64,000 nt of DNA from Thiohalorhabdus denitrificans (lineage in GTDB: Bacteria > Pseudomonadota > Gammaproteobacteria > Thiohalorhabdales > Thiohalorhabdaceae), in NCBI RefSeq assembly GCF_001399755.1, contig NZ_LJCP01000010.1, positions 1 through 64,000 of the forward strand, written 5' to 3'. The position numbers were made by a program, and so were the translations under genes. This document shows positions 1 through 64,000 of the stretch, piece after piece. The notes beneath the pieces were generated by a model. The model was not told the origin of the DNA. It worked only from the letters and a program-made list of their open reading frames with translations, and made no database searches. Position 1 is the first letter of the stretch. Each line of letters starts with the position of its first letter.

Positions 1-127
1 CCGGCCCGCCCGGACCAGTTCCACCATCTGCTCCCGGAATTCCGCGGAATACCGGGCTTGCGACTTGGCCATCGTGGACTCCTTTCAAGCCAAAGGGTCA
101 GGTGTCCACGAAAGCGGGTCAACTCCA
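1..127 (-). mobile_element. IS3-family element, terminal fragment with start of orfA
   Basis: This is the end of an insertion sequence whose body lies left of the window. On the minus strand a reading frame starts at 72 (MAKSQARYSAEFREQMVEL) and runs off the edge; it is the N-terminal helix-turn-helix part of an IS3-type OrfA. The outer end reads TGGAGTTGACCCGCTTTCG on the minus strand. The sequence is nearly identical to the end of the element at 58567-59039 and similar to 43808-43861, all in the same orientation. It marks the left flank of the accessory island. Confidence 0.8.
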
Positions 128-187
128 GCATTCCCTTACGCGGCCTCGAGGTAGCCTTTGTAAGTTTTCCTAGCCAAGAGGAGGTCC

Positions 188-286
188 ATGCCCGGGCAAT
201 CCCCTAAGAAGGTCGACGAAGATTGGTACCTCCTTTCGAAGGAATTTTGTGCTAGCACATCCAAATTGGCATCCTTTTTCCCATAA
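188..286 (+). CDS. Possible 32-aa small protein or leader peptide
   Basis: A short frame starts with ATG (MPGQSPKKVDEDWYLL) eight bases after a strong AAGAGGAGG ribosome-binding sequence and ends in TAA. It overlaps the beginning of the downstream nuclease-like gene in another frame. The strong ribosome-binding sequence is the only real argument for it; it may be a leader peptide that couples translation or the relic of a longer gene. No similarity is recognised. Confidence 0.2.
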   Translation: MPGQSPKKVDEDWYLLSKEFCASTSKLASFFP

Positions 287-1838
287 CCCCACCCCGATTC
301 ACGAAAAGGGTTCCGGCATGAAGCTGCAGGATGCGGTCGAATATATGTCTTCCCGGTATCTCTGGCGCATTCTGGGGAGCTATCGAACGGAATCCCGTAA
401 GCCCGATGAGGAAAAAACGCGGGAAATCCTGGTCCATGACACCCCCTCCCTGGTCGACCCGGCCAATGTCGGCCAGCGCCTCGACTTGGCCCGGACGAAT
501 CCTGATAACCGGATTCTGTACCGGTTCCTCATCGAAGCCCTGCTTGAGGAGCGGGAACATCAGCTCGAGGAAGGGGAGTTGTTAGACCGGGTCCAGGCGA
601 AAGAACAGGCCATCATCGAAGAGGCGGGGCAAGGATCGGAGGCGCTGCAGTACAAGGATGCCGACAGCCTGCGGGTTTACCGGACGGTCCTGGAGGCGGC
701 CCTGGAAGGCGGCATAAGCCTCGATCAGGGGCGGCTTTTGGCTCAACTGCGCCAGACCCTAGGACTAACCCTGCGGGATCACTACCGGCTTCAGGCCCAG
801 CTTAACGCCTTCCCCAAGGCGGGCAACGGAGTGCATACCGATGCCGAAATCGAGCAGGGGATCAAGGAACTGCAAATCAAAGGGTGTGTGTTTTACGCCA
901 ACAACCACCCCGACGGGATGCAGTGCTTGGTGCCCGAGGAACTCGCCCCCGGGTTGAAACAGTCCATCGGCCTGGAACTGCCCCGTTCGGTCTTCGAGCG
1001 CATGCTGACGGAGCAGCTCAACAAGGACCAGCTCTACACCATCCTGAAGGCCGGGGGTGTCCCAACCTCCGGAAGCAAGGAGGAACAGATCGCACGGGTG
1101 CTGATGGCGGACCTGCAGCCCAGCGAGGCCCTGGATGCCCTGACGAATGCCGAGCTGGGCGACATCTGCCGCAATCTGCACCAGGTGCGGGTCAGTGGCA
1201 CTAAGGAGCAGCGCATCACCAACATCATCGGCTATTACGATGAGCTACGCATCCTGTCCGATGAGGAAGCCACTAACGATCGGGCTCGGTTCTATGGGGT
1301 CCTGGCCTGGCTGGCCGAACGTAACCGGGATAACCTCTACATAAATAAGGTCATCACCAAGGACCGGGAAATCGAGGGCGCTTTCGAGGAGGGCACCCGG
1401 TACCTGGTAACCGAGAAGCTGGGGGTTTCGCTGATTGATATGGCCGGTTCCAAGCACGCCGACGGCGGGTTCACGCATCCGAGCGGCCAGTCCATCTTCC
1501 TTTGGGACAACAAGAGCAAGGAAGGGCCATACGACTTCCCGGAGAATGAGTACGACCAGTTCAAGCATTACATACAGAACGCCGAACGCCGGGTGACCGC
1601 CTTTCTGGTGGTGGTGCCCGACTACACCGAGGAAGCCCTAGCAAAGGCGACGCGGCTGAAGTCGGAGTCCGGCACCGACACTGACGTCGGCCTGATCCGG
1701 GCCGCTGACCTAAAGTGGCTGGCGGAGAACTGGAGTCATTACGCGGGGAACCGATCCTTCAATCCGGACGTGCTGAACCTGCACGGCGGGGTGGACCGGG
1801 TACGGCTCGAGAACCAGCTCAAGGCCTTCTATTGCTGA
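249..1838 (+). CDS. SAP-domain protein with PD-(D/E)XK-like nuclease end
   Basis: This 529-residue protein is probably a DNA-binding nuclease. The middle carries two SAP-like helix-extended-loop-helix motifs (around residues 265-290, LKAGGVPTSGSKEEQIARVL, and again near 315-330, VSGTKEQRITNII), which usually bind DNA. The C-terminal third contains a phenylalanine-rich segment with LWDNKSK followed by EYDQFKHYI, resembling the D-(x)-N/ExK core of restriction-type PD-(D/E)XK nucleases. The GTG at 249 has AAGGA seven bases upstream; an ATG at 318 (MKLQDAVEYM) is an alternative start giving 506 residues. It stands alone between an IS end and a PIN relic. The specific family is not recognised; restriction or abortive defence is inference from the folds and context. 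Confidence 0.6.
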   Translation: MLAHPNWHPFSHNPTPIHEKGSGMKLQDAVEYMSSRYLWRILGSYRTESRKPDEEKTREILVHDTPSLVDPANVGQRLDLARTNPDNRILYRFLIEALLEEREHQLEEGELLDRVQAKEQAIIEEAGQGSEALQYKDADSLRVYRTVLEAALEGGISLDQGRLLAQLRQTLGLTLRDHYRLQAQLNAFPKAGNGVHTDAEIEQGIKELQIKGCVFYANNHPDGMQCLVPEELAPGLKQSIGLELPRSVFERMLTEQLNKDQLYTILKAGGVPTSGSKEEQIARVLMADLQPSEALDALTNAELGDICRNLHQVRVSGTKEQRITNIIGYYDELRILSDEEATNDRARFYGVLAWLAERNRDNLYINKVITKDREIEGAFEEGTRYLVTEKLGVSLIDMAGSKHADGGFTHPSGQSIFLWDNKSKEGPYDFPENEYDQFKHYIQNAERRVTAFLVVVPDYTEEALAKATRLKSESGTDTDVGLIRAADLKWLAENWSHYAGNRSFNPDVLNLHGGVDRVRLENQLKAFYC

Positions 1839-1865
1839 GTAAGGTACATACCAGAAAATCAAACA

Positions 1866-1970
1866 CTCAGGTCCGATACCCTCTTTAAAGGCAATCAGGT
1901 TACGGACCAAAGGGGCTCCCTGCATGGAAGCCTGGATGATCAGCCACTGGGCAGCGTGATCGGGTAACCG
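1866..1970 (-). pseudogene. Relic of a PIN-domain (VapC-type) toxin
   Basis: The minus strand reads LPDHAAQWLIIQASMQGAPL then VRNLIAFKEGIGPE. This resembles the C-terminal core of PIN toxins (DPFDRLLIAQALVEGLPLVTRD), with the last acidic residue lost and no start or full domain. It is a short, degraded match, so the call is tentative. The remaining bases between the flanking genes show nothing else. Confidence 0.3.
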
Positions 1971-2085
1971 TGGACAAGGTCTTATTACGGCACACCTAGG
2001 TTCAACAGGCTGACAAGACGCCGCATTCTAGGTTATAGCTACAACGACGCGAGCCCGACTTTTTCATGTCCGGTTTATTGGTTTG

Positions 2086-3297
2086 TTAATCCTTAAGGTG
2101 CTCTAGCCACTCATCCAAAGAATTAAGGTGGCCCTCATTGAGCCACATTGCGCCAATGCCTAACCAAGAAAGGAGACTAAGTATTTCTGTTGAGGGCTTT
2201 TCGGGGAGAAGAATGGCGATGTGTTCGCCAATTTCTCCTTTTGTATTGAACCAATAGTCATACACCTGTCCAATTGCCATGCGGACGTGTGATCGCTCGG
2301 AGGAACTCTTGACCTCAATTATAAGGTCGTTGCGCTTGCTATCGTAGTTTTTCACCATGACATCGAACATGGCGTCATTAGTGCACCCTTCTAATAGAGT
2401 GAACTCAGAAAGCTTTTCTTGGAGTTGGTTAGTAATTTGGTTGTGAATTCTTTTATTTATAAGATTTTTGGATTCCTGTAGTGATTCTATATCCGCCTCG
2501 TCCTTGAGCGAAAGACCGGAACCTTCCTCAGTGTTTGTCGCGGTGAGGATCTGCTTTCGTGTTTTGCCGTCGGAAGAAGGAATGAAGTCAGGTAGGTCGT
2601 CTCCTCCAAGTTGGTCTAGGTCGGCGGCATCACGTATTCCTCCATTTCCATATAGTTGAACCATGCTCAGGTACTGGTCTTCTAATGAGGAATTCGAAGC
2701 ATCTAGACTATTAAGCAATTCTTGTACGTTATTAGATCCATTGATTATTGGAAATCTTATCTCCGGGTCAAGAATAAAAAAGGCTGGGGCGAGGAAATAC
2801 TCAGAACGCATCCTCTGGCCTTTATTGTTTGCCTTGGGGATGCGTTCTAGAGTCGATATCTGGCGCACGATTTCAAGACGTTCCGCGTCTGTCCTCGCTT
2901 CGGATGCTTGTCGGAAGAGGGAAAGTAAGATGGGGAAGTTATCTTTTACCCAGCCCCCAACACTATTTCTGAACGCATTATAGAAGTTGGTGAAACCCGT
3001 ATGGTGCGCGACCAACTCCTCGGCCGAGGGATCATTTAGTTTTTCTGCAACATCAGCCGCCACATCGGTTAGACCAAGGCCAGAGTAGTTGGCTCCTAGG
3101 ATGCTCTCGAGGGCGGGAATCTTTGTACTTCGTATATAGCTGGCGTTAGAGCCTTCATAGCTATCCGATATCCAGGCAAGCTTGGAAAGCCCCAAGAGTT
3201 GGCTAGGGGTCACGTCCTGGCGGTGGAGTACATGTCCTGCCAGTTTTCTAGCAAGCCTGTTGGTTCGGCGTTGTCGCTCAGCCCAGCTTGACTCCAT
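2086..3297 (-). CDS. Putative PD-(D/E)XK nuclease-domain protein
   Basis: This 403-residue protein ends in a recognisable restriction-type nuclease core. Residues about 310-350 contain DAMFDVMV, then LIIEVKSSSERSHVRMAIGQ and VYDYWF: an acidic residue, a hydrophobic strand with E-V-K, and the downstream Q/Y helix. This fits PD-(D/E)XK enzymes that cut DNA. The N-terminal 300 residues are helical with no family recognised; they may bind DNA or sense a signal. The gene is visibly richer in AT than its neighbours, suggesting separate acquisition. ATG is preceded by AAGGAGGG. It is transcribed towards the SAP-domain nuclease and forms no obvious operon. Confidence 0.6.
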   Translation of the reverse strand: MESSWAERQRRTNRLARKLAGHVLHRQDVTPSQLLGLSKLAWISDSYEGSNASYIRSTKIPALESILGANYSGLGLTDVAADVAEKLNDPSAEELVAHHTGFTNFYNAFRNSVGGWVKDNFPILLSLFRQASEARTDAERLEIVRQISTLERIPKANNKGQRMRSEYFLAPAFFILDPEIRFPIINGSNNVQELLNSLDASNSSLEDQYLSMVQLYGNGGIRDAADLDQLGGDDLPDFIPSSDGKTRKQILTATNTEEGSGLSLKDEADIESLQESKNLINKRIHNQITNQLQEKLSEFTLLEGCTNDAMFDVMVKNYDSKRNDLIIEVKSSSERSHVRMAIGQVYDYWFNTKGEIGEHIAILLPEKPSTEILSLLSWLGIGAMWLNEGHLNSLDEWLEHLKD

Positions 3298-3451
3298 GGT
3301 CCCTCCTTATTTGGGGCTGACTGCGGGTATAAATAGATTGTCCAAGGGATTCAACCGAGGAACGTTGTAGGGGCTGCCAAATCCCTGGGTCCGGCTCACC
3401 TTAACCCCTGTAATGCAATACGCAGGAAAGGGGGCAGGGTATGGAGAAGGG

Positions 3452-4357
3452 TTAGGCACCATACCAGAAGGTGACCATTTCCACGGCGAGCCTTTCCGGG
3501 TCTTGGTCGCCTTCCTCCATGGGCGCACCGACGACGAAGGGGGGCTCCTCGCGGATCCAGGGCTCCATGCATTCCCGGAAGGCCTCCATGGCCTCTTCGA
3601 TCTCGAAAACCTCCACCTCCGGGGAAAACCGAATCTGCACCACGGCGCCGGTGAGAAGGCTCCCGCCGTGGAGCGCACCTGCTTCCACACCCTGCTCGAA
3701 GGCCGTGCGGACCGCTTGCCCCGCCCGTCCCGGGCCGGTGCCGGTACCTTCACTGAACACCCCGAGGGCCCCGGCCCAGCTCACGGCTAGATCCGCGGGG
3801 TCCACGCCGATGAAACCCGGATCGGTCACACTCCGAAGTAGGGCCCGCAACGCCCCGGCCAGGAAGGTCGAGGCCTCGGCCCCGGACTCCGGTTCCTTCC
3901 GGCCCGGCCATGCTTCCAGCACGGGGCCGGGGAACCGCCCGGCTAGGCTTCCCGGTTGGCTCGGCGGCTGGACCCAGAGGGCCCGCCGGACCCGGGTATT
4001 GGGGAGGACCTCCCCGAGCCAGTCCACTTGCTCCCGGACAAAGGGGTCACCGGGATCCCCAAGGACCATAACGAGGGGAGAGGAATTCAGGCGGCCGAGA
4101 AGGGCTTCCCGGGCTGCTTCCAGCCCCTCCACCCCGGTTTCCCACAGGGGCTCGATGCCGCTCTCCCCGCGGAGGTCCGCGGCCAGGCCGCTGGACTCCT
4201 CTCCGGGACCGAGCCGGAGGTATTCCGCTGGCGGTCCCTGCCGTAACAGCTCGGGGCTCATCCCGGGGCCGCTAAGCGCTCCCAACCCGAGAACCAAGGC
4301 CACAGGGGAAGCCGGATCCCCCTCCTGAGTCCCCGTCCTAACTCCTTCGAGATGCAT
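3452..4357 (-). CDS. Degenerate FtsZ/tubulin-like protein
   Basis: The C-terminal half of this 301-residue protein follows the FtsZ pattern. Near residue 170 it reads SVTDPGFIGVDPADLAVSW, matching the FtsZ segment PGLINVDFADVRTVM. It continues with a Gly-rich stretch (GALGVFSEGTGTGPGRAGQA), then LLTGAVVQIRF and a final FVVGAPM, parallel to the FtsZ strands GA.GVLVNI and I.FG. The N-terminal half should carry the GTP-binding GGGTG(T/S)G loop, but at that position there is only LVMVLGDPGDPF. The protein therefore probably cannot bind GTP in the normal way. Its role is unknown; it may be a structural or regulatory FtsZ-like factor. It follows the PEGA lipoprotein gene on the same strand by 104 bp. 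The start is uncertain (GTG codons exist further in). Confidence 0.5.
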   Translation of the reverse strand: MHLEGVRTGTQEGDPASPVALVLGLGALSGPGMSPELLRQGPPAEYLRLGPGEESSGLAADLRGESGIEPLWETGVEGLEAAREALLGRLNSSPLVMVLGDPGDPFVREQVDWLGEVLPNTRVRRALWVQPPSQPGSLAGRFPGPVLEAWPGRKEPESGAEASTFLAGALRALLRSVTDPGFIGVDPADLAVSWAGALGVFSEGTGTGPGRAGQAVRTAFEQGVEAGALHGGSLLTGAVVQIRFSPEVEVFEIEEAMEAFRECMEPWIREEPPFVVGAPMEEGDQDPERLAVEMVTFWYGA

Positions 4358-4461
4358 GCAGGCTCCGGTGGGTGGTTGCAGGTGTGACCAATGTCCCTCT
4401 TCCCCTCCAGGGGTCTTCTCAATTCCGGAAAATCCCGAACTCGCCGACCCTCCTTGTAGAA

Positions 4462-5109
4462 CTACCGGAGTTTGGCCTGCTCCTCGTTATGCTTGGTCCT
4501 TTCGGCGATGGCCCTGGCGGCCGCCATGGGCTCTTCTTCCTCCTTCAAGGTGGCGCGAACCTGCTCCACCGCGGACTGGTTCGTTAGATCGATCCCCAGC
4601 ATGTCGACCAAGTTCAGGAAGGCCTCGCTCTTCGTGTACTCCTCGGTGAAAGAGGCTTCCTGCAGCTTGTCGAAGTTCAGAAGGACGTATTTCTTTATCT
4701 TCTGGCCATCGCTGGCCACCCCTTCCGTCGTACCCTTCTCGTTCAGCGTGACCAAGTAGTGATTCTGCTTGTACTCGTAGATGGAGCCGGTGGCCGCATC
4801 GGTGGTGGAGCCCGGCAGGCCCCCCAATATGACGTTGCCGAAAAACCAGGGATTGACGGAGGTGTCCAGCTCCATGGTCTCCGTCTCGTAGCCTTCCTTG
4901 CTCACCTTGATGATCTGTCCCGAATCCTTTTCCAGGTTCGCTGTAAGCGGGGTCCGGCCCAAGGTGCGCCCGTCCACCTCCACCTTCGCCCCTTCCGGCT
5001 CGGATTCGAAGGACACCTGTTCATTGCGCCCGGAAACGATGCTCGCGCACCCGGTCAGCAGGAGCATGGAGAGGACCGCGAGGCCCAGGGTGGCGGTTTG
5101 TGCTCGCAC
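4462..5109 (-). CDS. PEGA-domain lipoprotein
   Basis: The 215-residue product starts with a lipoprotein signal peptide: a charged MRAQ start, a hydrophobic stretch and the lipobox LLTGC, so Cys21 should be lipidated. A PEGA domain follows (residues about 33-75): VSFESEPEGAKVEVDGRTLG then RTPLTANL, a small beta fold common in surface and periplasmic proteins. Next comes NPWFFGNVILGGLPGSTTD, a short membrane-associated Gly-rich segment typical of this lipoprotein family. The C-terminal 90 residues are charged and helical. It is likely anchored in the outer or inner membrane facing the periplasm. ATG is preceded by AAAGGGGAAT. It may be cotranscribed with the FtsZ-like gene downstream. Confidence 0.75.
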   Translation of the reverse strand: MRAQTATLGLAVLSMLLLTGCASIVSGRNEQVSFESEPEGAKVEVDGRTLGRTPLTANLEKDSGQIIKVSKEGYETETMELDTSVNPWFFGNVILGGLPGSTTDAATGSIYEYKQNHYLVTLNEKGTTEGVASDGQKIKKYVLLNFDKLQEASFTEEYTKSEAFLNLVDMLGIDLTNQSAVEQVRATLKEEEEPMAAARAIAERTKHNEEQAKLR

Positions 5110-5700
5110 GATAATTCCCCTTTCTTTTTAAAGTTTTACGCAGGCTACGCGGGTGGAGTTGGACTTACAAGAACAGTTCCGTCCAGGAACGCCGCGATGT
5201 TTTACCCTGGCCATGCGACATCTCGGGTCGCGGCCAAGGCAAATGGCGGCAGTGAGCCTCGAGAGCGAACCAACCCTTCCATGAGGGGAATGGGTTATGC
5301 TCTTTTCTAATTGACTGTTTTTGGGGTCTGATCCGAAGAATAATGGCGGGCTTTGTAGTTGCGTACGGTGCCAGGATATGTCTTCATAACCTGCCCATCT
5401 GGCCTGTCTCTCGAAAACATTCGGCTCCCAGCCCCGAAAGTCCTGGCCTTTTGCCGAAAGGGGCGGTTTCAGCCTTCCCTCCCCAAGGCTCACTTTCGCC
5501 TACAGGCGTGGTCCGGACGGGCGAGGATCATGCGCAAGGAAGACTAAACGCTGGTGACTGCCGGGGCGTTTCGCCTGGGCCGGCCGGGCCATCGAGGGCA
5601 GAGCGACAAACCCCCGGAGTCCGTGAGAAGTCCTATACGACCCAACAAGTCGCAATCCTCCGGTAGATGAGGGGAACGCCAAGCACTTGGAAGGGTTGCC
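5110..5700. other. Non-coding gap before the main defence locus
   Basis: About 590 bases without a convincing gene. Short frames on both strands lack ribosome-binding sites and any recognisable family. No hairpin-plus-T-run terminator is obvious. The promoter of the downstream defence genes may lie here, but the decayed gene at its right end suggests the segment has been rearranged. Confidence 0.4.
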
Positions 5701-5966
5701 TTGACCATCCGTATCCTGCATACCGCTGACTGGCAGATCGGGAAGGGCTAGGGGCAGATCCCGGGTTACGATGGGGCCGCTCTTCGCAACCAGCGCCTGG
5801 AGACCCTGAGTGCCCTGGCGAGCTGGCCCGCGCGGAAGGCGAGGGGCGTTGTGCTGGTGGCCGGGGACGTCTGCGATACCCAGTCGGTGAGGGACGGCAT
5901 CATCCACCAAAGCCTCGAGCGGCTCTTCGGCCAAAGAACCCAAAAATACTGGAAGTTCCAATGGTG
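5701..5966 (+). pseudogene. Truncated SbcD/Mre11-like exonuclease relic
   Basis: Reading from TTG at 5701 gives [16 protein letters not shown], a TAG stop (5749-5751), then [19 protein letters not shown] and later [19 protein letters not shown] before the final [13 protein letters not shown] and the GD-V-x-DT block are the first two metal-binding motifs of calcineurin-like DNA repair exonucleases such as SbcD. Only the first 85 or so residues remain, with one in-frame amber stop, and the sequence then runs straight into the next gene, whose ATG overlaps its end. It is a dead 5' stub, perhaps left when the helicase operon replaced the rest. Confidence 0.65.
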
Positions 5967-8900
5967 AAGCTGGAAGACCTTAAAAAGGATGCGCAAGTAA
6001 GGGGGCTGGCCGGGAACGAGGTTGTGAAGATCGTATCCTCCGATCCGGTTGGTGAGGGCGCGGTTACCGTTGTCTACCGAACGGGCCAAGGCCAGCTCGG
6101 GGAGCAGATGGTCTTCCGCTCGGACGAGCCCAATCTGGAATTGGCGGAGGCGGGCAGGCCCTGGGCCTTCGATGCTTCCCCGGAAGCCTTCAAGCTTGGC
6201 CTTGAGGCCTACCGGATCAACATGGCCCACCTTTTCGATCCCATGATGGCCGTCCACACCGCTGACGTTCAGCCTTTGCCACACCAGATATCGGCGGTCT
6301 ACGAGGAAATGCTCCCCCGACAGCCCCTGCGTTTCGTCTTGGCCGATGACCCAGGAGCCGGCAAGACCATCATGGCCGGGCTCTATATCCGGGAGCTCAT
6401 CATGCGGGCGGACGCGCACCGGATCCTGGTGGTCGCTCCCGGCGGGCTGGTGGAGCAGTGGCAGGACGAGCTATTCGAGAAGTTTGGCCTCGAGTTCAGA
6501 CTGTTCAACCGGGACGTGGATCAGGCCTCTCGAACAGGAAACGCTTTCCAGGAGAACGAGCGCCTGATCGCGCGCCTGGACCAGTTGGCTCGGAATGAGG
6601 ACTTCCAGGAAAAGCTGGAAAACGTGGAATGGGACCTCGTGGTGGTGGACGAGGCCCACAAGATGTCCGCCACCTATTTCGGCAACAAGCTGCACGAGAC
6701 CAAACGCTACAAGCTGGGCAAGCTCTTAGGGCAGACGAGCCGCCATTTACTCCTCATGACGGCTACGCCCCATAACGGCAAGGAAGAAGATTTCCAGCTC
6801 TTCATGGGGCTCCTGGACGAGGACCGGTTCTACGGAAAATTCCGGGAGGGGGCCCATCAGGTCGATGTGACCGACCTGATGCGACGCATGGTGAAAGAAG
6901 ATCTGGTTCGCTTCGACGGGACCCCCCTTTTCCCCGAGCGGTACTCCTATACCGTCAACTACGAGCTCTCGGACCCGGAGTACGCCCTATACGCGGAGGT
7001 TACCGACTACGTCCGCGAGGAGATGAATCGGGCCCAGGAGCTGGAGGGCAAACGCAAGGGGACCGTGGGCTTCGCCCTGACCCAGCTCCAGCGGCGACTG
7101 GCCTCCAGCCCGGAAGCCATCTACCAGTCCCTCTCCCGGCGCCGCAAACGCCTAGAGGAGCAACGGGACGAAATGAAGACGGTAGCCCGCGGCCATCAAG
7201 TCTCCGAGACCCTCGTCAAATACCAAACGCTGGATGTGCCGGAAAACATCGATGAGGCCGATGAAGAGCTTCCCAGCGACGAGTACGAGGCTTGGTCCGA
7301 GCAGGTTGTGGACAAAGCCACCGCCGCGGAAACCGCGCAGGAGCTTGAGGCGGAAATCCAGACCCTCCGGGACCTGGAGGGGAAGGCCAAAGGCGTACGG
7401 GATGCCGGTGCGGACCGGAAATGGGAGGAGCTGTCAGAGCTGCTCCAGGACAAGCCAGAGATGTACACCCAGGCCGGCCAGCGGCGGAAGATCATTATCT
7501 TCACGGAGCACCGAGACACCCTGAATTACCTGCGGGAGCGAATCACAGGACTTCTCGGGCGCTCCGACGCAGTGGTCACCATCCATGGCGGGACCAACCG
7601 GGATGAGCGGCGGAAGATTCAAGAGGAGTTCCGCCACAACCCCGAGGTATTGGTTCTCCTGGGTACCGACGCGGCAGGGGAAGGTATCAACCTCCAGAAC
7701 ACCAACCTCATGGTCAACTACGACCTTCCCTGGAACCCCAACCGCTTGGAGCAGCGCTTCGGACGCATCCACCGCATCGGCCAGGAAGACGTCTGCCACC
7801 TGTGGAACATGGTTGCGTCCGGTACCCGGGAGGGGCAGGTCTTCCAGCGATTATTCGAAAAGCTGGAGACCGAGCGAGAGACCTTGGGCGGTCAGGTCTT
7901 CGATGTCCTGGGAGAGGCCTTCGAGGACGCCTCATTGAAGGACCTTTTATTGCAGGCCATCCAATACGGCGACCAGCCCGAGGTCCAGGAGCGCCTCAAT
8001 CAGGCCATCGACTCCCAGCTGGACAGTGACCACCTCAAGGCCATCATGGACCGCAACGCCCTGGCCGAGGAGCACCTGAGCACGGAAGAGCTGTTCTCCG
8101 TCAAGGAGGAAATGGAAAAGGCCGAGGCCCGCAAGCTTCAGCCCCATTTCGTCCGGGCCTTTTTCAACCAGGCCTTCCAGGAGTTGGGCGGTGAGCTGCG
8201 CCCGCGGGAGTCTGGGCGTGCCGAGATCCGCCATGTACCGGCCAAGATCCGGGAGCGGGACCGAGTAATCGGTCAGACCCGGACACCCGTGCTCAAGCGC
8301 TACCAGCGAGTCTGCTTCGACAAGGACCGGATCCATCTCCCCAAAAAGCCGACCGCCGACCTGATTCACCCCGCCCATCCCCTGATGGCGGCCACCACCG
8401 ATCTGATCCTCGAAGACCGCCGGTCCAAGCTCAAGCAGGGCAGCGTGCTGGTCGATCCGGAGGATCCGGGAACGGAGCCTCGGGTGGTGTTCATGCTCGA
8501 GCATACGGTCCGTGAAGGCGCCGGGGATCCACCACGCGTCGTATCTCGACGGGTTCAGTTCGTTGCCCTGGACCCGGAGGGGAACGCGACCTTCGCGGGC
8601 TGGGCCCCGCACCTGGATATGCGGGCCCTTGAGGACGGGGAAAAGGAGCTGGTTTCCGATATCATTGGCGCCGACTGGGTTCACGAAGGCCTGGAGAGCC
8701 AAGCCATGGCATACGCCGGTGAGCACCTGGTCCCAGAGCATTTCCAGGAGGTAAAGAACCGCCGAGAGCGCCGCGTGGAAAAGGTTCTGGGGGCCGTCCA
8801 CGAACGGCTTGTCAAGGAGATCAACTACTGGTCGGGCCGGGCCATTGAGCTGGAACGCGACGTGGAAGCCGGGAAGCAGCCACGCATGCAGCCCGACAAC

Positions 8901-9494
8901 GCGCGCCGCCGCGCGGAGGAGCTTTCGGCGCGACTGGAAGAGCGGAGGAAAGGGCTGGAGGCCCAGCGCAATGTAGTCGCCAACTCGCCGGCCGTGGTGG
9001 GCGGTGCCCTGATCATTCCCTACGGCCTAATCGCCCAGCGGCGCGGGGAAGCCGATTGGTCCGCGGACGCGGCGGCTCGCGAGCGGATCGAGCAGATCGC
9101 CATGGAAGCCGTCCGGTCCGCCGAAGAGAATATGGGCCATCGGGTCCAGGACGTTTCCAGCCAGAAATGCGGTTGGGATCTGACGGCCCAGCCCCCCGAA
9201 CAGGACGGCCGCCTCCCCGAGGCCCGCCACATCGAGGTCAAGGGCCGGGCCAAGGGCCAGACCACAATCACCGTCAGCCGCAACGAGATCGCCTACGCCC
9301 TGAACCAGGCGGACAAGTTCCTGTTGGCCATCGTGCTCGTGGACGAGGCCGATCAGACCGAAGGCCCCTACTACCTCCGTCAGCCCTTTAGCCAGGAACC
9401 CGAATTCGGGGTGGCCAGCGTCAATTACGACCTTGCCGACCTGCTCGAGGCCGCCATATCTCCTTCGGAAACCCTCCAAGAACCGATTCAATGA
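5961..9494 (+). CDS. SNF2/DEAH-type helicase with DUF3883-like C-terminus
   Basis: This 1177-residue ATPase is the first gene of the main defence locus. Motif I is DDPGAGKT (residues 129-136), motif II is VVVDEAHK (D230-E-A-H), then [11 protein letters not shown]; the second RecA lobe has [10 protein letters not shown] near 570 and [10 protein letters not shown] near 605, the SNF2/RapA signature. Such enzymes move along double-stranded DNA rather than unwinding it fully. A helical middle section separates this from the C-terminal 130 residues, where [20 protein letters not shown] and [15 protein letters not shown] match the DUF3883 nuclease-like fold with a D/E-x-K core. Its TGA overlaps the ATG of the methylase gene by four bases, so the two are translated together. 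In known relatives the helicase works with a DUF1156 methylase and DUF499 ATPase in phage defence. Confidence 0.85.
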
Positions 9495-12391
9495 GCGAAA
9501 AGATGAAAGCCCCCAAGAAGCTGATCGAGGTGGCCCTGCCACTTGACGATATTAATGCTGCCGCAGCCAAGGAGAAGTCCATTCGGCATGGCCACCCCAG
9601 CACCCTTCATTTGTGGTGGGCCCGGCGGCCTTTAGCCGCAGCGCGTGCGGTTCTTTTCGCCCAGATGGTCAATGACCCCGGAGGCGAGCGGGGCTATTAC
9701 GCCGGAAAAACCAAGGCTCAGGCCGAGGAGGAACGGAAGGAGTTATTCAAGATCCTCCACGACTTGGTGCAGTGGGAGAACACCAACAACGAGGAGGTCT
9801 TGGAACGAGCCCGAGAGGCGATTCGCAAAAGCTGGCGGGAAACCTGCGAGATGCCAGAGAATCGCGGAAAACCCGGCTTTGATCCAGAGCATCTTCCCGC
9901 ATTCCATGATCCCTTCGCCGGCGGCGGCGCGATCCCGCTGGAGGCCCAGCGTCTGGGGCTCGAAGCTCATGCCTCCGAATTGAATCCCGTGGCCGTGCTT
10001 ATCAACAAGGCCATGATCGAGATCCCACCCAAGTTCGCGGGGCAGACCCCGGTAGGACCCGTTCCGGAAGGGGAGAAACAGGCCAGCCTCCACGAGGAAT
10101 GGTCTGGTGCGCATGGCCTAGCTGAAGACGTGCGCAGGTATGGCCACTGGATGCGCCAAGAGGCGGAAAAGCGCATTGGGCACCTCTACCCCAAGGCCAA
10201 GGTCACGGAGGAGATGGCTGAGGGGCGGCCGGATCTGAGGCCGTACATCGGCCAGGAGCTGACGGTCATCGCCTGGATCTGGGCACGGACGGTAAAGAGC
10301 CCCAATCCGGCCTTCTCCCATGTCCACGTGCCACTGGCCTCCAGCTTTGTGCTCTCCACCAAGAAGGGGAAGGAGGCGTATGTAAAGCCGGTTGTGGAGG
10401 GGGACCGGTATTGGTTTGAGGTGCAAACGGGGAAGCCGAAGGATTTTGAGGAGCGAAAAAAGGGCACGAAAGCAGGTGGGCACAGTGCCGATTTTTGGTG
10501 CCTGGTCTCAGGATCGCCAATTGACGGCAAATACATTAAGAGTGAAGGGCAAGCCGGGCGAATGGGGAGCCGGCTTATGGCAGTGGTTGCCGAAGGAACC
10601 CGTGGCAGAGTTTATTTGCCGCCTACTGACGAGATGGTTGCGGCCGCAAGTAAAGCAACTCCCGAATGGCGGCCGACCGGTGATGTGCCTGAGAAGCTAA
10701 CCGGTGGAACGTGCGTTCCGTATGGACTGAAGGAGTGGGGTGACCTCTTTACCCCTCGCCAACTAGTGGCCCTCAATACCTTTTCAGACCTCATCTCCGA
10801 GGCCCGCGGTAAGGCCATCGCGGATGCCAAGGTGGCGGGAATGGGCGACGATGGGGTGGGGCTCGATGATGGTGGGGTTGCAGCAACGGCATATGGGGAG
10901 GCTTTGGCAACTTATTTAGGACTTGCTGTTAGCAAGATGAGTGATGCGCAGAGCAACCTATGCCGATGGAAACCTTCAATGGACCAATCAATAGCCACAT
11001 TCGGCCGCCAAGCGCTGCCAATGGTGTGGGATTTTTCCGAATCAAATGCTTTCAGTGGTATGGCTGGTGACTTTATTGTTTCTCTTAAAAACATGATGAA
11101 AGTGCTTGAAAGGAACCTGACGGGTCGATCAGGTGAGGCAAGCCAAGCAAACGCGGAGGACCCACGATTTGAGGCTAATGCAGTCATCTCCACTGATCCA
11201 CCTTATTATGACAACATAAGCTACGCCGATCTTTCCGATTTCTTCTACGTCTGGCTTCGTAGAAGCCTGAAACCGTATTTCCCCAACCTCTTCGCTACCA
11301 TGGTAGTACCCAAAGCAGAAGAGCTGGTCGCAGCGCCATACCGTCATGGCTCTAAGGAGGCGGCTGAGATCTTTTTCATGGATGGGATGACCCGCGCCCT
11401 TAACAATCTTGTCGAACAATCCCACCCTGCCTTTCCTGTAACCATTTACTACGCCTTTAAACAGTCAGAAGTAAAAGAACAAGGGATTACCTCCACCGGC
11501 TGGGAGGCTTTCCTTGAGGCAGTCATTCGCGCTGGTTTCAGCATCAGTGGAACTTGGCCCATGCGAACTGAGCTGGGGAATCGCATGATCGGCTCCGGTA
11601 CCAATGCCCTTGCCTCCTCCATCGTTTTGGTCTGCCGTAAACGCGACCCCGATGCTGAAACTATTACTCGCCGCCAATTTCAACGCGAGCTTCGTGAAGA
11701 TTTACCAGTATCCCTAGCGACCATGATCGGGGGTACCACCGGCCAGTCGCCGGTAGCCCCGGTGGACCTTGCTCAGGCCTCCCTTGGGCCAGGCATGGCT
11801 ATCTTTTCGCAATACTCGGCGGTCTTGAATCAGGACGGTTCGGAAATGTCCGTCCATGATGCCCTGATCCTGATCAATCGGGTAAAGGACGAGGTCCTGG
11901 GTGGAATCGGCGAAGCGGACCCGGATACGGGATTCTGTGTTGATTGGTTCGACCAACACGGGTGGAAGGCCGGGGACTTTGGGGAGGCTCAAGTCCTGGC
12001 TCCCGCGAAAGGCACGACCGTTGAGGGGGTAAAAGAGGCAGGGGTGATCGAATCCGGAGGCGGTAAGGTTCGCTTGTTGAAGTGGGAGGAATATCCGGAG
12101 GATTGGTGGCCGGAGCAGGATAACCGGACCCCGGTTTGGGAGGCTTGCCATTACCTTATTCGGGCCTTAAACAAGGAAGGGGAATCCGGGGCCGGGGCTT
12201 TGCTAGCTCGCATGCCGGAGCGTGGCGAGTCCATCCGCGCCTTGGCTTACCACCTCTATACCCTCTGCGAGCGTAAGCAATGGGCGGAGGAGGCCCAGGC
12301 CTACAACGACCTGATCACGGCCTGGGCAGGGATTCTGGCTGCCTCCAAAGAGGCTGGCCCAAAAGAAACTCAGACGGGCTTCAACTATTAG
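9491..12391 (+). CDS. DUF1156 adenine-specific DNA methyltransferase
   Basis: The 966-residue protein opens with [20 protein letters not shown] and [20 protein letters not shown], the hallmark of DUF1156 (COG1743). The SAM-binding motif is [18 protein letters not shown] near residue 139, and the catalytic motif is [17 protein letters not shown] from residue 569, so it should methylate adenine N6 using S-adenosylmethionine. The long insert between them probably carries target recognition. The gene starts in a four-base ATGA overlap with the helicase. By eye the central part, about 10.4-11.7 kb, is clearly richer in AT than both ends, which suggests exchange of the recognition/catalytic core by recombination. 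Its likely role is to mark self DNA or to act as part of the defence complex. Confidence 0.85.
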
Positions 12392-12436
12392 CCCTCCTAT
12401 CAATGTTTGAACTTAATACCTAAAAGGATGGCTTGG

Positions 12437-15280
12437 ATGGCAATAAAGCCCTGGCGGGAGATCGCCAAACCCCACCGGGACGTCCTGGAGGGCACCTTCC
12501 AGCAGTCCGAATTCGCCGCGGACATCTCCCAGGTACAGGCGGGCTCCGCTCCGGCCGAATACGGGGATGCAGAGGGTTTCTTTAACCGCACTTATATCAC
12601 AGAAGGTATGCGCCTTCTGCTGATCTCCGTGGCCCAAAGATTAGCGGGGCAGGGGGGTGACCCCGTTATTCAGCTCCAGACCGCCTTCGGCGGGGGCAAG
12701 ACCCATACCCTGCTGGCGGTCTACCACCTGGCTAGCCGGGAGGTAAGCACGGACCGATTGGCCGGGATTCCGCCCGTTTTGGATGAGGCGGGGGTGCAAA
12801 GCCTGCCTTACTCACGCATAGCGGTTCTCGACGGCAACAATCTGGCCCCAAGCCAGCCACAGAACCACGACGGCCATACCGTAAACACCCTCTGGGGGGA
12901 GCTGGCCTGGCAGCTGTTGGGGGCCGAGGGCTACCAACTGGTTTCCGGATCCGACGCGGAAGGCACCTCCCCGGGCAAGGAGGTCTTGATCGGGCTGCTC
13001 AAGGAGGCCGCACCCTGCGCCATCCTCATCGACGAGCTTTTGGCCTTTATCCGCCAATTCGAACCCGGGCACCAATACCCCGCCGGCACCTATGACAGCA
13101 ACCTGTCTTTCATCCAGGCCCTCACCGAGGCGGTGAAGTCGGTTCCCGATGCGGTCATCTTGGCCTCCCTGCCGGAGTCCGAATTGGAGGCCGGCAGTGC
13201 CCATGGTGCCCAAACCCTGGTGACCCTGGAGAAATACTTCGCCCGCGTGGAATCCGTCTGGAAGCCCTTGGCCGCTGAGGAGGCCTTTGAGGTGGTGCGC
13301 CGGCGCCTGTTCGATACCACCGGCGAGGAACAGGCTATCAACGAGGTGTGCGCCGCCTTCTTCGACTACTACCGGGAAAACAGCGACAAGCTCCCTCAGG
13401 AAGTGCAGGAGGAGAGCTACCGCGAGCGCCTACGGCAGACCTACCCGATTCACCCCGAGATCTTCGATCGCCTGTACCAGGATTGGTCCACCCTGGAGAA
13501 ATTCCAACGGACCCGGGGGGTCTTGCAGCTGATGGCGGTGGTCATCCATCGGCTGTGGAGCGACAACGATCAGGACCCCCTGATCATGCCCGGCTCGCTG
13601 CCCCTTTATGACTCCACGGTCCGCAACAAGAGCATCCATTATCTCCCACAGGGGTGGGAGCCGGTAATCGATGCCGAGGTGGACGGCCCCGGCGCGGAAA
13701 CGCAGCGCATTGACAACAATGAGACCCGCTTCGGGAGCGTTCAGGCCGCAAGACGGGTAGCCCGGGCCGTCTTCCTCGGCAGCGCTCCGGATTCCAGCCC
13801 GTCCGCAGCGGGACAGCATGCTCGGGGTCTGCCAACGGAGCGCATTTTTTTGGGATGCGGGCAGCCCGGGCAGACGCTGGGGCTATACGAAGATGTCCTC
13901 AAACGCCTCCGGGATCGGCTCCAGTACCTATATGCGGATCGGGACCGCTTCTGGCTGGACACGCGGCCCAACCTGCGGCGGGACATGGAGAACCGCAAGA
14001 GCCGGCTAAACGACGCCAAGGAGAACCTGAATTTCCTTAAAGGGCGCGTCGAGCGGATCTTTGGCAAGGACCATAGCCTGGGCGGCATCCATGTTTTCAC
14101 CCCGTCCGGCGACATACCGGACGAATACGGCGTGGGTCCTCGTCTGGTGGTGCTTCCTCCGGATGCGGCCTATGGGCGAACGGAAACCCGACCGGCCACA
14201 GAGGCGGCAGAGGAGCGGCTCCGGAACCGGGGAGACCAGCCGCGGCAGCACCAGAACCGGCTTATTTTCTTGGCTCCCGACCGTGAGAACGTCGACCGCC
14301 TGAAAGACCAGGTTCGGAGCTTTCGCGCGTGGAGCTCCATTCTGGAAGACTTTAAGGCCGATCGCGTGGTGTACGACAACACCCAATGGAACGAGGCCCA
14401 GCAGGCGGTCCAGGAAGCGGAAAAGACGCTGACCCAGCTCATTCGGGAGACCTTCAAATGGCTGGTGGCCCCCTATGAGGAATTCACCAGCCAGAGGCGC
14501 CCGGAGCTGAAGTGGGAGGGGCTGCCCATTTCCACATCGGCCACCAACCTCATCCAGGAAATCGAGCACAAGCTCAAAGAGGAAGAGTTGGTGGTCTATG
14601 AATGGTCCCCCATCCATCTGCGCCAGATCCTGGGCCAGTATTACTTCGGCGAGGACCGGGCGGAGGTATCGGCCCTCCAGGTTTGGCAGGATATCTGTAA
14701 TTACCTGTTTTTACCCCGCTTGCTGAATGACAACGTCTTCGAGGAAGCCATCGCAAAGGGCGTGGAATCGGAGGACTATTTCGGTTTCTCGGCGGGTAAA
14801 GAGGGGGATCGGTACCTTGGGTTCCTGTTCGGCAATACTGGCTCGATCCAATTAGGCGAAGAAAGCCTGCTCATTGAGCGGGAGGCGGCCGCTAAATACA
14901 AAGCCCAACTTCAACCTAAGGAGTCCGCCTGGAGTGAGCCAGGGGCCTCTTCCTCGGGAACGACTGAAAGTGTGCCTGGGACCTCCGGGCCCTCGCCAGA
15001 GGCTGGCCCTGAGACTGGGGCCGGAGTTTCTCCCGACTCGGGGAAGACCCAATTTTATGGGACCGTTCATCTGGATCCGGTAATGGCCAAAATGAACTTT
15101 TCCAACATCATGGATGAGGTGGTCGAACATTTTTCGGCTCAGGCAGGTGTAGAGGTCAAAATCTCAGTTGAGGTCCAGGCTCGGTCGAAATCCGGATTCG
15201 ATGAGCAAATCCAAAGGGTCGTAAAAGAAAATAGTAATAGTTTAGGGTTTTCGTTTTCCGAATTTGAGGAAGGGGATTGA
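12437..15280 (+). CDS. DUF499-domain AAA+ type ATPase
   Basis: About 947 residues starting [13 protein letters not shown], where AAAAGGA stands eight bases before the ATG; upstream in-frame ATG (12428) and TTG (12407) codons are alternatives. The opening and the P-loop [11 protein letters not shown] (near residue 85), then [15 protein letters not shown] as Walker B, mark DUF499 (COG1483), an ATPase found in defence islands with DUF1156 methylases. A basic, coiled central part is followed by a Ser/Gly/Pro/Glu-rich linker (near residues 830-870) and a small C-terminal domain. The linker suggests a tethered module. It lies 45 bp after the methylase stop and is probably in the same transcript. 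It may drive assembly or DNA threading for the nuclease parts; that is inference. Confidence 0.85.
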
Positions 15281-15415
15281 TCCCCGGAACCGGATGAGTT
15301 GTCAGTTTCCTGTAGGCCGGGTTACCGGGAGGCGGGGGAGGAAATCCAGAAGCTGCGTTGAAACCCCCATGGCATCATGCTCCAGGTGAAGAAGAATTGA
15401 AAAAGGATAAGGGAT

Positions 15416-16255
15416 TTGGCAGAAGAGGAGCACGATCCCAGAAATCTGCTTTCCCAACTGTTTGAGCAGGCTAGGATTTATGAAAGAGGGAAAGATTATA
15501 AGGAGCTATTGGATTTTGTCGTTAGGTTAAGGAATTTTGCTCCTTTTAATTCGATGTTGCTTCATATCCAAAGGCCGGGTCTAAAGTATGCCGCCTCGGC
15601 GAAAGATTGGGCTGATCGGTTTGAAAGGGGCGTCAAGGAGGATGCTCGTCCCTTACTCATACTTTGGCCGTTTGGCCCCGTTGCACTTGTCTTTGATGTG
15701 GATGACACCTTTGGGGGTAAGGAGCTTCCCAAGGATGTTGCCAAGGCCTTCCGAGCCCATGGGACACTGGGCGAGGACGAGCTACAGAAAAAGTTTGAAA
15801 TTCTTGAAAACAAGCGGATTTTTGTTAAGGGTGTTGATCATGCGGATGGGAGTGCCGGTTATATATGGAAAGAGCCTTTGGCTGAAAGAGAAAAAGAAGA
15901 GTATATCTACCCATTACGTATAAACAAAAACCACAAAAATAGTGTTCAATTTTCCACCTTAATCCATGAGCTTGGTCACCTGTTTTTGGGTCATCTAGGG
16001 GGCGATGAGAAGCTAAAGATTAAGGACCGATCTTATCTGGGATACCGCGAAAGGGAAATCGAAGCGGAGTCTGTTTCTTATATCGTTTGCAAACGGTGCG
16101 GAGTTACCCCGGAATCCGAAAAATATTTGTTGGGACTGATAAATTCTGATTTTTCTTTTGGGTCTTTGGACGTTTATCCGATTTTTAAAGCCGCTGGCAG
16201 GGTTGAAACAGAATTAGGGTATGCCCCCCAAATGAATTTGGGGGTTGATAAGTAG
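15416..16255 (+). CDS. ArdC-like / ImmA-IrrE-type zinc metallopeptidase
   Basis: The 279-residue protein has the gluzincin-type motif HELGHLFLGH (His184 first) and a downstream REIEAESVSYIV helix supplying the third zinc ligand, as in ImmA/IrrE (M78) peptidases. Its N-terminal half (RNFAPFNSMLLHIQRPGLKY, later ARPLLILWPFGPVALVF) resembles the single-stranded-DNA-binding domain of antirestriction protein ArdC. The start is a TTG with AAAGGATAAGGGA upstream. It is distinctly AT-richer than the genes around it, so it was probably inserted later. Such peptidases cleave repressors or host factors after damage or invasion. Here it may switch or guard the surrounding defence genes, or be an antirestriction gene captured by the island. 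Confidence 0.7.
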   Translation: MAEEEHDPRNLLSQLFEQARIYERGKDYKELLDFVVRLRNFAPFNSMLLHIQRPGLKYAASAKDWADRFERGVKEDARPLLILWPFGPVALVFDVDDTFGGKELPKDVAKAFRAHGTLGEDELQKKFEILENKRIFVKGVDHADGSAGYIWKEPLAEREKEEYIYPLRINKNHKNSVQFSTLIHELGHLFLGHLGGDEKLKIKDRSYLGYREREIEAESVSYIVCKRCGVTPESEKYLLGLINSDFSFGSLDVYPIFKAAGRVETELGYAPQMNLGVDK

Positions 16256-16527
16256 GTATCAAACCTTGGCGTTGTAGGCCGCCGGATTTTCTACCCATTG
16301 GGGTACCAGGAAAGAACCCATTCATCTACTTTAAAAATTCCCGGTTTGTTAACCCCTGAATTACAACAAAGATCCATTGGTGGTATCGGGTTGTCATGGG
16401 GACCGAATGCAACCATCTACGTTCCATCTGAACGCTAGCTTCTGGGTCGGCGTCGCATCGACGGGGCCTATTGCTGGACAACTAACCGGGGGTAAGATCG
16501 GTATTTTGGCACCCTGAGCCGAGAGGT

Positions 16528-16618
16528 AGCTGTCTGGCCTCGGGGAAATGTCACCTACCCCGAGGCCAGACAGCTGTCCGGACTCGGAGGATTGTGTGGC
16601 TTCCTCCGAGTCCGGACA
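16528..16618. repeat. Two adjacent perfect hairpins sharing a repeat core
   Basis: In the 504-bp gap between the peptidase and DUF6361 genes lie two perfect inverted repeats placed side by side. The first pairs AGCTGTCTGGCCTCGGGG (16528-16545) with its complement at 16558-16575 around a 12-base loop. The second pairs TGTCCGGACTCGGAGGA (16575-16591) with 16602-16618. The two stems are related (TGTCTGGCCTCGGGG against TGTCCGGACTCGGAGG), so this looks like a duplicated palindromic element of the REP/BIME kind. No T-run follows, so it is not a simple terminator. The rest of the gap shows no gene. Confidence 0.85.
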
Positions 16619-16759
16619 CAACGGAAGTCCCGAGCGAACAGCTCGGTTTTGCACTTGCAAGTTGAATCCGCCGCCCTCACTCCCCGAGAGGCTCGTCCGC
16701 GATCCACCAGTCGGAGACCTTGACCGGCTGATCATAAATATGCTGGCGAAAGGGCGGTC

Positions 16760-17986
16760 ATGAACGCCAACCCAGCTTTTCTGACCTGGATTGACCTCAC
16801 CGCTTCGGATCGCGATAAGGTCCGGCGGGTCCTCGACCTGTTCAACGAGCAGGGCACCATTGACGAGCTGGGCCTGGGGCCCATTCGCGATTTCCTATCC
16901 GACGCCCTGTTTCCGGGCACTTCCGTTCTGCACACCCGCCTGCGCTATGTGCTGTTCATTCCCTGGCTCTACCGGCAGCTGGAGGCCCGGCCTAGCCAAG
17001 TAAGGGACGTGGCGGCGGAGGCGCGCGCCCTGGAGCTCCGGCTGGTGGATGCCCTCAAGAATTTCGGAGACCAGGAGGGCATCATCGGCGCCTACGCCGG
17101 GAGCAGCCTGTCCCGCCTGCCCAGCCAGGCCTACTGGTCGGCCCTGGTGCGTTGGGGCATCTTCGATCCGAACCAGAGCCAGAGCTGGTATTTCCGGCGC
17201 TTCCGGGAGCTGGCCAGCCCGGCTCCGGTAGGCCACTCCGACGATACCGGGGTAGCCCAGGATCGTGAGGAAACCTGGAATCCCCACCTGCCTGACCCCC
17301 CCGACGATCTGCTCGAGTCCGCTAGCTTCGACTTGACCGCCGAGGAGGCGGAGTTCGTCCGCGGCTGCATCGAGGCCAATGTTCCCCACAGCCTGCTGGC
17401 CTGGCTGGTGCGGGAGGGTGCAAAGGACCTGGGTAGTGTGCCGTGGCTTTGGCAGATCCCCGGCCGGCCCAACTTGCCTGCCCGGCTTGAGGAGGTTGTT
17501 GAGATGGGCCGGCGGTTCTCCCTCCACTTGGAAGGGGCGCCGCTGCTCTACAACCTGGTGCTCGCCGAGACTCGGAAAAAGCGTTATGGGGATCCCCAGG
17601 GGCGAGAGCAGGCGGGCATCGAGAAGTACGAACAGGCCCTGGCCGAGTGGGCCGGTCGCGAGGCCCAGGAGGCCCAATTCGACCCCGAGGCGTTATGGGA
17701 TCTGGGCGCCCGGCACGGCGCCCCCATCAAGGCGCCCCTCAAGCGGTTCGTGGAACGGTGGACCTATGGAGTAGCAGCAGTAGGTCCGCATGAGGTGGCC
17801 GAAAGCGAGGCCCTGCGGGATCTGGTGGAGCAGCGGGAACGGGCCCTCAAGGGGCCCCGGGCGCGGTTGGTCAACGAAAGCCGCCTGCTCGACTGGCGTG
17901 GGGATGTCGGGGTTGGCCGGATGGACTTCCGTTGGCCGCAGGTACGCACCCTGCTGACCGACCTCCACGAAGGGCTGGCCCGCTGA
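16760..17986 (+). CDS. DUF6361 family protein
   Basis: This 408-residue protein begins FLTWIDLTASDRDKVRRVLD and contains LHTRLRYVLFIPWLYRQLE and SLSRLPSQAYWSALVRWGIF, the conserved blocks of the DUF6361 family. The biochemical function is unknown. Family members commonly sit directly before a phospholipase-D-like protein and a large helicase, as here, and are taken to be parts of a defence complex. Its stop codon overlaps the ATG of the next gene by one base (TGATG), so translation is coupled. No transmembrane segment or catalytic motif is evident. The ATG at 16760 is chosen because the family N-terminus begins there. Confidence 0.75.
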   Translation: MNANPAFLTWIDLTASDRDKVRRVLDLFNEQGTIDELGLGPIRDFLSDALFPGTSVLHTRLRYVLFIPWLYRQLEARPSQVRDVAAEARALELRLVDALKNFGDQEGIIGAYAGSSLSRLPSQAYWSALVRWGIFDPNQSQSWYFRRFRELASPAPVGHSDDTGVAQDREETWNPHLPDPPDDLLESASFDLTAEEAEFVRGCIEANVPHSLLAWLVREGAKDLGSVPWLWQIPGRPNLPARLEEVVEMGRRFSLHLEGAPLLYNLVLAETRKKRYGDPQGREQAGIEKYEQALAEWAGREAQEAQFDPEALWDLGARHGAPIKAPLKRFVERWTYGVAAVGPHEVAESEALRDLVEQRERALKGPRARLVNESRLLDWRGDVGVGRMDFRWPQVRTLLTDLHEGLAR

Positions 17987-19782
17987 TGCTCTCCCCGGAC
18001 GCCCGCGAAGTTGCCACGAACATCCTCCGGCCCCCGGCGGGTTACCGCCTCGACCGCACGGTGATGACCACCTACAGCCTGGACCTGGAGGTGCTGCTGG
18101 CCCTGCCGCTGGCGGTGCTGGCCCAGGCCGATGGCGGAGTAGAGGATCTGCTGGAAGACCCGGTCCTGCTGCTGCAGGCCCTGCGCGAGGCTTCGGACCG
18201 CGTCCACGTGTACGTGGACGAGGCGGGAATCGCCCTGCCCAGTGTCCAGCGGGACCTGTACGGCGCCCTGGATTCCAGCGTCCATCCCGTCCGAGCCCCC
18301 GGCGGCGGGGCCTTCCACCCCAAGGTGTGGGTGGCCCGGTTCCTGAGCGGAGAGGACGAGCCGCTGCTGCGCGTGGCGGTGGCTTCCCGCAACCTCACTT
18401 TCGACCGTTCCTGGGACGTGGCATTGGTTAGCGAGGCGCCGCCCGGGGAAGAAGCGCAGGCGGCCTCGCAGCCGCTGGCGGACCTGGTCCGGCGCCTACC
18501 CAGTCTGGGCCGCGAGCCACTGGGGCCGGAGCTGGAGGCCGCCCTCGAAGGAATCGCCGATGAATTGGCCCGCACCGCTTTCCCGGCTCCCCACGGCTTC
18601 CAGGATCCCATTGCCTTTCAAACCTTGGGGTTGGACGGCCCGGACGGTGGGCTGTGGCAGCCGGTGGCTGGGGCCCAGCGGCTTCTTGCGGTCTCCCCCT
18701 TCGTGGGCAAGGGAGCCCTGGATAGCCTTGCAGGCCAGGAGGCGAAGGAACTGCGCCTGGTCAGCCGCGCCGAGGCCCTGGACGCCCTGCCGGCGGACGC
18801 CCTGAAGCCCTGGGAGAACCAGCACGTGCTGATGGAGGCCGCGCTGGATGAGCCCGGGGACGATACGGCCGGTCGTCCCTCCGGGCTGCACGCCAAGCTG
18901 ATCGCGGCGGAGTACGGCGACCGTGTGCAGTGGTACCTGGGCTCCGCCAACCTGACGCCGGCGGCGTTCCGGGGGCGGAACGTGGAGGTGATGGCGCGCC
19001 TGGAGGCGCCACTGAAGCCCGAGGGCGCCGATGATGGAAGGGGCATCGACGCCTTCTGGGACGGGGGCTTCGCCAGCCTGTGCATGAAATACCAGCGCCA
19101 TGAGGCTGCCGAGGAGGACCAGGCAAAGAAGGACGCCCAGCAGGCCCTGGAAAGACAGCGGGACGCCCTCCTGAACGCCGGGCTGACCATCCAGTGCGCC
19201 CCGGGGGAGGATTACTGGCAGTGGCGGATCGAAGGTTCGGTCCCGGAAGTGGACGGTGTCACCGTGGAGGCCTGGCCGGTCACACTGGGCAGGGATCACG
19301 CACGCCCCTGGGGCGTGTCCATGGAATGGCCGTTAGGGATGGAGCGGCTCACCGCGTTCGTGGCCTTCCGCTTGCGCGCCGCGGCGGAGGTGGACGACGT
19401 GACGCTGGTGGCGAAGCTGCCTGCCGAGGGCCTGCCCGAGGGGCGCATGCACCGGGTGCTCCGGACCCTGATCGATTCTCCCGAGCGTTTCCTGGCCTTC
19501 CTGCGCGCCCTGCTTGGCGGCCTGGAAGGGCTGGTGGACTGGGCCGAGACCGGGGGAGAAGAGGGCCAGAGGCAGGATCGCGGCGTGCCTCTGCAGGCCG
19601 AGACCATCCTGGAGGACCTGTTGCGCGTAGCCTCGCGCGACCCCGAGCGCCTGGATACGGTCCGCCGGATCATGGAGGACCTGGCGGAGGAGGGCGCTAG
19701 CGGCGAGCAGGTGGTTCCGGAGGACCTGTACGCCATCTGGCAGGCCGTTGATGCGGCGCTGCAAGAGGAGGCCCAAACGTGA
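17986..19782 (+). CDS. Phospholipase D-like nuclease-family protein
   Basis: About 598 residues. Two half-sites typical of the PLD superfamily are visible: FHPKVWVARF near residue 107 followed by LRVAVASRNLTFDRSWD, and LHAKLIAAEYGDRVQWYLGS continuing ANLTPAAFRGRNVE near residue 305. Each has the H-x-K core and the S-A/R-N-L-T strand; the final Asp of the strict HKD motif is not in the usual place. Such proteins often cleave nucleic acid phosphodiester bonds. It overlaps the DUF6361 gene by one base and the helicase gene by four (GTGA), giving a tightly coupled three-gene unit. The likely role is the nuclease of that unit. Confidence 0.8.
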   Translation: MLSPDAREVATNILRPPAGYRLDRTVMTTYSLDLEVLLALPLAVLAQADGGVEDLLEDPVLLLQALREASDRVHVYVDEAGIALPSVQRDLYGALDSSVHPVRAPGGGAFHPKVWVARFLSGEDEPLLRVAVASRNLTFDRSWDVALVSEAPPGEEAQAASQPLADLVRRLPSLGREPLGPELEAALEGIADELARTAFPAPHGFQDPIAFQTLGLDGPDGGLWQPVAGAQRLLAVSPFVGKGALDSLAGQEAKELRLVSRAEALDALPADALKPWENQHVLMEAALDEPGDDTAGRPSGLHAKLIAAEYGDRVQWYLGSANLTPAAFRGRNVEVMARLEAPLKPEGADDGRGIDAFWDGGFASLCMKYQRHEAAEEDQAKKDAQQALERQRDALLNAGLTIQCAPGEDYWQWRIEGSVPEVDGVTVEAWPVTLGRDHARPWGVSMEWPLGMERLTAFVAFRLRAAAEVDDVTLVAKLPAEGLPEGRMHRVLRTLIDSPERFLAFLRALLGGLEGLVDWAETGGEEGQRQDRGVPLQAETILEDLLRVASRDPERLDTVRRIMEDLAEEGASGEQVVPEDLYAIWQAVDAALQEEAQT

Positions 19783-22700
19783 GTCGTCCCGATCCGGAAG
19801 CCATTCTCGCCCCCCTGAAGTCCTTCCAGCGCCGCACGGTGGACCACGCCTTCCACCGCCTGTTCGAGGCGGAGGGCAGCACCCGGCGCTTCCTGGTGGC
19901 CGACGAGGTGGGCCTGGGCAAGACTCTGGTGGCGCGGGGCATCATCGCCCGGGGTCTGGACCATCTCTGGGATACCACCGACCGCATCGACGTTATCTAC
20001 ATCTGCAGCAACCAGAACATCGCCCGCTCCAACCTCCCCAAGCTGCAGGTGACAGGCCAGGCGGAGGATGCCGAGGCTCACGCCACCCGCCTGACCATGC
20101 TCGCCACGGAGATGGCGCCCGAGAAACGGCAGGCCGACGGAAAGGAGGGCTCCCTCCCCAAGGCGAATTTCGTCAGCTTCACCCCGGGTACCTCCTTCGA
20201 TTTGCGCAGCTCCGGCGGGAAATCCGAGGAGCGGCAGGTCCTGTACTGGCTGCTGGAGGAGGTGGTGCCGGCCAAAACGGGCCTGAAGAACCTGCTGCAA
20301 GGCTGGGTGGGCACGGAGCGCTGGCGCCAGGCCCTGCGCAGTTCCTGGCCCCTGGAGCCGGGCATCAAGGAGCGCTTCCAGCAGCGGGTCCAGGCCGACG
20401 AGCGGCTGCTCGGTGAACTGGAGGCGGCCATCGACCGCTGGTTCCTTCAGGGGCCGGAGGGATACCCCAACGGGGAGTACCCCGACGAGGCGCGCCGCAA
20501 GCGGGACCGCCTGACCGGGCAGTTGCGGCAACACCTCGCCGAGGTCTGCATCGAGGCGCTGGAGCCGGACCTGGTCATCCTGGACGAATTCCAGCGCTTC
20601 AAGACGCTGGTGAACCAGGACGAGGCCGGACCCGACGCGGCAGCGAAGCTGGCCCAGCGCTTGTTCCATACCCGCAATGCCCGGGGCGAGCCGGTCCACA
20701 CCCTGCTGCTTTCGGCCACGCCCTACAAGCTTTACACCGCGGACGCGGAAGAAGAAGACAATCACTACCGGGACTTCCTCGCCACCACCCGGTTCCTCCT
20801 GGATTACGACGAGGTGCGTGTGGCCGTCCTGGAGGAACGCCTCGCGGCCTTCGGCCGGGAGCTCAAGCGTGCTGCGAAAGGGCAAAGCCACGATGTGGTG
20901 GCTGCCAGGCAGGCGGCCGAGGAATGCTTGCAGGCCATCATGGCCCGGACCGAGCGGGTGGCGGCGAGCGACGAGCAAGACGCCATGGTGGAGGAGCACG
21001 GAACCGACCTGAGTCTCGCGCCGGGCGATGTGCGGCAGTATCTGGCCGCCGACGCCTGGTTCACCGCCGTGGGGGACCGAGACCCCATGGCCTACTGGAA
21101 GGCCGGCCCCTACCTCCCGCACTTCATGCAGGGATACAAGGTCAACGAGCGGGTGCGGGAGGCCCGGGAGGGACAGCCGGACAAGCTCAAGCGGGTGCTG
21201 GACAGCTATCCGGATGCCTTTCTGGACCGTAATGCGCTCGCCCGGTGGGAGCGGATGGATCCGAGCCACGCCAAGCTGCGCTCCATGGTCAATGAGCTGC
21301 TGGACACGGGCCTCTGGAAGCTGCTGTGGATGCCCCCCTCCCTGCCGTACTGGTCCCTCGGAGGTCCATTCCAGGGGCAGGACCATCGGACCAAGACGCT
21401 GCTGTTCTCCGCCTGGAACTTCGTGCCCGACGTGGTGAGCGGTGTGCTCAGCTACGAGGCTGAGCGGCGCATGACCGGCGGGGCCCTGAAAGACTACTGG
21501 GAGCAGCGCAGCCCCTTGCTGCGGCTCGGGGAACAGAACCGGACTCGCTCCCGCCACCGCCTGCTCTTGCTGCTCATGCCAAGCACCGTGCTCGCGGACT
21601 GCGCGCACCCTCTGGCAGCCCCGGAGGGTGCCGACGTACGGGGCTGGGTTCGGGGGCGGATCGAGGCGATGCTCGGGGAGCTGGACTGGCAGGCTGACCC
21701 GGCCGAAGAGCCGGATCCCCGCTGGGAGTACATGGCGCCCCTGCTGTTGGATCCCGGGCTTCGGGACTTCCTCCAGTATTGGGCATCTGCGTCTCCGGAA
21801 GAGACCGGGAAACCCAACCCCGATGTCCTCCCCGCGTACCTCCAGGACCTTTTGGAGCTGGATCCCGCTTCCTTGGGGCCACAGCCGGAGGGCTTGGCCG
21901 AGCATCTGACTGATTTGGCGCTGGGCGCACCGGGGGTCATAGCGACCCGTACCTTGGGTTCGGCCGCCCTGTCGGACCAAAAGCGACGGACCCTTGCCAC
22001 CCGGTTTGCCCAGGCCTACTGGAACCTGTTCAACCGGCCGGCGGTCATGTCACTGCTGGAGCAGCTGGAAGGCAGGGAAGGGGCCCTGGGCGAGCACGTC
22101 TACTGGCGGCGCGTTCTGCGCTACTGCATCGACGGGAACCTCCAGGCCGTCATGGACGAAACTTGGCACCTGGCCTGGGAGCAGCATGCCTGGTCCAAGG
22201 AAGCCCCGGCCGACAAGGTGGCCGAGGTCTGCGTGGAGGAATTGGCCGCGCGCATCGATCCGCGCCCGACGCGGGTCCATGCCCATTTTCTGCAGCCGGA
22301 TGGCAACGGGGGCCTCGAGCCCAACACGCTGCGCATCCGGACCACCTTCGCCCAGCGGTTCGGCGACCTCCGCACCGAGGAGGGGATGGTCAGCCAGGAC
22401 GCCATCCGGGCCGCCTTCAATAGCCCCTTTCGGCCCTTCGTGCTGACTAGCACCTCGGTGGGGCAGGAGGGGCTGGATTTCCATCCCTGGTGCCATCGCT
22501 TGGTCCATTGGAACCTCCCCGGGAACCCCGTGGATCTAGAGCAGCGGGAAGGCCGGATCCACCGCTACAAGGGCCACGCGGTGCGCCGAAACGTGGCCGA
22601 CCAATTTGGAAAGGATGCCAGAGCGGGGTGGGCGCCCGGGGCTGACCTCTGGGAACTTCTGTTTTCGGTGGCGGACCGGTCGGCCCGCGAAAAAGGGGCC

Positions 22701-22970
22701 AACGACTTGATTCCGTTCTGGATTGCTCCAGGGCCTTTCAAGGTGCAGCGCCATGTGCCGGCGCTCCCCTACACCCGGGAGGTGGAAGCTTTCCGCCGCC
22801 TGAAGCATCAGTTGGCTACCTACCGAGTGGTCTTCGGCCAGCCCAGGCAGGAAGAGCTTTTGACCATGCTGGGGGAGGCGGACGTATCCACCGAGCAGCT
22901 CAGTGAGTGGACAATCCAGCTCAGCCCCACACGGGCCCTTCTCAACCCCGGAAATATGGATTATCCATGA
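19779..22970 (+). CDS. Superfamily 2 helicase of the DUF6361/PLD module
   Basis: The 1063-residue ATPase begins at GTG in a four-base overlap with the PLD gene. Motif I is VADEVGLGKTLVARG (near residue 45), motif II is VILDEFQRFK (near 268; DEFQ in place of DEAH), then TLLLSATPYKLYT. The second lobe has TSVGQEGLDFHPWCHRLVHW (near 893) and DLEQREGRIHRYKGH, a SNF2-like motif VI. It lacks obvious extra domains. With DUF6361 and the PLD protein it likely forms a DNA-tracking nuclease complex. It is not a close copy of the first helicase at 5961, so the locus holds two different motor proteins. Confidence 0.85.
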   Translation: MSRPDPEAILAPLKSFQRRTVDHAFHRLFEAEGSTRRFLVADEVGLGKTLVARGIIARGLDHLWDTTDRIDVIYICSNQNIARSNLPKLQVTGQAEDAEAHATRLTMLATEMAPEKRQADGKEGSLPKANFVSFTPGTSFDLRSSGGKSEERQVLYWLLEEVVPAKTGLKNLLQGWVGTERWRQALRSSWPLEPGIKERFQQRVQADERLLGELEAAIDRWFLQGPEGYPNGEYPDEARRKRDRLTGQLRQHLAEVCIEALEPDLVILDEFQRFKTLVNQDEAGPDAAAKLAQRLFHTRNARGEPVHTLLLSATPYKLYTADAEEEDNHYRDFLATTRFLLDYDEVRVAVLEERLAAFGRELKRAAKGQSHDVVAARQAAEECLQAIMARTERVAASDEQDAMVEEHGTDLSLAPGDVRQYLAADAWFTAVGDRDPMAYWKAGPYLPHFMQGYKVNERVREAREGQPDKLKRVLDSYPDAFLDRNALARWERMDPSHAKLRSMVNELLDTGLWKLLWMPPSLPYWSLGGPFQGQDHRTKTLLFSAWNFVPDVVSGVLSYEAERRMTGGALKDYWEQRSPLLRLGEQNRTRSRHRLLLLLMPSTVLADCAHPLAAPEGADVRGWVRGRIEAMLGELDWQADPAEEPDPRWEYMAPLLLDPGLRDFLQYWASASPEETGKPNPDVLPAYLQDLLELDPASLGPQPEGLAEHLTDLALGAPGVIATRTLGSAALSDQKRRTLATRFAQAYWNLFNRPAVMSLLEQLEGREGALGEHVYWRRVLRYCIDGNLQAVMDETWHLAWEQHAWSKEAPADKVAEVCVEELAARIDPRPTRVHAHFLQPDGNGGLEPNTLRIRTTFAQRFGDLRTEEGMVSQDAIRAAFNSPFRPFVLTSTSVGQEGLDFHPWCHRLVHWNLPGNPVDLEQREGRIHRYKGHAVRRNVADQFGKDARAGWAPGADLWELLFSVADRSAREKGANDLIPFWIAPGPFKVQRHVPALPYTREVEAFRRLKHQLATYRVVFGQPRQEELLTMLGEADVSTEQLSEWTIQLSPTRALLNPGNMDYP

Positions 22971-23018
22971 TGGCCCCTCTCCCAGTGCCATAGTATAGGC
23001 GGCTGACGGCCGCAAAAC

Positions 23019-23040
23019 GGCTTCTCGACGCCGCAAATGG
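23019..23040 (+). repeat. Copy 1 of a dispersed 22-bp repeat
   Basis: This 22-bp stretch, containing CTCGACGCCGCAAATGG, recurs at 37595-37616 with one mismatch. Weaker similarity continues after it (CGCC then GGCG) and again about 50 bases on (AAACCAGCC then TTGCGC). The second copy sits exactly at the 5' edge of the group II intron remnant, so the repeat could be the intron's target sequence or the edge of an older intron-related element. It lies in a 200-bp gap with no gene. Confidence 0.7.
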
Positions 23041-23173
23041 TATTCGCCGAGCGTCTAGGGATGCGAGCAGGCCGTCGGGGAAAAACCAGCCAAACGTTGC
23101 GCAAAAAGCTGATCTGCCCCCGGATCCTTGCTAAGCGGAATCGCTTTTTTGGGAAGCCAGGCGAGAGGATGCC

Positions 23174-23890
23174 TTGAAAAACCAATATTTCGGCGACGTC
23201 AACGACTACCGCAAGTACAGCCTTTTACGAACCCTATCAGAGCCAGGACTTGGCCAAATGCTGGTTACATGGATGATGACCCCGGACGATCAGGGAGCAG
23301 ATGGCCAAAAGCGGGACTATCTGACCAAGCCGGATAAATGGCGAGGCTATGATCCCGCGCTTTTCGACACTTTGGCAGCCCGATTGGGGGAACCTTCTCC
23401 TGAACCTCCCAACGTGGCCATGATCGAGCAGTCCGGGTTGTTAGGTTCGGCGGTTTTCTATCCAGCCATGGTCCCAGACGACTCCCAACAGCGCGCGAAA
23501 TGGTTTTCCAATTTGCTTGGATGGGCAAGATCAGCCGACCTGGTTTTCCTAGATCCGGACAACGGGCTGGAAGTTCCCTCCTGCCCGGTCGGAAGGAAGG
23601 GCTCGTCCAAATACCTAGGCTGGTCGGAGGTCGACCGACTCTGGGATACCGGTAGCTCTTTGCTGATCTACCAGCATTTCCCGCGGGAGGAGCGGGAGAC
23701 CTTTGCCGAACGCTTGGCACAGAACCTGCGCGGGCGAACAGGGGCACCTTTGGTCGAGGCCATACGAACTCCCCATGTCTTGTTCATCCTCCTAGGCCAG
23801 AGTCGTCACGGATCACCTTTGGAAGCTGGCTTGGCGGACCTTACAAATCGATGGGGGGATCAGTTCCAACGAATGGGCGTAGGGGGTTGA
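23174..23890 (+). CDS. Conserved hypothetical protein with DPDNGLE motif
   Basis: A 238-residue protein starting at TTG (MKNQYFGDVNDYRKYSLL), with GAGAGGA nine bases upstream. Distinct blocks are SADLVFLDPDNGLEV and KGSSKYLGWSEVDRLW, then SLLIYQHFPREERE. The DPDNG block after a hydrophobic strand resembles motif IV of Rossmann-fold methyltransferases, but no SAM-binding glycine motif is clear, so enzymatic activity cannot be claimed. I recognise the pattern as a conserved family without an assigned function that is often met in mobile regions. It stands alone, downstream of the defence locus. Confidence 0.6.
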   Translation: MKNQYFGDVNDYRKYSLLRTLSEPGLGQMLVTWMMTPDDQGADGQKRDYLTKPDKWRGYDPALFDTLAARLGEPSPEPPNVAMIEQSGLLGSAVFYPAMVPDDSQQRAKWFSNLLGWARSADLVFLDPDNGLEVPSCPVGRKGSSKYLGWSEVDRLWDTGSSLLIYQHFPREERETFAERLAQNLRGRTGAPLVEAIRTPHVLFILLGQSRHGSPLEAGLADLTNRWGDQFQRMGVGG

Positions 23891-23918
23891 GTAGCTGGGG
23901 TACACCGCCTCCAGTGCC

Positions 23919-24050
23919 CAGCTGGAGGGGCCCGATAGCATTTTTCAGGCGGCTCGGGCGCGGGCCCGCGGTTGCCGCAACCAGCGGACCTTCATCACCC
24001 TGATTTTTCTGCTGGCGCCGCGCATCGGCGAAGTGGAAAGATCCCTTTAG
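23919..24050 (+). pseudogene. ISL3-like transposase C-terminal fragment
   Basis: The frame reads QLEGPDSIFQAARARARGCR, then NQRTFITLIFLLAPRIGEVE and a TAG stop. The pattern QAA(K/R)xxARGxRxxxxFIT..(Y/F)L is typical of the very end of ISL3-family transposases. There is no start codon and no catalytic domain, so only the tail of a lost element remains. Confidence 0.5.
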
Positions 24051-24074
24051 CGCGTCGAAGGGCCCTTTGTGGGC

Positions 24075-25169
24075 TCACTCCCCAGGATAACGGGCCCAGT
24101 AGTAATCGTTGACCTCCTGATCTCCGTACTCGCTGACTCCCCAGTTCGGAAATTCATGAAGATCTTCGGCCATGGCCGAAATGGCCTCGCGTAGCTCCAA
24201 GGCTTCCAGCCACCGTTCCGGGATGGCCTCCTCTCCGTAGAGGGCGCCGGCCAGGTTGCCGGTTATCGCGCCGGTGGAGTCGCTGTCGCCGTCGTGGTTG
24301 ACGGCGAGGGTCACGGCCTCCTCCAGGGTCGTCGTGGATAGGACGCTATATAGCGCGATCCCCAGGGCCTCCTCGGCGATCCAGCCCTGGCCCAGCTCCG
24401 GAAGAGATTGGGGATCGCCGGGATTGGTGACCGCAAGGCGTTCCGCGTGCTCCACAGCGGCTGTTGTTTCCTCGTGGTTACGGTGCTCCCGTAGTTCCTT
24501 CTTAGCGCCGGCTATCGCTACCTGGAGATCCTCCCCCCGCGCCAGTTCGGCGACCACCACTGCCAGGAAGCCCGCGGCGAGCTGGCCGGTGGGATGGCCA
24601 TGCGTGATCCCGGCGATCTCCGCAGCCGTGTTAAAGGCGTTGGCCGTCCGCTTGCCATCCACACCCGCCCAGTTGGCGTAGTAGAGCCCCACCGGGGCCA
24701 CGCGCATCACGGCCCCGCAACCCTTGCTGTGGTTGTCCGCCCCGTCCCCGAGCTCCTGCAGGGCGGCCAGAGCCTGGATGCAGGTGTTGCCCGGGGCGCG
24801 GCGGGCAAACAACTCTGGATGTTGGATCAGCCAGCCGTCGGATTCGCATCGGGCCCGGGGCTCAACGCCCTGGGTCCTGAGCCAGCGCAGGTAGGCATAG
24901 GCCGTCACGCCCGGGTAGGTGGTGATGCCTCGCATGCAGCCCCGCACATGGGCGCGAAGCATTCCCTCGGCGGTGAACAGGGTCATCTGGGTATCGTCGG
25001 TGATGGCGCCAATCCGCCCGAAGGCCGGGGCCAGGTCCCGGATCCCACCGGGACCGTACTCGGCCAGGATGGACTGACGACTATAGAACTCCACCGGCGC
25101 CCCGAGGGCATCTCCTACAGCGCCACCGAGCAGGCAGCCGCGATACAGGCTTCGGTCCTGATTTTTCAA
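24075..25169 (-). CDS. ADP-ribosylglycohydrolase family protein
   Basis: This 364-residue enzyme carries the family's metal-binding blocks: GCLLGGAVGDALGAPVEFYS near the start, RIGAITDDTQMTLFTAEGM near residue 52, and NHDGDSDSTGAITGNLAGAL near residue 288. These Asp/Thr residues bind two magnesium ions and remove ADP-ribose from proteins or nucleic acids in DraG-like enzymes. The start is a TTG with AAAGGGAT upstream. In defence islands such enzymes can act as antitoxins to ADP-ribosyltransferases, but no transferase is adjacent here. It points away from the main defence locus and appears to be transcribed alone. Confidence 0.85.
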   Translation of the reverse strand: MKNQDRSLYRGCLLGGAVGDALGAPVEFYSRQSILAEYGPGGIRDLAPAFGRIGAITDDTQMTLFTAEGMLRAHVRGCMRGITTYPGVTAYAYLRWLRTQGVEPRARCESDGWLIQHPELFARRAPGNTCIQALAALQELGDGADNHSKGCGAVMRVAPVGLYYANWAGVDGKRTANAFNTAAEIAGITHGHPTGQLAAGFLAVVVAELARGEDLQVAIAGAKKELREHRNHEETTAAVEHAERLAVTNPGDPQSLPELGQGWIAEEALGIALYSVLSTTTLEEAVTLAVNHDGDSDSTGAITGNLAGALYGEEAIPERWLEALELREAISAMAEDLHEFPNWGVSEYGDQEVNDYYWARYPGE

Positions 25170-25274
25170 TCACTATCCCTTTTAAAGTTCTGGGGGGCCG
25201 TGGCCCAGCAAGGAGGTCCAGATTCAGTGCCTGGCCATAGCCTGATGAATGGTGTTCCGGCCGGGCCCGTGGTT

Positions 25275-25361
25275 GGGAGGCCAATGGAAAACGCCTACAT
25301 CCAGAGGTTCAGCGGCTATTGCCAGGACAACTTGTTATACATTTTCTATGTAAGCATATAG
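25275..25361 (+). pseudogene. IS3-family OrfB relic
   Basis: The frame GRPMENAYIQRFSGYCQDNL matches the conserved G-(K/R)-P-x-(E/Q)-N-A-(F/Y)-(I/L)-E-(R/S)-F region near the last catalytic Glu of IS3-type OrfB transposases. Gln stands where that Glu should be, and the frame ends 10 residues later. It is a scrap of an old insertion sequence in the gap between two minus-strand genes. Confidence 0.5.
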
Positions 25362-26108
25362 GCGCCCTGGTTTCCGGACGCTAAGTAGCAACACTTTGAC
25401 TTTGGGTTCGCGGGCCATGCCCTTAAGGAATTCAGCCACGCGTGATTTGGTTTTTGCCCCTGATCCCTTGGCTTTCTGAGAGGGTAGAAGATTTTTGTTG
25501 AGGATTAGCTCCCCAAATCTGTCCCATAATTCACGTCGGATATCAGAGGCCCCCTCCCTCCAAGCATCATCAATCACGTCCAATGCTTCAGAGGGCGCGA
25601 CACCCTTTAGGCATAAAACGTTACAGGGATAATGCCCGTAGCTTGCGGGCTCCATGTTGGGGTGCTGTACCCAAGGGTCCCCGGCCAATTGAAAGCCAGG
25701 GGGAGTTACCTGGGCGGGATCGAAGGCTACTGGGGCCGCTTGGTCGCGTGGGAGGCGCTTCGCATGTTTCCAGGCGTCCCCGAATCGCTCCGGAAGATCT
25801 GGGAAACAGTCCAGATGGATGACCTCAGTAAGACCGTCGGAGCCATTACGTCCTACTGGCGGTTTGGAAGCACCACATGCTGGACAAATTCGGGAGTCAC
25901 CAGTCGTGGGGTAGTTAGCCAAAATGGATTGCTCAAGAAGCCTGGGGTCCTCGATAAGGTAATTTTCCTCAAATGAATTGAACCGCATCCGCCAACCGCT
26001 GCGTTCATGGTCCTGAACCCGCGTAATCCGGGCTGCTACCCCAACCTTTGCCCAGCTTCCCTCCGGAGATGTTGTTTCCACTAGATAAACGAATCCTGGA
26101 TGGCTCAT
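25335..26108 (-). CDS. GIY-YIG-like (T5orf172/MUG113 type) protein
   Basis: The N-terminal 110 residues of this 257-residue protein fit the T5orf172/MUG113 variant of GIY-YIG nucleases: GFVYLVETTSPEGSWAKVGV, then an arginine (ITRVQDHERSG) and YLIEDPRLLEQSILANY, with GLTEVIHLD at the end of the domain. Two Cys pairs (RICPACG) lie inside and may bind zinc. The C-terminal 140 residues have no recognised domain and end in a basic tail. It may cut or bind DNA. An inverted repeat (26112-26146) sits directly before the start codon and could control it. Confidence 0.6.
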   Translation of the reverse strand: MSHPGFVYLVETTSPEGSWAKVGVAARITRVQDHERSGWRMRFNSFEENYLIEDPRLLEQSILANYPTTGDSRICPACGASKPPVGRNGSDGLTEVIHLDCFPDLPERFGDAWKHAKRLPRDQAAPVAFDPAQVTPPGFQLAGDPWVQHPNMEPASYGHYPCNVLCLKGVAPSEALDVIDDAWREGASDIRRELWDRFGELILNKNLLPSQKAKGSGAKTKSRVAEFLKGMAREPKVKVLLLSVRKPGRLYAYIENV

Positions 26109-26111
26109 GGT

Positions 26112-26146
26112 GGGTACCCCTGTCTTTTTTCGAAGACAGAGTACCC
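26112..26146. promoter_or_regulatory. Inverted repeat in front of the GIY-YIG-like gene
   Basis: GGGTACCCCTGTCTT and AAGACAGAGTACCC pair with a single bulge around a TTTTCG loop. The hairpin lies three bases upstream of the minus-strand start codon, so in RNA it would cover the ribosome-binding region, while in DNA it could be an operator. It is the strongest regulatory candidate in this gap. Confidence 0.5.
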
Positions 26147-26378
26147 GGACAGTGGGTTGGTGATAAGGGTAGCCGGGACATCTGGAAGTCCCGCCCTGGT
26201 GCGGGGCTGGGCTGTGTCATTAGCCCGACAGTTCGTTGCGGACACCCGGCTAGAAGAATAGTGCCAAAAAGGGCTATTTTGGTCGTCTTCACCAAGAGGG
26301 CTGGAGTTGTGGGCTTCCCTCGTGTTTGCCAGCAGCCTGGCCTAGGCCCGAGGCAACAAAGAAACCTTAATGGTCGTT

Positions 26379-26397
26379 TGCGACAAGCGTTGTCGCA
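26379..26397. promoter_or_regulatory. Perfect dyad TGCGACAA-GCG-TTGTCGCA
   Basis: An 8-bp perfect inverted repeat with a 3-bp spacer lies about 90 bp before the NERD-helicase start. The position and symmetry suit a repressor operator. Its GACAA/TTGTC core recurs near other island promoters (37145, 55461, 56515). The remaining 26147-26378 shows no gene. Confidence 0.5.
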
Positions 26398-26485
26398 GTC
26401 CTGGAGAAAATAACAAGCCTGTCCGTCAAGGTTGTCTTCCGGGGCCGGGTCCGGTACCCATGGGGCCCCACCAAGGAGGCGCCCC

Positions 26486-28140
26486 GTGGCCTATCTCATT
26501 CCCTCGGACCTCACCGACCTGGGCCTGGAGGATATCCACCCCGGAGAGTCCGCCACTCTTCGCATCCTTCGGGACAAGCTGCCAAGCCGCTACACCGCCT
26601 TCCACAGTGTCCATTGGTCCCACGGATACGGGAGCAAGCCCGTCTTCGGGGAGATCGATTTCGTCGTCGCCAATAACGACGGCGAGGTCCTGTTGATCGA
26701 GCAGAAGAATGGGCCGCTTACCGAGGATGGGCAGGGGTTTGGAAGGAGCACGGGGAGTCGCGGAAGAACCCGGTGCGGCAGATTCGCCGGGCCCAGGAAC
26801 AGGTCCTGCAGAAATTCCAGCGGATGCACGGCAAGCAGGGGAAGCTGGAAACCGGGGTGATTGTTTATTGCCCCGATCATCGGGTGGCCGACCTGAATGC
26901 GGTGGGTCTGGACGCGGAACGGGTGGTGGACGCCTCTCAGGCCGACCAATTGGTGGAGCGGATCCAGCACCTTTTGTCGGGCCGGTCGGAGATCCGCTCG
27001 GCCCAGGGGCGCCGGGTCCATGAGTTCTTCCGGCATACCTTCGAGATCGTCCCCGACATCCACGCCCACATCGGTTACCACCAGGAGACCTTCACCCGGC
27101 TGAGCGGTGGGTTGGCGGAGGTGCTGGACCGCATCGAGATGTCCCCGCTGCGGTTGCGTTTGAAAGGGGCGGCGGGGTCGGGCAAATCCCAGGTGGCCGG
27201 CCATTTCTACCGGCAGGCCCTGGCCGAGGGCCGCAAACCCATGCTGGTCTGCTTCAACCGGCCCCTGGCCAACCAGCTCAGCCAGCGGTTGCCCGAGGGC
27301 GGTCGGGTGAGCACCTGGCACCAGCTGCTCGCGGACTTTTTGGAGGCTCAGGGAGACCGGCCGGATTTCCAGCAGGTCAATCGGGATCCGGAGTTCTGGG
27401 ACAAGCTGATGGAACGGGTTCTGGAGTTCGAGGTGGCCCCAGAATGGCAGTTCGATCCGGTGATCGTGGACGAGGGGCAGGACTTCAAGGAGGAATGGTT
27501 CGAGGGGCTGCAGCTGTTCGCGGCCGGGGATGCGGACATGCTCTGGATGGAGGATCCCGACCAGAACGTGCGCGCCAACCGGGAGGTCGGTCTCCCGGGT
27601 TTCGTCGGGTACCGCAGCCCGGAGAACTACCGGACGCCGGATTCCATCGCCCGGTTCATCCAGAACAGCCTCGATTTTGACTTCACCGCCGCCAATCCCC
27701 TGCCGGGATTGGGCGTGCGGGTGTCCGCCTTCACCGACGCCGCGGACCAACAGAAGCGGCTCGCCCACCGCCTCCAAGAGCTGGTCCGGATGGGCTTTGC
27801 CAAGGACGAGATCGTAATCCTGACCGTCCGGGGGATGGGCTCCTGCCCCCTGTGGCCGGTGGATACCCTGGGAAGCTTCCGCCTGTCCCGCTTTACCGGG
27901 GAATACGACGCGGAGGACCGCCAGGTCATGTCCGAAGGCGATATCCGCCTGGAGACCGTAGGGCGGTTCAAGGGACAGCAGGCCCCGGCGGCGATCCTCA
28001 CGGATGTTGACCCCCGTGCCGACCGGCTGACGGAAGATCTGGAACGAATCTATACCGGCATGACCCGGGCCACGGTACGCCTGGAGATGCTGGTGGCCGA
28101 GGCCAATCCCGAAAACCAACGGTTCATGGAGGCCAGCTAA
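26486..28140 (+). pseudogene. NERD-domain UvrD-like helicase, frameshifted
   Basis: The GTG start has CAAGGAGG upstream. The first 85 residues form a nuclease-related NERD domain (FGEIDFVVANNDGEVLLIEQ then KNGPL). At the G-run near 26736-26740 the frame breaks; restoring one base gives GVWKEHGESRKNPVRQIRRA and the reading continues to 28140. The second part is a UvrD/PcrA-type helicase: LRLKGAAGSGKSQVAGHFY (motif I), FDPVIVDEGQDFKEEW (motif II) and IYTGMTRATVRLEML (motif VI). The fused length of about 550 residues is normal for NERD helicases, so a single-base loss is the likely lesion. A sequencing error in the homopolymer cannot be excluded. The HD-domain gene follows four bases after the stop. 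Confidence 0.8.
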
Positions 28141-28144
28141 CCCG

Positions 28145-28732
28145 ATGGCACCCCCCCAAGAAGCCTTCCAACCCCTGAGCGAGCGGTTCGACCGGGCGCT
28201 CGCACTGGCCAGCGAGCGCCACCGCGACCACAACCGCAAGGGGACCGCCATCCCCTACATCAGCCACCTGATGGCGGTGTCCGCATTGGTCCTGGAGAAC
28301 GGCGGCGACGAGGACGAGGCCATTGCCGGGCTGCTCCACGACCTGGTGGAGGATACCGATACAACCGTCGAAGAGATCCGCGAGCGCTTCGGAGACAAGG
28401 TGGCCGGCATCGTGGACGCCTGCAGCGACGCCGACACCCAGCCCAAGCCGCCGTGGCGCGAGCGCAAGGAGGCCTACATCGCCCATCTTCGCGATTCTCC
28501 CGAGCCCGTTCAGCGGGTGTCCGCGGCGGACAAGCTCCACAACGCCCGCTCGTTGCTCGCGGATTACCGGGACCAGGGGGAAGCGCTCTGGGAGCGGTTC
28601 AATGCGGGACCGGAGGACACCTTGTGGTTTTATAGAGGGGTGCTCGACACCCTGGATGCCCGGGCCCTGCCGGGGCTTACCGGGGAGCTGGATCGGGTGC
28701 TTGGTACGCTCGAATCCCTGAGGGAGGGTTGA
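28145..28732 (+). CDS. HD-domain phosphohydrolase (RelA/SpoT-like HD)
   Basis: The 195-residue protein shows the metal-dependent HD phosphohydrolase pattern: IPYISHLMAVSALVLENGG (first His), AGLLHDLVEDTDTT (the HD pair) and QRVSAADKLHNARSLLAD (the final Asp). This is the arrangement of the hydrolase half of RelA/SpoT and of small alarmone hydrolases; no synthetase domain is present. It would remove phosphates from nucleotides such as (p)ppGpp or a defence signal. The gene starts four bases after the NERD-helicase stop, so the two were one operon, and a nucleotide-based role in that module is plausible. Confidence 0.8.
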   Translation: MAPPQEAFQPLSERFDRALALASERHRDHNRKGTAIPYISHLMAVSALVLENGGDEDEAIAGLLHDLVEDTDTTVEEIRERFGDKVAGIVDACSDADTQPKPPWRERKEAYIAHLRDSPEPVQRVSAADKLHNARSLLADYRDQGEALWERFNAGPEDTLWFYRGVLDTLDARALPGLTGELDRVLGTLESLREG

Positions 28733-29076
28733 ATGAAGCCTGGTGGGGTCTGAAAAACAAGCGGAATACGCTGCTTTTCCACGGTTCCGCCAAGCCCCCG
28801 AGAGATATCACTGCCCTTCTGAGGGGACGAATCCTGTCCCGGAGGGGAAGGTGGACGGCGGAGGCGGGGCCCGAAAGGCCTGTGGTGGGCATCCTTCCGC
28901 AGATTCCGGGGGCAGGGAAAATGCGAACTCTTCGGGGCGCGATTTTTAGCCGGATGGCGCCATCCGGGGCCACCTGATCCAGGATGGGGCGATGCAGGTT
29001 CGGCCGGGTACAGATGGCGCCACTCCGAAGGCCCGGAGGGTAGTCCGGGGTCCTGTTCCGGTTTGCGGGTCCTCCG
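28733..29076. repeat. Intergenic segment with TGGCGCCA palindromes
   Basis: No gene is visible. The notable feature is the 18-bp perfect palindrome CCGGATGGCGCCATCCGG at 28950-28967 and another ATGGCGCCA at 29014-29022. The same core recurs on the far side of the recombinase gene at 31361-31495. They may be protein-binding sites for the recombinase or the nearby antitoxin. Confidence 0.6.
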
Positions 29077-29910
29077 CTACTGGTCGTACACCCCGTCCAG
29101 CTTATAGGTGATGGAGCGCAAGGTAACCAAATAGTGGCGGCCCCGGAAGTCCAGTGCAGGCAGAAGCCCCTCCTTGGGAGACGGGCCGAACTGGATGGAT
29201 AGGCGGTCAGCCTTTGCCTCGAACCGGCTGGAGGCGGGCAGGAAATTGTTCTCCCTTTCCGGATTGCCCTCCACACCGGCGATCCCCCAGAGGTCCATCA
29301 ATAGCCCCTCTCCGATCTCCACGACACCGAGCAGCTCCTGTCCCAGGCCGGGCTCGTGCTTCTCATAGGCAATCGGGTCCCCGTCCAGAGATCCCTTGGC
29401 GTTCCGCGGGGGAGGGCCGTGCCGCGAGAACCCGATGACTACATAGGCGCCTTCCAGGCCGGGGAGGCGCAAGGGAATACTGTCCTCCGCCTCCATCTCC
29501 AGGACGGCGTCCCACCACCAATGGTCCAGCCGTTCCATAAGGGTGGTTTTCTCCACCCGGGGTTCCTCAGGGTCGAGGGTTTCAAAGGTAGGGGAATTGG
29601 TCTGTCGATACCAGTCCCGTTCGGCCTCGGGGTTCCATTCCAATTCGCGGTTGTCTCCCCGCTCGGAATGCTCCGTCCATCCGGCCGCCTCGGGCGCCAC
29701 CACCCGGCAGGCCACCAGCCGGAACAACGTCCCCGCCAATTCGATTCTCGCTTCCAGCATTACCTCCGGGTCGGGGGCGGGTCCCACACGGTGCCATTCG
29801 GGCCACGAGACCTTTCCCATCCGGGGCAGTTCGGCGCACCGGCCCTGGTGGCCGCCTTCCAGGGTGGGTTCGGCGATGGGGTTGGCTTTCTGTCCGGAAT
29901 TCTCTGGCAA
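29077..29910 (-). CDS. Hypothetical protein
   Basis: A 277-residue acidic, soluble protein with a good ribosome-binding site (CAGGAGGCC) before a TTG start. No family is recognised. Visible features are a Trp-rich segment (ERLDHWWWDAVLEMEAED near residue 128), a beta-rich stretch (GLEGAYVVIGFSRHG) and a C-terminal FRGRHYLVTLRSITYKLDG. There are no membrane segments or catalytic signatures. It ends close to the recombinase gene on the same strand, whose stop lies 29 bp before its ribosome-binding region, so the pair may be cotranscribed and could belong to one mobile unit. Confidence 0.55.
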   Translation of the reverse strand: MPENSGQKANPIAEPTLEGGHQGRCAELPRMGKVSWPEWHRVGPAPDPEVMLEARIELAGTLFRLVACRVVAPEAAGWTEHSERGDNRELEWNPEAERDWYRQTNSPTFETLDPEEPRVEKTTLMERLDHWWWDAVLEMEAEDSIPLRLPGLEGAYVVIGFSRHGPPPRNAKGSLDGDPIAYEKHEPGLGQELLGVVEIGEGLLMDLWGIAGVEGNPERENNFLPASSRFEAKADRLSIQFGPSPKEGLLPALDFRGRHYLVTLRSITYKLDGVYDQ

Positions 29911-29939
29911 AGCAGGCCTCCTGTAGGGCGGGTAAGGTT

Positions 29940-31025
29940 TTAGAGCAGGGAAGAGGGGTGGTCCTCCCAGGCCCCGCTATGGCGGTAGTAGATCATCAGG
30001 GTCTCGATGGCGCGGTGTCCGGTGACGTCCTGGATACGGTTCAGGCTAGCCCCCGCCAGCAGAGCGGAGGTGACGTAGCCGGCGCGCAGGCTGTGGGCTC
30101 CGATGGAGGCCGGGTCGTGGCCGATGGCCGCGGCGTAGCGGCTGATGATCGCCCCTATGGACCGGGGACTCAGCCGGTTCGGCCGTTCCTCCAAGGGTTC
30201 TCCCCGGCGCCGGCGGTGCCGGATCACGGCCGGGATCCGCCCGTTCCGCTGGACCGCGCGGAACAGGGGGCCCGCATCGGCCAGGTCACCGCCCGGTTGC
30301 CCGGTCCCCGCGGCCTCCATCCATTCCCGCAAGGCCTGGAGCGGGCACAGGTCGGGCTCCTTTCGCAGCACGCTCACGGCCCGTCCTGCCCCCTGCTGGT
30401 CGCCCTTGGACCGGGTCAGGGTCGCAATGAGGCCCTTGCCGCCGGGGGGCACCTGGATGTCTTCGGCGTTCAGCTGGGCCAGCTCGGAGCGGCGGAAGGC
30501 CCCGCCAAAGCCCAGGAGGATTAGGGCGCGATCCCGGAGCCCCGCGGCCGTGTCGCGGCGACACAGCCCGGCCATCCGGCGCACGTCCTCGGTGAGCAGA
30601 GGCGTTTTGCCCTCCGGGGCCGTGCCGCGGTGGCGTTTGATTCCCTCGAGGACTTTCTGGACTTCAACGTGGTCACCGGGCGGCGAAAGGCGGTGGTCCC
30701 GGTGCCGGGCGTTCAGCGCGGCCAGACGCCGGGCGATGGTGTTGGGGGAAAAAGCCGGACGGCCCGGCTGGACCGGATCGGACTCCTGCGTGGGCCGGGC
30801 CATCCACGCCAGCCAAGTGACCACGGCCCCGGGCGGGGCGGGCAGGGCGGGGAAGCCGTGGGCCTCGCAATAGGCCTCGAACAGCCGCCAGTCGCTGCTG
30901 TAGGCGGAATGGGTGTTCTCGGCCCGGGTGTGGCCCATGTAGCCCAGGGCCGCCTCGGCGTCGGCGCGGACCTCGGGCGGCAGCCCGTCGAGCTGGCGGC
31001 CAAGCGGTGCGGGGAAGTGGGACAT
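29940..31025 (-). CDS. Tyrosine recombinase/integrase
   Basis: This 361-residue protein has both phage-integrase domains. The N-terminal SAM-like domain contains ENTHSAYSSDWRLFEAYCEA. The catalytic domain has GFGGAFRRSELAQLNAEDI (Arg I), the H-x-x-R box GAHSLRAGYVTSALLAGASL and DVTGHRAIETLMIYYRHSG with the nucleophile Tyr near the end. It would cut and rejoin DNA at specific sites. The integron-integrase insert is absent, so this is not IntI. No tRNA or clear att repeat lies beside it. TGGCGCCA palindromes flank the gene on both sides and are candidate binding sites. ATG has a GAGGAGGCC ribosome-binding site. Confidence 0.85.
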   Translation of the reverse strand: MSHFPAPLGRQLDGLPPEVRADAEAALGYMGHTRAENTHSAYSSDWRLFEAYCEAHGFPALPAPPGAVVTWLAWMARPTQESDPVQPGRPAFSPNTIARRLAALNARHRDHRLSPPGDHVEVQKVLEGIKRHRGTAPEGKTPLLTEDVRRMAGLCRRDTAAGLRDRALILLGFGGAFRRSELAQLNAEDIQVPPGGKGLIATLTRSKGDQQGAGRAVSVLRKEPDLCPLQALREWMEAAGTGQPGGDLADAGPLFRAVQRNGRIPAVIRHRRRRGEPLEERPNRLSPRSIGAIISRYAAAIGHDPASIGAHSLRAGYVTSALLAGASLNRIQDVTGHRAIETLMIYYRHSGAWEDHPSSLL

Positions 31026-31822
31026 GGGGCCTCCTCGGCGATCCTGGATAGCTGCTGCCCAGGAGGGTACGGGGACCCCGGGGTTTTGACAGCTCCCCCC
31101 AAAACGGTTTTTTCGGTTATGGGAGCTAGCTGGGGAAGGAAGAGGGCAGGGGAGGCGCTCGCCTGCCCCCGGGGCGTCGCTTCGGAACCGGGTCCCACCT
31201 GGTTCCGGAACGCGGCCTGCCTGCCGGGCCGGGCGGAAGCGGCCGGAATATGAATTATAGGAAGTAACTGGTGGACCGCAGTCTTTCTTCCCCGTCCCTT
31301 AGGCGGCCGACCCCTAGGATTCGCCGAGGTTTGCTTTTGCCGGACCCAGGGGGGATATATCCAAATGGCGCCGCTTGGGAAGAGGATCGCCAACGGGCAG
31401 ACGGAGAGGGATGGCGCCAATCGGCGCCGTCCCCGGAGGCGGACCGGTCGAGCCGAAGCCGAGGGCCCCGCATTGCGCTGGGTGGCGCCATTTGGCCCCG
31501 CATGGCCGGATCGGGGTGCCCGAGGTTCCGTTACATTTCCCTCGGGGGTCGAGCTCCTGTAACGGGGGGAGGAAGTCTGGTATTGGAGAAGAGTGGTGTT
31601 TGTAACGGGCAGGTATCCGTCCCCAGGCCGGGCTTGGGTTTTAGGCCGGACTGGGGGGCCGGAAAGGGTTCTAGGTAGAAGGGCTGCTTTCTTTCTTTAG
31701 AATCCAAGGGCGGTCCCCCCACGACGGGGGCAGGGCCGCAAGACCTTCTTCTGGGCGCGGACCAGGGGGGGCGGGCGGAGAGCATCCGGTAACGGGTTAG
31801 GGAAACTGGCCGGGAAGGAAGG
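31026..31822. repeat. Gene-free segment with inverted TGGCGCCA sites
   Basis: About 800 bases upstream of the recombinase gene contain no convincing gene. CCAAATGGCGCC at 31361-31372 is repeated in inverted orientation at 31484-31495, with ATGGCGCCAATCGGCGCC between (31411-31428). GGCGCCATTTGG also occurs far away at 55256-55267. The spacing suggests an operator or recombination site cluster that belongs to the recombinase or to the antitoxin gene nearby. Confidence 0.6.
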
Positions 31823-32227
31823 TCATGCCCACCCCTCCAGCTGGGTGTCCAGGTGCCGCCGAACCATTAACAGGTTCGAAACCTCCCCAGTAAGCATCAG
31901 GTCCAGGGCGGGCCGACCCCCGAACAGGGGGTTCTTGTTGGGGCGTCGGATCCAGGAGTCGGCGTTCTCCTCCTCCCGAAAAAGAAGGTGTAGATCCTTA
32001 TAGATGCCGAAGATGTGGGAGAGCCGTTCCAGGGTGTCCCGGGACAGTTCCCGGGGCGGGCTCTGGCGCCACTGGTGGAAGGTGGACTCCCCGACCCCCA
32101 GCAAGGTCTGCTGCTGTCCGGGAGTTAGGTCCCACTTGTCCGCGATGTTCCAGAAGACCTCTAAGCCGACCCGGGCCTGTTTCTCCCGGCTTTCCGGAGT
32201 TCCCTCAGCGGCATTCCCCATGGGCAC
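31823..32227 (-). CDS. MbcA/ParS/Xre-type antitoxin (DUF2384), orphan
   Basis: The 134-residue protein has an N-terminal Xre-like helix-turn-helix (LTPGQQQTLLGVGESTFHQW) and a C-terminal MbcA/ParS toxin-binding domain (FGGRPALDLMLTGEVSNLLM then VRRHLDTQLEGWA). Such antitoxins neutralise RES-domain NAD-degrading toxins encoded just downstream. Here no RES gene follows; the only RES sequence in the window is the decayed one at 54047. ATG follows AAGGAGGGATG. A 7-bp palindrome at 32247-32266 lies just before the gene, fitting self-repression. It could be an orphan regulator or a protective anti-addiction gene. Confidence 0.7.
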   Translation of the reverse strand: MPMGNAAEGTPESREKQARVGLEVFWNIADKWDLTPGQQQTLLGVGESTFHQWRQSPPRELSRDTLERLSHIFGIYKDLHLLFREEENADSWIRRPNKNPLFGGRPALDLMLTGEVSNLLMVRRHLDTQLEGWA

Positions 32228-32246
32228 ATCCCTCCTTGTAGAGAGT

Positions 32247-32266
32247 GGATAGAGACCAATCTATCC
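32247..32266. promoter_or_regulatory. Operator-like palindrome upstream of the antitoxin
   Basis: GGATAGA-GACCAA-TCTATCC is a perfect 7-bp inverted repeat 20 bp before the antitoxin start. Antitoxins with an Xre domain usually repress their own promoter through such sites. Confidence 0.6.
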
Positions 32267-32347
32267 TCACGAGGTTGCCTGGTCATGCAAGCCCGATATG
32301 ACCTTCCGCCACCTTCTGGCTTGGGTGGTTCCACCTTTGTCCTCGGG

Positions 32348-32371
32348 AAGGGCCAATGCAGGCCCTTTTTT
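32348..32371 (+). terminator. Possible rho-independent terminator
   Basis: AAGGGCC and GGCCCTT pair around AATGCA and run into six T on the plus strand. No plus-strand gene ends here, so it may serve an unknown transcript or be a remnant. Confidence 0.4.
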
Positions 32372-32409
32372 GCCCAATAAAACGGCGGAGGCAGGAGGAC
32401 GTAAACAGG

Positions 32410-32877
32410 TCAGGGATCCGCTGCCCCCTCTTCGAGGAGCCGGTCCAGGATCTCTCGATAATCGCTGGGAGGCTCACCGGCCGCAAGGCGCAGGGTGCAG
32501 CAGGGGCAAAGGGCCTCCAGGTGGACGGCGGCCCCGTCGCAGCCCATGACCTGGACCTTACCGGGCTCCCCGCAGCGGTGGCAGGTCCGCAGGGCCTCCT
32601 GCTGGGCGCGCAGCATGGGCTCCCGGTAAGAGTCTCCCTTGGGGATCTCCTCCGGCCTGGGGTCTAGGGCAAGCCCGCCATACCGCTCGTAGATCGCGGT
32701 AAAACACAGCGGGGCCGGCAGGGGCCCACGGTCGTTTTGGAGACGTTCCAGTTCCTGGATCATTCGCTCCACCAGAGGGATCCAGGCTTCCCGAATGGAG
32801 AGGGTGGCCATGCCCAGCATGTCCGGGTGGGCTTGCTTGAGCCGGTCGGCTGGGGTGATGTTTTGTTGCAGGGGCAT
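32410..32877 (-). CDS. Hypothetical protein with two CxxC zinc pairs
   Basis: A 155-residue protein with a clear ribosome-binding site (TAAGGAGA) before ATG. The C-terminal half has CHRCGEP and, 20 residues later, CPCC, a layout suited to binding one zinc ion; the N-terminal half is helical (IREAWIPLVERMIQELERLQ). No family is recognised. It is divergent from the DUF29 gene, the two starts lying 48 bp apart, so they probably share a control region. Confidence 0.5.
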   Translation of the reverse strand: MPLQQNITPADRLKQAHPDMLGMATLSIREAWIPLVERMIQELERLQNDRGPLPAPLCFTAIYERYGGLALDPRPEEIPKGDSYREPMLRAQQEALRTCHRCGEPGKVQVMGCDGAAVHLEALCPCCTLRLAAGEPPSDYREILDRLLEEGAADP

Positions 32878-32925
32878 GGTTGTCTCCTTACCAGGTTGAG
32901 GGGCTGGAAATCGGGAGTCTTACTT

Positions 32926-33426
32926 ATGGCCGATGAAGACTACGAAAAACTGCCTCCAGAGGAGCTTTACGAGGTCGATTACGTCCGTTGGGTGCGGGAG
33001 CAGGCGCAGCTGATCCAGGAGCATGGGGCCGCGATACCCGGCGTTGACCCGGAGACCTTGGCCGACGAGATCCTCGACCTTGCCCGGTCCCAGGTATCCC
33101 AGGCCGAAGATTCGGCGGAACAGTTGATCGCCGCGCTAATCGCTGGGCCCGCCGGCCGGCAACAGGGCCTGCCCCGGGGGCTGTTGGAATATTGGCTCCA
33201 ACTCCGGCTGGATGGACGATGGTGGCTGAAGAGAATGCTGGAGAATTCGCCCAGCATCCGGGACGAACTCGAGCAAAAAATGGATGAGATCAACGAGGCC
33301 GGCCGCAACCAGGCCAACCTGCTTTGGTACAGAGCCGGGTTGGAGCCGCCTGAGATGGCCAAGCCCCAATTCACGCTGGAGGACCTGTTGGAGGATCCCG
33401 AGACCAGCCCGCATTGGCGGGCTTGA
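32926..33426 (+). CDS. DUF29-like protein
   Basis: The 166-residue protein opens LYEVDYVRWVREQAQLIQEH and continues with DPETLADEILDLARSQ and MLENSPSIRDELEQKM, the order of blocks in the DUF29 family (W-x-x-E-Q-A, then LA-E-E-I, then an N-P-S-L helix). Family function is unknown; members are abundant in cyanobacteria and mobile regions. It is wholly helical with no catalytic residues evident. It ends 9 bp from the convergent HAD gene. Confidence 0.5.
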   Translation: MADEDYEKLPPEELYEVDYVRWVREQAQLIQEHGAAIPGVDPETLADEILDLARSQVSQAEDSAEQLIAALIAGPAGRQQGLPRGLLEYWLQLRLDGRWWLKRMLENSPSIRDELEQKMDEINEAGRNQANLLWYRAGLEPPEMAKPQFTLEDLLEDPETSPHWRA

Positions 33427-33435
33427 GCGGCCCTG

Positions 33436-34011
33436 TCAGGCTTTGTCGCCCGCCAGGGGCGGGTCGAACAGTAGCAGCATGGCCTCGCTGACCTGGGCCT
33501 CCGTAAGGCCCCGGGTGGGGTCCACCTCGATCACCGGCAGGTCCAGATCCTCCGGGGCTCCCCAATCATCGTCGAGGGCTACCCACGCCTGGGGTTGGCC
33601 CCAGCGCCGGAGCCAGTCGGTCACCTCCTGCCAGCGGGCGCAGGCGTCCTCGAACAGGTCGGGATCCGTGGTCCCCAGCAGGGGCGGCTCCGGCCATCCG
33701 GCGGCCTCCAGCAGGGTGCGGATCTCGTCCAGGGGGACCGTGGCCCGCCAGGAACTGGAGATCACCACCTGGGCGTCGGTGGCCTCCACGATCTCGCGCG
33801 CCCGAGCCACCAGGGCGCACTCCAGGATCACCAGGGCCTGGCCCTGGCCATCCAGGGAGGGGCAGAGCCGCCATACCCGCTCTCCGTAGCTGTCCCAGGA
33901 GAGGTTCCGGGCCGGGTCGTATTCCGACCTCGGCGCGGGCCAGGTGTTGCTGCGATTCAACACCCCGTCAAAATCGAGGAACACGATCCGCTCTGGGCTG
34001 GTGTCGTCCAT
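33436..34011 (-). CDS. HAD-superfamily phosphatase-like protein (SAK-type)
   Basis: The 191-residue protein has HAD motif I as FLDFDGVLNRSNT, motif II as VVISSSWRATVP and a later WVALDDDWG block supplying the acidic metal ligands. This is the pattern of small HAD proteins that Pfam links with Swiss-Army-Knife RNA repair proteins, so a nucleic acid end phosphatase role is possible. It is the last gene of a tight minus-strand operon with two exonucleases and a metallophosphoesterase, which supports nucleic acid processing. A second member of the same family is at 55653. Confidence 0.7.
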   Translation of the reverse strand: MDDTSPERIVFLDFDGVLNRSNTWPAPRSEYDPARNLSWDSYGERVWRLCPSLDGQGQALVILECALVARAREIVEATDAQVVISSSWRATVPLDEIRTLLEAAGWPEPPLLGTTDPDLFEDACARWQEVTDWLRRWGQPQAWVALDDDWGAPEDLDLPVIEVDPTRGLTEAQVSEAMLLLFDPPLAGDKA

Positions 34012-34023
34012 ATTCCTCGGCTC

Positions 34024-34746
34024 CTAAAAGGCGGCCTCGCCCAGCACCCGGGCCTGGGTGACCACGCCTTTGGCCCCGTCCTGGCCGGGGACCGCCGTGC
34101 CGGTCACCAGCACGCCGCCCTCGATCCGGGCCTGATAGCCGGTGTGGTGGTGTCCGTGGACGTGGGCCCGGACGCCCATGGTCCGGGCCAAGTCGCCGAG
34201 TTCGCGGTAGCCGTGGTGATGGCTCTCCGGGGCCTCATGGGTCACCAGGATGTGCGCCTGCTGGCGCTCCAGGGCGGCGTAATCCTCCGGCCAGATGGAG
34301 GACCATTGCTTGGCCGGCGGCCCGTTCCGGTAGCGGGTATGCCGGGGCGTGTCGCGCCGGCATCGTTGCCGGGTCTCGTAGCGCACCCCGTTCTTTTGCG
34401 GCTCCCAGACTTTGCTGCGGAAGATCCCGCCGAGCCCGGCGACCCGATACCCGCCCAGGGTCACGACGCGACCAGTTAGGTCGCGGTCTCGGGGCAGCTC
34501 CGCCAGGTGGCGCTCCAGGTAGGGGTAGGCCGGTTCGTCCTCCGGGCCCTCGCGCACGGTGTCGGTGTCGTGGTTGCCCAGGATGTAGTAGACGGGGGCG
34601 ACCTTTTCCAGGAGCGCGAGAAGGCCATCGGACTCCGGGGCTTGGTCGCCGAGGAGGATAATGGCCTCGGGGCCGAGTTCGGCGGCCCGGTCAAACACGG
34701 GGCCGAACTCCCCGTGGGGATCGCCGACAAATAGTAGGCCGGGCAT
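34024..34746 (-). CDS. Calcineurin-like metallophosphoesterase
   Basis: About 240 residues from MPGLLFVGDPHGEF, the ATG preceded by AAGGAGGACTTAGCC. All five metal-binding motifs are visible: GDPHGEF, IILLGDQ, YYILGNHDTD, ILVTHEAPESH and HVHGHHHTGY. Such enzymes hydrolyse phosphodiesters or phosphomonoesters with two metal ions, including RNA or nucleotide substrates. A GDQ replaces the commoner GD-x-x-D. It lies between the DUF2442 and HAD genes with a 12-bp gap to the latter. Together with the exonucleases it suggests an operon that degrades or repairs nucleic acid ends. Confidence 0.8.
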   Translation of the reverse strand: MPGLLFVGDPHGEFGPVFDRAAELGPEAIILLGDQAPESDGLLALLEKVAPVYYILGNHDTDTVREGPEDEPAYPYLERHLAELPRDRDLTGRVVTLGGYRVAGLGGIFRSKVWEPQKNGVRYETRQRCRRDTPRHTRYRNGPPAKQWSSIWPEDYAALERQQAHILVTHEAPESHHHGYRELGDLARTMGVRAHVHGHHHTGYQARIEGGVLVTGTAVPGQDGAKGVVTQARVLGEAAF

Positions 34747-34805
34747 GGCTAAGTCCTCCTTCCAAGGCAGTCGGAGAGCCTCCGCGTAGTGACGCAGGCT
34801 CTCGA

Positions 34806-35096
34806 TCACTTCTCCGGCCACGGCTTGGCTTGCAGCGGAAATCGCCAGGGTTCGCGCAAGCCGGTGACCGACAGGTCTACATCGAGGTCAGGCCAGTGGA
34901 GATGGTCAGGGCCATGCCGTTCCACCCGTTCGATGGCCGCCCTGGAGGTTTCCGCGAACCAGGGGTAGTCCGCGTAGAGCAGCCAAAAGGTCTCGCTATC
35001 CACGGCCAATTCGATGCCTGCCTCGGTGATCCGTTGGACCTGGGCTCCGTGCAGAGGCTTGGCTTCTTCCCCCTGGTGATTATTGGGGTCCGTCAC
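34806..35096 (-). CDS. DUF2442 domain protein
   Basis: A 96-residue protein beginning at GTG inside the end of the preceding gene (overlap 17 bp). The pattern RITEAGIELAVDSETFWLLY, then YPWFAETSRAAIERVE and LHWPDLDVDLSVTGL, fits DUF2442: a short beta-sheet domain with W-P-x-L-D near the end. Members are often encoded beside DUF4160 proteins as toxin-antitoxin-like pairs, but no DUF4160 is seen here. Role unknown. Confidence 0.65.
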   Translation of the reverse strand: MTDPNNHQGEEAKPLHGAQVQRITEAGIELAVDSETFWLLYADYPWFAETSRAAIERVERHGPDHLHWPDLDVDLSVTGLREPWRFPLQAKPWPEK

Positions 35097-35562
35097 CGTT
35101 GCTCTCCTTGGCTTCGCCAGCCAGAATCCGCTCCCTAGCCCGCTCGGCCTCGACGATGGCGAGGCGCAGGCTGGCCACGGCCCAATCCAAGTCCGTGCCC
35201 TGGTAACCGGGCAGGGCGTCCCGGGACCGCCGCAGGCGGTCCAGCGCCGCGTCGAGATCATCCAGGGCCGACTCCTGCTGGGTGGCCGTCCAAACGGTGA
35301 GGTCCTCGCCGCGCAGCAGCCGGGCGAGCCAATCGGCGTCCGCGAGCGACCAGCTCCGCTCGGTCTTGGGCAGCTTCCACTCGGGAACCTCCTCCGGGGC
35401 GTCCTGGTTGGGGCGGATGCTGACGGGGGTGCCGGCCATGGTTCCGATGATGGAGGCGTGGCCGCCCTCGGGGTTTGCATCGAAGGGCAGCACGGCCTCG
35501 ATCTCTTCCAGGTCGCCCTCGCCGGCCATTTCGAGGGCCCGGGTCCAATTCAGGTCTTTCAT
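35080..35562 (-). CDS. Hypothetical protein in the exonuclease operon
   Basis: A 160-residue acidic protein starting MKDLNWTRALEMAGEGDLEE, one base after the second exonuclease gene. The first half contains a small beta segment (GGHASIIGTMAGTPVSI) and the second half is a long helical stretch rich in Leu, Arg and Glu. No family is recognised. Its place inside the operon implies a shared role. Confidence 0.5.
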   Translation of the reverse strand: MKDLNWTRALEMAGEGDLEEIEAVLPFDANPEGGHASIIGTMAGTPVSIRPNQDAPEEVPEWKLPKTERSWSLADADWLARLLRGEDLTVWTATQQESALDDLDAALDRLRRSRDALPGYQGTDLDWAVASLRLAIVEAERARERILAGEAKESNGDGPQ

Positions 35563-35563
35563 G

Positions 35564-36079
35564 TCAGTACCCCAGCGCCAGGATCCGGTACATGGTCATA
35601 AGATGGCGCACGTCGGCCTCGGCGCGGTGCGGCTGCCATCCCTCGGCCTGCATCCGTTTCCAGGCCGCGGCGTCGGCCTGCTCGATGCGCTCCGCAGGGC
35701 CGCCCGCCAATAAGCCTTCCCAGAGCCGGTCCACATCCTGGAGCCCGAAAGCGGGCTCCCATTCCGGGTCGGCGAAAAGCTCCCCGAGCCACATGCCGTC
35801 GTAGTGGATCGCGGTGCAGTAGGCGGTGCGGCCGGCCAGGGCCTCGTTCATCCGGCGGGCCACCCGATCCGGAGGCTCGCCGTGCGCGGCCAGGTAGTCC
35901 CGACTGAGGCCGTGCATCATCCATGCGGTGGTGTCGATGGGGTCGTCCCACTCTGGGATGGGGGTGGGGTCGATCAGGTGGGCTTCCACCGCGCCGGTTT
36001 GCGTGTCGCCCCAGGCCACCTCCAGGGGGTAGCTGGCCGGGCCGAGGCCGGAAGCCTCGAAATCCAAAAAGATCGGCAT
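35564..36079 (-). CDS. DEDD-type 3'-5' exonuclease, copy 2
   Basis: The 171-residue protein carries the exonuclease motifs MPIFLDFEASGL (DxE), the middle YDGMWLGELF region and PHRAEADVRHLM (HxxxD). This is the DEDDh layout of DnaQ-like enzymes that remove nucleotides from 3' ends of DNA or RNA. It is a neighbouring paralogue of the gene at 36081; they share layout and many blocks (HGLSRxYL near residue 55). The two genes are separated by one base, pointing to tandem duplication followed by divergence. Confidence 0.75.
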   Translation of the reverse strand: MPIFLDFEASGLGPASYPLEVAWGDTQTGAVEAHLIDPTPIPEWDDPIDTTAWMMHGLSRDYLAAHGEPPDRVARRMNEALAGRTAYCTAIHYDGMWLGELFADPEWEPAFGLQDVDRLWEGLLAGGPAERIEQADAAAWKRMQAEGWQPHRAEADVRHLMTMYRILALGY

Positions 36080-36080
36080 T

Positions 36081-36590
36081 TCAGCCCTCCAGAAGGATTT
36101 TCCGGGTCTCCATCAGGTGGCGCACGTCGTTCGCGGCCCGGTGCGGGTGGACGCCCTGGGCTTCGAGGCGCTCCCAGGCCAGGCGCTGGGCCTCTTCGGC
36201 CCAGTCCTGGTCCTTGCGGGCAAGCTCCAGGAAGTGCGCCTGGGCGTTCCGCCACTGGATGGAGGCGATCACGCCGCGGGTCCGCAGGGTCAGTTCGTCC
36301 ACCCAGCCCTTGTCATCCCAGGCCGTGGCCATTGCCACCTCGCCGGAGAGTTGGCGCAGGACTTCCTTGGCCACCTGGCGCGGCGGCAGGCCGTGTTCCC
36401 GGAGATAGCCCCGGCTCAGGCCATGGACGGCCTGAGCCGCCGGATCCCAATCGGTCCAGGTCTCCACCCCGGTCGGGTCGATCAGGTAGCTGCGGATGAT
36501 GCCGGTGTCCGGGCAGCCCCAGGCCACCTCGATCGGATAGCTGTAGGTCTCATCGAGGCTGGCCGCCTCGCAGTCGAGGAAAAACGGCAT
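36081..36590 (-). CDS. DEDD-type 3'-5' exonuclease, copy 1
   Basis: About 169 residues from MPFFLDCEAASLDETYSYPI. Motifs are FLDCEAAS (DxE), WDDKGWVDEL in the middle and PHRAANDVRHLMETRKIL (HxxxD). The first motif has Cys between the two acidic residues, as some DnaQ relatives do. Copy 2 follows after a one-base gap. The pair may form a heterodimer or act on different substrates. The start is placed at the internal ATG because the exonuclease fold begins there and a GAAAGGCC sequence precedes it. Confidence 0.75.
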   Translation of the reverse strand: MPFFLDCEAASLDETYSYPIEVAWGCPDTGIIRSYLIDPTGVETWTDWDPAAQAVHGLSRGYLREHGLPPRQVAKEVLRQLSGEVAMATAWDDKGWVDELTLRTRGVIASIQWRNAQAHFLELARKDQDWAEEAQRLAWERLEAQGVHPHRAANDVRHLMETRKILLEG

Positions 36591-36648
36591 GGCCGGCCTT
36601 TCTGGGCGGCAAAAGAGGGGAGGTAGGAGGAGGAAGGGTTCCGGCCTC

Positions 36649-36993
36649 CTAGCCCTTCTTCCGCTCCGCGCGCTTCCGATCGAAGCGTTTCTCAAGTTCC
36701 CCTTTAGGGAGTCCAGCCTCGGCTCGGAACTCCTTGGCGACCTCGGCGAGCACATGGAAGTCGGCGTCGGCCTTTTCCGCGCTGTTCCTCGCAATCTCCC
36801 TGGCCTCCCGGAGATCCTGGTTTTCCGCGTTCGCCCGCTTGAGCCGGGACTGGAGCCGGACGATCTCCTCCCGGAGCCGCCGGATCTCGGCCCGCTGGTC
36901 GGCGATGGTCTGGTCCTTCTGCGGCTCGTCCCGCAGGGCCCGCATGGCTCGGGCCTTGATAAAGGGATGGGCGAAAGCGTCGGTTGGGTACAT
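36649..36993 (-). CDS. Short coiled-coil protein, first gene of the operon
   Basis: A 114-residue highly charged protein (MYPTDAFAHPFIKARAMRAL) with a strong GGAGGAGCTGCCC before ATG. Residues about 30-75 form a heptad-like coiled coil (REEIVRLQSRLKRANAENQD). It has no catalytic motif and may be a scaffold or DNA-binding accessory. It is the first gene after a sigma-70 promoter and a leader hairpin. Confidence 0.55.
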   Translation of the reverse strand: MYPTDAFAHPFIKARAMRALRDEPQKDQTIADQRAEIRRLREEIVRLQSRLKRANAENQDLREAREIARNSAEKADADFHVLAEVAKEFRAEAGLPKGELEKRFDRKRAERKKG

Positions 36994-37024
36994 GGGCAGC
37001 TCCTCCGTGGCTGGGCTCGAACGC

Positions 37025-37060
37025 AAAAAGGCCCCGGTCGGGGGTTTCCCGGCCGGGGCC
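37025..37060 (-). terminator. Leader terminator or attenuator before the exonuclease operon
   Basis: On the minus strand GGCCCCGG and CCGGGGCC form a perfect stem followed by five T. It lies between the promoter at 37109-37137 and the first start codon at 36993, so it would stop most transcripts before the operon unless antitermination or translation prevents it. No other gene ends here. Confidence 0.6.
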
Positions 37061-37108
37061 AAAATTCGGGGATTCTATTGTTCTTGGGCGCCCAAAAATC
37101 CATTTTTG

Positions 37109-37137
37109 ATTTTACCAGGGATTTTGTCTTTTGTCAA
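37109..37137 (-). promoter_or_regulatory. Near-consensus sigma-70 promoter
   Basis: The minus strand reads TTGACA (37132-37137), a 17-bp spacer and TAAAAT (37109-37114), which is almost ideal for the housekeeping sigma factor. Just upstream is GACAATTTTGTC (37145-37156), a near-dyad that may be an operator. It should drive the coiled-coil/exonuclease/phosphatase operon. Confidence 0.75.
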
Positions 37138-37159
37138 AAACCAAGACAATTTTGTCCGA

Positions 37160-37594
37160 AGTCGGTTGGGGTCAACAGAAAAGGGTGGGAAGGCGGAGGG
37201 AGAACCTACAACACCAGGGTCCGGGCCATGGAAAGCGTCAAGTATTGCCCGAAAGGACGAGGAATGCCGCCGGCGGGGGCGACTCCAAAGTCAAGGAGTG
37301 CACGGGGGCGGATTGGCCACCAGGCAATGGCCGGCCTCCCTACAGAGAGGGTTCGAAGTCCAGGCCAAAAGAGGGGCCAGGAGAAGGGGGGCTTGCACCG
37401 GGCCTGAGTATTTCTGGAGGCTACCCTTTCTCCTGAAGGGATGGAATTTCCAGTAAAAAACGACCAAATCACCGGTTCCGGAACGGCAGCTAGCCAGGAG
37501 GTAATGTCCCGGACCGGGACAGCCACCCCCCACGGGCCCGGGACTTGTCCGATTAACAAGAGGGGTCTATTCAGTCCGGAGCGGTCCGAAAAAA
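37160..37594. other. Gene-free stretch upstream of the group II intron remnant
   Basis: About 430 bases with no convincing gene on either strand. A short perfect palindrome, GTCCCGGACCGGGAC, is at 37507-37521. Its right end runs into the second copy of the 22-bp repeat. Confidence 0.4.
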
Positions 37595-37616
37595 GGCTCC
37601 TCGACGCCGCAAATGG
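37595..37616 (+). repeat. Copy 2 of a dispersed 22-bp repeat
   Basis: It matches 23019-23040 with one mismatch. Two bases later GTGCGCC begins, the usual start of a group II intron, so this copy would be the 5' exon (target) sequence of the intron. Confidence 0.7.
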
Positions 37617-37617
37617 A

Positions 37618-38500
37618 GTGCGCCAGGCGAAGCTCAGACGCCTGGGATTGGAATAGACCATGAAAAGGTGTGCTGGAACCCTGAGGGTTGCAAACCCTCC
37701 CGGCCAAGGCTAGCCACCAGCCGGAAACCAGCCTTGCGCGTCCTCGGGCAACCGATGACGTGAAGCGTAGGCGGTGAGCGGGCAGGCCCTGTATGGAGCC
37801 GCGAAAGGAGCGGATTGCGGGAGCCGACGCTGTTCCATTAGCGGAAGGCAATACGGCTCGGCTGTACCGGCTTGGTCGAGTCACCCGCCGCGGTCTAAGA
37901 CCAGGGCATGTTCGCAGTGGGGTTCCCTGGGAACCTGGGAGGTCCTGTCGCTCCCACCGTACGAGCGCGGTTGCGGGCCACCGGTCGGAAGGCCCAGGCC
38001 CCTGGTTGGTGCGCCGCGACCAGCGGGAGCGAAACGCGGGCGCAGCGGTGGTACCAGACGGCGAGGGGAGACCGAAGCCGCTGGGATGGGCGGCAGGAAG
38101 TCGGAGCAGCCCGTAGTACCAAGGAAGCCGGGGAAGCCGCCCCGGGCGACCCGGTGGAGGAAAGGGGCTGCCGGGCGATGGAACTGCTGGAGGGAACGAT
38201 GCCCGAAACCAAGGATTCGGATCCCATCTCCTCGAGACTCCAGCGGATAGCGGCCATTGCGGAGGCGCACCCGGACGAGCCGCTTAATCCGCTTGCCCAC
38301 TTCATCGACGAGGCTTGGCTGTTTGCAGCCTTCCGGCGGACCCGCAAGGACGGGGCGCCGGGTGTCGATGGGCAGACCGCGCAGGATTATGTCCGGGAGC
38401 TTCCGGACAATCTCCGATCCCTGCTGGATCGGGCCAAGTCGGGCACGTACTGGGCGCCACCCGTTCGCCGGGCGGAGATCCCCAAGGGCGATGAGCGGGT
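37618..38500 (+). mobile_element. Group II intron, 5' part only
   Basis: The segment starts with GTGCGCC, the classical intron 5' end. It contains some 560 bases of GC-rich, stem-forming RNA-like sequence (for example CTGAGGGTTGCAAACCCTCC), then the beginning of an intron-encoded reverse transcriptase. The rest of the reverse transcriptase, domain V and the 3' end are missing, replaced by an IS1380-type fragment in opposite orientation at about 38495. The intron cannot splice or move on its own. Confidence 0.65.
38178..38500 (+). pseudogene. Group II intron reverse transcriptase, N-terminal fragment
   Basis: From the ATG at 38178 the frame reads LNPLAHFIDEAWLFAAFRRT, RKDGAPGVDGQTAQDYVREL and PPVRRAEIPKGDE. 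The G-A-P-G-V-D-G and IPKG blocks are the first signatures (RT0-RT1) of group II intron reverse transcriptases of the LtrA type. About 107 residues survive; the polymerase core with the catalytic YADD and the maturase domain are gone. Confidence 0.8.
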
Positions 38501-39075
38501 AATAGACCCGCCCGCCGAGGTGGCCGTTGTAGGCCGAGGCGGCCTGGTGGCCGGCGACGCCGATGGCCATGCCGTCGAAGTCCAGGATCAGGCGACGCTT
38601 GCGGTGGCCGCCATTGGCGGCCCGCAGGCGCTGGCCGGCCAGCCGAAGCACGGCCTCGTGGAGCACGGCCCGGTAGGCCTCGGTGGTCAGCGTACCCAGC
38701 AGACGGGACAACGTCGGCTGCGAGGGCGGGGCCACCTCCAGCGGGCTCAGTCCCCGATGACCGCTGCCGGTGACCCGCAGCGGCGGATCATTGGCTTGGC
38801 CCTCGGCGTCGGCCAGATCGCCCCAGCCATGGGCGAGCAGACCGATCACAATGCGCATCTGGTCGGGCAGCGGGTGCGTGACCTGCCCGGGATCCCGCGG
38901 ATCGGCGAGTCGTTCCCCCAAAAAGCTGAAGGTGCCGGCTCGTTCCAGGAAATTGCAGACCAGCAGCAGTCCGGCGTCGCTGCTCTGGTTGGATTCCCGG
39001 GCTTCGACGACCACGGACCGGTTGAACGAAGGACGGAGCAGTTCTACGCTTTCACCCGTGGCGTGAGGCTTCTCC
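38496..39075 (-). pseudogene. IS1380-type transposase, N-terminal fragment
   Basis: On the minus strand the frame reads SFNRSVVVEARESNQSSDAG, DQMRIVIGLLAHGWGDLADA, SQPTLSRLLGTLTTEAYRAV and LILDFDGMAIGVAGHQAAS, then YNGHLGGRVYYPLIA. D-x-D after the hydrophobic strand and the Y-x-P-L-x-A block are typical of IS1380-family DDE transposases. The C-terminal half is lost where the frame meets the intron remnant. The junction lies within GGCGATGAGCGGG, which fits both partners and suggests joining at a short homology. Confidence 0.7.
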
Positions 39076-39418
39076 CTTGTATCTTTGGCTTGGACACATC
39101 TGATTATAAAGGGAAAGGTCCTCACGCCATACTTTTGTCTAGGGCCCGCGATGAATGAGGACGGAATTAGCGACAAAATCTGACGTCTCGTTCTGGAAAA
39201 TCATTTTGGAGCAGATGTCTTGTCACCTAGGACAGAGTTCGATATCACTGGTGCCCACCAAGAAGCCTGGTGTGAGGTGGTTGGTGCTGGTCGGTTTATG
39301 TGGAGAAGGGCTAAGCAAGTACCGCACTATTGCTGAAAAAAGAAATTCTTCAAAAAAACCGACGTTAGTTAAAAACAGTAGCACGAAACGAGAAAAGTCA
39401 ATAGGAGAGAGGGGAGTA

Positions 39419-40510
39419 ATGGAAGATCAAAGTTTTAACGAAGAGGACTTCAAAGGGAAATTCAAGGAGGAGTATAAAAAATACCGCTCCTCAATAAGTA
39501 AGCCAAATATCCTTGTTATGGGCGGAACAGGAACTGGAAAAAGTTCCTTGGTAAATATGGTGTTTGGGGAGGAAAGGGCCCAAGTAGGGGCCGGAGAGCC
39601 TGTTACAAGTGGGATTAAGCCATATGAAAGCGAATTTGTAACAATTTACGATAGTGAAGGTTATGAGTCGGGGAAAGAAAACCAAAATAAATATAAAGAA
39701 AATATTGTAAAATTTGTTACAGATAGAGAAGGGAAATTAGAAAAGCAGATCCACTTGGTATGGTATTGCATTAGTTTTGCGTCCCATAGAATTTGGGATA
39801 TTGATATAGAGCTTGTAAAAGAAATTAAATACAAAAAAATCCCTATCGCAGTTATATTTACACAAGCTGATGTTGTTTCGGATGAAGATGCAGAAAAATT
39901 GATACAGACCTTTAAGGAAAGTTGCCCTGGTGTTCCTGTTTTTGAGGTATCAAAAGATCCCGAGCTTGGTCTCAGTGTAGAAGACTTAATAGATTGGGCA
40001 TATGAAAACATTGACGAATCAGTACGGCATGCGTTTATTACCGCAGTTAAAAGAGGTTTTAATAAGAAGAATGCAGAAGCCAAGAATGTAATCAAACTAC
40101 ACTCAGGAATAGCAGCTTCGAGTGCAGCAACCCCCGTCCCATTCTCAGATGCTCCGCTATTAGTAGCTAACCAAGTCACGATGTTGGCAAAAATTACGTC
40201 TATCTGGGATATACAAGGTGTTGATTCTATAGTCTCCGGTGGAACTCTTGGGCAAATATCAACTCAGGTGGGAAGAACGCTGGTTGGTAACCTAGCAAAA
40301 TTGATTCCTGGAGCTGGACAGGCAGCCGGATATATTATAAATGCATCGGTGGCCTCAGGATTAACTGCTGCAATCGGTTGGGCTGTTAATGATCTTTGCT
40401 ATAGGTATAAGAAGGATATGCTTGACGGAAAGAATGTAGATATCCAAAAATACTTTGATTCAGAAGTTTTGCAAGAACTTATTAAACAATACATGAAAAA
40501 GGAACTTTAA
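39419..40510 (+). CDS. Era-like GTPase with DUF697-like C-terminus
   Basis: The 363-residue protein has GTPase motifs ILVMGGTGTGKSSLVNMVFG (P-loop), a Thr in PVTSGIKPYE (switch I), TIYDSEGYESG (DxxG) and AVIFTQADVVSD (TQAD in place of NKxD). The C-terminal 150 residues are small and hydrophobic (GIAASSAATPVPFSDAPLLV; LIPGAGQAAGYIINASVASG) like DUF697 domains, which associate with membranes. The ATG has GGAGAGAGGGG upstream. It is strongly AT-rich compared with the island. One base separates it from the next GTPase gene, so the two make an operon. A membrane-linked switch or defence role is inference. Confidence 0.8.
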   Translation: MEDQSFNEEDFKGKFKEEYKKYRSSISKPNILVMGGTGTGKSSLVNMVFGEERAQVGAGEPVTSGIKPYESEFVTIYDSEGYESGKENQNKYKENIVKFVTDREGKLEKQIHLVWYCISFASHRIWDIDIELVKEIKYKKIPIAVIFTQADVVSDEDAEKLIQTFKESCPGVPVFEVSKDPELGLSVEDLIDWAYENIDESVRHAFITAVKRGFNKKNAEAKNVIKLHSGIAASSAATPVPFSDAPLLVANQVTMLAKITSIWDIQGVDSIVSGGTLGQISTQVGRTLVGNLAKLIPGAGQAAGYIINASVASGLTAAIGWAVNDLCYRYKKDMLDGKNVDIQKYFDSEVLQELIKQYMKKEL

Positions 40511-40511
40511 A

Positions 40512-41636
40512 TTGGAAAAAGCAAATATCTTGGTGTTAGGAAAATCTGGGGTGGGGAAATCGGCACTTCTAAATTATTTGTGGGGAGAAACCATTGCAAA
40601 AGTTGGGAGTGGGCGTCCCGTAACCCCAGAGGCCTCGGAAAATGAAACAGGCATTTATTCATATGACCCATTAGAATTCGACGGGGTGAGGTTGGTAATA
40701 AATGATAGTTGGGGTATGGAGGCTGATAAGGCTGATAAGTGGCGAAAAATTATTGATAAGCAAATAAGAGATGCCGAAAAATCATCAAAAATCTCGGGGT
40801 GGTTTCATTCAATAATATATTGTTTGGACGCCGCCAGAGCTAGGTTGGAGGAGTTTGAGGTTGAGTCCATACTGAAACCTTTTTATGAAGCGGGTAATAC
40901 TGTTGTATTCGTTCTAACAAAATCGGATATTGCTTCGGAGGAAGAGAAGGGGGGGATGGCTCGTTATATTAATGAGATGTTTCCTGACAATGGGGGAGTA
41001 TATGAAGTATGTAATATTAACCAAACCCTAAGAGGAGGAAGAGAGAAGAACACCTTTGGCAAAGAAGAGGTTCTTACCGGGGTATTGAAAAGCGTGAAAG
41101 GAAATTTAAGCAGGAAGATTGCAAGTAATTATGTGTCACAATGTGAAATAAAAATAAAAGAGTGGCGGAGACTGGTTGTTAAATATTATGACGAGCGTCG
41201 GATTACGACTAAAGGTTCAATGGAAAAAGTTGATGGATATGCAAAGAAAGAGTTAAAGAACAAAATCTCTGAGCTGGATAAATGGCTGGAAATTGTGCTA
41301 AGCGACTCTATTAGATTGTTCGATGCCCTCGGTACGAATATAGGGCCCCAGGAATATAAAAAGTTAAAAGAGCATAGCATTAATATGAAACAAATTGGTT
41401 CGGGGGGGGTTGGCTGGGAAGGTGAAGTTGCTTTTGCAGATGCATTTATGTTTTTTGTTCCCGGTGTTAATTTGTTATGGGCATTTTTTAGGGGGGATAT
41501 TCATAGAGATGATTTGAAGGAAAAGTTGTCCGAAACGGAGAGAGAGTTTGTAAAAATTGGAAAAAAACAGTCAGTAAAAATTAAGGATGCTATTGAAGAA
41601 AAATTGGTTGTCCCCCAGCTTCCGCATATTTCTTAA
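40512..41636 (+). CDS. Second GTPase of an AT-rich pair
   Basis: The 374-residue product starts at TTG (MEKANILVLGKSGVGKSALL). Motifs are the P-loop GKSGVGKSALLNYLWGE, switch I Thr in RPVTPEASENETGI, INDSWGME for the DxxG region and VVFVLTKSDIAS (TKSD). The second half is a lysine-rich helical region, with a hydrophobic segment FADAFMFFVPGVNLLWAFF near residue 320 that could insert in a membrane. It follows the first GTPase after one base. The different C-terminal parts suggest the two proteins act together as a heteromeric switch. Base composition is as AT-rich as its partner and unlike all other neighbours. Confidence 0.8.
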   Translation: MEKANILVLGKSGVGKSALLNYLWGETIAKVGSGRPVTPEASENETGIYSYDPLEFDGVRLVINDSWGMEADKADKWRKIIDKQIRDAEKSSKISGWFHSIIYCLDAARARLEEFEVESILKPFYEAGNTVVFVLTKSDIASEEEKGGMARYINEMFPDNGGVYEVCNINQTLRGGREKNTFGKEEVLTGVLKSVKGNLSRKIASNYVSQCEIKIKEWRRLVVKYYDERRITTKGSMEKVDGYAKKELKNKISELDKWLEIVLSDSIRLFDALGTNIGPQEYKKLKEHSINMKQIGSGGVGWEGEVAFADAFMFFVPGVNLLWAFFRGDIHRDDLKEKLSETEREFVKIGKKQSVKIKDAIEEKLVVPQLPHIS

Positions 41637-41749
41637 TTATTAGAAAAATTTTATCTTTTGTCAGGTTTTTGTTGGTTGAGGGGAAGGTTGCCCTGCGGAT
41701 TCAATCTGCAAGGAATTTAGGCCGCCTCTAGGTGTATGAGTAGGTTCCG

Positions 41750-43105
41750 CTATACCCGGTCCTGATACGCCTGGAACGTCTCCGGATCGATTCCGTGGCC
41801 GATAGCTTCCGCGAGGCCGAGCCGGTCGAGCTCGCGGTTGGCCTCGATGATGATGCGGTCCCGGACGGAGACATCGTTCAGGGTCAGATGCTTCCTGAGG
41901 AATTGGTCACGGTCCCGGGGGTCGGCCTTCCCGTCCGCCACCGCCCCGACGAAACCCTTCACTAATTCGCGGATGGTGTTCCGGTGGTCCCTGGCCACCG
42001 ATTCCTTGCCGGCGATGGTCTGAAAGTAGGTCCGGTACCGCTCCACCGAGGACCGGTAGCCGTCAAGAAACACCCGGGTCATGATCGACGTGGTCCCGAG
42101 CTCGTAGAATTCCACCATCCCCCGCAAATACGCTTCCCGGTCCATGTTGAAGTAGGAGAGGGGGGCGAGTCCCTGCCGGAGGAGAGGAAGGTTGGCCGCC
42201 ATCCGCCCCGTTCTTTTGTTTACATCCAGGAAAGGTTGCAAATAGGGGACGGCTAGCAGGAGGAAAAACGCCTGCTCGTAGGGATCCGGGATTTCCGGGG
42301 CCTTTCGCCCAATCCCTTCGAACCCAGCCTCCACCGTCAGGAGGTCGGGGGAGGGGAAATAGGCGGTCCGGGCGATGGCGACCTCGCCGCCCCGGAGGTT
42401 GCCTTCCTCCTCGGGAGACTCGAGCAGATCGCGGGCGAGAAGTTTGTGCAGTCCTCGGAGGGTAGCCGTATTGGGTTCGAGGAGGGCCCGGTTCTTTACC
42501 AAAAAGTCTACGGTGTCGGCGTGGTTGCGGATCATCCGCGTCTCTTCCGCCGACCGCCCCTCCGCGGCCTCCCCCTTCTCGATCAGATCCTCGGTCTCGC
42601 CGAAGGTATAGGTATTCCCCTCGAGTAGCGAAGACGACCAGGCGGTGTCGATCATAAGCCGCCGGAAAACCGTCTGGTTGATGGTATCCCCGATTTCGAG
42701 AGAGGCGTCGGATAGCGCTCGGGCCTCCTCCGCGGCCTCTGGGGGAAGGAGGCGAGTCTCGCCAGGGATATAGGCCTCGATCCGCGCTGGGTGGAACCAC
42801 TTGAGGGAGCGCTTTCCGGGGTCAATATCGAGGTAGGCCTGGGCTACGGATTCTGTGTCCGGACGATACGTGGTCTGAGGCCCCTTTGGCCTCTTGTGGA
42901 CGAGCCCCGAGTCGACCAGGGCCGATAGGCGGCGGCTCAACTGCTGGCGCGTGCCGAACGGAACGGCCCCCTGTACCCGCTCAAGGATCGCTGACAGACG
43001 CACGGGCTCCCCGGCTCCGAGAAGGGCGGAAAGGATGGCTTCGTCCCCCTCCGGAAGACCGAGGTTGGCAATGATCTGCCGGATGTCGTTATCGGTCAGA
43101 TTCAT
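41750..43105 (-). CDS. Fic-family protein with Gln in place of active-site His
   Basis: A 451-residue protein with an N-terminal winged helix (TRQQLSRRLSALVDSGLVHK near residue 55) and a Fic domain. The inhibitory motif is present as SSLLEGN (S158-E162-G163). The catalytic loop, normally HPFxDGNGR, is QPFLDVNKRTGR (Q290 to R301): the His that activates the target hydroxyl is Gln, and Gly is Val. AMPylation as usually understood is therefore doubtful; a regulatory or other nucleotidyl role is possible. Related Fic proteins with QPF..VNKR exist as a subfamily, so this is probably not a random mutation. It is convergent with the GTPase pair. Confidence 0.85.
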   Translation of the reverse strand: MNLTDNDIRQIIANLGLPEGDEAILSALLGAGEPVRLSAILERVQGAVPFGTRQQLSRRLSALVDSGLVHKRPKGPQTTYRPDTESVAQAYLDIDPGKRSLKWFHPARIEAYIPGETRLLPPEAAEEARALSDASLEIGDTINQTVFRRLMIDTAWSSSLLEGNTYTFGETEDLIEKGEAAEGRSAEETRMIRNHADTVDFLVKNRALLEPNTATLRGLHKLLARDLLESPEEEGNLRGGEVAIARTAYFPSPDLLTVEAGFEGIGRKAPEIPDPYEQAFFLLLAVPYLQPFLDVNKRTGRMAANLPLLRQGLAPLSYFNMDREAYLRGMVEFYELGTTSIMTRVFLDGYRSSVERYRTYFQTIAGKESVARDHRNTIRELVKGFVGAVADGKADPRDRDQFLRKHLTLNDVSVRDRIIIEANRELDRLGLAEAIGHGIDPETFQAYQDRV

Positions 43106-43375
43106 GTTCCATACCGTGCTTTCAGGTTTAAGTAACCCATTTTTTGGTTACTGTAACAACAATTGGCCCCAAGTAACACCGGTCGGGATCAGAGTGTATT
43201 GGGACCCCTCCTTCGTTGTGGGCCTTCTTTTGGAGGTGCGCAGGGTCTTGCCGGGAGGTTGATAGACCAACCCTCTCCATGACCTGTACCGCTAGGATTG
43301 GCCTTTTTATGTATCAGGCCATAAATTATATATCCGTCCATAAAAGGGTATAAATGTTGTTTTTCAATTGCTTGC

Positions 43376-43515
43376 AAGGTTGAGGCTAATCACGAAGAAG
43401 CCCTGAAGGAAATAGAGGGGCTCATGGATGCCGGGCCCGGTCCGGCCGAGGCGGATCGCCCCGACGTATTGACCACTTTGGTGGAGGGGTATCGGGAGCG
43501 GGGCCATCCCGTTGT
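43376..43515 (+). pseudogene. HigA-type antitoxin relic (COG5499-like)
   Basis: The frame reads KVEANHEEALKEIEGLMDAG, then EADRPDVLTTLVEGYRERGH. This matches the N-terminal region of HigA-like antitoxins (xEADHEAALxEIExLMDAxPGTPExDRLDVLxTLVExYExxxYP) almost block for block. The helix-turn-helix part that should follow is missing and no start codon with a ribosome-binding site is visible. It is a dead toxin-antitoxin remnant. Confidence 0.6.
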
Positions 43516-43807
43516 GGCCTCCCGCCCCGGTGGTGGCCATTCGCAACGCACCGGGAAGCCGGGGAGCGGCTGCGCAGGGTCTGGATAGGTGGTCCCCAGG
43601 AGAGGAGGGCGACCTCGGGAACAACCTGGCCCACCAGGATTGGCAACGGCCCCGGATAATAGAGCCAAGCCCTTCGCCCTCCATTCCCGGACTTGGTGGC
43701 CCCGTGGCTGTTCCGAAGGCAAAGAAGAAAATCAGGGACTGCCGCGGAGGCACCCCATAATTGCGCTTATAGGAAGTGTGTAGGGCGGGTCAGTCAGGCG
43801 ACGCTTT

Positions 43808-43861
43808 CGTGACTCTTTCCAAACCGAAGGGTCAGATGTCCAAGAAAGCGGGTCAATTCCA
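43808..43861 (-). repeat. Diverged end of the same IS3-family element
   Basis: GGGTCAGATGTCCAAGAAAG followed by CGGGTCAATTCCA resembles the element ends at 85-127 and about 59000-59039, including the sequence just outside the orfA start. It is in the same orientation as both and carries no coding part. It marks an old insertion between the Fic gene and the Druantia-like genes. Confidence 0.7.
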
Positions 43862-44150
43862 TCTGCTCATTAGCTGAATCACTTTTTCACGTGCACTTCC
43901 TCCTGGGGGCAAGTGGGTTCTACTAAGTTTGCCCCTGGTCAGGAAATTGGGGAACAGGTTAATCTCGCCTTGGCCAAACTCCGGTTAACCCCATTTCCCC
44001 CTTATTTGCCAATAGCCACAAAAAATGATTTATGGGGGGGCGAAAACGGGCAACATTCTCCGCTTAAGAAAAATCAAGCTCAGGAAGAGCTAAGCTTCCC
44101 TGAGACCGGTGTTTTCAATATCCTTCCGCCACAAAAGGGGATTTCGGAAG

Positions 44151-47100
44151 GTGGATTGCACAACGTTCCTCAAAGAATTCCTCTTCACCCATGCACGCCT
44201 CACGGGCAAGGAGGCCCGAACCGACGCCCGAGGTTGGCCCCTTTACGCCTACCGTTGCTCGGAAAAGGCCTACCAGGATGTGATGGCCATCCTGAAGGAA
44301 GTATTACCCCAGGGCTTTCGCGGCAGCCCTCCATTGGGCTTGGAGGCGTGTTTCTGCCTTTTTGCGGCGGAAACCTTTCGCCGAGAGCATAGCGGAGGCT
44401 CCTGGACGTGGGCGACGGTCTTCGATCCGTTAGATATGGAGCCACCCAGCCATCCAGTAATCGGAGGTTGGGTGGAGCGAGGGTTAAAAAAATGGGGGCG
44501 TGAGGTCCTACGAGGGGCAGAAGGGCAGCGGCTTTTCCTGGCCACTATCGCCTGCGAAGGCGGCCTTCCCTTGCGGCTTTTACAAAAAGAAGGGGCCAAT
44601 CTCCGGACATTCTTCCGGCGCTTGCTCGAGGCCTATCACCAAAGTAGCGCCACCCAGAACGACATTGAGCGGCTCGCCAGAGAACATATCCGTTATCTGC
44701 CGAAAACCCTTCGTAACGAGGAAGTTGTCCGACTGGCGGCTAGCTTGATCGGTGGCACCGTTGACCTGCAGGACCAAGTTGGCGACGCCAGGGATCCCAT
44801 TGCCACCCTGGATGAGCAAGACCCGTACTGGCGTTTACAGCTACCGCTACGTCTTGAGGATGAGGTGGCTGCCTCCCTGTTCCAAAACCTGGTGGAGGAT
44901 TCCCGAACGATCGCCAGGGCTGCATCGGCCCGCCCTTTCTGGCACGGCACCCTGGTGGAAACGAGTCCGGGGCAATTCAGCCCACGAAAGGTGCTCCATT
45001 TTCCCGAACGGCTAAGCCGCCCCGATATCGAGCATTGGCTCGGCTCGTCGGAATACGCCCCACCCCGGATTCGCCTTCAATTGGAGACCCCGAGAGGACC
45101 CGAACCGGTTGCGGTTTTGACCCTGTTCCCCAGAGAGGGCTCGGAGGACATCTACCGTCGGGAGTGGCTCCGCCGGGATGGGGTGGTGCTTAAAGGGGCA
45201 GGGGTGGAAGAAACCCACGACATCCTTTTTCACGATGGCACCCAGGCGGTAGAAATCGACCTGCAAAACGGGATCCCCTGGGGGGAATCCCCCTGGGTTT
45301 TCTCGGAATCCACCCGGGAACGGGGATGGGTCTGGGTGGCGGAGGGCTCCGTCGATGCCCGCAGCGAAGAGGTCCTCGTGGCGATCCCGGCGTCCTGCCG
45401 GCCGGATCCAGCCTCTGACGCCAGCTGCGAACATAGGGGAGAATTAACCGAATCAGCTCGCCCCGTTTACCGTGTGCGGGGACGCGTTGACTTCTTCATG
45501 GAAGATGGTGCCCGCTACCGGATTCAATGCGGTGCCCCTCAGGATACGACCGAGCCACCCCGCCTTGGCGGCCCCCAGCTCACCGGGCTTTTAAACCAGC
45601 GCCCGGTGTTCCTGGGCATGCCCGGATTCTATGAAAATGCCGGATTTGGCCAACGCCGGGCCGCCAACGAGGAACCCCAGTGGCGTCCCGTCGGTGGAGA
45701 CACCGGCTGGAGCAGCAATTTCTCCGGTTGTCTGGGGCAGGTTTGGATCAGGCTTGTCGATTCCGTTACGGGTGTCGAGCGCCTCCGTCGCCAGGCGGAC
45801 GTGGTTCCCCCTGAAACCACCCTGAGCCACCAGCTCGGCTCCAAAGGGAAACCGGGTTATTACGTCATGAAGGGCCTGGCCCCTATGGAACCCAAGGTGG
45901 TTGAGCCCGGAACGGTTCACCTCGAGACGTGGGAAAGCACCAAAGACGAACTAACCCTTCGGTGTGATCCGGTCCAGAGCCATGCCTTGGCCCCCGTCCG
46001 GGTCCGCCTCTCGGTACCCGGAACCTATCCAGTAGAGCTTAAGCTTCCCTACCCACAGAAAGGAGCGATGTTCCAGCTCGAAGGCCATCGGGCAGAAGCA
46101 GGCGAGCTGGTTGCCCTCGACCGCCTATACGCCCTTTATCTCATTCTGCAGCACCCGAGCGGAACGGAACGGTTTTTCCTGGAGGCCGAACTCGTCCGCG
46201 GAGGCCATACCCTAGGTGAGCAGGGGTTCTCTGCAACCCTTCCGCCCATGGAAGGGGGCCGAATGGAAACCAATCTCGGTCCATGGGTCGATCAGGTCAA
46301 CCACTTGCTCGCCACAACTGACCACCCCAACGCCTTCGTTCGCCTGATGATCTGTTCTCAATGGGGCCAGGAGCTAACCAGGGTCCACGTTGCCCAGTAC
46401 GACATGGGAATTTACCCGGATCGGGAAGAAGAGACGATTGAGCTAGCTTACGCTGACATTCAAAGGCTTGGGGAAGACTGGTCATCGCGAATTTCGGTGA
46501 GCATGCTCCCCCTCTGGGAGCCGGGGCGGGAGCCCCGGTCACTTTTTCCCACCGACGACACCCCCGGTATCTGGCCCATTCCGGAGGATCTGGAGCCCGG
46601 CCCCTGGTGGGTCATCGCCCGGGACGGCGACTGGGCCAGATTCCGGCCGCTCCTGTGGACCGTTACGAACGGGCACCGCGAAGACATGGATGCGGAGACA
46701 GGCGGACTTTCGGCAGCGGTCCGGGAAACTGATTCGGACCGCCGGATCTACCAAATTGATGAGGCCCTTCAACGGCTTGGAGCGGAACCCGAGCACGAGG
46801 ACTGGGAACTTCTTCTGGAATACGTGGCGTTGGCCACGGAATTTTCTCCCAAGGCACTGGATCCTCTCAGGCGCCTCGTTCTCCATCCTACAACGCTCGC
46901 AATGGCCCTGTTGCGTGCCGACCAGGAACGCTTCGACCGGCTAATGCTTTTCCCCACGCAAATGTCCTTTGCCTGGGGCCTTTTACCGGTGGGTGCCTGG
47001 CACCAGGCTGCCTCTCGGTACTTCACTCAGCTGGGTGAGTCCCTGGTGGGAATCGACGGTGCCGAGGACATCCTGTGGCAAACCTTCACGGGGTTTCGGG

Positions 47101-47567
47101 AACGCGCTACGAAGGTGCGGCCCTATTTCGACTCCCTCTGCGACTGGCTCGGGGAAAGCCTTTTCCCCGGCCGCGGTCCAGCCAACAACTCGCTAAAGCT
47201 GACTCGTCAGATGCCGGCGGATTTCATCGACCACCACGTCGCCACGGAGATCGAGGCCCTTCAAGGCCGGCATGACGCCGACGAACGGTGGCCCACGGGG
47301 GCAGAGGTCATGGAGGCAGCGGACGGGGGCCTTCTGAGCGAGCGGTTCCGGTTTGCCGATGTGACCGGCATCCAGCGTCCGGTGAAATGTGCTCCCTTTG
47401 TCGCAGCCTCCTTTGCCCTGAACCACCACGGGGACCAAACTCCGGGGCTCGTCTACGAACTTCGCCTGATTCGCGGCTTCGACCATGAGTGGTTCGATCG
47501 GGCCTATTCCATCGGCCTGACTTTCGGCCTCGCAAAAGGCAGGGAAGAAATGAGGAAAACCTCGTGA
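44151..47567 (+). CDS. druH: DruH-like protein (type III Druantia)
   Basis: A protein of about 1139 residues directly before a DUF1998 helicase of about 2085 residues. The size, the N-terminal ARTDARGWPLYAYRCSEKAY block and the partner match the STY4851/ECs_5259 family, which serves as DruH in type III Druantia anti-phage systems. No catalytic motif is visible; the sequence is a long run of beta-rich and helical parts (for example RPVFLGMPGFYENAGFGQRR). GTG at 44151 is preferred, but an upstream GTG at 44109 is in frame and cannot be excluded. Its stop overlaps the helicase start by four bases (GTGA), so the two are translated together. The symbol is assigned from gene pairing and family resemblance. 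Confidence 0.7.
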   Translation: MDCTTFLKEFLFTHARLTGKEARTDARGWPLYAYRCSEKAYQDVMAILKEVLPQGFRGSPPLGLEACFCLFAAETFRREHSGGSWTWATVFDPLDMEPPSHPVIGGWVERGLKKWGREVLRGAEGQRLFLATIACEGGLPLRLLQKEGANLRTFFRRLLEAYHQSSATQNDIERLAREHIRYLPKTLRNEEVVRLAASLIGGTVDLQDQVGDARDPIATLDEQDPYWRLQLPLRLEDEVAASLFQNLVEDSRTIARAASARPFWHGTLVETSPGQFSPRKVLHFPERLSRPDIEHWLGSSEYAPPRIRLQLETPRGPEPVAVLTLFPREGSEDIYRREWLRRDGVVLKGAGVEETHDILFHDGTQAVEIDLQNGIPWGESPWVFSESTRERGWVWVAEGSVDARSEEVLVAIPASCRPDPASDASCEHRGELTESARPVYRVRGRVDFFMEDGARYRIQCGAPQDTTEPPRLGGPQLTGLLNQRPVFLGMPGFYENAGFGQRRAANEEPQWRPVGGDTGWSSNFSGCLGQVWIRLVDSVTGVERLRRQADVVPPETTLSHQLGSKGKPGYYVMKGLAPMEPKVVEPGTVHLETWESTKDELTLRCDPVQSHALAPVRVRLSVPGTYPVELKLPYPQKGAMFQLEGHRAEAGELVALDRLYALYLILQHPSGTERFFLEAELVRGGHTLGEQGFSATLPPMEGGRMETNLGPWVDQVNHLLATTDHPNAFVRLMICSQWGQELTRVHVAQYDMGIYPDREEETIELAYADIQRLGEDWSSRISVSMLPLWEPGREPRSLFPTDDTPGIWPIPEDLEPGPWWVIARDGDWARFRPLLWTVTNGHREDMDAETGGLSAAVRETDSDRRIYQIDEALQRLGAEPEHEDWELLLEYVALATEFSPKALDPLRRLVLHPTTLAMALLRADQERFDRLMLFPTQMSFAWGLLPVGAWHQAASRYFTQLGESLVGIDGAEDILWQTFTGFRERATKVRPYFDSLCDWLGESLFPGRGPANNSLKLTRQMPADFIDHHVATEIEALQGRHDADERWPTGAEVMEAADGGLLSERFRFADVTGIQRPVKCAPFVAASFALNHHGDQTPGLVYELRLIRGFDHEWFDRAYSIGLTFGLAKGREEMRKTS

Positions 47568-50500
47568 ACGCAGCCAAGCGGTTTTACGGCAACGCCGTCA
47601 ATCGGCTGGCAAAGGGGTCCAGCCAGGCCGTGCTCGGGTTGAGAGGATTTCGTAGCGAACCATTACGCGACCACCTTCGCGCCGAATTCCAGCAGGCCCC
47701 CGGTCATGGCAATGCTCTTCTCGCCGACCCCGTTTTCGAGGCCGCGTATGGGTGGGAGCCGTCGGGGCGCACGATGGCAGACCTTCGGGGGAATCTCCTG
47801 CACGGCGAAGCGATCAAGGCCCTGGCGAACCCTGTCCAGAAGGACCTGACGGAAGATTTCTCATTTCCCGAGGCCCGGCAACCTTTCACCCATCAGCTCC
47901 AGGCCTGGCAGGCCCTCAGGGACACGGAGAACGGGCGGCGTTCGGTGCTCGTCACCAGTGGCACTGGATCGGGAAAAACGGAGTGCTTCCTGGTCCCCAT
48001 CCTGGATGACCTGACGCGGGAACTGGCCGAGAACCAGAACGGCGGCCAGGAGGGTGTGAGAGCTGTCTTCCTCTATCCCTTGAACGCCCTGATCAAGAGC
48101 CAAAAGGAACGCCTTCAGGCTTGGTCGGAGCCCTTCGAAGGCAAGATTCGGTTCTGCCTCTACAACGGGGATACGCCGGACCAGGCCAAGAGTCCATGGC
48201 AATGCGAAGTACCAGACCGCCGGACCCTTCGAGATTCGCCCCCGCAAATCCTGGTCACCAACCCAACCATGCTGGAATACATGCTGGTGCGGGCGGAGGA
48301 TCAGCCCATCGTGGCGAAATCCCAGGGACGGTTGCGCTGGATCGTCATCGACGAGGCCCACACCTACCTGGGTTCCCAGGCTGCGGAACTCACCCTGCTT
48401 CTCCGCCGGACAATGCATGCCTTTGGCTGCGCCCCGGGCGATGTGCATATCGTGGCCACTTCCGCAACCCTCGGGAACGACGACGAGGCCTCCTGGCGGG
48501 AACTGGAACAATTCCTAGCAGACCTTGCAGGAGTGGATACCACCCAGGTCACGGTAATCGCCGGCAAGCGCGAAACACCGGAAACCCTGAGGGCCCGTCC
48601 GGATGCCGGGGACACGCCGCCATCCCCATCTTCCCTCGAAACCGAGGATGCCCGGTCCCTGTACCAGACGGTTTGCCAGGAGCCTGCCCTGGTCCGGTTG
48701 AGGGACAGCCTGGTTGAGCGGCCCCGAACACTAACCCAGCTTACCCATGTCCTGTTCGGGGAACAGGGCGCGACCAATCAGCAGGCAACCCTGGAGCTAC
48801 TCGACGCCTGCAGCCGTGCCAGAAATGAGCAGGGGCGCCCCTTCCTGCCGCTGAGAGGCCATCTCTTTCACCGAACCCTGCCAGGGCTCTGGGTCTGCGC
48901 CGATGCCCATTGCTCCGAAAAGGCGGGCACCCCCTTGGAAAAAGAGGACTGGCCCTTCGGCGCCGTCTACCTCGAACGACGGGAGCATTGTCGGTGCGGT
49001 ATGCCGGCCTTCGAACTAGTCCAGTGCATGGGTTGCGGGGCGGAGTATTTGCTGGCCCAGGAACGAGCCGGTAGGGGGGACGGGGAATATTACCTCCGGC
49101 CCGTCGAGGACCAGAACCCAGAGGACGAATTCCAGCAAGACCTAGAGCCGCTGGAATCGGAAACGGAGAACCAATCCGAAACACCCGAATGGGAAGCCGG
49201 GAGGGGCCTCCTCCGTCTAATCACGCCCGAGGACCATGCGACCCAGATCCAGGTGGGTCTCGGCCAGGACGGCCAGCTGGACTGGTCCGGCAACCAATCC
49301 CGGATCGTGAACCTGCGCGCCCCCGACGACAACGGTCTTTCCTGCGGCAACTGCGGCGATCACCAGGGGACGGGTCCCGCTGAGCGCCAGTTCCGGCCGG
49401 TTCGGGTCGGCGCCCCGTTCCTGCTCACTTCGACCACGCCGACCCTGCTCTCGTTACTGCCCGAGTCCGGAGAAACCAACACCGCGCAGCCCCTTGAAGG
49501 TCGTCGACTCGTGACGTTCACCGACAGCCGTCAGGGGACTGCCCGCTCCGTCATCAAGGCCCAGCAGCAGATTGAACGGGATTACGTGGGGAGCCTCATT
49601 TACCACAGTCTAGCCGCCAGCCGGGAAACCCAACCCGACACGGAGACCATTACCAAGACCAAAGACCAGATCGCCGCTCTGGAACAGGCGGTGGGTAGCA
49701 ATCCGAACCTTAAACAGCTCCTTGACGAGCAACGCGCCCGGCTGGAACAGCTGAAGACACCATCGGCCCCCGAACTGGGGTGGGAGGAGATGGCCGGCAA
49801 GCTCATTAGCGCCCAGGACTTCTCCACCTGGATGTCCCAGGATCTGCGCGAGCTCAGTTTCCGGAACCTGTCGGAACGAGACGTCGCCGACCTTTGCCTC
49901 TACCGGGAGTTCTTCCTACGTCCGAAGCGGCAATACTCCCTGGAGGGCCTCGGGTTCGCCCAGCTCCGTTATCCGGCTCTTGAATCCACCACGGTTCCGG
50001 CGGTACTCCAACAGAAGCAAGTCCCCCACGCGGAATGGGTCAACCTCCTTCGGCTTGCGCTGGACACCTTCGTCCGGAGCGGCGCCCCTTCGGTGGAGAT
50101 TCCGGCCAACGTCCGGCGCTGGCTCGGCTACCCTGGCAAGCCGTCCCTGCTTATTGCCCCCGATTCGGGCGACAGAAAAACCCATCCCGACCAACGTTAC
50201 TGGCCTTCCAGCGGCTCCCGGAACGCCCGGCGCAATCGACTGATTCGTCTGCTTTCCCACGCATTCGGCCTAGACCTTGACGAGGAATCGCACGCCCGGT
50301 TCCTCGACGAGGTTTTGACGGCGATGTGGAAGGCCCTAACGGGAACCGGGGTACTTTCCCCCACCGAAGGGGGCTTTCAGCTAAACCTCAAGAAAGCCGC
50401 CCGGATTCGTGGCGTGGAAACGGCCTGGCTCTGTCCGGTTACCCGGCGCCTTCTCCCCGTGACCTTTATGGGATTCACGCCCTATCTTCCCGACCTGCCA

Positions 50501-53500
50501 GCCCCCGACTCCCTGGCCGAGTGCAGGGAGGTGCCCATGCCGCAGCTTCCCTTTCCCTTTTGGCAGGGCGCGGACCAGACCGACCCGGAATCCTGGCTCG
50601 AAAGCGACGCCTCGGTTACTCATTTGCGCGTGCTGGGAGGCTGGACCGACCTAAGCGACCGGATCGCCCGATTCAGTCGCTACTATCGGGCGGCGGAGCA
50701 CTCCGCCCAGCTATCCGGGGCCGAGCTGACGCGGCGTGAACGGGAATTCAAAGAGGGCCGAATCAACCTGCTCAGCTGTTCCACCACGATGGAAATGGGC
50801 GTGGACATCGGTGGCCTCTCGGCAGTCGCCATGAACAACGTCCCGCCCCATCCCGCCAATTTCCTGCAACGTGCCGGACGGGCCGGGCGCCGGGGGGAGT
50901 CCGCAGCACTGAGTTTCACCCTTTGCAAGGCCACCCCACATGGGGAGGCGGTTTTCCGCAACCCGCTGTGGCCCTTCAATGCCGAACTGGCTACCCCGCG
51001 AGTTGATCTGCGGAGCATTCCCATCGTCCAGCGCCACATCAACGCCCTGGCCCTCGCCACCTTCCTGTCAGCGAATGGGCCCGACAGCGTTCCGCGCCTC
51101 CGGACAGGCTGGTTCTACGAAGCATCGGGGGAGGAGGACCAGCGTTCCACGCCAGCGGAGCGCTTCATTTACTGGTGCCGGGCGCCCGAGTCCTGGCCGA
51201 CGGATCTTCCCCGGGGTCTCAAATCGCTGACTCGGGGCTCTCAACTAGAGGGCATTACGGTTCAGGAATTGATGGATCGGACCGCCGAAGCCATGCAGGC
51301 AGTCTCCAGTGAATGGCTAAACGAGATTAGGGGGTTGCTCGCCCAATACCGGGAGCTGGCAACAAAGGATGGCCAGTCCAAACCCGAGATCGCCCTGAAC
51401 ATGCGGCTCGATCGCTGGCGCCGAGAGTACCTCCTTCGCCAACTGGCCAACCAGGCCTTCCTGCCAGGGTACGGATTCCCGACCGGCGTCGTTCCGCTGG
51501 TTACCACGACGGCCGAAGAATTGAACCGGGACAGGGCGAGTAATCCCCAGGGCGAACGCGAGGATAATCGCCAGCGCCGGGCCGGTTATCCTACCCGGGA
51601 TCTGGCCGTGGCCATGCGGGACTATGCGCCGGGGACCGACACCGTGCTAAACGGCCGGGTCTACCGGAGCAGCGGGGTAACTCTCAATTGGCAGCTACCG
51701 GTCGAAGCAGAGGGGGCCCCCGAGATCCAAGATTTGCGCTGGATCTGGCAATGCGCGGTGTGCGGCGCCAACGGTGTCAAACTCGCTCGGCCGGATACTT
51801 GCCCCGCCTGTGGCTCCGAGGCAGCGAAACTGCAAACGGACCGCTTCCTCCAACCCGCCGGCTTCGCCGTGGATTTTCGCTCCACGCCCCACAACGATGT
51901 CTCGGTACCCCAGTACATCCCCGTTCGAGAGCCCCTGATTGCCATGCACGGCGCGGAATGGATGATGCTCCCGAACGCTCCCCTTGGACGTTTCCGGACC
52001 ACCCCCTCCGGAACCCTTTTCCACCGATCCGACGGCATTAACGCGAATGGTTACGCGCTCTGCCTGCGTTGCGGCCGGGCCGATTCGATGACCGTGGACG
52101 GCGACCGGCCTTCCAGTCTGGACGGTCACAAACGCCTTCAAGGGGGGAAACTCAACGACCAGGAACGGGTGTGTCCCGGCAACGAGGAGAGCTGGGCCAT
52201 CCTGGACAAGGTCCTGCTTGGGGCCACCTATGCCACCGAAATCTTCGAGTTACAACTTCAGGACGCCTTCGGGAACCCGGTGAAGGACAGAGCAGCAGCC
52301 TATACGCTGGGCGTAGCGCTCCGCCGGGCCTTCTGCAACCGGGTTGGCATCGAGGAAGGCGAGCTCGGAGCCACGGCCGCCGCGAGCCGTGACCAGCACG
52401 AGAACCGGACCCAGTCGTTGTACCTGTACGATACCGCCAGCGGCGGAGCCGGCTACGCCAGCCAGGTGCCCGGGGTCCTCCCCGAGCTGTTAAGAACAGT
52501 CAAGAGCGAGGTTCTTTCCTGCCCTAACGACTGCGACTCCGCATGCCAGGCCTGCCTCCTGACCTACGAGACCCAGTTCCAGGTCGACCACCTGAACCGC
52601 CACAAGGCATCGGAGGTCCTCACCGAGGAGTTCCTGGCCGCCCTCCAGCTCCCGGAAGAGTTACGACTGTTCGGCGAGCGGAGCCACCTCGAAATCGAGC
52701 CATTGGCACTGGCCGTGGAAAGGGAGTGGCAACGCCGTCCGTTTACCCAAATCCGGTTGTTCCTGGGGGGCTCGGCGAACGAGTGGGAACCCCTTCATTG
52801 GCGCTTCCTGGATACTCTCCGACGTTTGAAGACCGCCGATGTCGAGGTGACGTTAGTCCTGGACCGGGGTTGCCTGGAAGAGCTGGAGCAAAGTCAGCTG
52901 GACGAGTTGTTCGCCATCGCCGCCGAAACCGATGCTTACCTATACAGTCTCCCGGCCGAACCGCCAATCAGCGGAGACAGCCGCCTTCCGTTGGCGGTTG
53001 AAATCGCCGATTCCAACCACGTAAAGCGATGGGCCACGTCGGATCCGAAGGCTCTGGTGCCCGCCCCATTCTGGGGAAGCGGGGACACCGGCGCACGATT
53101 CATTCAATCTCCATGGCAGGGCGACACCCTGACCGAGTTAAAGACCGCCAACGCCATTCAACCGGAAGCCCTGAGGCCGCAACCAAGCCCCGGGGTCACC
53201 GAGCTGGAGATTACCCATCAGCTAGACGGCAGTCTGGAAGGCTTCGGAAGAAGGGCCTGGACTTTGATTACCGAACAGGTTCCAGATCTGGCCAGCCTGC
53301 TGTGGGGGGAGGCCGAGTTAAGCTATGTGGCGTACTCGGACCGCTATCTCCGGTCTCCAATACAGGTGGTCCTGATGGAGCGCCTGATTGCTGGGCTAAA
53401 GGATTATCCGGGAGGCTTGGGGGCAGGGACGGAGATCCATGTCCTGACAACCAAACTGGGAAAACCACATTTCCAGGAACCCAGAGCCTGGTCTCACGAT

Positions 53501-53818
53501 TGGCAGGATCGCCAGGACAGAGACGACGTCGCTCGCGCCGTGCTCACGGATAACCCCGGAACCGTTTGGTGGGAGGTAAAAGACCTTCACTCGGTACCTC
53601 ACGCCCGGATCCTGATTCTGGAGTGGACCGATGGCACTAAATGGGAAATTCGGCTCGACCAGGGAGTTGGTTACTGGCGTGAAGATTCTGCCCAGGTGGG
53701 CAGTTTCCCCTTCATGGCCTCAATCTCTCGCCAGGTAACCATTCTTGGGGAGGCCAATTTCCAGGTTCGCCCCCAGCACGCCCACCACCCGACTTTTTGG
53801 TACGCCTTGAAGAAATAG
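47564..53818 (+). CDS. druE: DruE-like DUF1998 helicase (type III Druantia)
   Basis: A giant helicase of about 2084 residues. Motif I is LVTSGTGSGKTECFLVPIL (near residue 130), motif II is WIVIDEAHTYLGSQAAEL (near 262), and the second lobe has STTMEMGVDIGGLSAVAMNN and FLQRAGRAGRRGES (near 1075-1115). A zinc-ribbon pair (CAVCG ... CPACG) lies near 1400. The DUF1998 region near 1620-1690 shows SGGAGYASQV and CPNDCDSACQACLLTYE, with the four conserved cysteines. The last 390 residues form an extra domain with a PLD-like flavour but no full motif. This is the layout of DruE, the helicase common to all Druantia types. GTG start is set by the four-base overlap and GAGGAAAA upstream. Confidence 0.85.
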   Translation: MNAAKRFYGNAVNRLAKGSSQAVLGLRGFRSEPLRDHLRAEFQQAPGHGNALLADPVFEAAYGWEPSGRTMADLRGNLLHGEAIKALANPVQKDLTEDFSFPEARQPFTHQLQAWQALRDTENGRRSVLVTSGTGSGKTECFLVPILDDLTRELAENQNGGQEGVRAVFLYPLNALIKSQKERLQAWSEPFEGKIRFCLYNGDTPDQAKSPWQCEVPDRRTLRDSPPQILVTNPTMLEYMLVRAEDQPIVAKSQGRLRWIVIDEAHTYLGSQAAELTLLLRRTMHAFGCAPGDVHIVATSATLGNDDEASWRELEQFLADLAGVDTTQVTVIAGKRETPETLRARPDAGDTPPSPSSLETEDARSLYQTVCQEPALVRLRDSLVERPRTLTQLTHVLFGEQGATNQQATLELLDACSRARNEQGRPFLPLRGHLFHRTLPGLWVCADAHCSEKAGTPLEKEDWPFGAVYLERREHCRCGMPAFELVQCMGCGAEYLLAQERAGRGDGEYYLRPVEDQNPEDEFQQDLEPLESETENQSETPEWEAGRGLLRLITPEDHATQIQVGLGQDGQLDWSGNQSRIVNLRAPDDNGLSCGNCGDHQGTGPAERQFRPVRVGAPFLLTSTTPTLLSLLPESGETNTAQPLEGRRLVTFTDSRQGTARSVIKAQQQIERDYVGSLIYHSLAASRETQPDTETITKTKDQIAALEQAVGSNPNLKQLLDEQRARLEQLKTPSAPELGWEEMAGKLISAQDFSTWMSQDLRELSFRNLSERDVADLCLYREFFLRPKRQYSLEGLGFAQLRYPALESTTVPAVLQQKQVPHAEWVNLLRLALDTFVRSGAPSVEIPANVRRWLGYPGKPSLLIAPDSGDRKTHPDQRYWPSSGSRNARRNRLIRLLSHAFGLDLDEESHARFLDEVLTAMWKALTGTGVLSPTEGGFQLNLKKAARIRGVETAWLCPVTRRLLPVTFMGFTPYLPDLPAPDSLAECREVPMPQLPFPFWQGADQTDPESWLESDASVTHLRVLGGWTDLSDRIARFSRYYRAAEHSAQLSGAELTRREREFKEGRINLLSCSTTMEMGVDIGGLSAVAMNNVPPHPANFLQRAGRAGRRGESAALSFTLCKATPHGEAVFRNPLWPFNAELATPRVDLRSIPIVQRHINALALATFLSANGPDSVPRLRTGWFYEASGEEDQRSTPAERFIYWCRAPESWPTDLPRGLKSLTRGSQLEGITVQELMDRTAEAMQAVSSEWLNEIRGLLAQYRELATKDGQSKPEIALNMRLDRWRREYLLRQLANQAFLPGYGFPTGVVPLVTTTAEELNRDRASNPQGEREDNRQRRAGYPTRDLAVAMRDYAPGTDTVLNGRVYRSSGVTLNWQLPVEAEGAPEIQDLRWIWQCAVCGANGVKLARPDTCPACGSEAAKLQTDRFLQPAGFAVDFRSTPHNDVSVPQYIPVREPLIAMHGAEWMMLPNAPLGRFRTTPSGTLFHRSDGINANGYALCLRCGRADSMTVDGDRPSSLDGHKRLQGGKLNDQERVCPGNEESWAILDKVLLGATYATEIFELQLQDAFGNPVKDRAAAYTLGVALRRAFCNRVGIEEGELGATAAASRDQHENRTQSLYLYDTASGGAGYASQVPGVLPELLRTVKSEVLSCPNDCDSACQACLLTYETQFQVDHLNRHKASEVLTEEFLAALQLPEELRLFGERSHLEIEPLALAVEREWQRRPFTQIRLFLGGSANEWEPLHWRFLDTLRRLKTADVEVTLVLDRGCLEELEQSQLDELFAIAAETDAYLYSLPAEPPISGDSRLPLAVEIADSNHVKRWATSDPKALVPAPFWGSGDTGARFIQSPWQGDTLTELKTANAIQPEALRPQPSPGVTELEITHQLDGSLEGFGRRAWTLITEQVPDLASLLWGEAELSYVAYSDRYLRSPIQVVLMERLIAGLKDYPGGLGAGTEIHVLTTKLGKPHFQEPRAWSHDWQDRQDRDDVARAVLTDNPGTVWWEVKDLHSVPHARILILEWTDGTKWEIRLDQGVGYWREDSAQVGSFPFMASISRQVTILGEANFQVRPQHAHHPTFWYALKK

Positions 53819-53939
53819 TGGCAGGTCACTTCTAGCGAAAAAGTCCAGGGGTGGGCCAAGGGGTGGAATTTTCCGTACTCCACCGACCAGTGGATCTTAT
53901 TGGAGTCCCCATCGAACAAATCCCGAGCCAAAACCAGCA

Positions 53940-54043
53940 CCCGAGCCACCCGAGCGGCGGCCCATTGACGTCATGGATACATCCAAGGGTGCCAGGAGAT
54001 GGAAAGGCTTCTTATTCGGGTGCTTGACGGCGGCATCGCCTGA
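53940..54043 (+). pseudogene. MbcA/ParS antitoxin C-terminal relic
   Basis: Reading from 53940 gives PEPPERRPIDVMDTSKGARR; after a one-base frame change it continues MERLLIRVLDGGIA and stop. This fits the DUF2384 toxin-binding domain (GGRxPLDLLDTxEGARxVExLLxRIxxGV). The stop lies three bases before the RES start, the normal spacing for such operons. The helix-turn-helix part is missing. Confidence 0.6.
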
Positions 54044-54046
54044 TTC

Positions 54047-54508
54047 ATGCGGGTGTGGCGTCTGACCCATCCGAAATGGAAGGAAGCCGCATTCACCAGG
54101 GAGGGTGGCCGCATTGCGGGAAGACGGTGGAACCCCCCAGGCTGGGCTGCGATTTATTGCGCGGCCAGTTTGGCTCTGGCCATGTTGGAGGTGCTGGTCC
54201 ACTTGGCTGCGGCATCTCGAGGCCTAATTTTTCTGACGTATCCAGTCCAAGTACCTGATGAGGCCACCCGTACGCTGCCGGACTCGGAACTCCCGGCACA
54301 CTGGCGGCAAGAGCCGGCTCCTGAAAGCACCCTGAGTCTGGGAGAGGGCTGGTTACGCCGGGGCGACACCCTTGCCCTGCAGGTGCCCTCCGTAATCGTT
54401 CCCCAATAGACCAACCTTATAATCAACCCAAACCATCGGGACTTTGACCAGGTCGTGGTGGGCCCCGCTGCAGAAGTCGGCTTCGACAGCCGATTCTGGC
54501 AGGGGTAG
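54047..54508 (+). pseudogene. RES-domain toxin with in-frame amber stop
   Basis: The frame begins MRVWRLTHPKWKEAAFTREG and continues RIAGRRWNPPGWAAIYCAAS, LALAMLEVLVHLA and VPSVIVPQ, the RES toxin blocks (Arg, Glu and Ser/Tyr residues of an NAD-degrading enzyme). A TAG at 54407-54409 then interrupts. The same frame continues TNLIINPNHRDFDQVVVG, the expected C-terminal N-P-x-H-P-D-F segment, up to a second TAG at 54506. The 153-codon total is the normal family length. One substitution therefore inactivates or shortens the toxin. Its antitoxin upstream is also decayed. Confidence 0.75.
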
Positions 54509-54599
54509 GTTGACCGGCCCGGTATTAAAGATCACTTCCTAATTCTCCACACCCCCATTACCCGGCCATATGAAGCGGAGACGCCGGAGCCTGAACCTC

Positions 54600-55170
54600 C
54601 TACTCCCGCTTGCTAACGTCTTCCCGTAGCCATTTGCGCGCCTGGGAGCCCGTGGCCGGTTCTTCGGCCTCCGCAAGACCCAGCAAGGCCTTCCAGTCCC
54701 GGACCGGGAAGGGATCGCCCTCGGTACCACCGCTTCCCGTCAGATGCGCCTGCAGAGCATGGGTGACCGGGGAGGCAACGAGGTTCAGGACCTCCAATAT
54801 TACACTTATGGGACCTAATCCACCCGGGCCGTTCGGCGCAGCGCCTTGGCCCAGCGATTCGGCTCGCCGCTCGGCGGCCTAAAGGTGCGATCGCGCCTCT
54901 CCCAATTCCTGCCTTAGCCGGTTGGCTTCCTGGGCAACCACTTCCGTCCATTTGTTGGTTTCCATCTGGGTCCGCCTGGGCCTGCTCCGGCGCGGTCCGT
55001 TCGTACGTGGCCTGGGGCTTGGGCCGCGGACAGGGTAGCTTGCCAGATTCCCCGGACCAGGCCCTTGGCTGCAGGTTTGCCGGCAGGGGGCAGCCCGGTG
55101 GCGGGCTGGCGGGTTCCCGCCACCGGCGCGATGCTAGTGGGACAATACGATGTAGCTCTCGCCACCAATT
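54600..55170 (-). pseudogene. Decayed coiled-coil protein gene (KfrA-like character)
   Basis: On the minus strand fragments join across frameshifts and one stop: GLVRGIWQATLSAAQA, TYERTAPEQAQAD, METNKWTEVVAQEANRLRQE then LGEARSHL and a stop, AAERRAESLGQ, and a last part FPVRDWKALLGLAEAEEPAT ending ARKWLREDVSKRE. The Gln/Ala/Glu-rich heptads recall KfrA-type plasmid coiled-coil DNA-binding proteins, but this is only a resemblance of character. At least one frameshift and one amber stop are needed to read it through. Confidence 0.4.
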
Positions 55171-55419
55171 TGCTGCCGTACCGCCTTCCGGGTTGGCTTT
55201 GTGCCTTTGCCTACAAAGGAGTCGGGGCGGCGCGGTTTGGGAGAAGGTGGTTGATGGCGCCATTTGGCGGTTGCGCGGCTCGGCCAAAGGGTTCGAGGGC
55301 TTCTTGGGCAGGGGGGCGTTTGGGCCTTCCGCCGAAATATGCCTGTTTTACCGCGTGATGGGTGCCGGGGGAGGGCGAGTGGTGAGGTTGGGTGGGGATT
55401 GGTAAGTCCGGTGGTTGTG

Positions 55420-55476
55420 CTTGTCATTTTAGTTGCGCATGACAAGTTTTTTACTGTTTTGACAAGAATTATTGTC
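55420..55476. promoter_or_regulatory. Two GACAA/TTGTC dyads in an AT-rich control region
   Basis: CTTGTCA (55420-55426) and TGACAAG (55440-55446) form an inverted pair, followed by GACAAGAATTATTGTC (55461-55476). They lie about 180 bp upstream of the HAD gene in the most AT-rich stretch nearby and look like repressor sites. TTGACA within the second dyad could be a -35 element. Confidence 0.45.
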
Positions 55477-55652
55477 GAAATGTTTTTTTGTTTGGTTTTC
55501 TAAATGTAAATAGTTATTATTGAGTCTATGTGGTGGTAGCCTTTCTGTAGTTATAGTTGGTGTGGCTGCCATGTATTCGGTTGGGTGTTCTGGCTACGGA
55601 CTCCACCTCGGATTGGTCGAATCCTTACAAGAGAAAAGACCGGAGGACAGTA

Positions 55653-56186
55653 ATGGACCGTGTGGTCATCGCGGACATCGACGGGGTACTCAACCGGTCC
55701 GGAGCGCCGTTCCCACCGTTCGGATGGTACGAGCCTCGCCGAGGCGAGGACGGCCAATGGGGCCTGGCACTGCCGACGGATCCGGTGCGTAAGTTGGCCA
55801 CCTTCCTCGCGGTTTTGGACGAGGGCCCGGTCGCACGACTGAGAACTCTGGCGGAAGGCAGCGGCGCGGGGCTGGTTTTATGCAGCGGCTGGCGGAAATT
55901 CGTCCCTCGTCGGCTCATCCGGGATGCCCTGGCGGCTGCGGGGTGGCCGGATCCCCCTATCGTGGCCTATACCCCCGTCCTGGGTCTTGCCGGGCGAGGG
56001 GATGGCATGGCCCGGCGTCGGGCCAGCGAGATCCGGCAATGGCTCGAGCATAACCGGCCCGAGGCTTGGGTCGTGCTGGATGATCTTCCCCTGAGCCGCT
56101 ACCTGGAAAATGCCATCCAGGTGAGGGACGGCCGGGGGCTGGAAGAGGCCGAGATCCAGAAGGCTTATTCCGTTTTGATCCCCTGA
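55653..56186 (+). CDS. HAD-superfamily protein, paralogue of the gene at 33436
   Basis: A 177-residue protein starting MDRVVIADIDGVLNRSGAPF, ATG preceded by GGAGGACAG. HAD motif I is ADIDGVLNRS, motif II is LVLCSGWRKFVP and the late acidic block is AWVVLDDLPLSRYL. It shares the order of blocks and DGVLNRS with the other HAD protein in this window, though overall identity looks low. Likely a metal-dependent phosphatase on a small molecule or nucleic acid end. It stands alone behind an AT-rich control region. Confidence 0.7.
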   Translation: MDRVVIADIDGVLNRSGAPFPPFGWYEPRRGEDGQWGLALPTDPVRKLATFLAVLDEGPVARLRTLAEGSGAGLVLCSGWRKFVPRRLIRDALAAAGWPDPPIVAYTPVLGLAGRGDGMARRRASEIRQWLEHNRPEAWVVLDDLPLSRYLENAIQVRDGRGLEEAEIQKAYSVLIP

Positions 56187-56574
56187 AGCTGCGGGCGCCG
56201 GGGCCATTAGCGGTCGATTGCCAGTTCCCGGACGGGAGGGTTGGAAAGCAAGCGCCGGTTCAAATCCCGAAGGTTTTAGCTCTGATTAAGCCAGTTATCG
56301 GGCCTAGCCCTCGGGTATGAGGCCGGTCCCGAGGATGGCCTGCTTGGCCCTAGTACCTTGGATGCGGTCTGGGCATGCCGGGCGGATGGGGAAGGGATGG
56401 CCGGTGGCGGCATCGATGGCGGACTCTTTGTCCAAATTGGAGCGGGGTGGGGCCGCAATCAGGGAAGCGGGGCGACCGGCAACCCCAGGGGGAGTTAGCC
56501 CCCGGAGGGCTCCAGGTTGTCGATTGACAACCATAACGGGGTGCAGTCAGAATCTATCACTAGATGGAGGGTGA
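56187..56574. other. Gene-free stretch before the HicA-like pair
   Basis: No gene is recognised over 390 bases. GGTTCAAATCCC near 56260 looks like a tRNA T-loop but lacks pairing arms. The right end holds the operator-like dyad described separately. Confidence 0.4.
56515..56532. promoter_or_regulatory. Perfect dyad overlapping a possible promoter
   Basis: GGTTGTC-GATT-GACAACC is a 7-bp perfect inverted repeat 42 bp before the toxin-like gene. It includes TTGACA (56524-56529), which with CAGAAT 18 bp later could form a sigma-70 promoter. Repression by the HTH protein of the pair would fit. Confidence 0.55.
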
Positions 56575-56832
56575 ATGTCGAGGAAGACGCATTCGAAAAA
56601 AGAGGTAGAGGACGCCCTGCGCTACGCTGAATCCAGAGGCTGGAGAGTGGAGGTGGGCGGAGGCCATGCCTGGGGGAAAATGTATTGCCCCTACAACCTG
56701 CAAGAATGCCGCTGCGGAGAGCACTGCATATCCTCTATCTGGAGCACCCCCAAGAACCCGAACAACCACGCCAAGCAGATCCGTCGGGTGGTGGACAACT
56801 GTATTGGCGAAAGTGGTGAGACCAAGGGGTAA
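56575..56832 (+). CDS. HicA-like, cysteine-containing toxin candidate
   Basis: An 85-residue basic protein (MSRKTHSKKEVEDALRYAES) with GGAGGGTGA before ATG. The RGWRVEVGGGHAWGKMYCP segment recalls the G-x-G-S-H core of HicA mRNA interferases, where a His on the small beta sheet is catalytic. Unlike ordinary HicA it contains four Cys (MYCPYNLQECRCGEHC) that could bind zinc. The next gene follows after four bases and encodes an HTH protein, the normal order for a HicAB-like unit. Confidence 0.55.
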   Translation: MSRKTHSKKEVEDALRYAESRGWRVEVGGGHAWGKMYCPYNLQECRCGEHCISSIWSTPKNPNNHAKQIRRVVDNCIGESGETKG

Positions 56833-56836
56833 GGCC

Positions 56837-57397
56837 ATGAAGGAATACGACTTCACGCTCAAGTTCCGGCTCGGAAGCGCCAATGAGGATGCCGAGAAGT
56901 ACGTGGAGGCGCTTGCGGAGGCGGGATGCGACGATGCCCTGGTGGGGGTGGGCCAGAATGGCCGGGTCTCGCTTCACTTCATCCGGGAGGCGGATAGCGC
57001 CATGGAGGCCCTCAGCAGCGCGGTCACCGATGTGCGCAGGGCCATCCCGGACGCGAAGCTGGTCGAGGCTGACCCCGACTACGTGGGCGTGACCGACATC
57101 GCCGACTTCTTTGGGGTGTCCCGCCAGTATGTGCGCAAGCTCATACTGAGCAAGGGAGCCTCGTTCCCCGATCCGGTCCACGAGGGAAATCCGTCCCTCT
57201 GGCATCTGGCGGATGTTCTGAGATGGTTCCAAGAGGAGGGACAAAAAGGCTTCTCAAGCGAAGCCCTGGAGGTTGCTCAGGTCACCATGCAACTGAACGT
57301 GCTCAATTCCTGCGTGAAGGCTTCTGTGGTTTCTGGGAACGGCTTTTATTTCCACGCTCAGGTGCCTAATGAAGAGCTGCGAGCGGCCATGGGCTGA
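56837..57397 (+). CDS. HTH protein, probable antitoxin partner
   Basis: A 186-residue protein with two parts. Residues 1-75 form a small alpha/beta domain (MKEYDFTLKFRLGSANEDAE) like the HicB/ferredoxin-fold antitoxin domain. Residues about 80-130 hold a MerR/excisionase-like helix-turn-helix: VGVTDIADFFGVSRQYVRKL. This combination suits an antitoxin that binds the upstream protein and represses the operon through the dyad at 56515-56532. A strong terminator lies right after the gene. Confidence 0.6.
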   Translation: MKEYDFTLKFRLGSANEDAEKYVEALAEAGCDDALVGVGQNGRVSLHFIREADSAMEALSSAVTDVRRAIPDAKLVEADPDYVGVTDIADFFGVSRQYVRKLILSKGASFPDPVHEGNPSLWHLADVLRWFQEEGQKGFSSEALEVAQVTMQLNVLNSCVKASVVSGNGFYFHAQVPNEELRAAMG

Positions 57398-57418
57398 ATC
57401 GCCGGCCTGGGTATCAGG

Positions 57419-57455
57419 AGAAGGGCACCCGCATGGTTCGGGTGCCCTTCTTTGT
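57419..57455 (+). terminator. Rho-independent terminator of the HicA-like pair
   Basis: AGAAGGGCACCCG and CGGGTGCCCTTCT form a 13-bp perfect stem with a 7-base loop and run into TTTGTT, 22 bp after the HTH gene. Confidence 0.85.
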
Positions 57456-57576
57456 TGGGGCAGGGGGAGGCTAGGATCGAGGCCTCAGCTCGGAGGTTGC
57501 TTAGGCGGCTGGATTCCGGGGTCTGAGGGCATCATCATGCCGGTCGGTCAATGCGGGAGAGGCAACTACCGAGGAT

Positions 57577-57666
57577 TTCTCGGTAGTTCGCCAGGAGGGC
57601 CAAGGGCAGGTCCGCAGAACCGTTTGACACTATAGCCTGGACGCCATCCTGGCCGCAGGTTACCGG
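57577..57666 (+). pseudogene. Relic of a RhuM-family protein
   Basis: The frame reads FSVVRQEGQGQVRRTV, a TGA stop, then HYSLDAILAAGYRG. RhuM-type proteins have the conserved run EGxRxVxRxVEHYNLDAILAVGYRV, so the TGA stands exactly where Glu is expected. Only about 30 codons remain. A 10-bp inverted repeat (AACTACCGAG / CTCGGTAGTT, 57564-57588) overlaps its beginning. The rest of 57456-57819 shows no gene. Confidence 0.5.
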
Positions 57667-57819
57667 GGTAAGCTACAAGAAGGGGGAACCGGAGGACTTG
57701 GACTTCCTGTAACCGGATTTATGGGGCCCAACTTTCTGCTTCGGCAAATGGAGTAAAGAGGGGGTGGTGAGCCCCGTGCCTGGCTCTGGAAAGGGACAAC
57801 CAGGAACGAAATGATGACG

Positions 57820-58242
57820 CTAAAGAAGGGCTACGCTAGCGCCCAAGGCTCGGGCAGCCTCGGCTAGTCCTTGGTCGAGGGTTCGCAGGTGGGCACCATG
57901 ATTGGCAGCAATCGCTAGGTGCAGAGCGTCTCCCGAACGCAACCCCGTAGCATGCTGATCGGCGAAACGGGCAGCGGTATGGAATTCTTGGGGTGACACG
58001 GAGAGGCGGGCGAAGGATTCCTCGACCAAGGAATTAAACATGGCGAGCGCCTCGGCTCGATGCTCCGGGGGGAGCGCTCCGTTGCGAACCTTCAGGGAGA
58101 GCGCTCCGGAGAACTCGGTAACTACCCAGTCGCTGATCACCATATCGGCGGGGTCCTGGTTCGCTAACCACTCCTGCATCTCCGCAGTACGGGGCTCGTT
58201 GGTCAGCGCAGCCACCAACAGGCTGGTATCCAGATAGAGCAC
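57820..58242 (-). CDS. PIN-domain toxin (VapC-like)
   Basis: The 140-residue protein has the PIN ribonuclease residues in order: MLYLDTSLLVAAL (first Asp), VVTEFSGALS (Glu), GLRSGDALHLAIA (Asp) and LRTLDQGLAEAA (last Asp). VapC toxins cut tRNA or rRNA using magnesium. It begins in the last base of the antitoxin gene, the normal coupled arrangement. Length is typical. Confidence 0.85.
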   Translation of the reverse strand: MLYLDTSLLVAALTNEPRTAEMQEWLANQDPADMVISDWVVTEFSGALSLKVRNGALPPEHRAEALAMFNSLVEESFARLSVSPQEFHTAARFADQHATGLRSGDALHLAIAANHGAHLRTLDQGLAEAARALGASVALL

Positions 58243-58490
58243 TAATAGCGCTCGCTTTCCCGGTACCGCCGCATGAACTGTCCAGCCCCCTCAGGTTGGT
58301 AGGGCATGTCAGCGGTCAGCCGGCGAAGCGCTTCCAAGTCAATCGGCTTTCGCGGTTTCTCAGGGGCGGACAACCGGCCCACTGCTTTACCGTGCTTGGT
58401 GATAATTACGGTTTCACCCGCACTGGCCAACTCGGTCAATTCACTCAGATGGGCTTTGGCCTCGCCCAAGCTTACTTGCTTCGTATCCAT
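58242..58490 (-). CDS. Phd/YefM-family antitoxin
   Basis: The 82-residue protein (MDTKQVSLGEAKAHLSELTE) follows the Phd/YefM pattern: a short N-terminal DNA-binding fold with EAKAHLSEL, then ETVIITKHGKAVGRL and a disordered tail that wraps the toxin. It precedes the PIN toxin gene. ATG follows GGAGGGGGCC. A CATAAT element about 35 bp upstream could be its -10 box. Confidence 0.85.
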   Translation of the reverse strand: MDTKQVSLGEAKAHLSELTELASAGETVIITKHGKAVGRLSAPEKPRKPIDLEALRRLTADMPYQPEGAGQFMRRYRESERY

Positions 58491-58566
58491 GGCCCCCTCC
58501 AGACCAGATTTTTGGTCATATTATGAATTAAGCCTAATCCCCCTTCAATCTTGGTCAAGAGGCCCC

Positions 58567-59039
58567 TGGAGTTGCCCCGTTTCAGTGGACAGGTAACGGT
58601 TTGGTTTACGCGGCGATCCGCCAGGCGGTTTCATAGGCCTTCGGGGCCTGTTGGCCAAGGGCGGAATGGCGTCGCCTCGGGTTGTGCCAGCCCTCGATGA
58701 ATTCGAAGAGTGCCCGCTTGGCCTCCGTGTGGTTTAGGAAGCGCCGGCTGTCGACTCTGAATCGCCGTCTCCAGGGCGTTTAGTACCAGCTCAGTGCGCT
58801 CCTCGCTGGTCAAGCCGTCCGTGCGCTGGCCGGCGTCCCGCTCCGCTTGGAAAAACCAGTTGCGAAAGGTCCGGGCCGAGGGCTCAAACTCCTCGGCTAA
58901 CTCGTGGGAACTGCGGCCCGCTCGGACCAGTTCCACCATCTGTTCCCGGAATTTCGCGGAATACCGGGGTTGCGACTTGGCCATCGTGGACTCCTTTCAA
59001 GCCAAAGGGTCAGGTGCCCACGAAAGCGGGTTAACTCCA
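58567..59039 (-). mobile_element. Internally deleted IS3-family element
   Basis: The element reads, on the minus strand, from an end TGGAGTTAACCCGCTTTCG, through the orfA start (MAKSQPRYSAKFREQMVELV, GRSSHELAEEFEPSARTFRN) to ERTELVLN. It then jumps at about 58755 to the tail of orfB (FLNHTEAKRALFEFIEGWHN, PRRRHSALGQQAPKAYE). The other end reads TGGAGTTGCCCCGTTTCAG inwards. About two thirds of the element, including the catalytic DDE region, is deleted, so it can move only with help. It sits 35 bp past ntrC and forms the border between core genome and island. Confidence 0.85.
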
Positions 59040-59074
59040 CCGTACCGCTTTGGGCAAAGGTTTAGAGTGTTTCC

Positions 59075-60490
<1,416 letters not shown>

Positions 60491-60556
60491 AGGTCGCGAT
60501 ACCTGCCAGGGTGGGGCCCCGGCCCCCGTCGGGGGCCGACCTGGGGGCGAATAAAA

Positions 60557-60583
60557 CGACCTCCCCGAAAACCGGGGAGGTCG
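60557..60583 (-). terminator. glnA terminator
   Basis: CGACCTCCCCG and CGGGGAGGTCG form an 11-bp stem around a short loop; on the minus strand it is followed by TTTTATT. It lies between the glnA stop and the ntrC start and probably allows limited readthrough. Confidence 0.85.
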
Positions 60584-60628
60584 CGGTCAAGCCGTACCGG
60601 CGCCATGGAAGACCTGCTTCCGCAGCAT

Positions 60629-62044
60629 TCACACGCTGTAGTAGAGGGCGAACTCCATGGGGTGGGTGGTCATGCGCACCTGGTCCACCTCCTCCCGGCG
60701 CAGCTCGAGGTAGCCGTCGATGGCGTCATCGGTGAACACCCCGCCCTTGGTCAGGAACGCGCGGTCGGCGTCGAGTGCGTCGAGGGCCTCTTCGAAGGAG
60801 CTGGCTACGTGGGGGACCTCGGCGACCTCCTCGGGAGGAAGGTCGTACAGGTTCTTGTCCAGCGCCTCGCCCGGGTCGATCTTGTTCTCGATACCGTCGA
60901 TGCCGGCCATCAGCAGGGCCGCGAAGGCCAAGTAGGGATTGGCCGTGGGGTCCGGGAAGCGCACCTCGATGCGCCGGCCCTTGGGCGAGCTAACGGCCGG
61001 AATGCGGATGCTTGCGGAGCGGTTACGGTTGGAGTAGGCCAGCAGCACCGGGGCCTCGAAGCCGGGCACCAGCCGCTTGTAGCTGTTGGTGGAGGCGTTG
61101 GTAAAGGCGTTGATGGCCTTGGCGTGCTTGATGATGCCGCCGATGTAGTAGAGCGCCTCCTGGGACAGGCCGCCGTATTTATCCCCGGCGAAGCGGTTCT
61201 CGCCGTCCTTCCAGATGGACTGGTGGACGTGCATGCCGGTGCCGTTGTCGCCCACCACCGGCTTGGGCATGAAAGTGGCGGTCTTGCCGTAGGCGGCGGC
61301 CACGTTGTGCACCACGTACTTGAACTTCTGCAGCTGGTCGCCTTGGCCCACGCACTCGGTGAAGCGGAAGCCCACCTCGTTCTGGTTGGCGGTGGCCACC
61401 TCGTGGTGGTGGATCTCCGGGGTGATGCCGATTTTCTGGAGCGTTAGCGACATCGCCGAGCGAAGATCCTGACTGGAGTCCACCGGAGGCACCGGGAAGT
61501 AGCCGCCCTTCACCGCCGGGCGGTGGCCGCGGTTGCCGCCCTCGAAGTCGGCCCCGGAGTTCCACACCCCTTCCTCGGAGTCGATCTGGTAGCCGCACTT
61601 CTCCATCTTCACGTCCCACTTCACCGAGTCGAACATGAAGAACTCGGGCTCGGGGCCGAAGAAGGCGGTGTCACCGATGCCGCTGGACTGCAGGTAGGCC
61701 TCGGCCCGCTTGGCCACCGACCGGGGGTCGCGGTTGTAGCCTTCCATGGTGTCCGGCTCGGCCACGTCGCAGGTAAGGACGATGGTCGGCTCTTCATAGA
61801 AGGGGTCGAGGAAGGCCGAGTCGGGGTCGGGAACCAGGAGCATGTCCGACTCGTGGATCTCCTTCCAGCCGTCGATGGAGGAGCCATCGAAGGTGAAGCC
61901 TTCCTCGAAAGTGTCCTGATCCAGGCCGTGGGCAGGCAGGGTCATGTGCTGCCATTTGCCGCGCGGATCGGTAAAGCGAAAGTCGATGAAGCGCGCCTGG
62001 TTCTCCTCGAGCATCGCGAAGACTTTCTCGGCACCTTGGGCCAT
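60629..62044 (-). CDS. glnA: Glutamine synthetase, type I
   Basis: The 471-residue enzyme makes glutamine from glutamate, ammonia and ATP. Diagnostic blocks are [28 protein letters not shown], the metal/ATP region [20 protein letters not shown], and [11 protein letters not shown]. The adenylylation Tyr sits in [11 protein letters not shown], identifying the regulated GSI-beta type. Length is normal. ATG follows GGAGGCAAACC. A sigma-54 promoter at 62087-62102 shows control by NtrC and nitrogen supply. Confidence 0.97.
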
Positions 62045-62086
62045 GGTTTGCCTCCTTCAATGGTCGGAAATGTCATTGGGGGCGTT

Positions 62087-62102
62087 TGCATCAGGTGTGC
62101 CA
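62087..62102 (-). promoter_or_regulatory. Sigma-54 promoter of glnA
   Basis: On the minus strand TGGCACACCTGATGCA has GG and GC separated by exactly ten bases and good flanks (TGGCAC, TGCA). It lies about 43 bp before the glnA start. Confidence 0.85.
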
Positions 62103-62327
62103 TGCCGTAGATGGGACAAAACGGGCGGTTTCTGGCGGTCTCCGGGCCCTTTGGATGCACCGATAAAGTACATGCAATGGAGCGTTGCCCTCTTATGGGG
62201 CAAGGGTCTGCGAGGGTTCCGTTGGAGAGGGGGGCCGGGGGCAGTCCAAGGCAACCAGGCTGCCAGCGGGCCCTGAAGGAAGGCGCAAAGGGAAGAATAT
62301 TGGCCCTGGTTCCGGTGGGTGGGGGAT

Positions 62328-62343
62328 TGGCATAGAAGGTGCA
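62328..62343 (+). promoter_or_regulatory. Sigma-54 promoter of cynS
   Basis: TGGCATAGAAGGTGCA shows the GG-N10-GC spacing with TGGCA and TGCA flanks, 36 bp before the cynS start. cynS would then respond to NtrC, in keeping with cyanate as a nitrogen source. The remaining gap up to the glnA promoter contains TGCACCGATAAAGTACATGCA, whose spacing does not fit an ordinary NtrC site. Confidence 0.75.
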
Positions 62344-62379
62344 GCCAGCCGGGCGTTACCAACCAAGAGGAGCGCCGCC

Positions 62380-62820
62380 ATGGATAAGCTGGCTATGACC
62401 GAGACCATCATGGCCGCCAAGGCTGACAAGGGGTGGAGCTGGGAGGAGATTGCCGCCCAGGTGGGCCTCAACCCCGTCTTCGTCACCTCCGCCTGCCTGG
62501 GGCAGAGCAGCATGCCGCGGGAATACGGGGAGAAGCTGACTGCAGCCCTGGGGTTGTCCGGTGAGGTGGTTGAGGCCCTGGCGGTCTGCCCCATGAAGGG
62601 GACGGAGCAGGCCGTGCCCACCGACCCGCTGGTCTACCGTTTCTACGAGATCATGCAGGTGTACGGCACCTCGGTTAAGGAGATCATCCACGAGAAGTTC
62701 GGTGACGGCATCATGTCGGCCATCGACTTCACCCTGGATGTGGATCGCCAGGAGGACCCCAAGGGCGACCGCGTGGTGGTGACCATGAACGGCAAGTTCC
62801 TGCCCTACAAGATCTGGTAG
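62380..62820 (+). CDS. cynS: Cyanate hydratase (cyanase)
   Basis: The 146-residue enzyme converts cyanate and bicarbonate to carbamate and CO2, giving ammonia. The N-terminal helix-turn-helix-like domain (MDKLAMTETIMAAKADKGWS) is followed by the catalytic domain with PLVYRFYEIMQVYGTSVKEI and FGDGIMSAIDFTLDV, holding the conserved Arg, Glu and Ser of the decamer's active site. ATG follows AAGAGGAGCG. Position opposite glnA, with a sigma-54 promoter, points to use of cyanate as a nitrogen source. Confidence 0.96.
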   Translation: MDKLAMTETIMAAKADKGWSWEEIAAQVGLNPVFVTSACLGQSSMPREYGEKLTAALGLSGEVVEALAVCPMKGTEQAVPTDPLVYRFYEIMQVYGTSVKEIIHEKFGDGIMSAIDFTLDVDRQEDPKGDRVVVTMNGKFLPYKIW

Positions 62821-62872
62821 AAGGCTGCTGCTTACGCGGGGCCCGTTCCTCCCTCCGAGGCCCCGCTCCCGG

Positions 62873-62896
62873 CCCGGCGGAGTCCGTTCCGCCGGG
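62873..62896 (+). terminator. cynS terminator
   Basis: CCCGGCGGA and TCCGCCGGG pair around a short loop and run into TTTTT, 52 bp after the cynS stop. Confidence 0.85.
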
Positions 62897-62918
62897 TTTT
62901 TGCGTTGCCGGGCCGGGC

Positions 62919-64000
62919 TTAATCCAGGGCGATGGCCAGGGCCAGGAGAACGGCCAGGACCGCGGACACCCCCTGCCAGAAGCTCTCCGGATTGCGCTCG
63001 ATCAAGGGTGGCCGGTGGGCGTCCAGGAATTCCCGGCGCGGGTGGCGCAGGTCGTAGGCGAGCTCGTCCGCGTCGGCGTAGCGGCGTTCGGGATTGGGGT
63101 GGACGGCCCGGCGCAAGGTGGCGTCCACCCAGGCCGGGAGGCTCCGATTGCGGTTCAGGGCGGGCTCGTACTTCAGCTTGTGCTGCGCGGCCCGGGTGCG
63201 GGCCTTGGGAACCTGCGTCCCGTAGGGGAGGGTGCCGGTCAGCATCTGGTAGGTCACCACGCCGAGGGAGAACACGTCCGATCGGACCGAGCCAGCGGCA
63301 CCGAGAAAGTATTCGGGGGCGGAATACTGCTCGGTGCCCAGCAAACGGTCCCCGGCGAACAGGGCCCGACCGTCGGTGAGGCCGGCCAGCCTCGTGGATC
63401 CCAGGTCGATGATGCGGGCGGTGCCGGCCTCGTCGATCAGGATGTTATCCGGGCGGATGTCCTGATGCACCATCTCGTGGCGATGGAAGGCGCGCAGTCC
63501 GCGGGCGATCTGCCCCACGATGTCCCGGACCTTCTCCAGGGGTGGATCGGGGTTGTCCCGCATCCACTGGGTCAGCGTCCGGCCCTCCACGAACTCCATG
63601 ATGAGATAGGTGTAGCTCCGCCGCCGCTCGGGCAGACGGGCCTTGATCACGTGGGGGCTGCTGATCCGGCGGGCGATCCACTCCTCGGTCAGGAATTGGT
63701 CGAGCAGGACCGGATCGTTCTTCAGCTCTGCCGTTGGGGTCTTGAGGGCCACGCGGGTGTTCGACTGGAGGTCCCGGGCGAGGTAGACGTGGCTGCGGTG
63801 GCTTGCGTGGAGCTCGCGCAGGATCTCGAAACCGTCCAAATGGGCGCCGGGCTCCAGCGCAGGGGGGAACGGCAGCTCCGCCCGGCGCCGCTGGTGCTCC
63901 TCGATGTCGTCCTCCGGGAGGGCTTCAACCCGGATCAGCTGGGCCGTCAGATTGTCGGTGCTGCCCTGCTGGTAGGCCTCGTTGACCAGGGTCTTGGCGG
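62919..64000 (-). CDS. Fused PP2C phosphatase / Ser-Thr protein kinase (5' end off window)
   Basis: The reading frame enters from the right edge with LVNEAYQQGSTDNLTAQLIR, the end of a PP2C-type phosphatase (the DN pair binds metal), and a linker leads into a kinase domain starting DGFEILRELHASHRSHVYLA. Kinase motifs are RVALKTPTAEL (Lys), IMEFVEGRTL (hinge), MVHQDIRPDNILID (catalytic loop, HQD instead of HRD) and IIDLGSTRLAG (DLG for DFG), then GTEQYSAPEYFLG. The C-terminus is one membrane helix (VSAVLAVLLALAIALD). Such fusions are common in gammaproteobacteria beside nitrate or cyanate genes. Only the last 360 residues are in the window. Confidence 0.9.
   Translation of the reverse strand, partial: AKTLVNEAYQQGSTDNLTAQLIRVEALPEDDIEEHQRRRAELPFPPALEPGAHLDGFEILRELHASHRSHVYLARDLQSNTRVALKTPTAELKNDPVLLDQFLTEEWIARRISSPHVIKARLPERRRSYTYLIMEFVEGRTLTQWMRDNPDPPLEKVRDIVGQIARGLRAFHRHEMVHQDIRPDNILIDEAGTARIIDLGSTRLAGLTDGRALFAGDRLLGTEQYSAPEYFLGAAGSVRSDVFSLGVVTYQMLTGTLPYGTQVPKARTRAAQHKLKYEPALNRNRSLPAWVDATLRRAVHPNPERRYADADELAYDLRHPRREFLDAHRPPLIERNPESFWQGVSAVLAVLLALAIALD

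Follow-up and report, generated by a model that had tools for sequence, protein, structure and literature searches.

A conserved, mobile pair of GTPases with predicted IRG-like and GIMAP-like folds in a defence island of Thiohalorhabdus denitrificans, a probable undescribed defence or membrane-protection module

What are two adjacent, AT-rich GTPase genes doing inside a defence island of Thiohalorhabdus denitrificans? The genes, here called A and B, lie in the window analysed, a stretch of 64,000 nucleotides of contig NZ_LJCP01000010.1. The first-pass annotation placed them between mobile-element debris and a Fic gene, and the flanking features bear this out, with a group II intron and a broken transposase upstream and the Fic gene downstream:

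37691..37903, + strand: group II intron RNA domains, mobile debris beside the module (Rfam RF02005, 137 bits)
37881..39176, - strand: broken DDE_Tnp_1_4 transposase frame beside the module (Pfam PF13701, 3.5e-22, residues 49-236 only)
39419..40510, + strand: GTPase A, 363 aa, predicted IRG-like, with a G domain and a DUF697-type hydrophobic helical domain
40512..41636, + strand: GTPase B, 374 aa, TTG start, with a GIMAP/septin-like G domain, long helices and a hydrophobic tip
41750..43105, - strand: Fic protein (PADLOC SoFic), directly downstream of B on the opposite strand

GTPase A begins with an ATG at 39419, preceded by a good Shine-Dalgarno sequence (GGGGAG), and stops at 40510. A longer form, extended in frame up to 39155, gets no support from the alignment. 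GTPase B runs from a TTG at 40512 to a stop at 41636, leaving a gap of one base, and both genes are intact open reading frames, in agreement with the original description of two GTPases with one-base spacing. The module has 39.2% GC, versus 62.3% over 5 kb on each side, and is the lowest-GC stretch of the window. The sharp contrast in base composition that had been noted is thus real, but it is not unique to the module, since the stretches at ~2.0-3.0 kb and 15.0-16.5 kb are also AT-rich (45-47% GC). A search for terminal repeats around the AT-rich block gave nothing convincing, and a scan for promoters and terminators at the module stayed at chance level.

Some other genes of the island may merit attention in their own right. 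The two further AT-rich stretches hold an ORF with no Pfam match (2086-3297, 45-47% GC) and an IrrE/M78-like peptidase gene that adjoins Hma (15416-16255, 45-47% GC). Two related small genes lie in tandem at 35564-36079 and 36081-36600; they look exonuclease-like by eye, and the first has no Pfam match.

By sequence, A and B are distant paralogues that share 35% identity across their G domains, so that calling them dissimilar was right in part. Their G domains are nearest in sequence to those of Der, Era, EngB and septin. A housekeeping identity as Era, Der or YsxC is rejected by the scores against the NCBIfam equivalog cut-offs (YsxC 35.6 versus 124.5 bits, Der 30 versus 306.7, Era 27.8 versus 237). 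The source genome has one such pair only. No family member was found at stringent thresholds in two genomes of the same genus or in the remaining genomes of the 369 sampled from the class, and another search in the class gave weak G-domain matches only; as only a few candidates were scored in each genome, the result sets a lower limit on presence. The suggestion that the two might be ordinary housekeeping GTPases in relatives therefore failed, on the low scores and on the lack of matches in the same-genus genomes at stringent thresholds.

GTPase A carries the following elements, with conservation counted over 28 family members:

39521..39544, + strand: G1/P-loop GGTGTGKS, residues 35-42; G35, G38, G40 and K41 invariant in 28/28
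39650..39667, + strand: G3 DSEGYE, residues 78-83; D78, G81 and E83 invariant; an aromatic residue where the catalytic Gln usually stands
39788..39790, + strand: Arg124, candidate trans arginine finger by analogy with the paraseptin literature; R in 25/28, K in 3/28
40016..40423, + strand: helical/DUF697 domain, approximately residues 200-335; AF2 helices; Pfam DUF697 in 21/28 members

The G3 motif reads DSEG or DTEG in 17/28 members. The AF2 model of A (mean pLDDT 86) consists of a G domain and a helical domain, and the 30 best Foldseek matches to it are all vertebrate IRGs (immunity-related p47 GTPases; E 2.7e-11). In VIA-align, the IRGs are nearly the sole matches that cover both domains (residues 21-340, Z 17-18, rmsd 4.6-5.6), and the G domain by itself is matched just as well by EngB and Era. 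A profile match of A to PDB 1tq6 reached 4e-8. The Pfam IIGP family is reached by 2/28 members (best E 3e-4) and not by the A of the window. A resembles the vertebrate IRGs in its two-domain layout and in a fold match over both domains, but it is a bacterial protein, 14-19% identical to them, with a DUF697-type domain. In its predicted structure A has the G-domain and helical-domain fold of the IRGs, which is a statement about fold only and not about family membership. The DUF697-like membrane domain first proposed for A is weak when the window protein is taken by itself (E 0.022) and firm across the family (E<=0.001 in 21/28 members). The helices are only mildly hydrophobic; membrane association of the pair is plausible.

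GTPase B shows the lysine-rich helical region and the hydrophobic segment that had been described for the second GTPase, at residues 184-272 and 306-324, respectively:

40539..40562, + strand: G1/P-loop GKSGVGKS, residues 10-17
40704..40721, + strand: G3 DSWGME, residues 65-70, family signature DSWGLE; D65, G68 and E70 in 27/27
40842..40844, + strand: Arg111, candidate trans arginine finger; R in 26/27
41061..41327, + strand: long lysine-rich helices, residues 184-272 (AF2, pLDDT ~70-94)
41427..41483, + strand: hydrophobic tip, residues 306-324; hydrophobic 19-mer here in 19/27 members; low model confidence

The tip is missing from the other 8/27 members. The AF2 model of B (mean pLDDT 80) has a G domain, two long helices, the hydrophobic tip, which is modelled poorly, and a return helix. 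Foldseek places GIMAP7 at the top of its matches, with BDLP, Toc34 and EHD2 within the first ten. The AIG1 profile matches 20/27 B members, some reaching E 8e-10, and the B of the window, at 21.0 bits versus 27, is below the curated (Pfam gathering) cut-off. B is thus similar to the GIMAP/AIG1 and Toc34 paraseptins in its best fold match and in the placement of its arginine, which is that of the R-finger paraseptins, but its C-terminal helices and tip differ. The combination of a GTPase, long helices and a hydrophobic tip also recalls the bacterial dynamin-like proteins DynA, BDLP and IniA, although the proteins of the pair are about half the size and the VIA-align matches of B are limited to the G domain.

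Motifs G1-G4 are intact in both proteins. Where a catalytic Gln would normally follow the DxxG of G3, both families have Y/F or L/M/I, and beta-4 is followed by a basic residue within R-x-x-D/E-x-D/E (R/K in 28/28 A members, R in 26/27 B members). This is the position of the arginine that lies at the G interface in paraseptins, and it may act in trans in A and B as well. G-interface dimers are formed by Toc34, by the GIMAPs and by those septins that have this arginine; the arginine of the Chlamydomonas septin extends into the GTP pocket of the facing subunit (PMC11238149). The replaced Gln and the conserved Arg, placed as in the G-dimerising paraseptins, suggest that the G domains of A and B make nucleotide-dependent contacts.

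The pairing itself is conserved. A scan of a genome collection with patterns from B alone found 38 loci, and an A homologue directly adjoins B in 34 of them. Since the adjacency recurs in independently fetched B loci, it exceeds chance, and the objection that homologues might never co-occur falls away. The usual order is A then B, reversed in locus L086, and the gap between the genes is -17 to +25 bases in 24/28 pairs, which implies translational coupling. The distance matrices of A and B are correlated, with a Mantel r of 0.81 for 26 pairs and of 0.73 for the 20 that remain without close kin, and none of 5000 permutations gave a value as high. Being coupled and co-evolving, A and B are likely to make heterotypic contacts. 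In a few cases (L106, L107) B has no adjacent A.

All paired A proteins form one clade of the tree and the solo A proteins a separate sister clade. The pairs come from at least seven phyla (Bacillota, Pseudomonadota, Myxococcota, Bacteroidota, Spirochaetota, Synergistota and Fibrobacterota), and these phyla are intermixed in the tree, indicating that the unit spreads horizontally. The module lies 18-23 GC points under its flanks in the window, L091 and L092, and Succinimonas and Ruminobacter have several pairs per genome. An all-against-all comparison of the neighbours found no family in more than 4 of ~25 lineages, antisense frames of the pair excepted. With no constant third gene, "isolated" is a correct description of the two-gene unit. 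It is close to certain that A and B form a real, conserved, mobile module. The adjoining mobile-element debris might have suggested an artefact, an AT-rich patch of decayed or spurious genes, but both reading frames are uninterrupted, no GTPase motif is lost and the homologues align over their full length across many phyla. This reading, to which we assign a negligible probability, is refuted by the conserved paired homologues.

A Brachyspira locus (L090 6604-12296) has three consecutive B-type genes, two with tandem G domains and one degenerate, followed by A, and a second cluster, A-like and diverged, is found in L108. A Sel1-repeat protein encoded 2.4 kb downstream of a Synergistales pair (L088 6350-8650) has a C-terminus that resembles the DUF697-type domain of A.

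The other 4/38 B loci have no A. They encode cyanobacterial proteins of 687-692 aa in which a class 3 lipase is fused ahead of a B-type GTPase; the lipase domain of the L070 protein matches Pfam at 7.1e-27. It is possible that the fusion is a lipid-degrading effector variant. The four genes are:

L070 6002-8065: cyanobacterial lipase-B fusion
L073 9020-11083: cyanobacterial lipase-B fusion
L081 9020-11083: cyanobacterial lipase-B fusion
L097 8990-11068: cyanobacterial lipase-B fusion

The pair is also carried by the Acinetobacter plasmid pXBB1-4 and by Klebsiella plasmids that acquired the same segment; B there has 233 aa and lies beside sul2. The shortened B of 233 aa occurs on Acinetobacter elements at L003 1265-1966 (beside sul2) and at L091 10028-10729, with A intact in both, so A without a full B is tolerated. 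A simple toxin-antitoxin pair is unlikely, since A persists with the truncated B on pXBB1-4 and B persists without an adjacent A in L106. Solo A genes are found on Klebsiella phage-plasmids, on IMG/VR viral contigs and on 5 kb mobilisable E. coli plasmids whose main cargo is the GTPase; the viral contigs have solo A relatives only and no B. Two of these solo genes are candidate exclusion genes, one from such an E. coli plasmid (L008 1-1176), where it is the main cargo, and the other from a Klebsiella phage-plasmid (L009 4944-6050). Such carriers, together with the Acinetobacter and Klebsiella plasmids that bear the pair, would suit a cargo that serves competition between mobile elements (superinfection exclusion, plasmid exclusion or addiction) instead of host defence. 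However, the paired A clade is separate from the solo A of phages and plasmids, and most pairs were found on chromosomal or large contigs, which makes a role of this kind distinctly improbable for the pair.

The window is a dense defence island with Hma, Zac, SoFic and Druantia III. SoFic is the Fic gene already listed, and the genes of the other three are located as follows:

5961-15280: HmaA, HmaB and HmaC
17932-22970: ZacB and ZacC, with a DUF6361 gene ahead
44109..53818, + strand: Druantia type III DruH and DruE

Defence genes thus surround the pair in the window, and elsewhere the contexts are mixed, only some being like defence islands, with many housekeeping genes among the neighbours. 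Regulators with a WYL domain, a type known from BREX and CBASS loci, occur no more than 5 kb away from the pair in 5/25 genomes. The 6 genes compare with 0.21 expected (Poisson P 1e-7), a signal that has P ~0.001 with three Flavobacteriaceae taken as one lineage and that concerns a family chosen after viewing the list of neighbours. For type I methylases no enrichment was seen around the pair (1/61), and among the matches listed a single genome has integrases at a distance of up to ~15 kb.

These contexts bear on the possibility that A and B are horizontally acquired regulatory GTPases of an unrelated process, such as trafficking, secretion or ribosome assembly. The kinship of the G domains to Der, Era, EngB and septin and the many copies in ordinary chromosomal contexts are consistent with it. 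But the scores are far below the housekeeping cut-offs, there are no constant partner genes that would suggest a pathway, and the lipase fusion and the WYL association fit conflict systems better; we regard such a role as very unlikely.

Several individual neighbourhoods deserve mention. In Christiangramia, RecD-, RecC- and RecB-like genes begin 8 bases past the pair (L093 12227-20426), and an AddB-like gene and another long ORF follow a Clostridium pair (L066 11674-17053). These are possibly guard arrangements, or due to chance. A reverse-transcriptase gene (L084 7641-8693) upstream of the intact pair of Acinetobacter chengduensis (L084 9944-12128) may be a retron or DRT defence neighbour.

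The statement that no described defence system has just this pair stands for the sources covered: PADLOC has no model for it, and a literature search in several wordings, which covered journal articles, few of them from subscription journals, and no preprints, found no description, so that this absence is weak evidence. The Eleos proteins LeoA and LeoBC are two dynamin-like GTPases encoded in one operon, an arrangement shared by the A-B pair. Eleos was rejected as an identity: the PADLOC matches span 70-90 residues around G1-G3 (best E 3.8e-5), and the LeoA/LeoBC models have 559/601 aa versus 363/374 aa for A/B. The DO-GTPase/GAP1 conflict systems, which often have two paralogous TRAFAC GTPases and are predicted to be membrane-proximal immune switches (Kaur et al. 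2020, PMC7159879), are similar in having paired paralogous GTPases. They too were rejected, as GAP1 and effectors are required there (PMC7159879) and the pair has no constant third gene. As for the DO family itself, which is marked by a Walker B glutamate, Pfam DO-GTPase gave no match for the pair among the matches listed up to E 0.1, and the G3 of A reads DSEG or DTEG in 17/28 members, as given above. Reviews group the GIMAPs with animal effectors related to antiphage systems (PMC11249213).

A more serious contender is a general membrane-stress or repair system, like the phage-shock YcjX/YcjF or DynA surveillance, that senses damage and stabilises the bilayer without being specific for invaders. 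In the phage-shock regulon, YcjX/YcjF links GTPase function to a DUF697 membrane domain. A has a DUF697 domain, the "YcjF family" domain of the annotators, DynA-type dynamins protect membranes and also delay phage lysis (PMC8844932), and the many loci amid housekeeping genes would likewise suit such a role. In YcjX/YcjF, DUF697 is a separate protein, and here it is fused to A, whose partner is a second septin-like GTPase. There is no YcjX-family match among the Pfam matches of A and B. A general repair function is also at odds with the patchy, mobile distribution of the pair, with same-genus genomes that do not have it, with its carriage on small plasmids and with its defence-island position in the window. 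On balance it seems unlikely as the explanation of the pair.

Taken together, the analysis suggests that the pair is probably an undescribed defence (or membrane-protection) module. The best explanation appears to be a mobile, co-inherited, membrane-acting heterotypic GTPase switch for defence against invaders, which we judge to be as easily wrong as right; a defence role as such is likewise about an even bet. A and B probably cooperate at the inner membrane. Action on the membrane is suggested by the DUF697 domain, the tip of B and the lipase fusion, and an invader as the trigger by the genomic context. A, with its IRG-like fold and DUF697 domain, would be the membrane-anchored partner, and B, with its GIMAP-like G domain, long helices and hydrophobic tip, the mobile one. 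A cue from a phage or other invader would bring A or B into the GTP state, and A-A, B-B or A-B contacts would then build a membrane-bound assembly. This assembly may disrupt the cell's own membrane, as in abortive infection, or may reinforce it and delay lysis, and hydrolysis through the arginine fingers would reset the switch.

A broader and unlikely proposal is that the pair represents a prokaryotic cell-autonomous immunity in which IRG-like and GIMAP-like GTPases regulate each other on a membrane. It would parallel the vertebrate networks, perhaps as their forerunner in kind, and its lipase-fused variants would destroy the membrane. Heterotypic control between immune GTPases is under study in mammals, which have many IRG and GIMAP paralogues. 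If the pair is defensive, it would add an undescribed system of two genes, would offer a very compact bacterial setting for such control between immune-type GTPases, and would bear on the origin of the animal immune GTPases. The module is widespread, mobile and missed by the PADLOC catalogue searched, and this holds even for a role in membrane repair.
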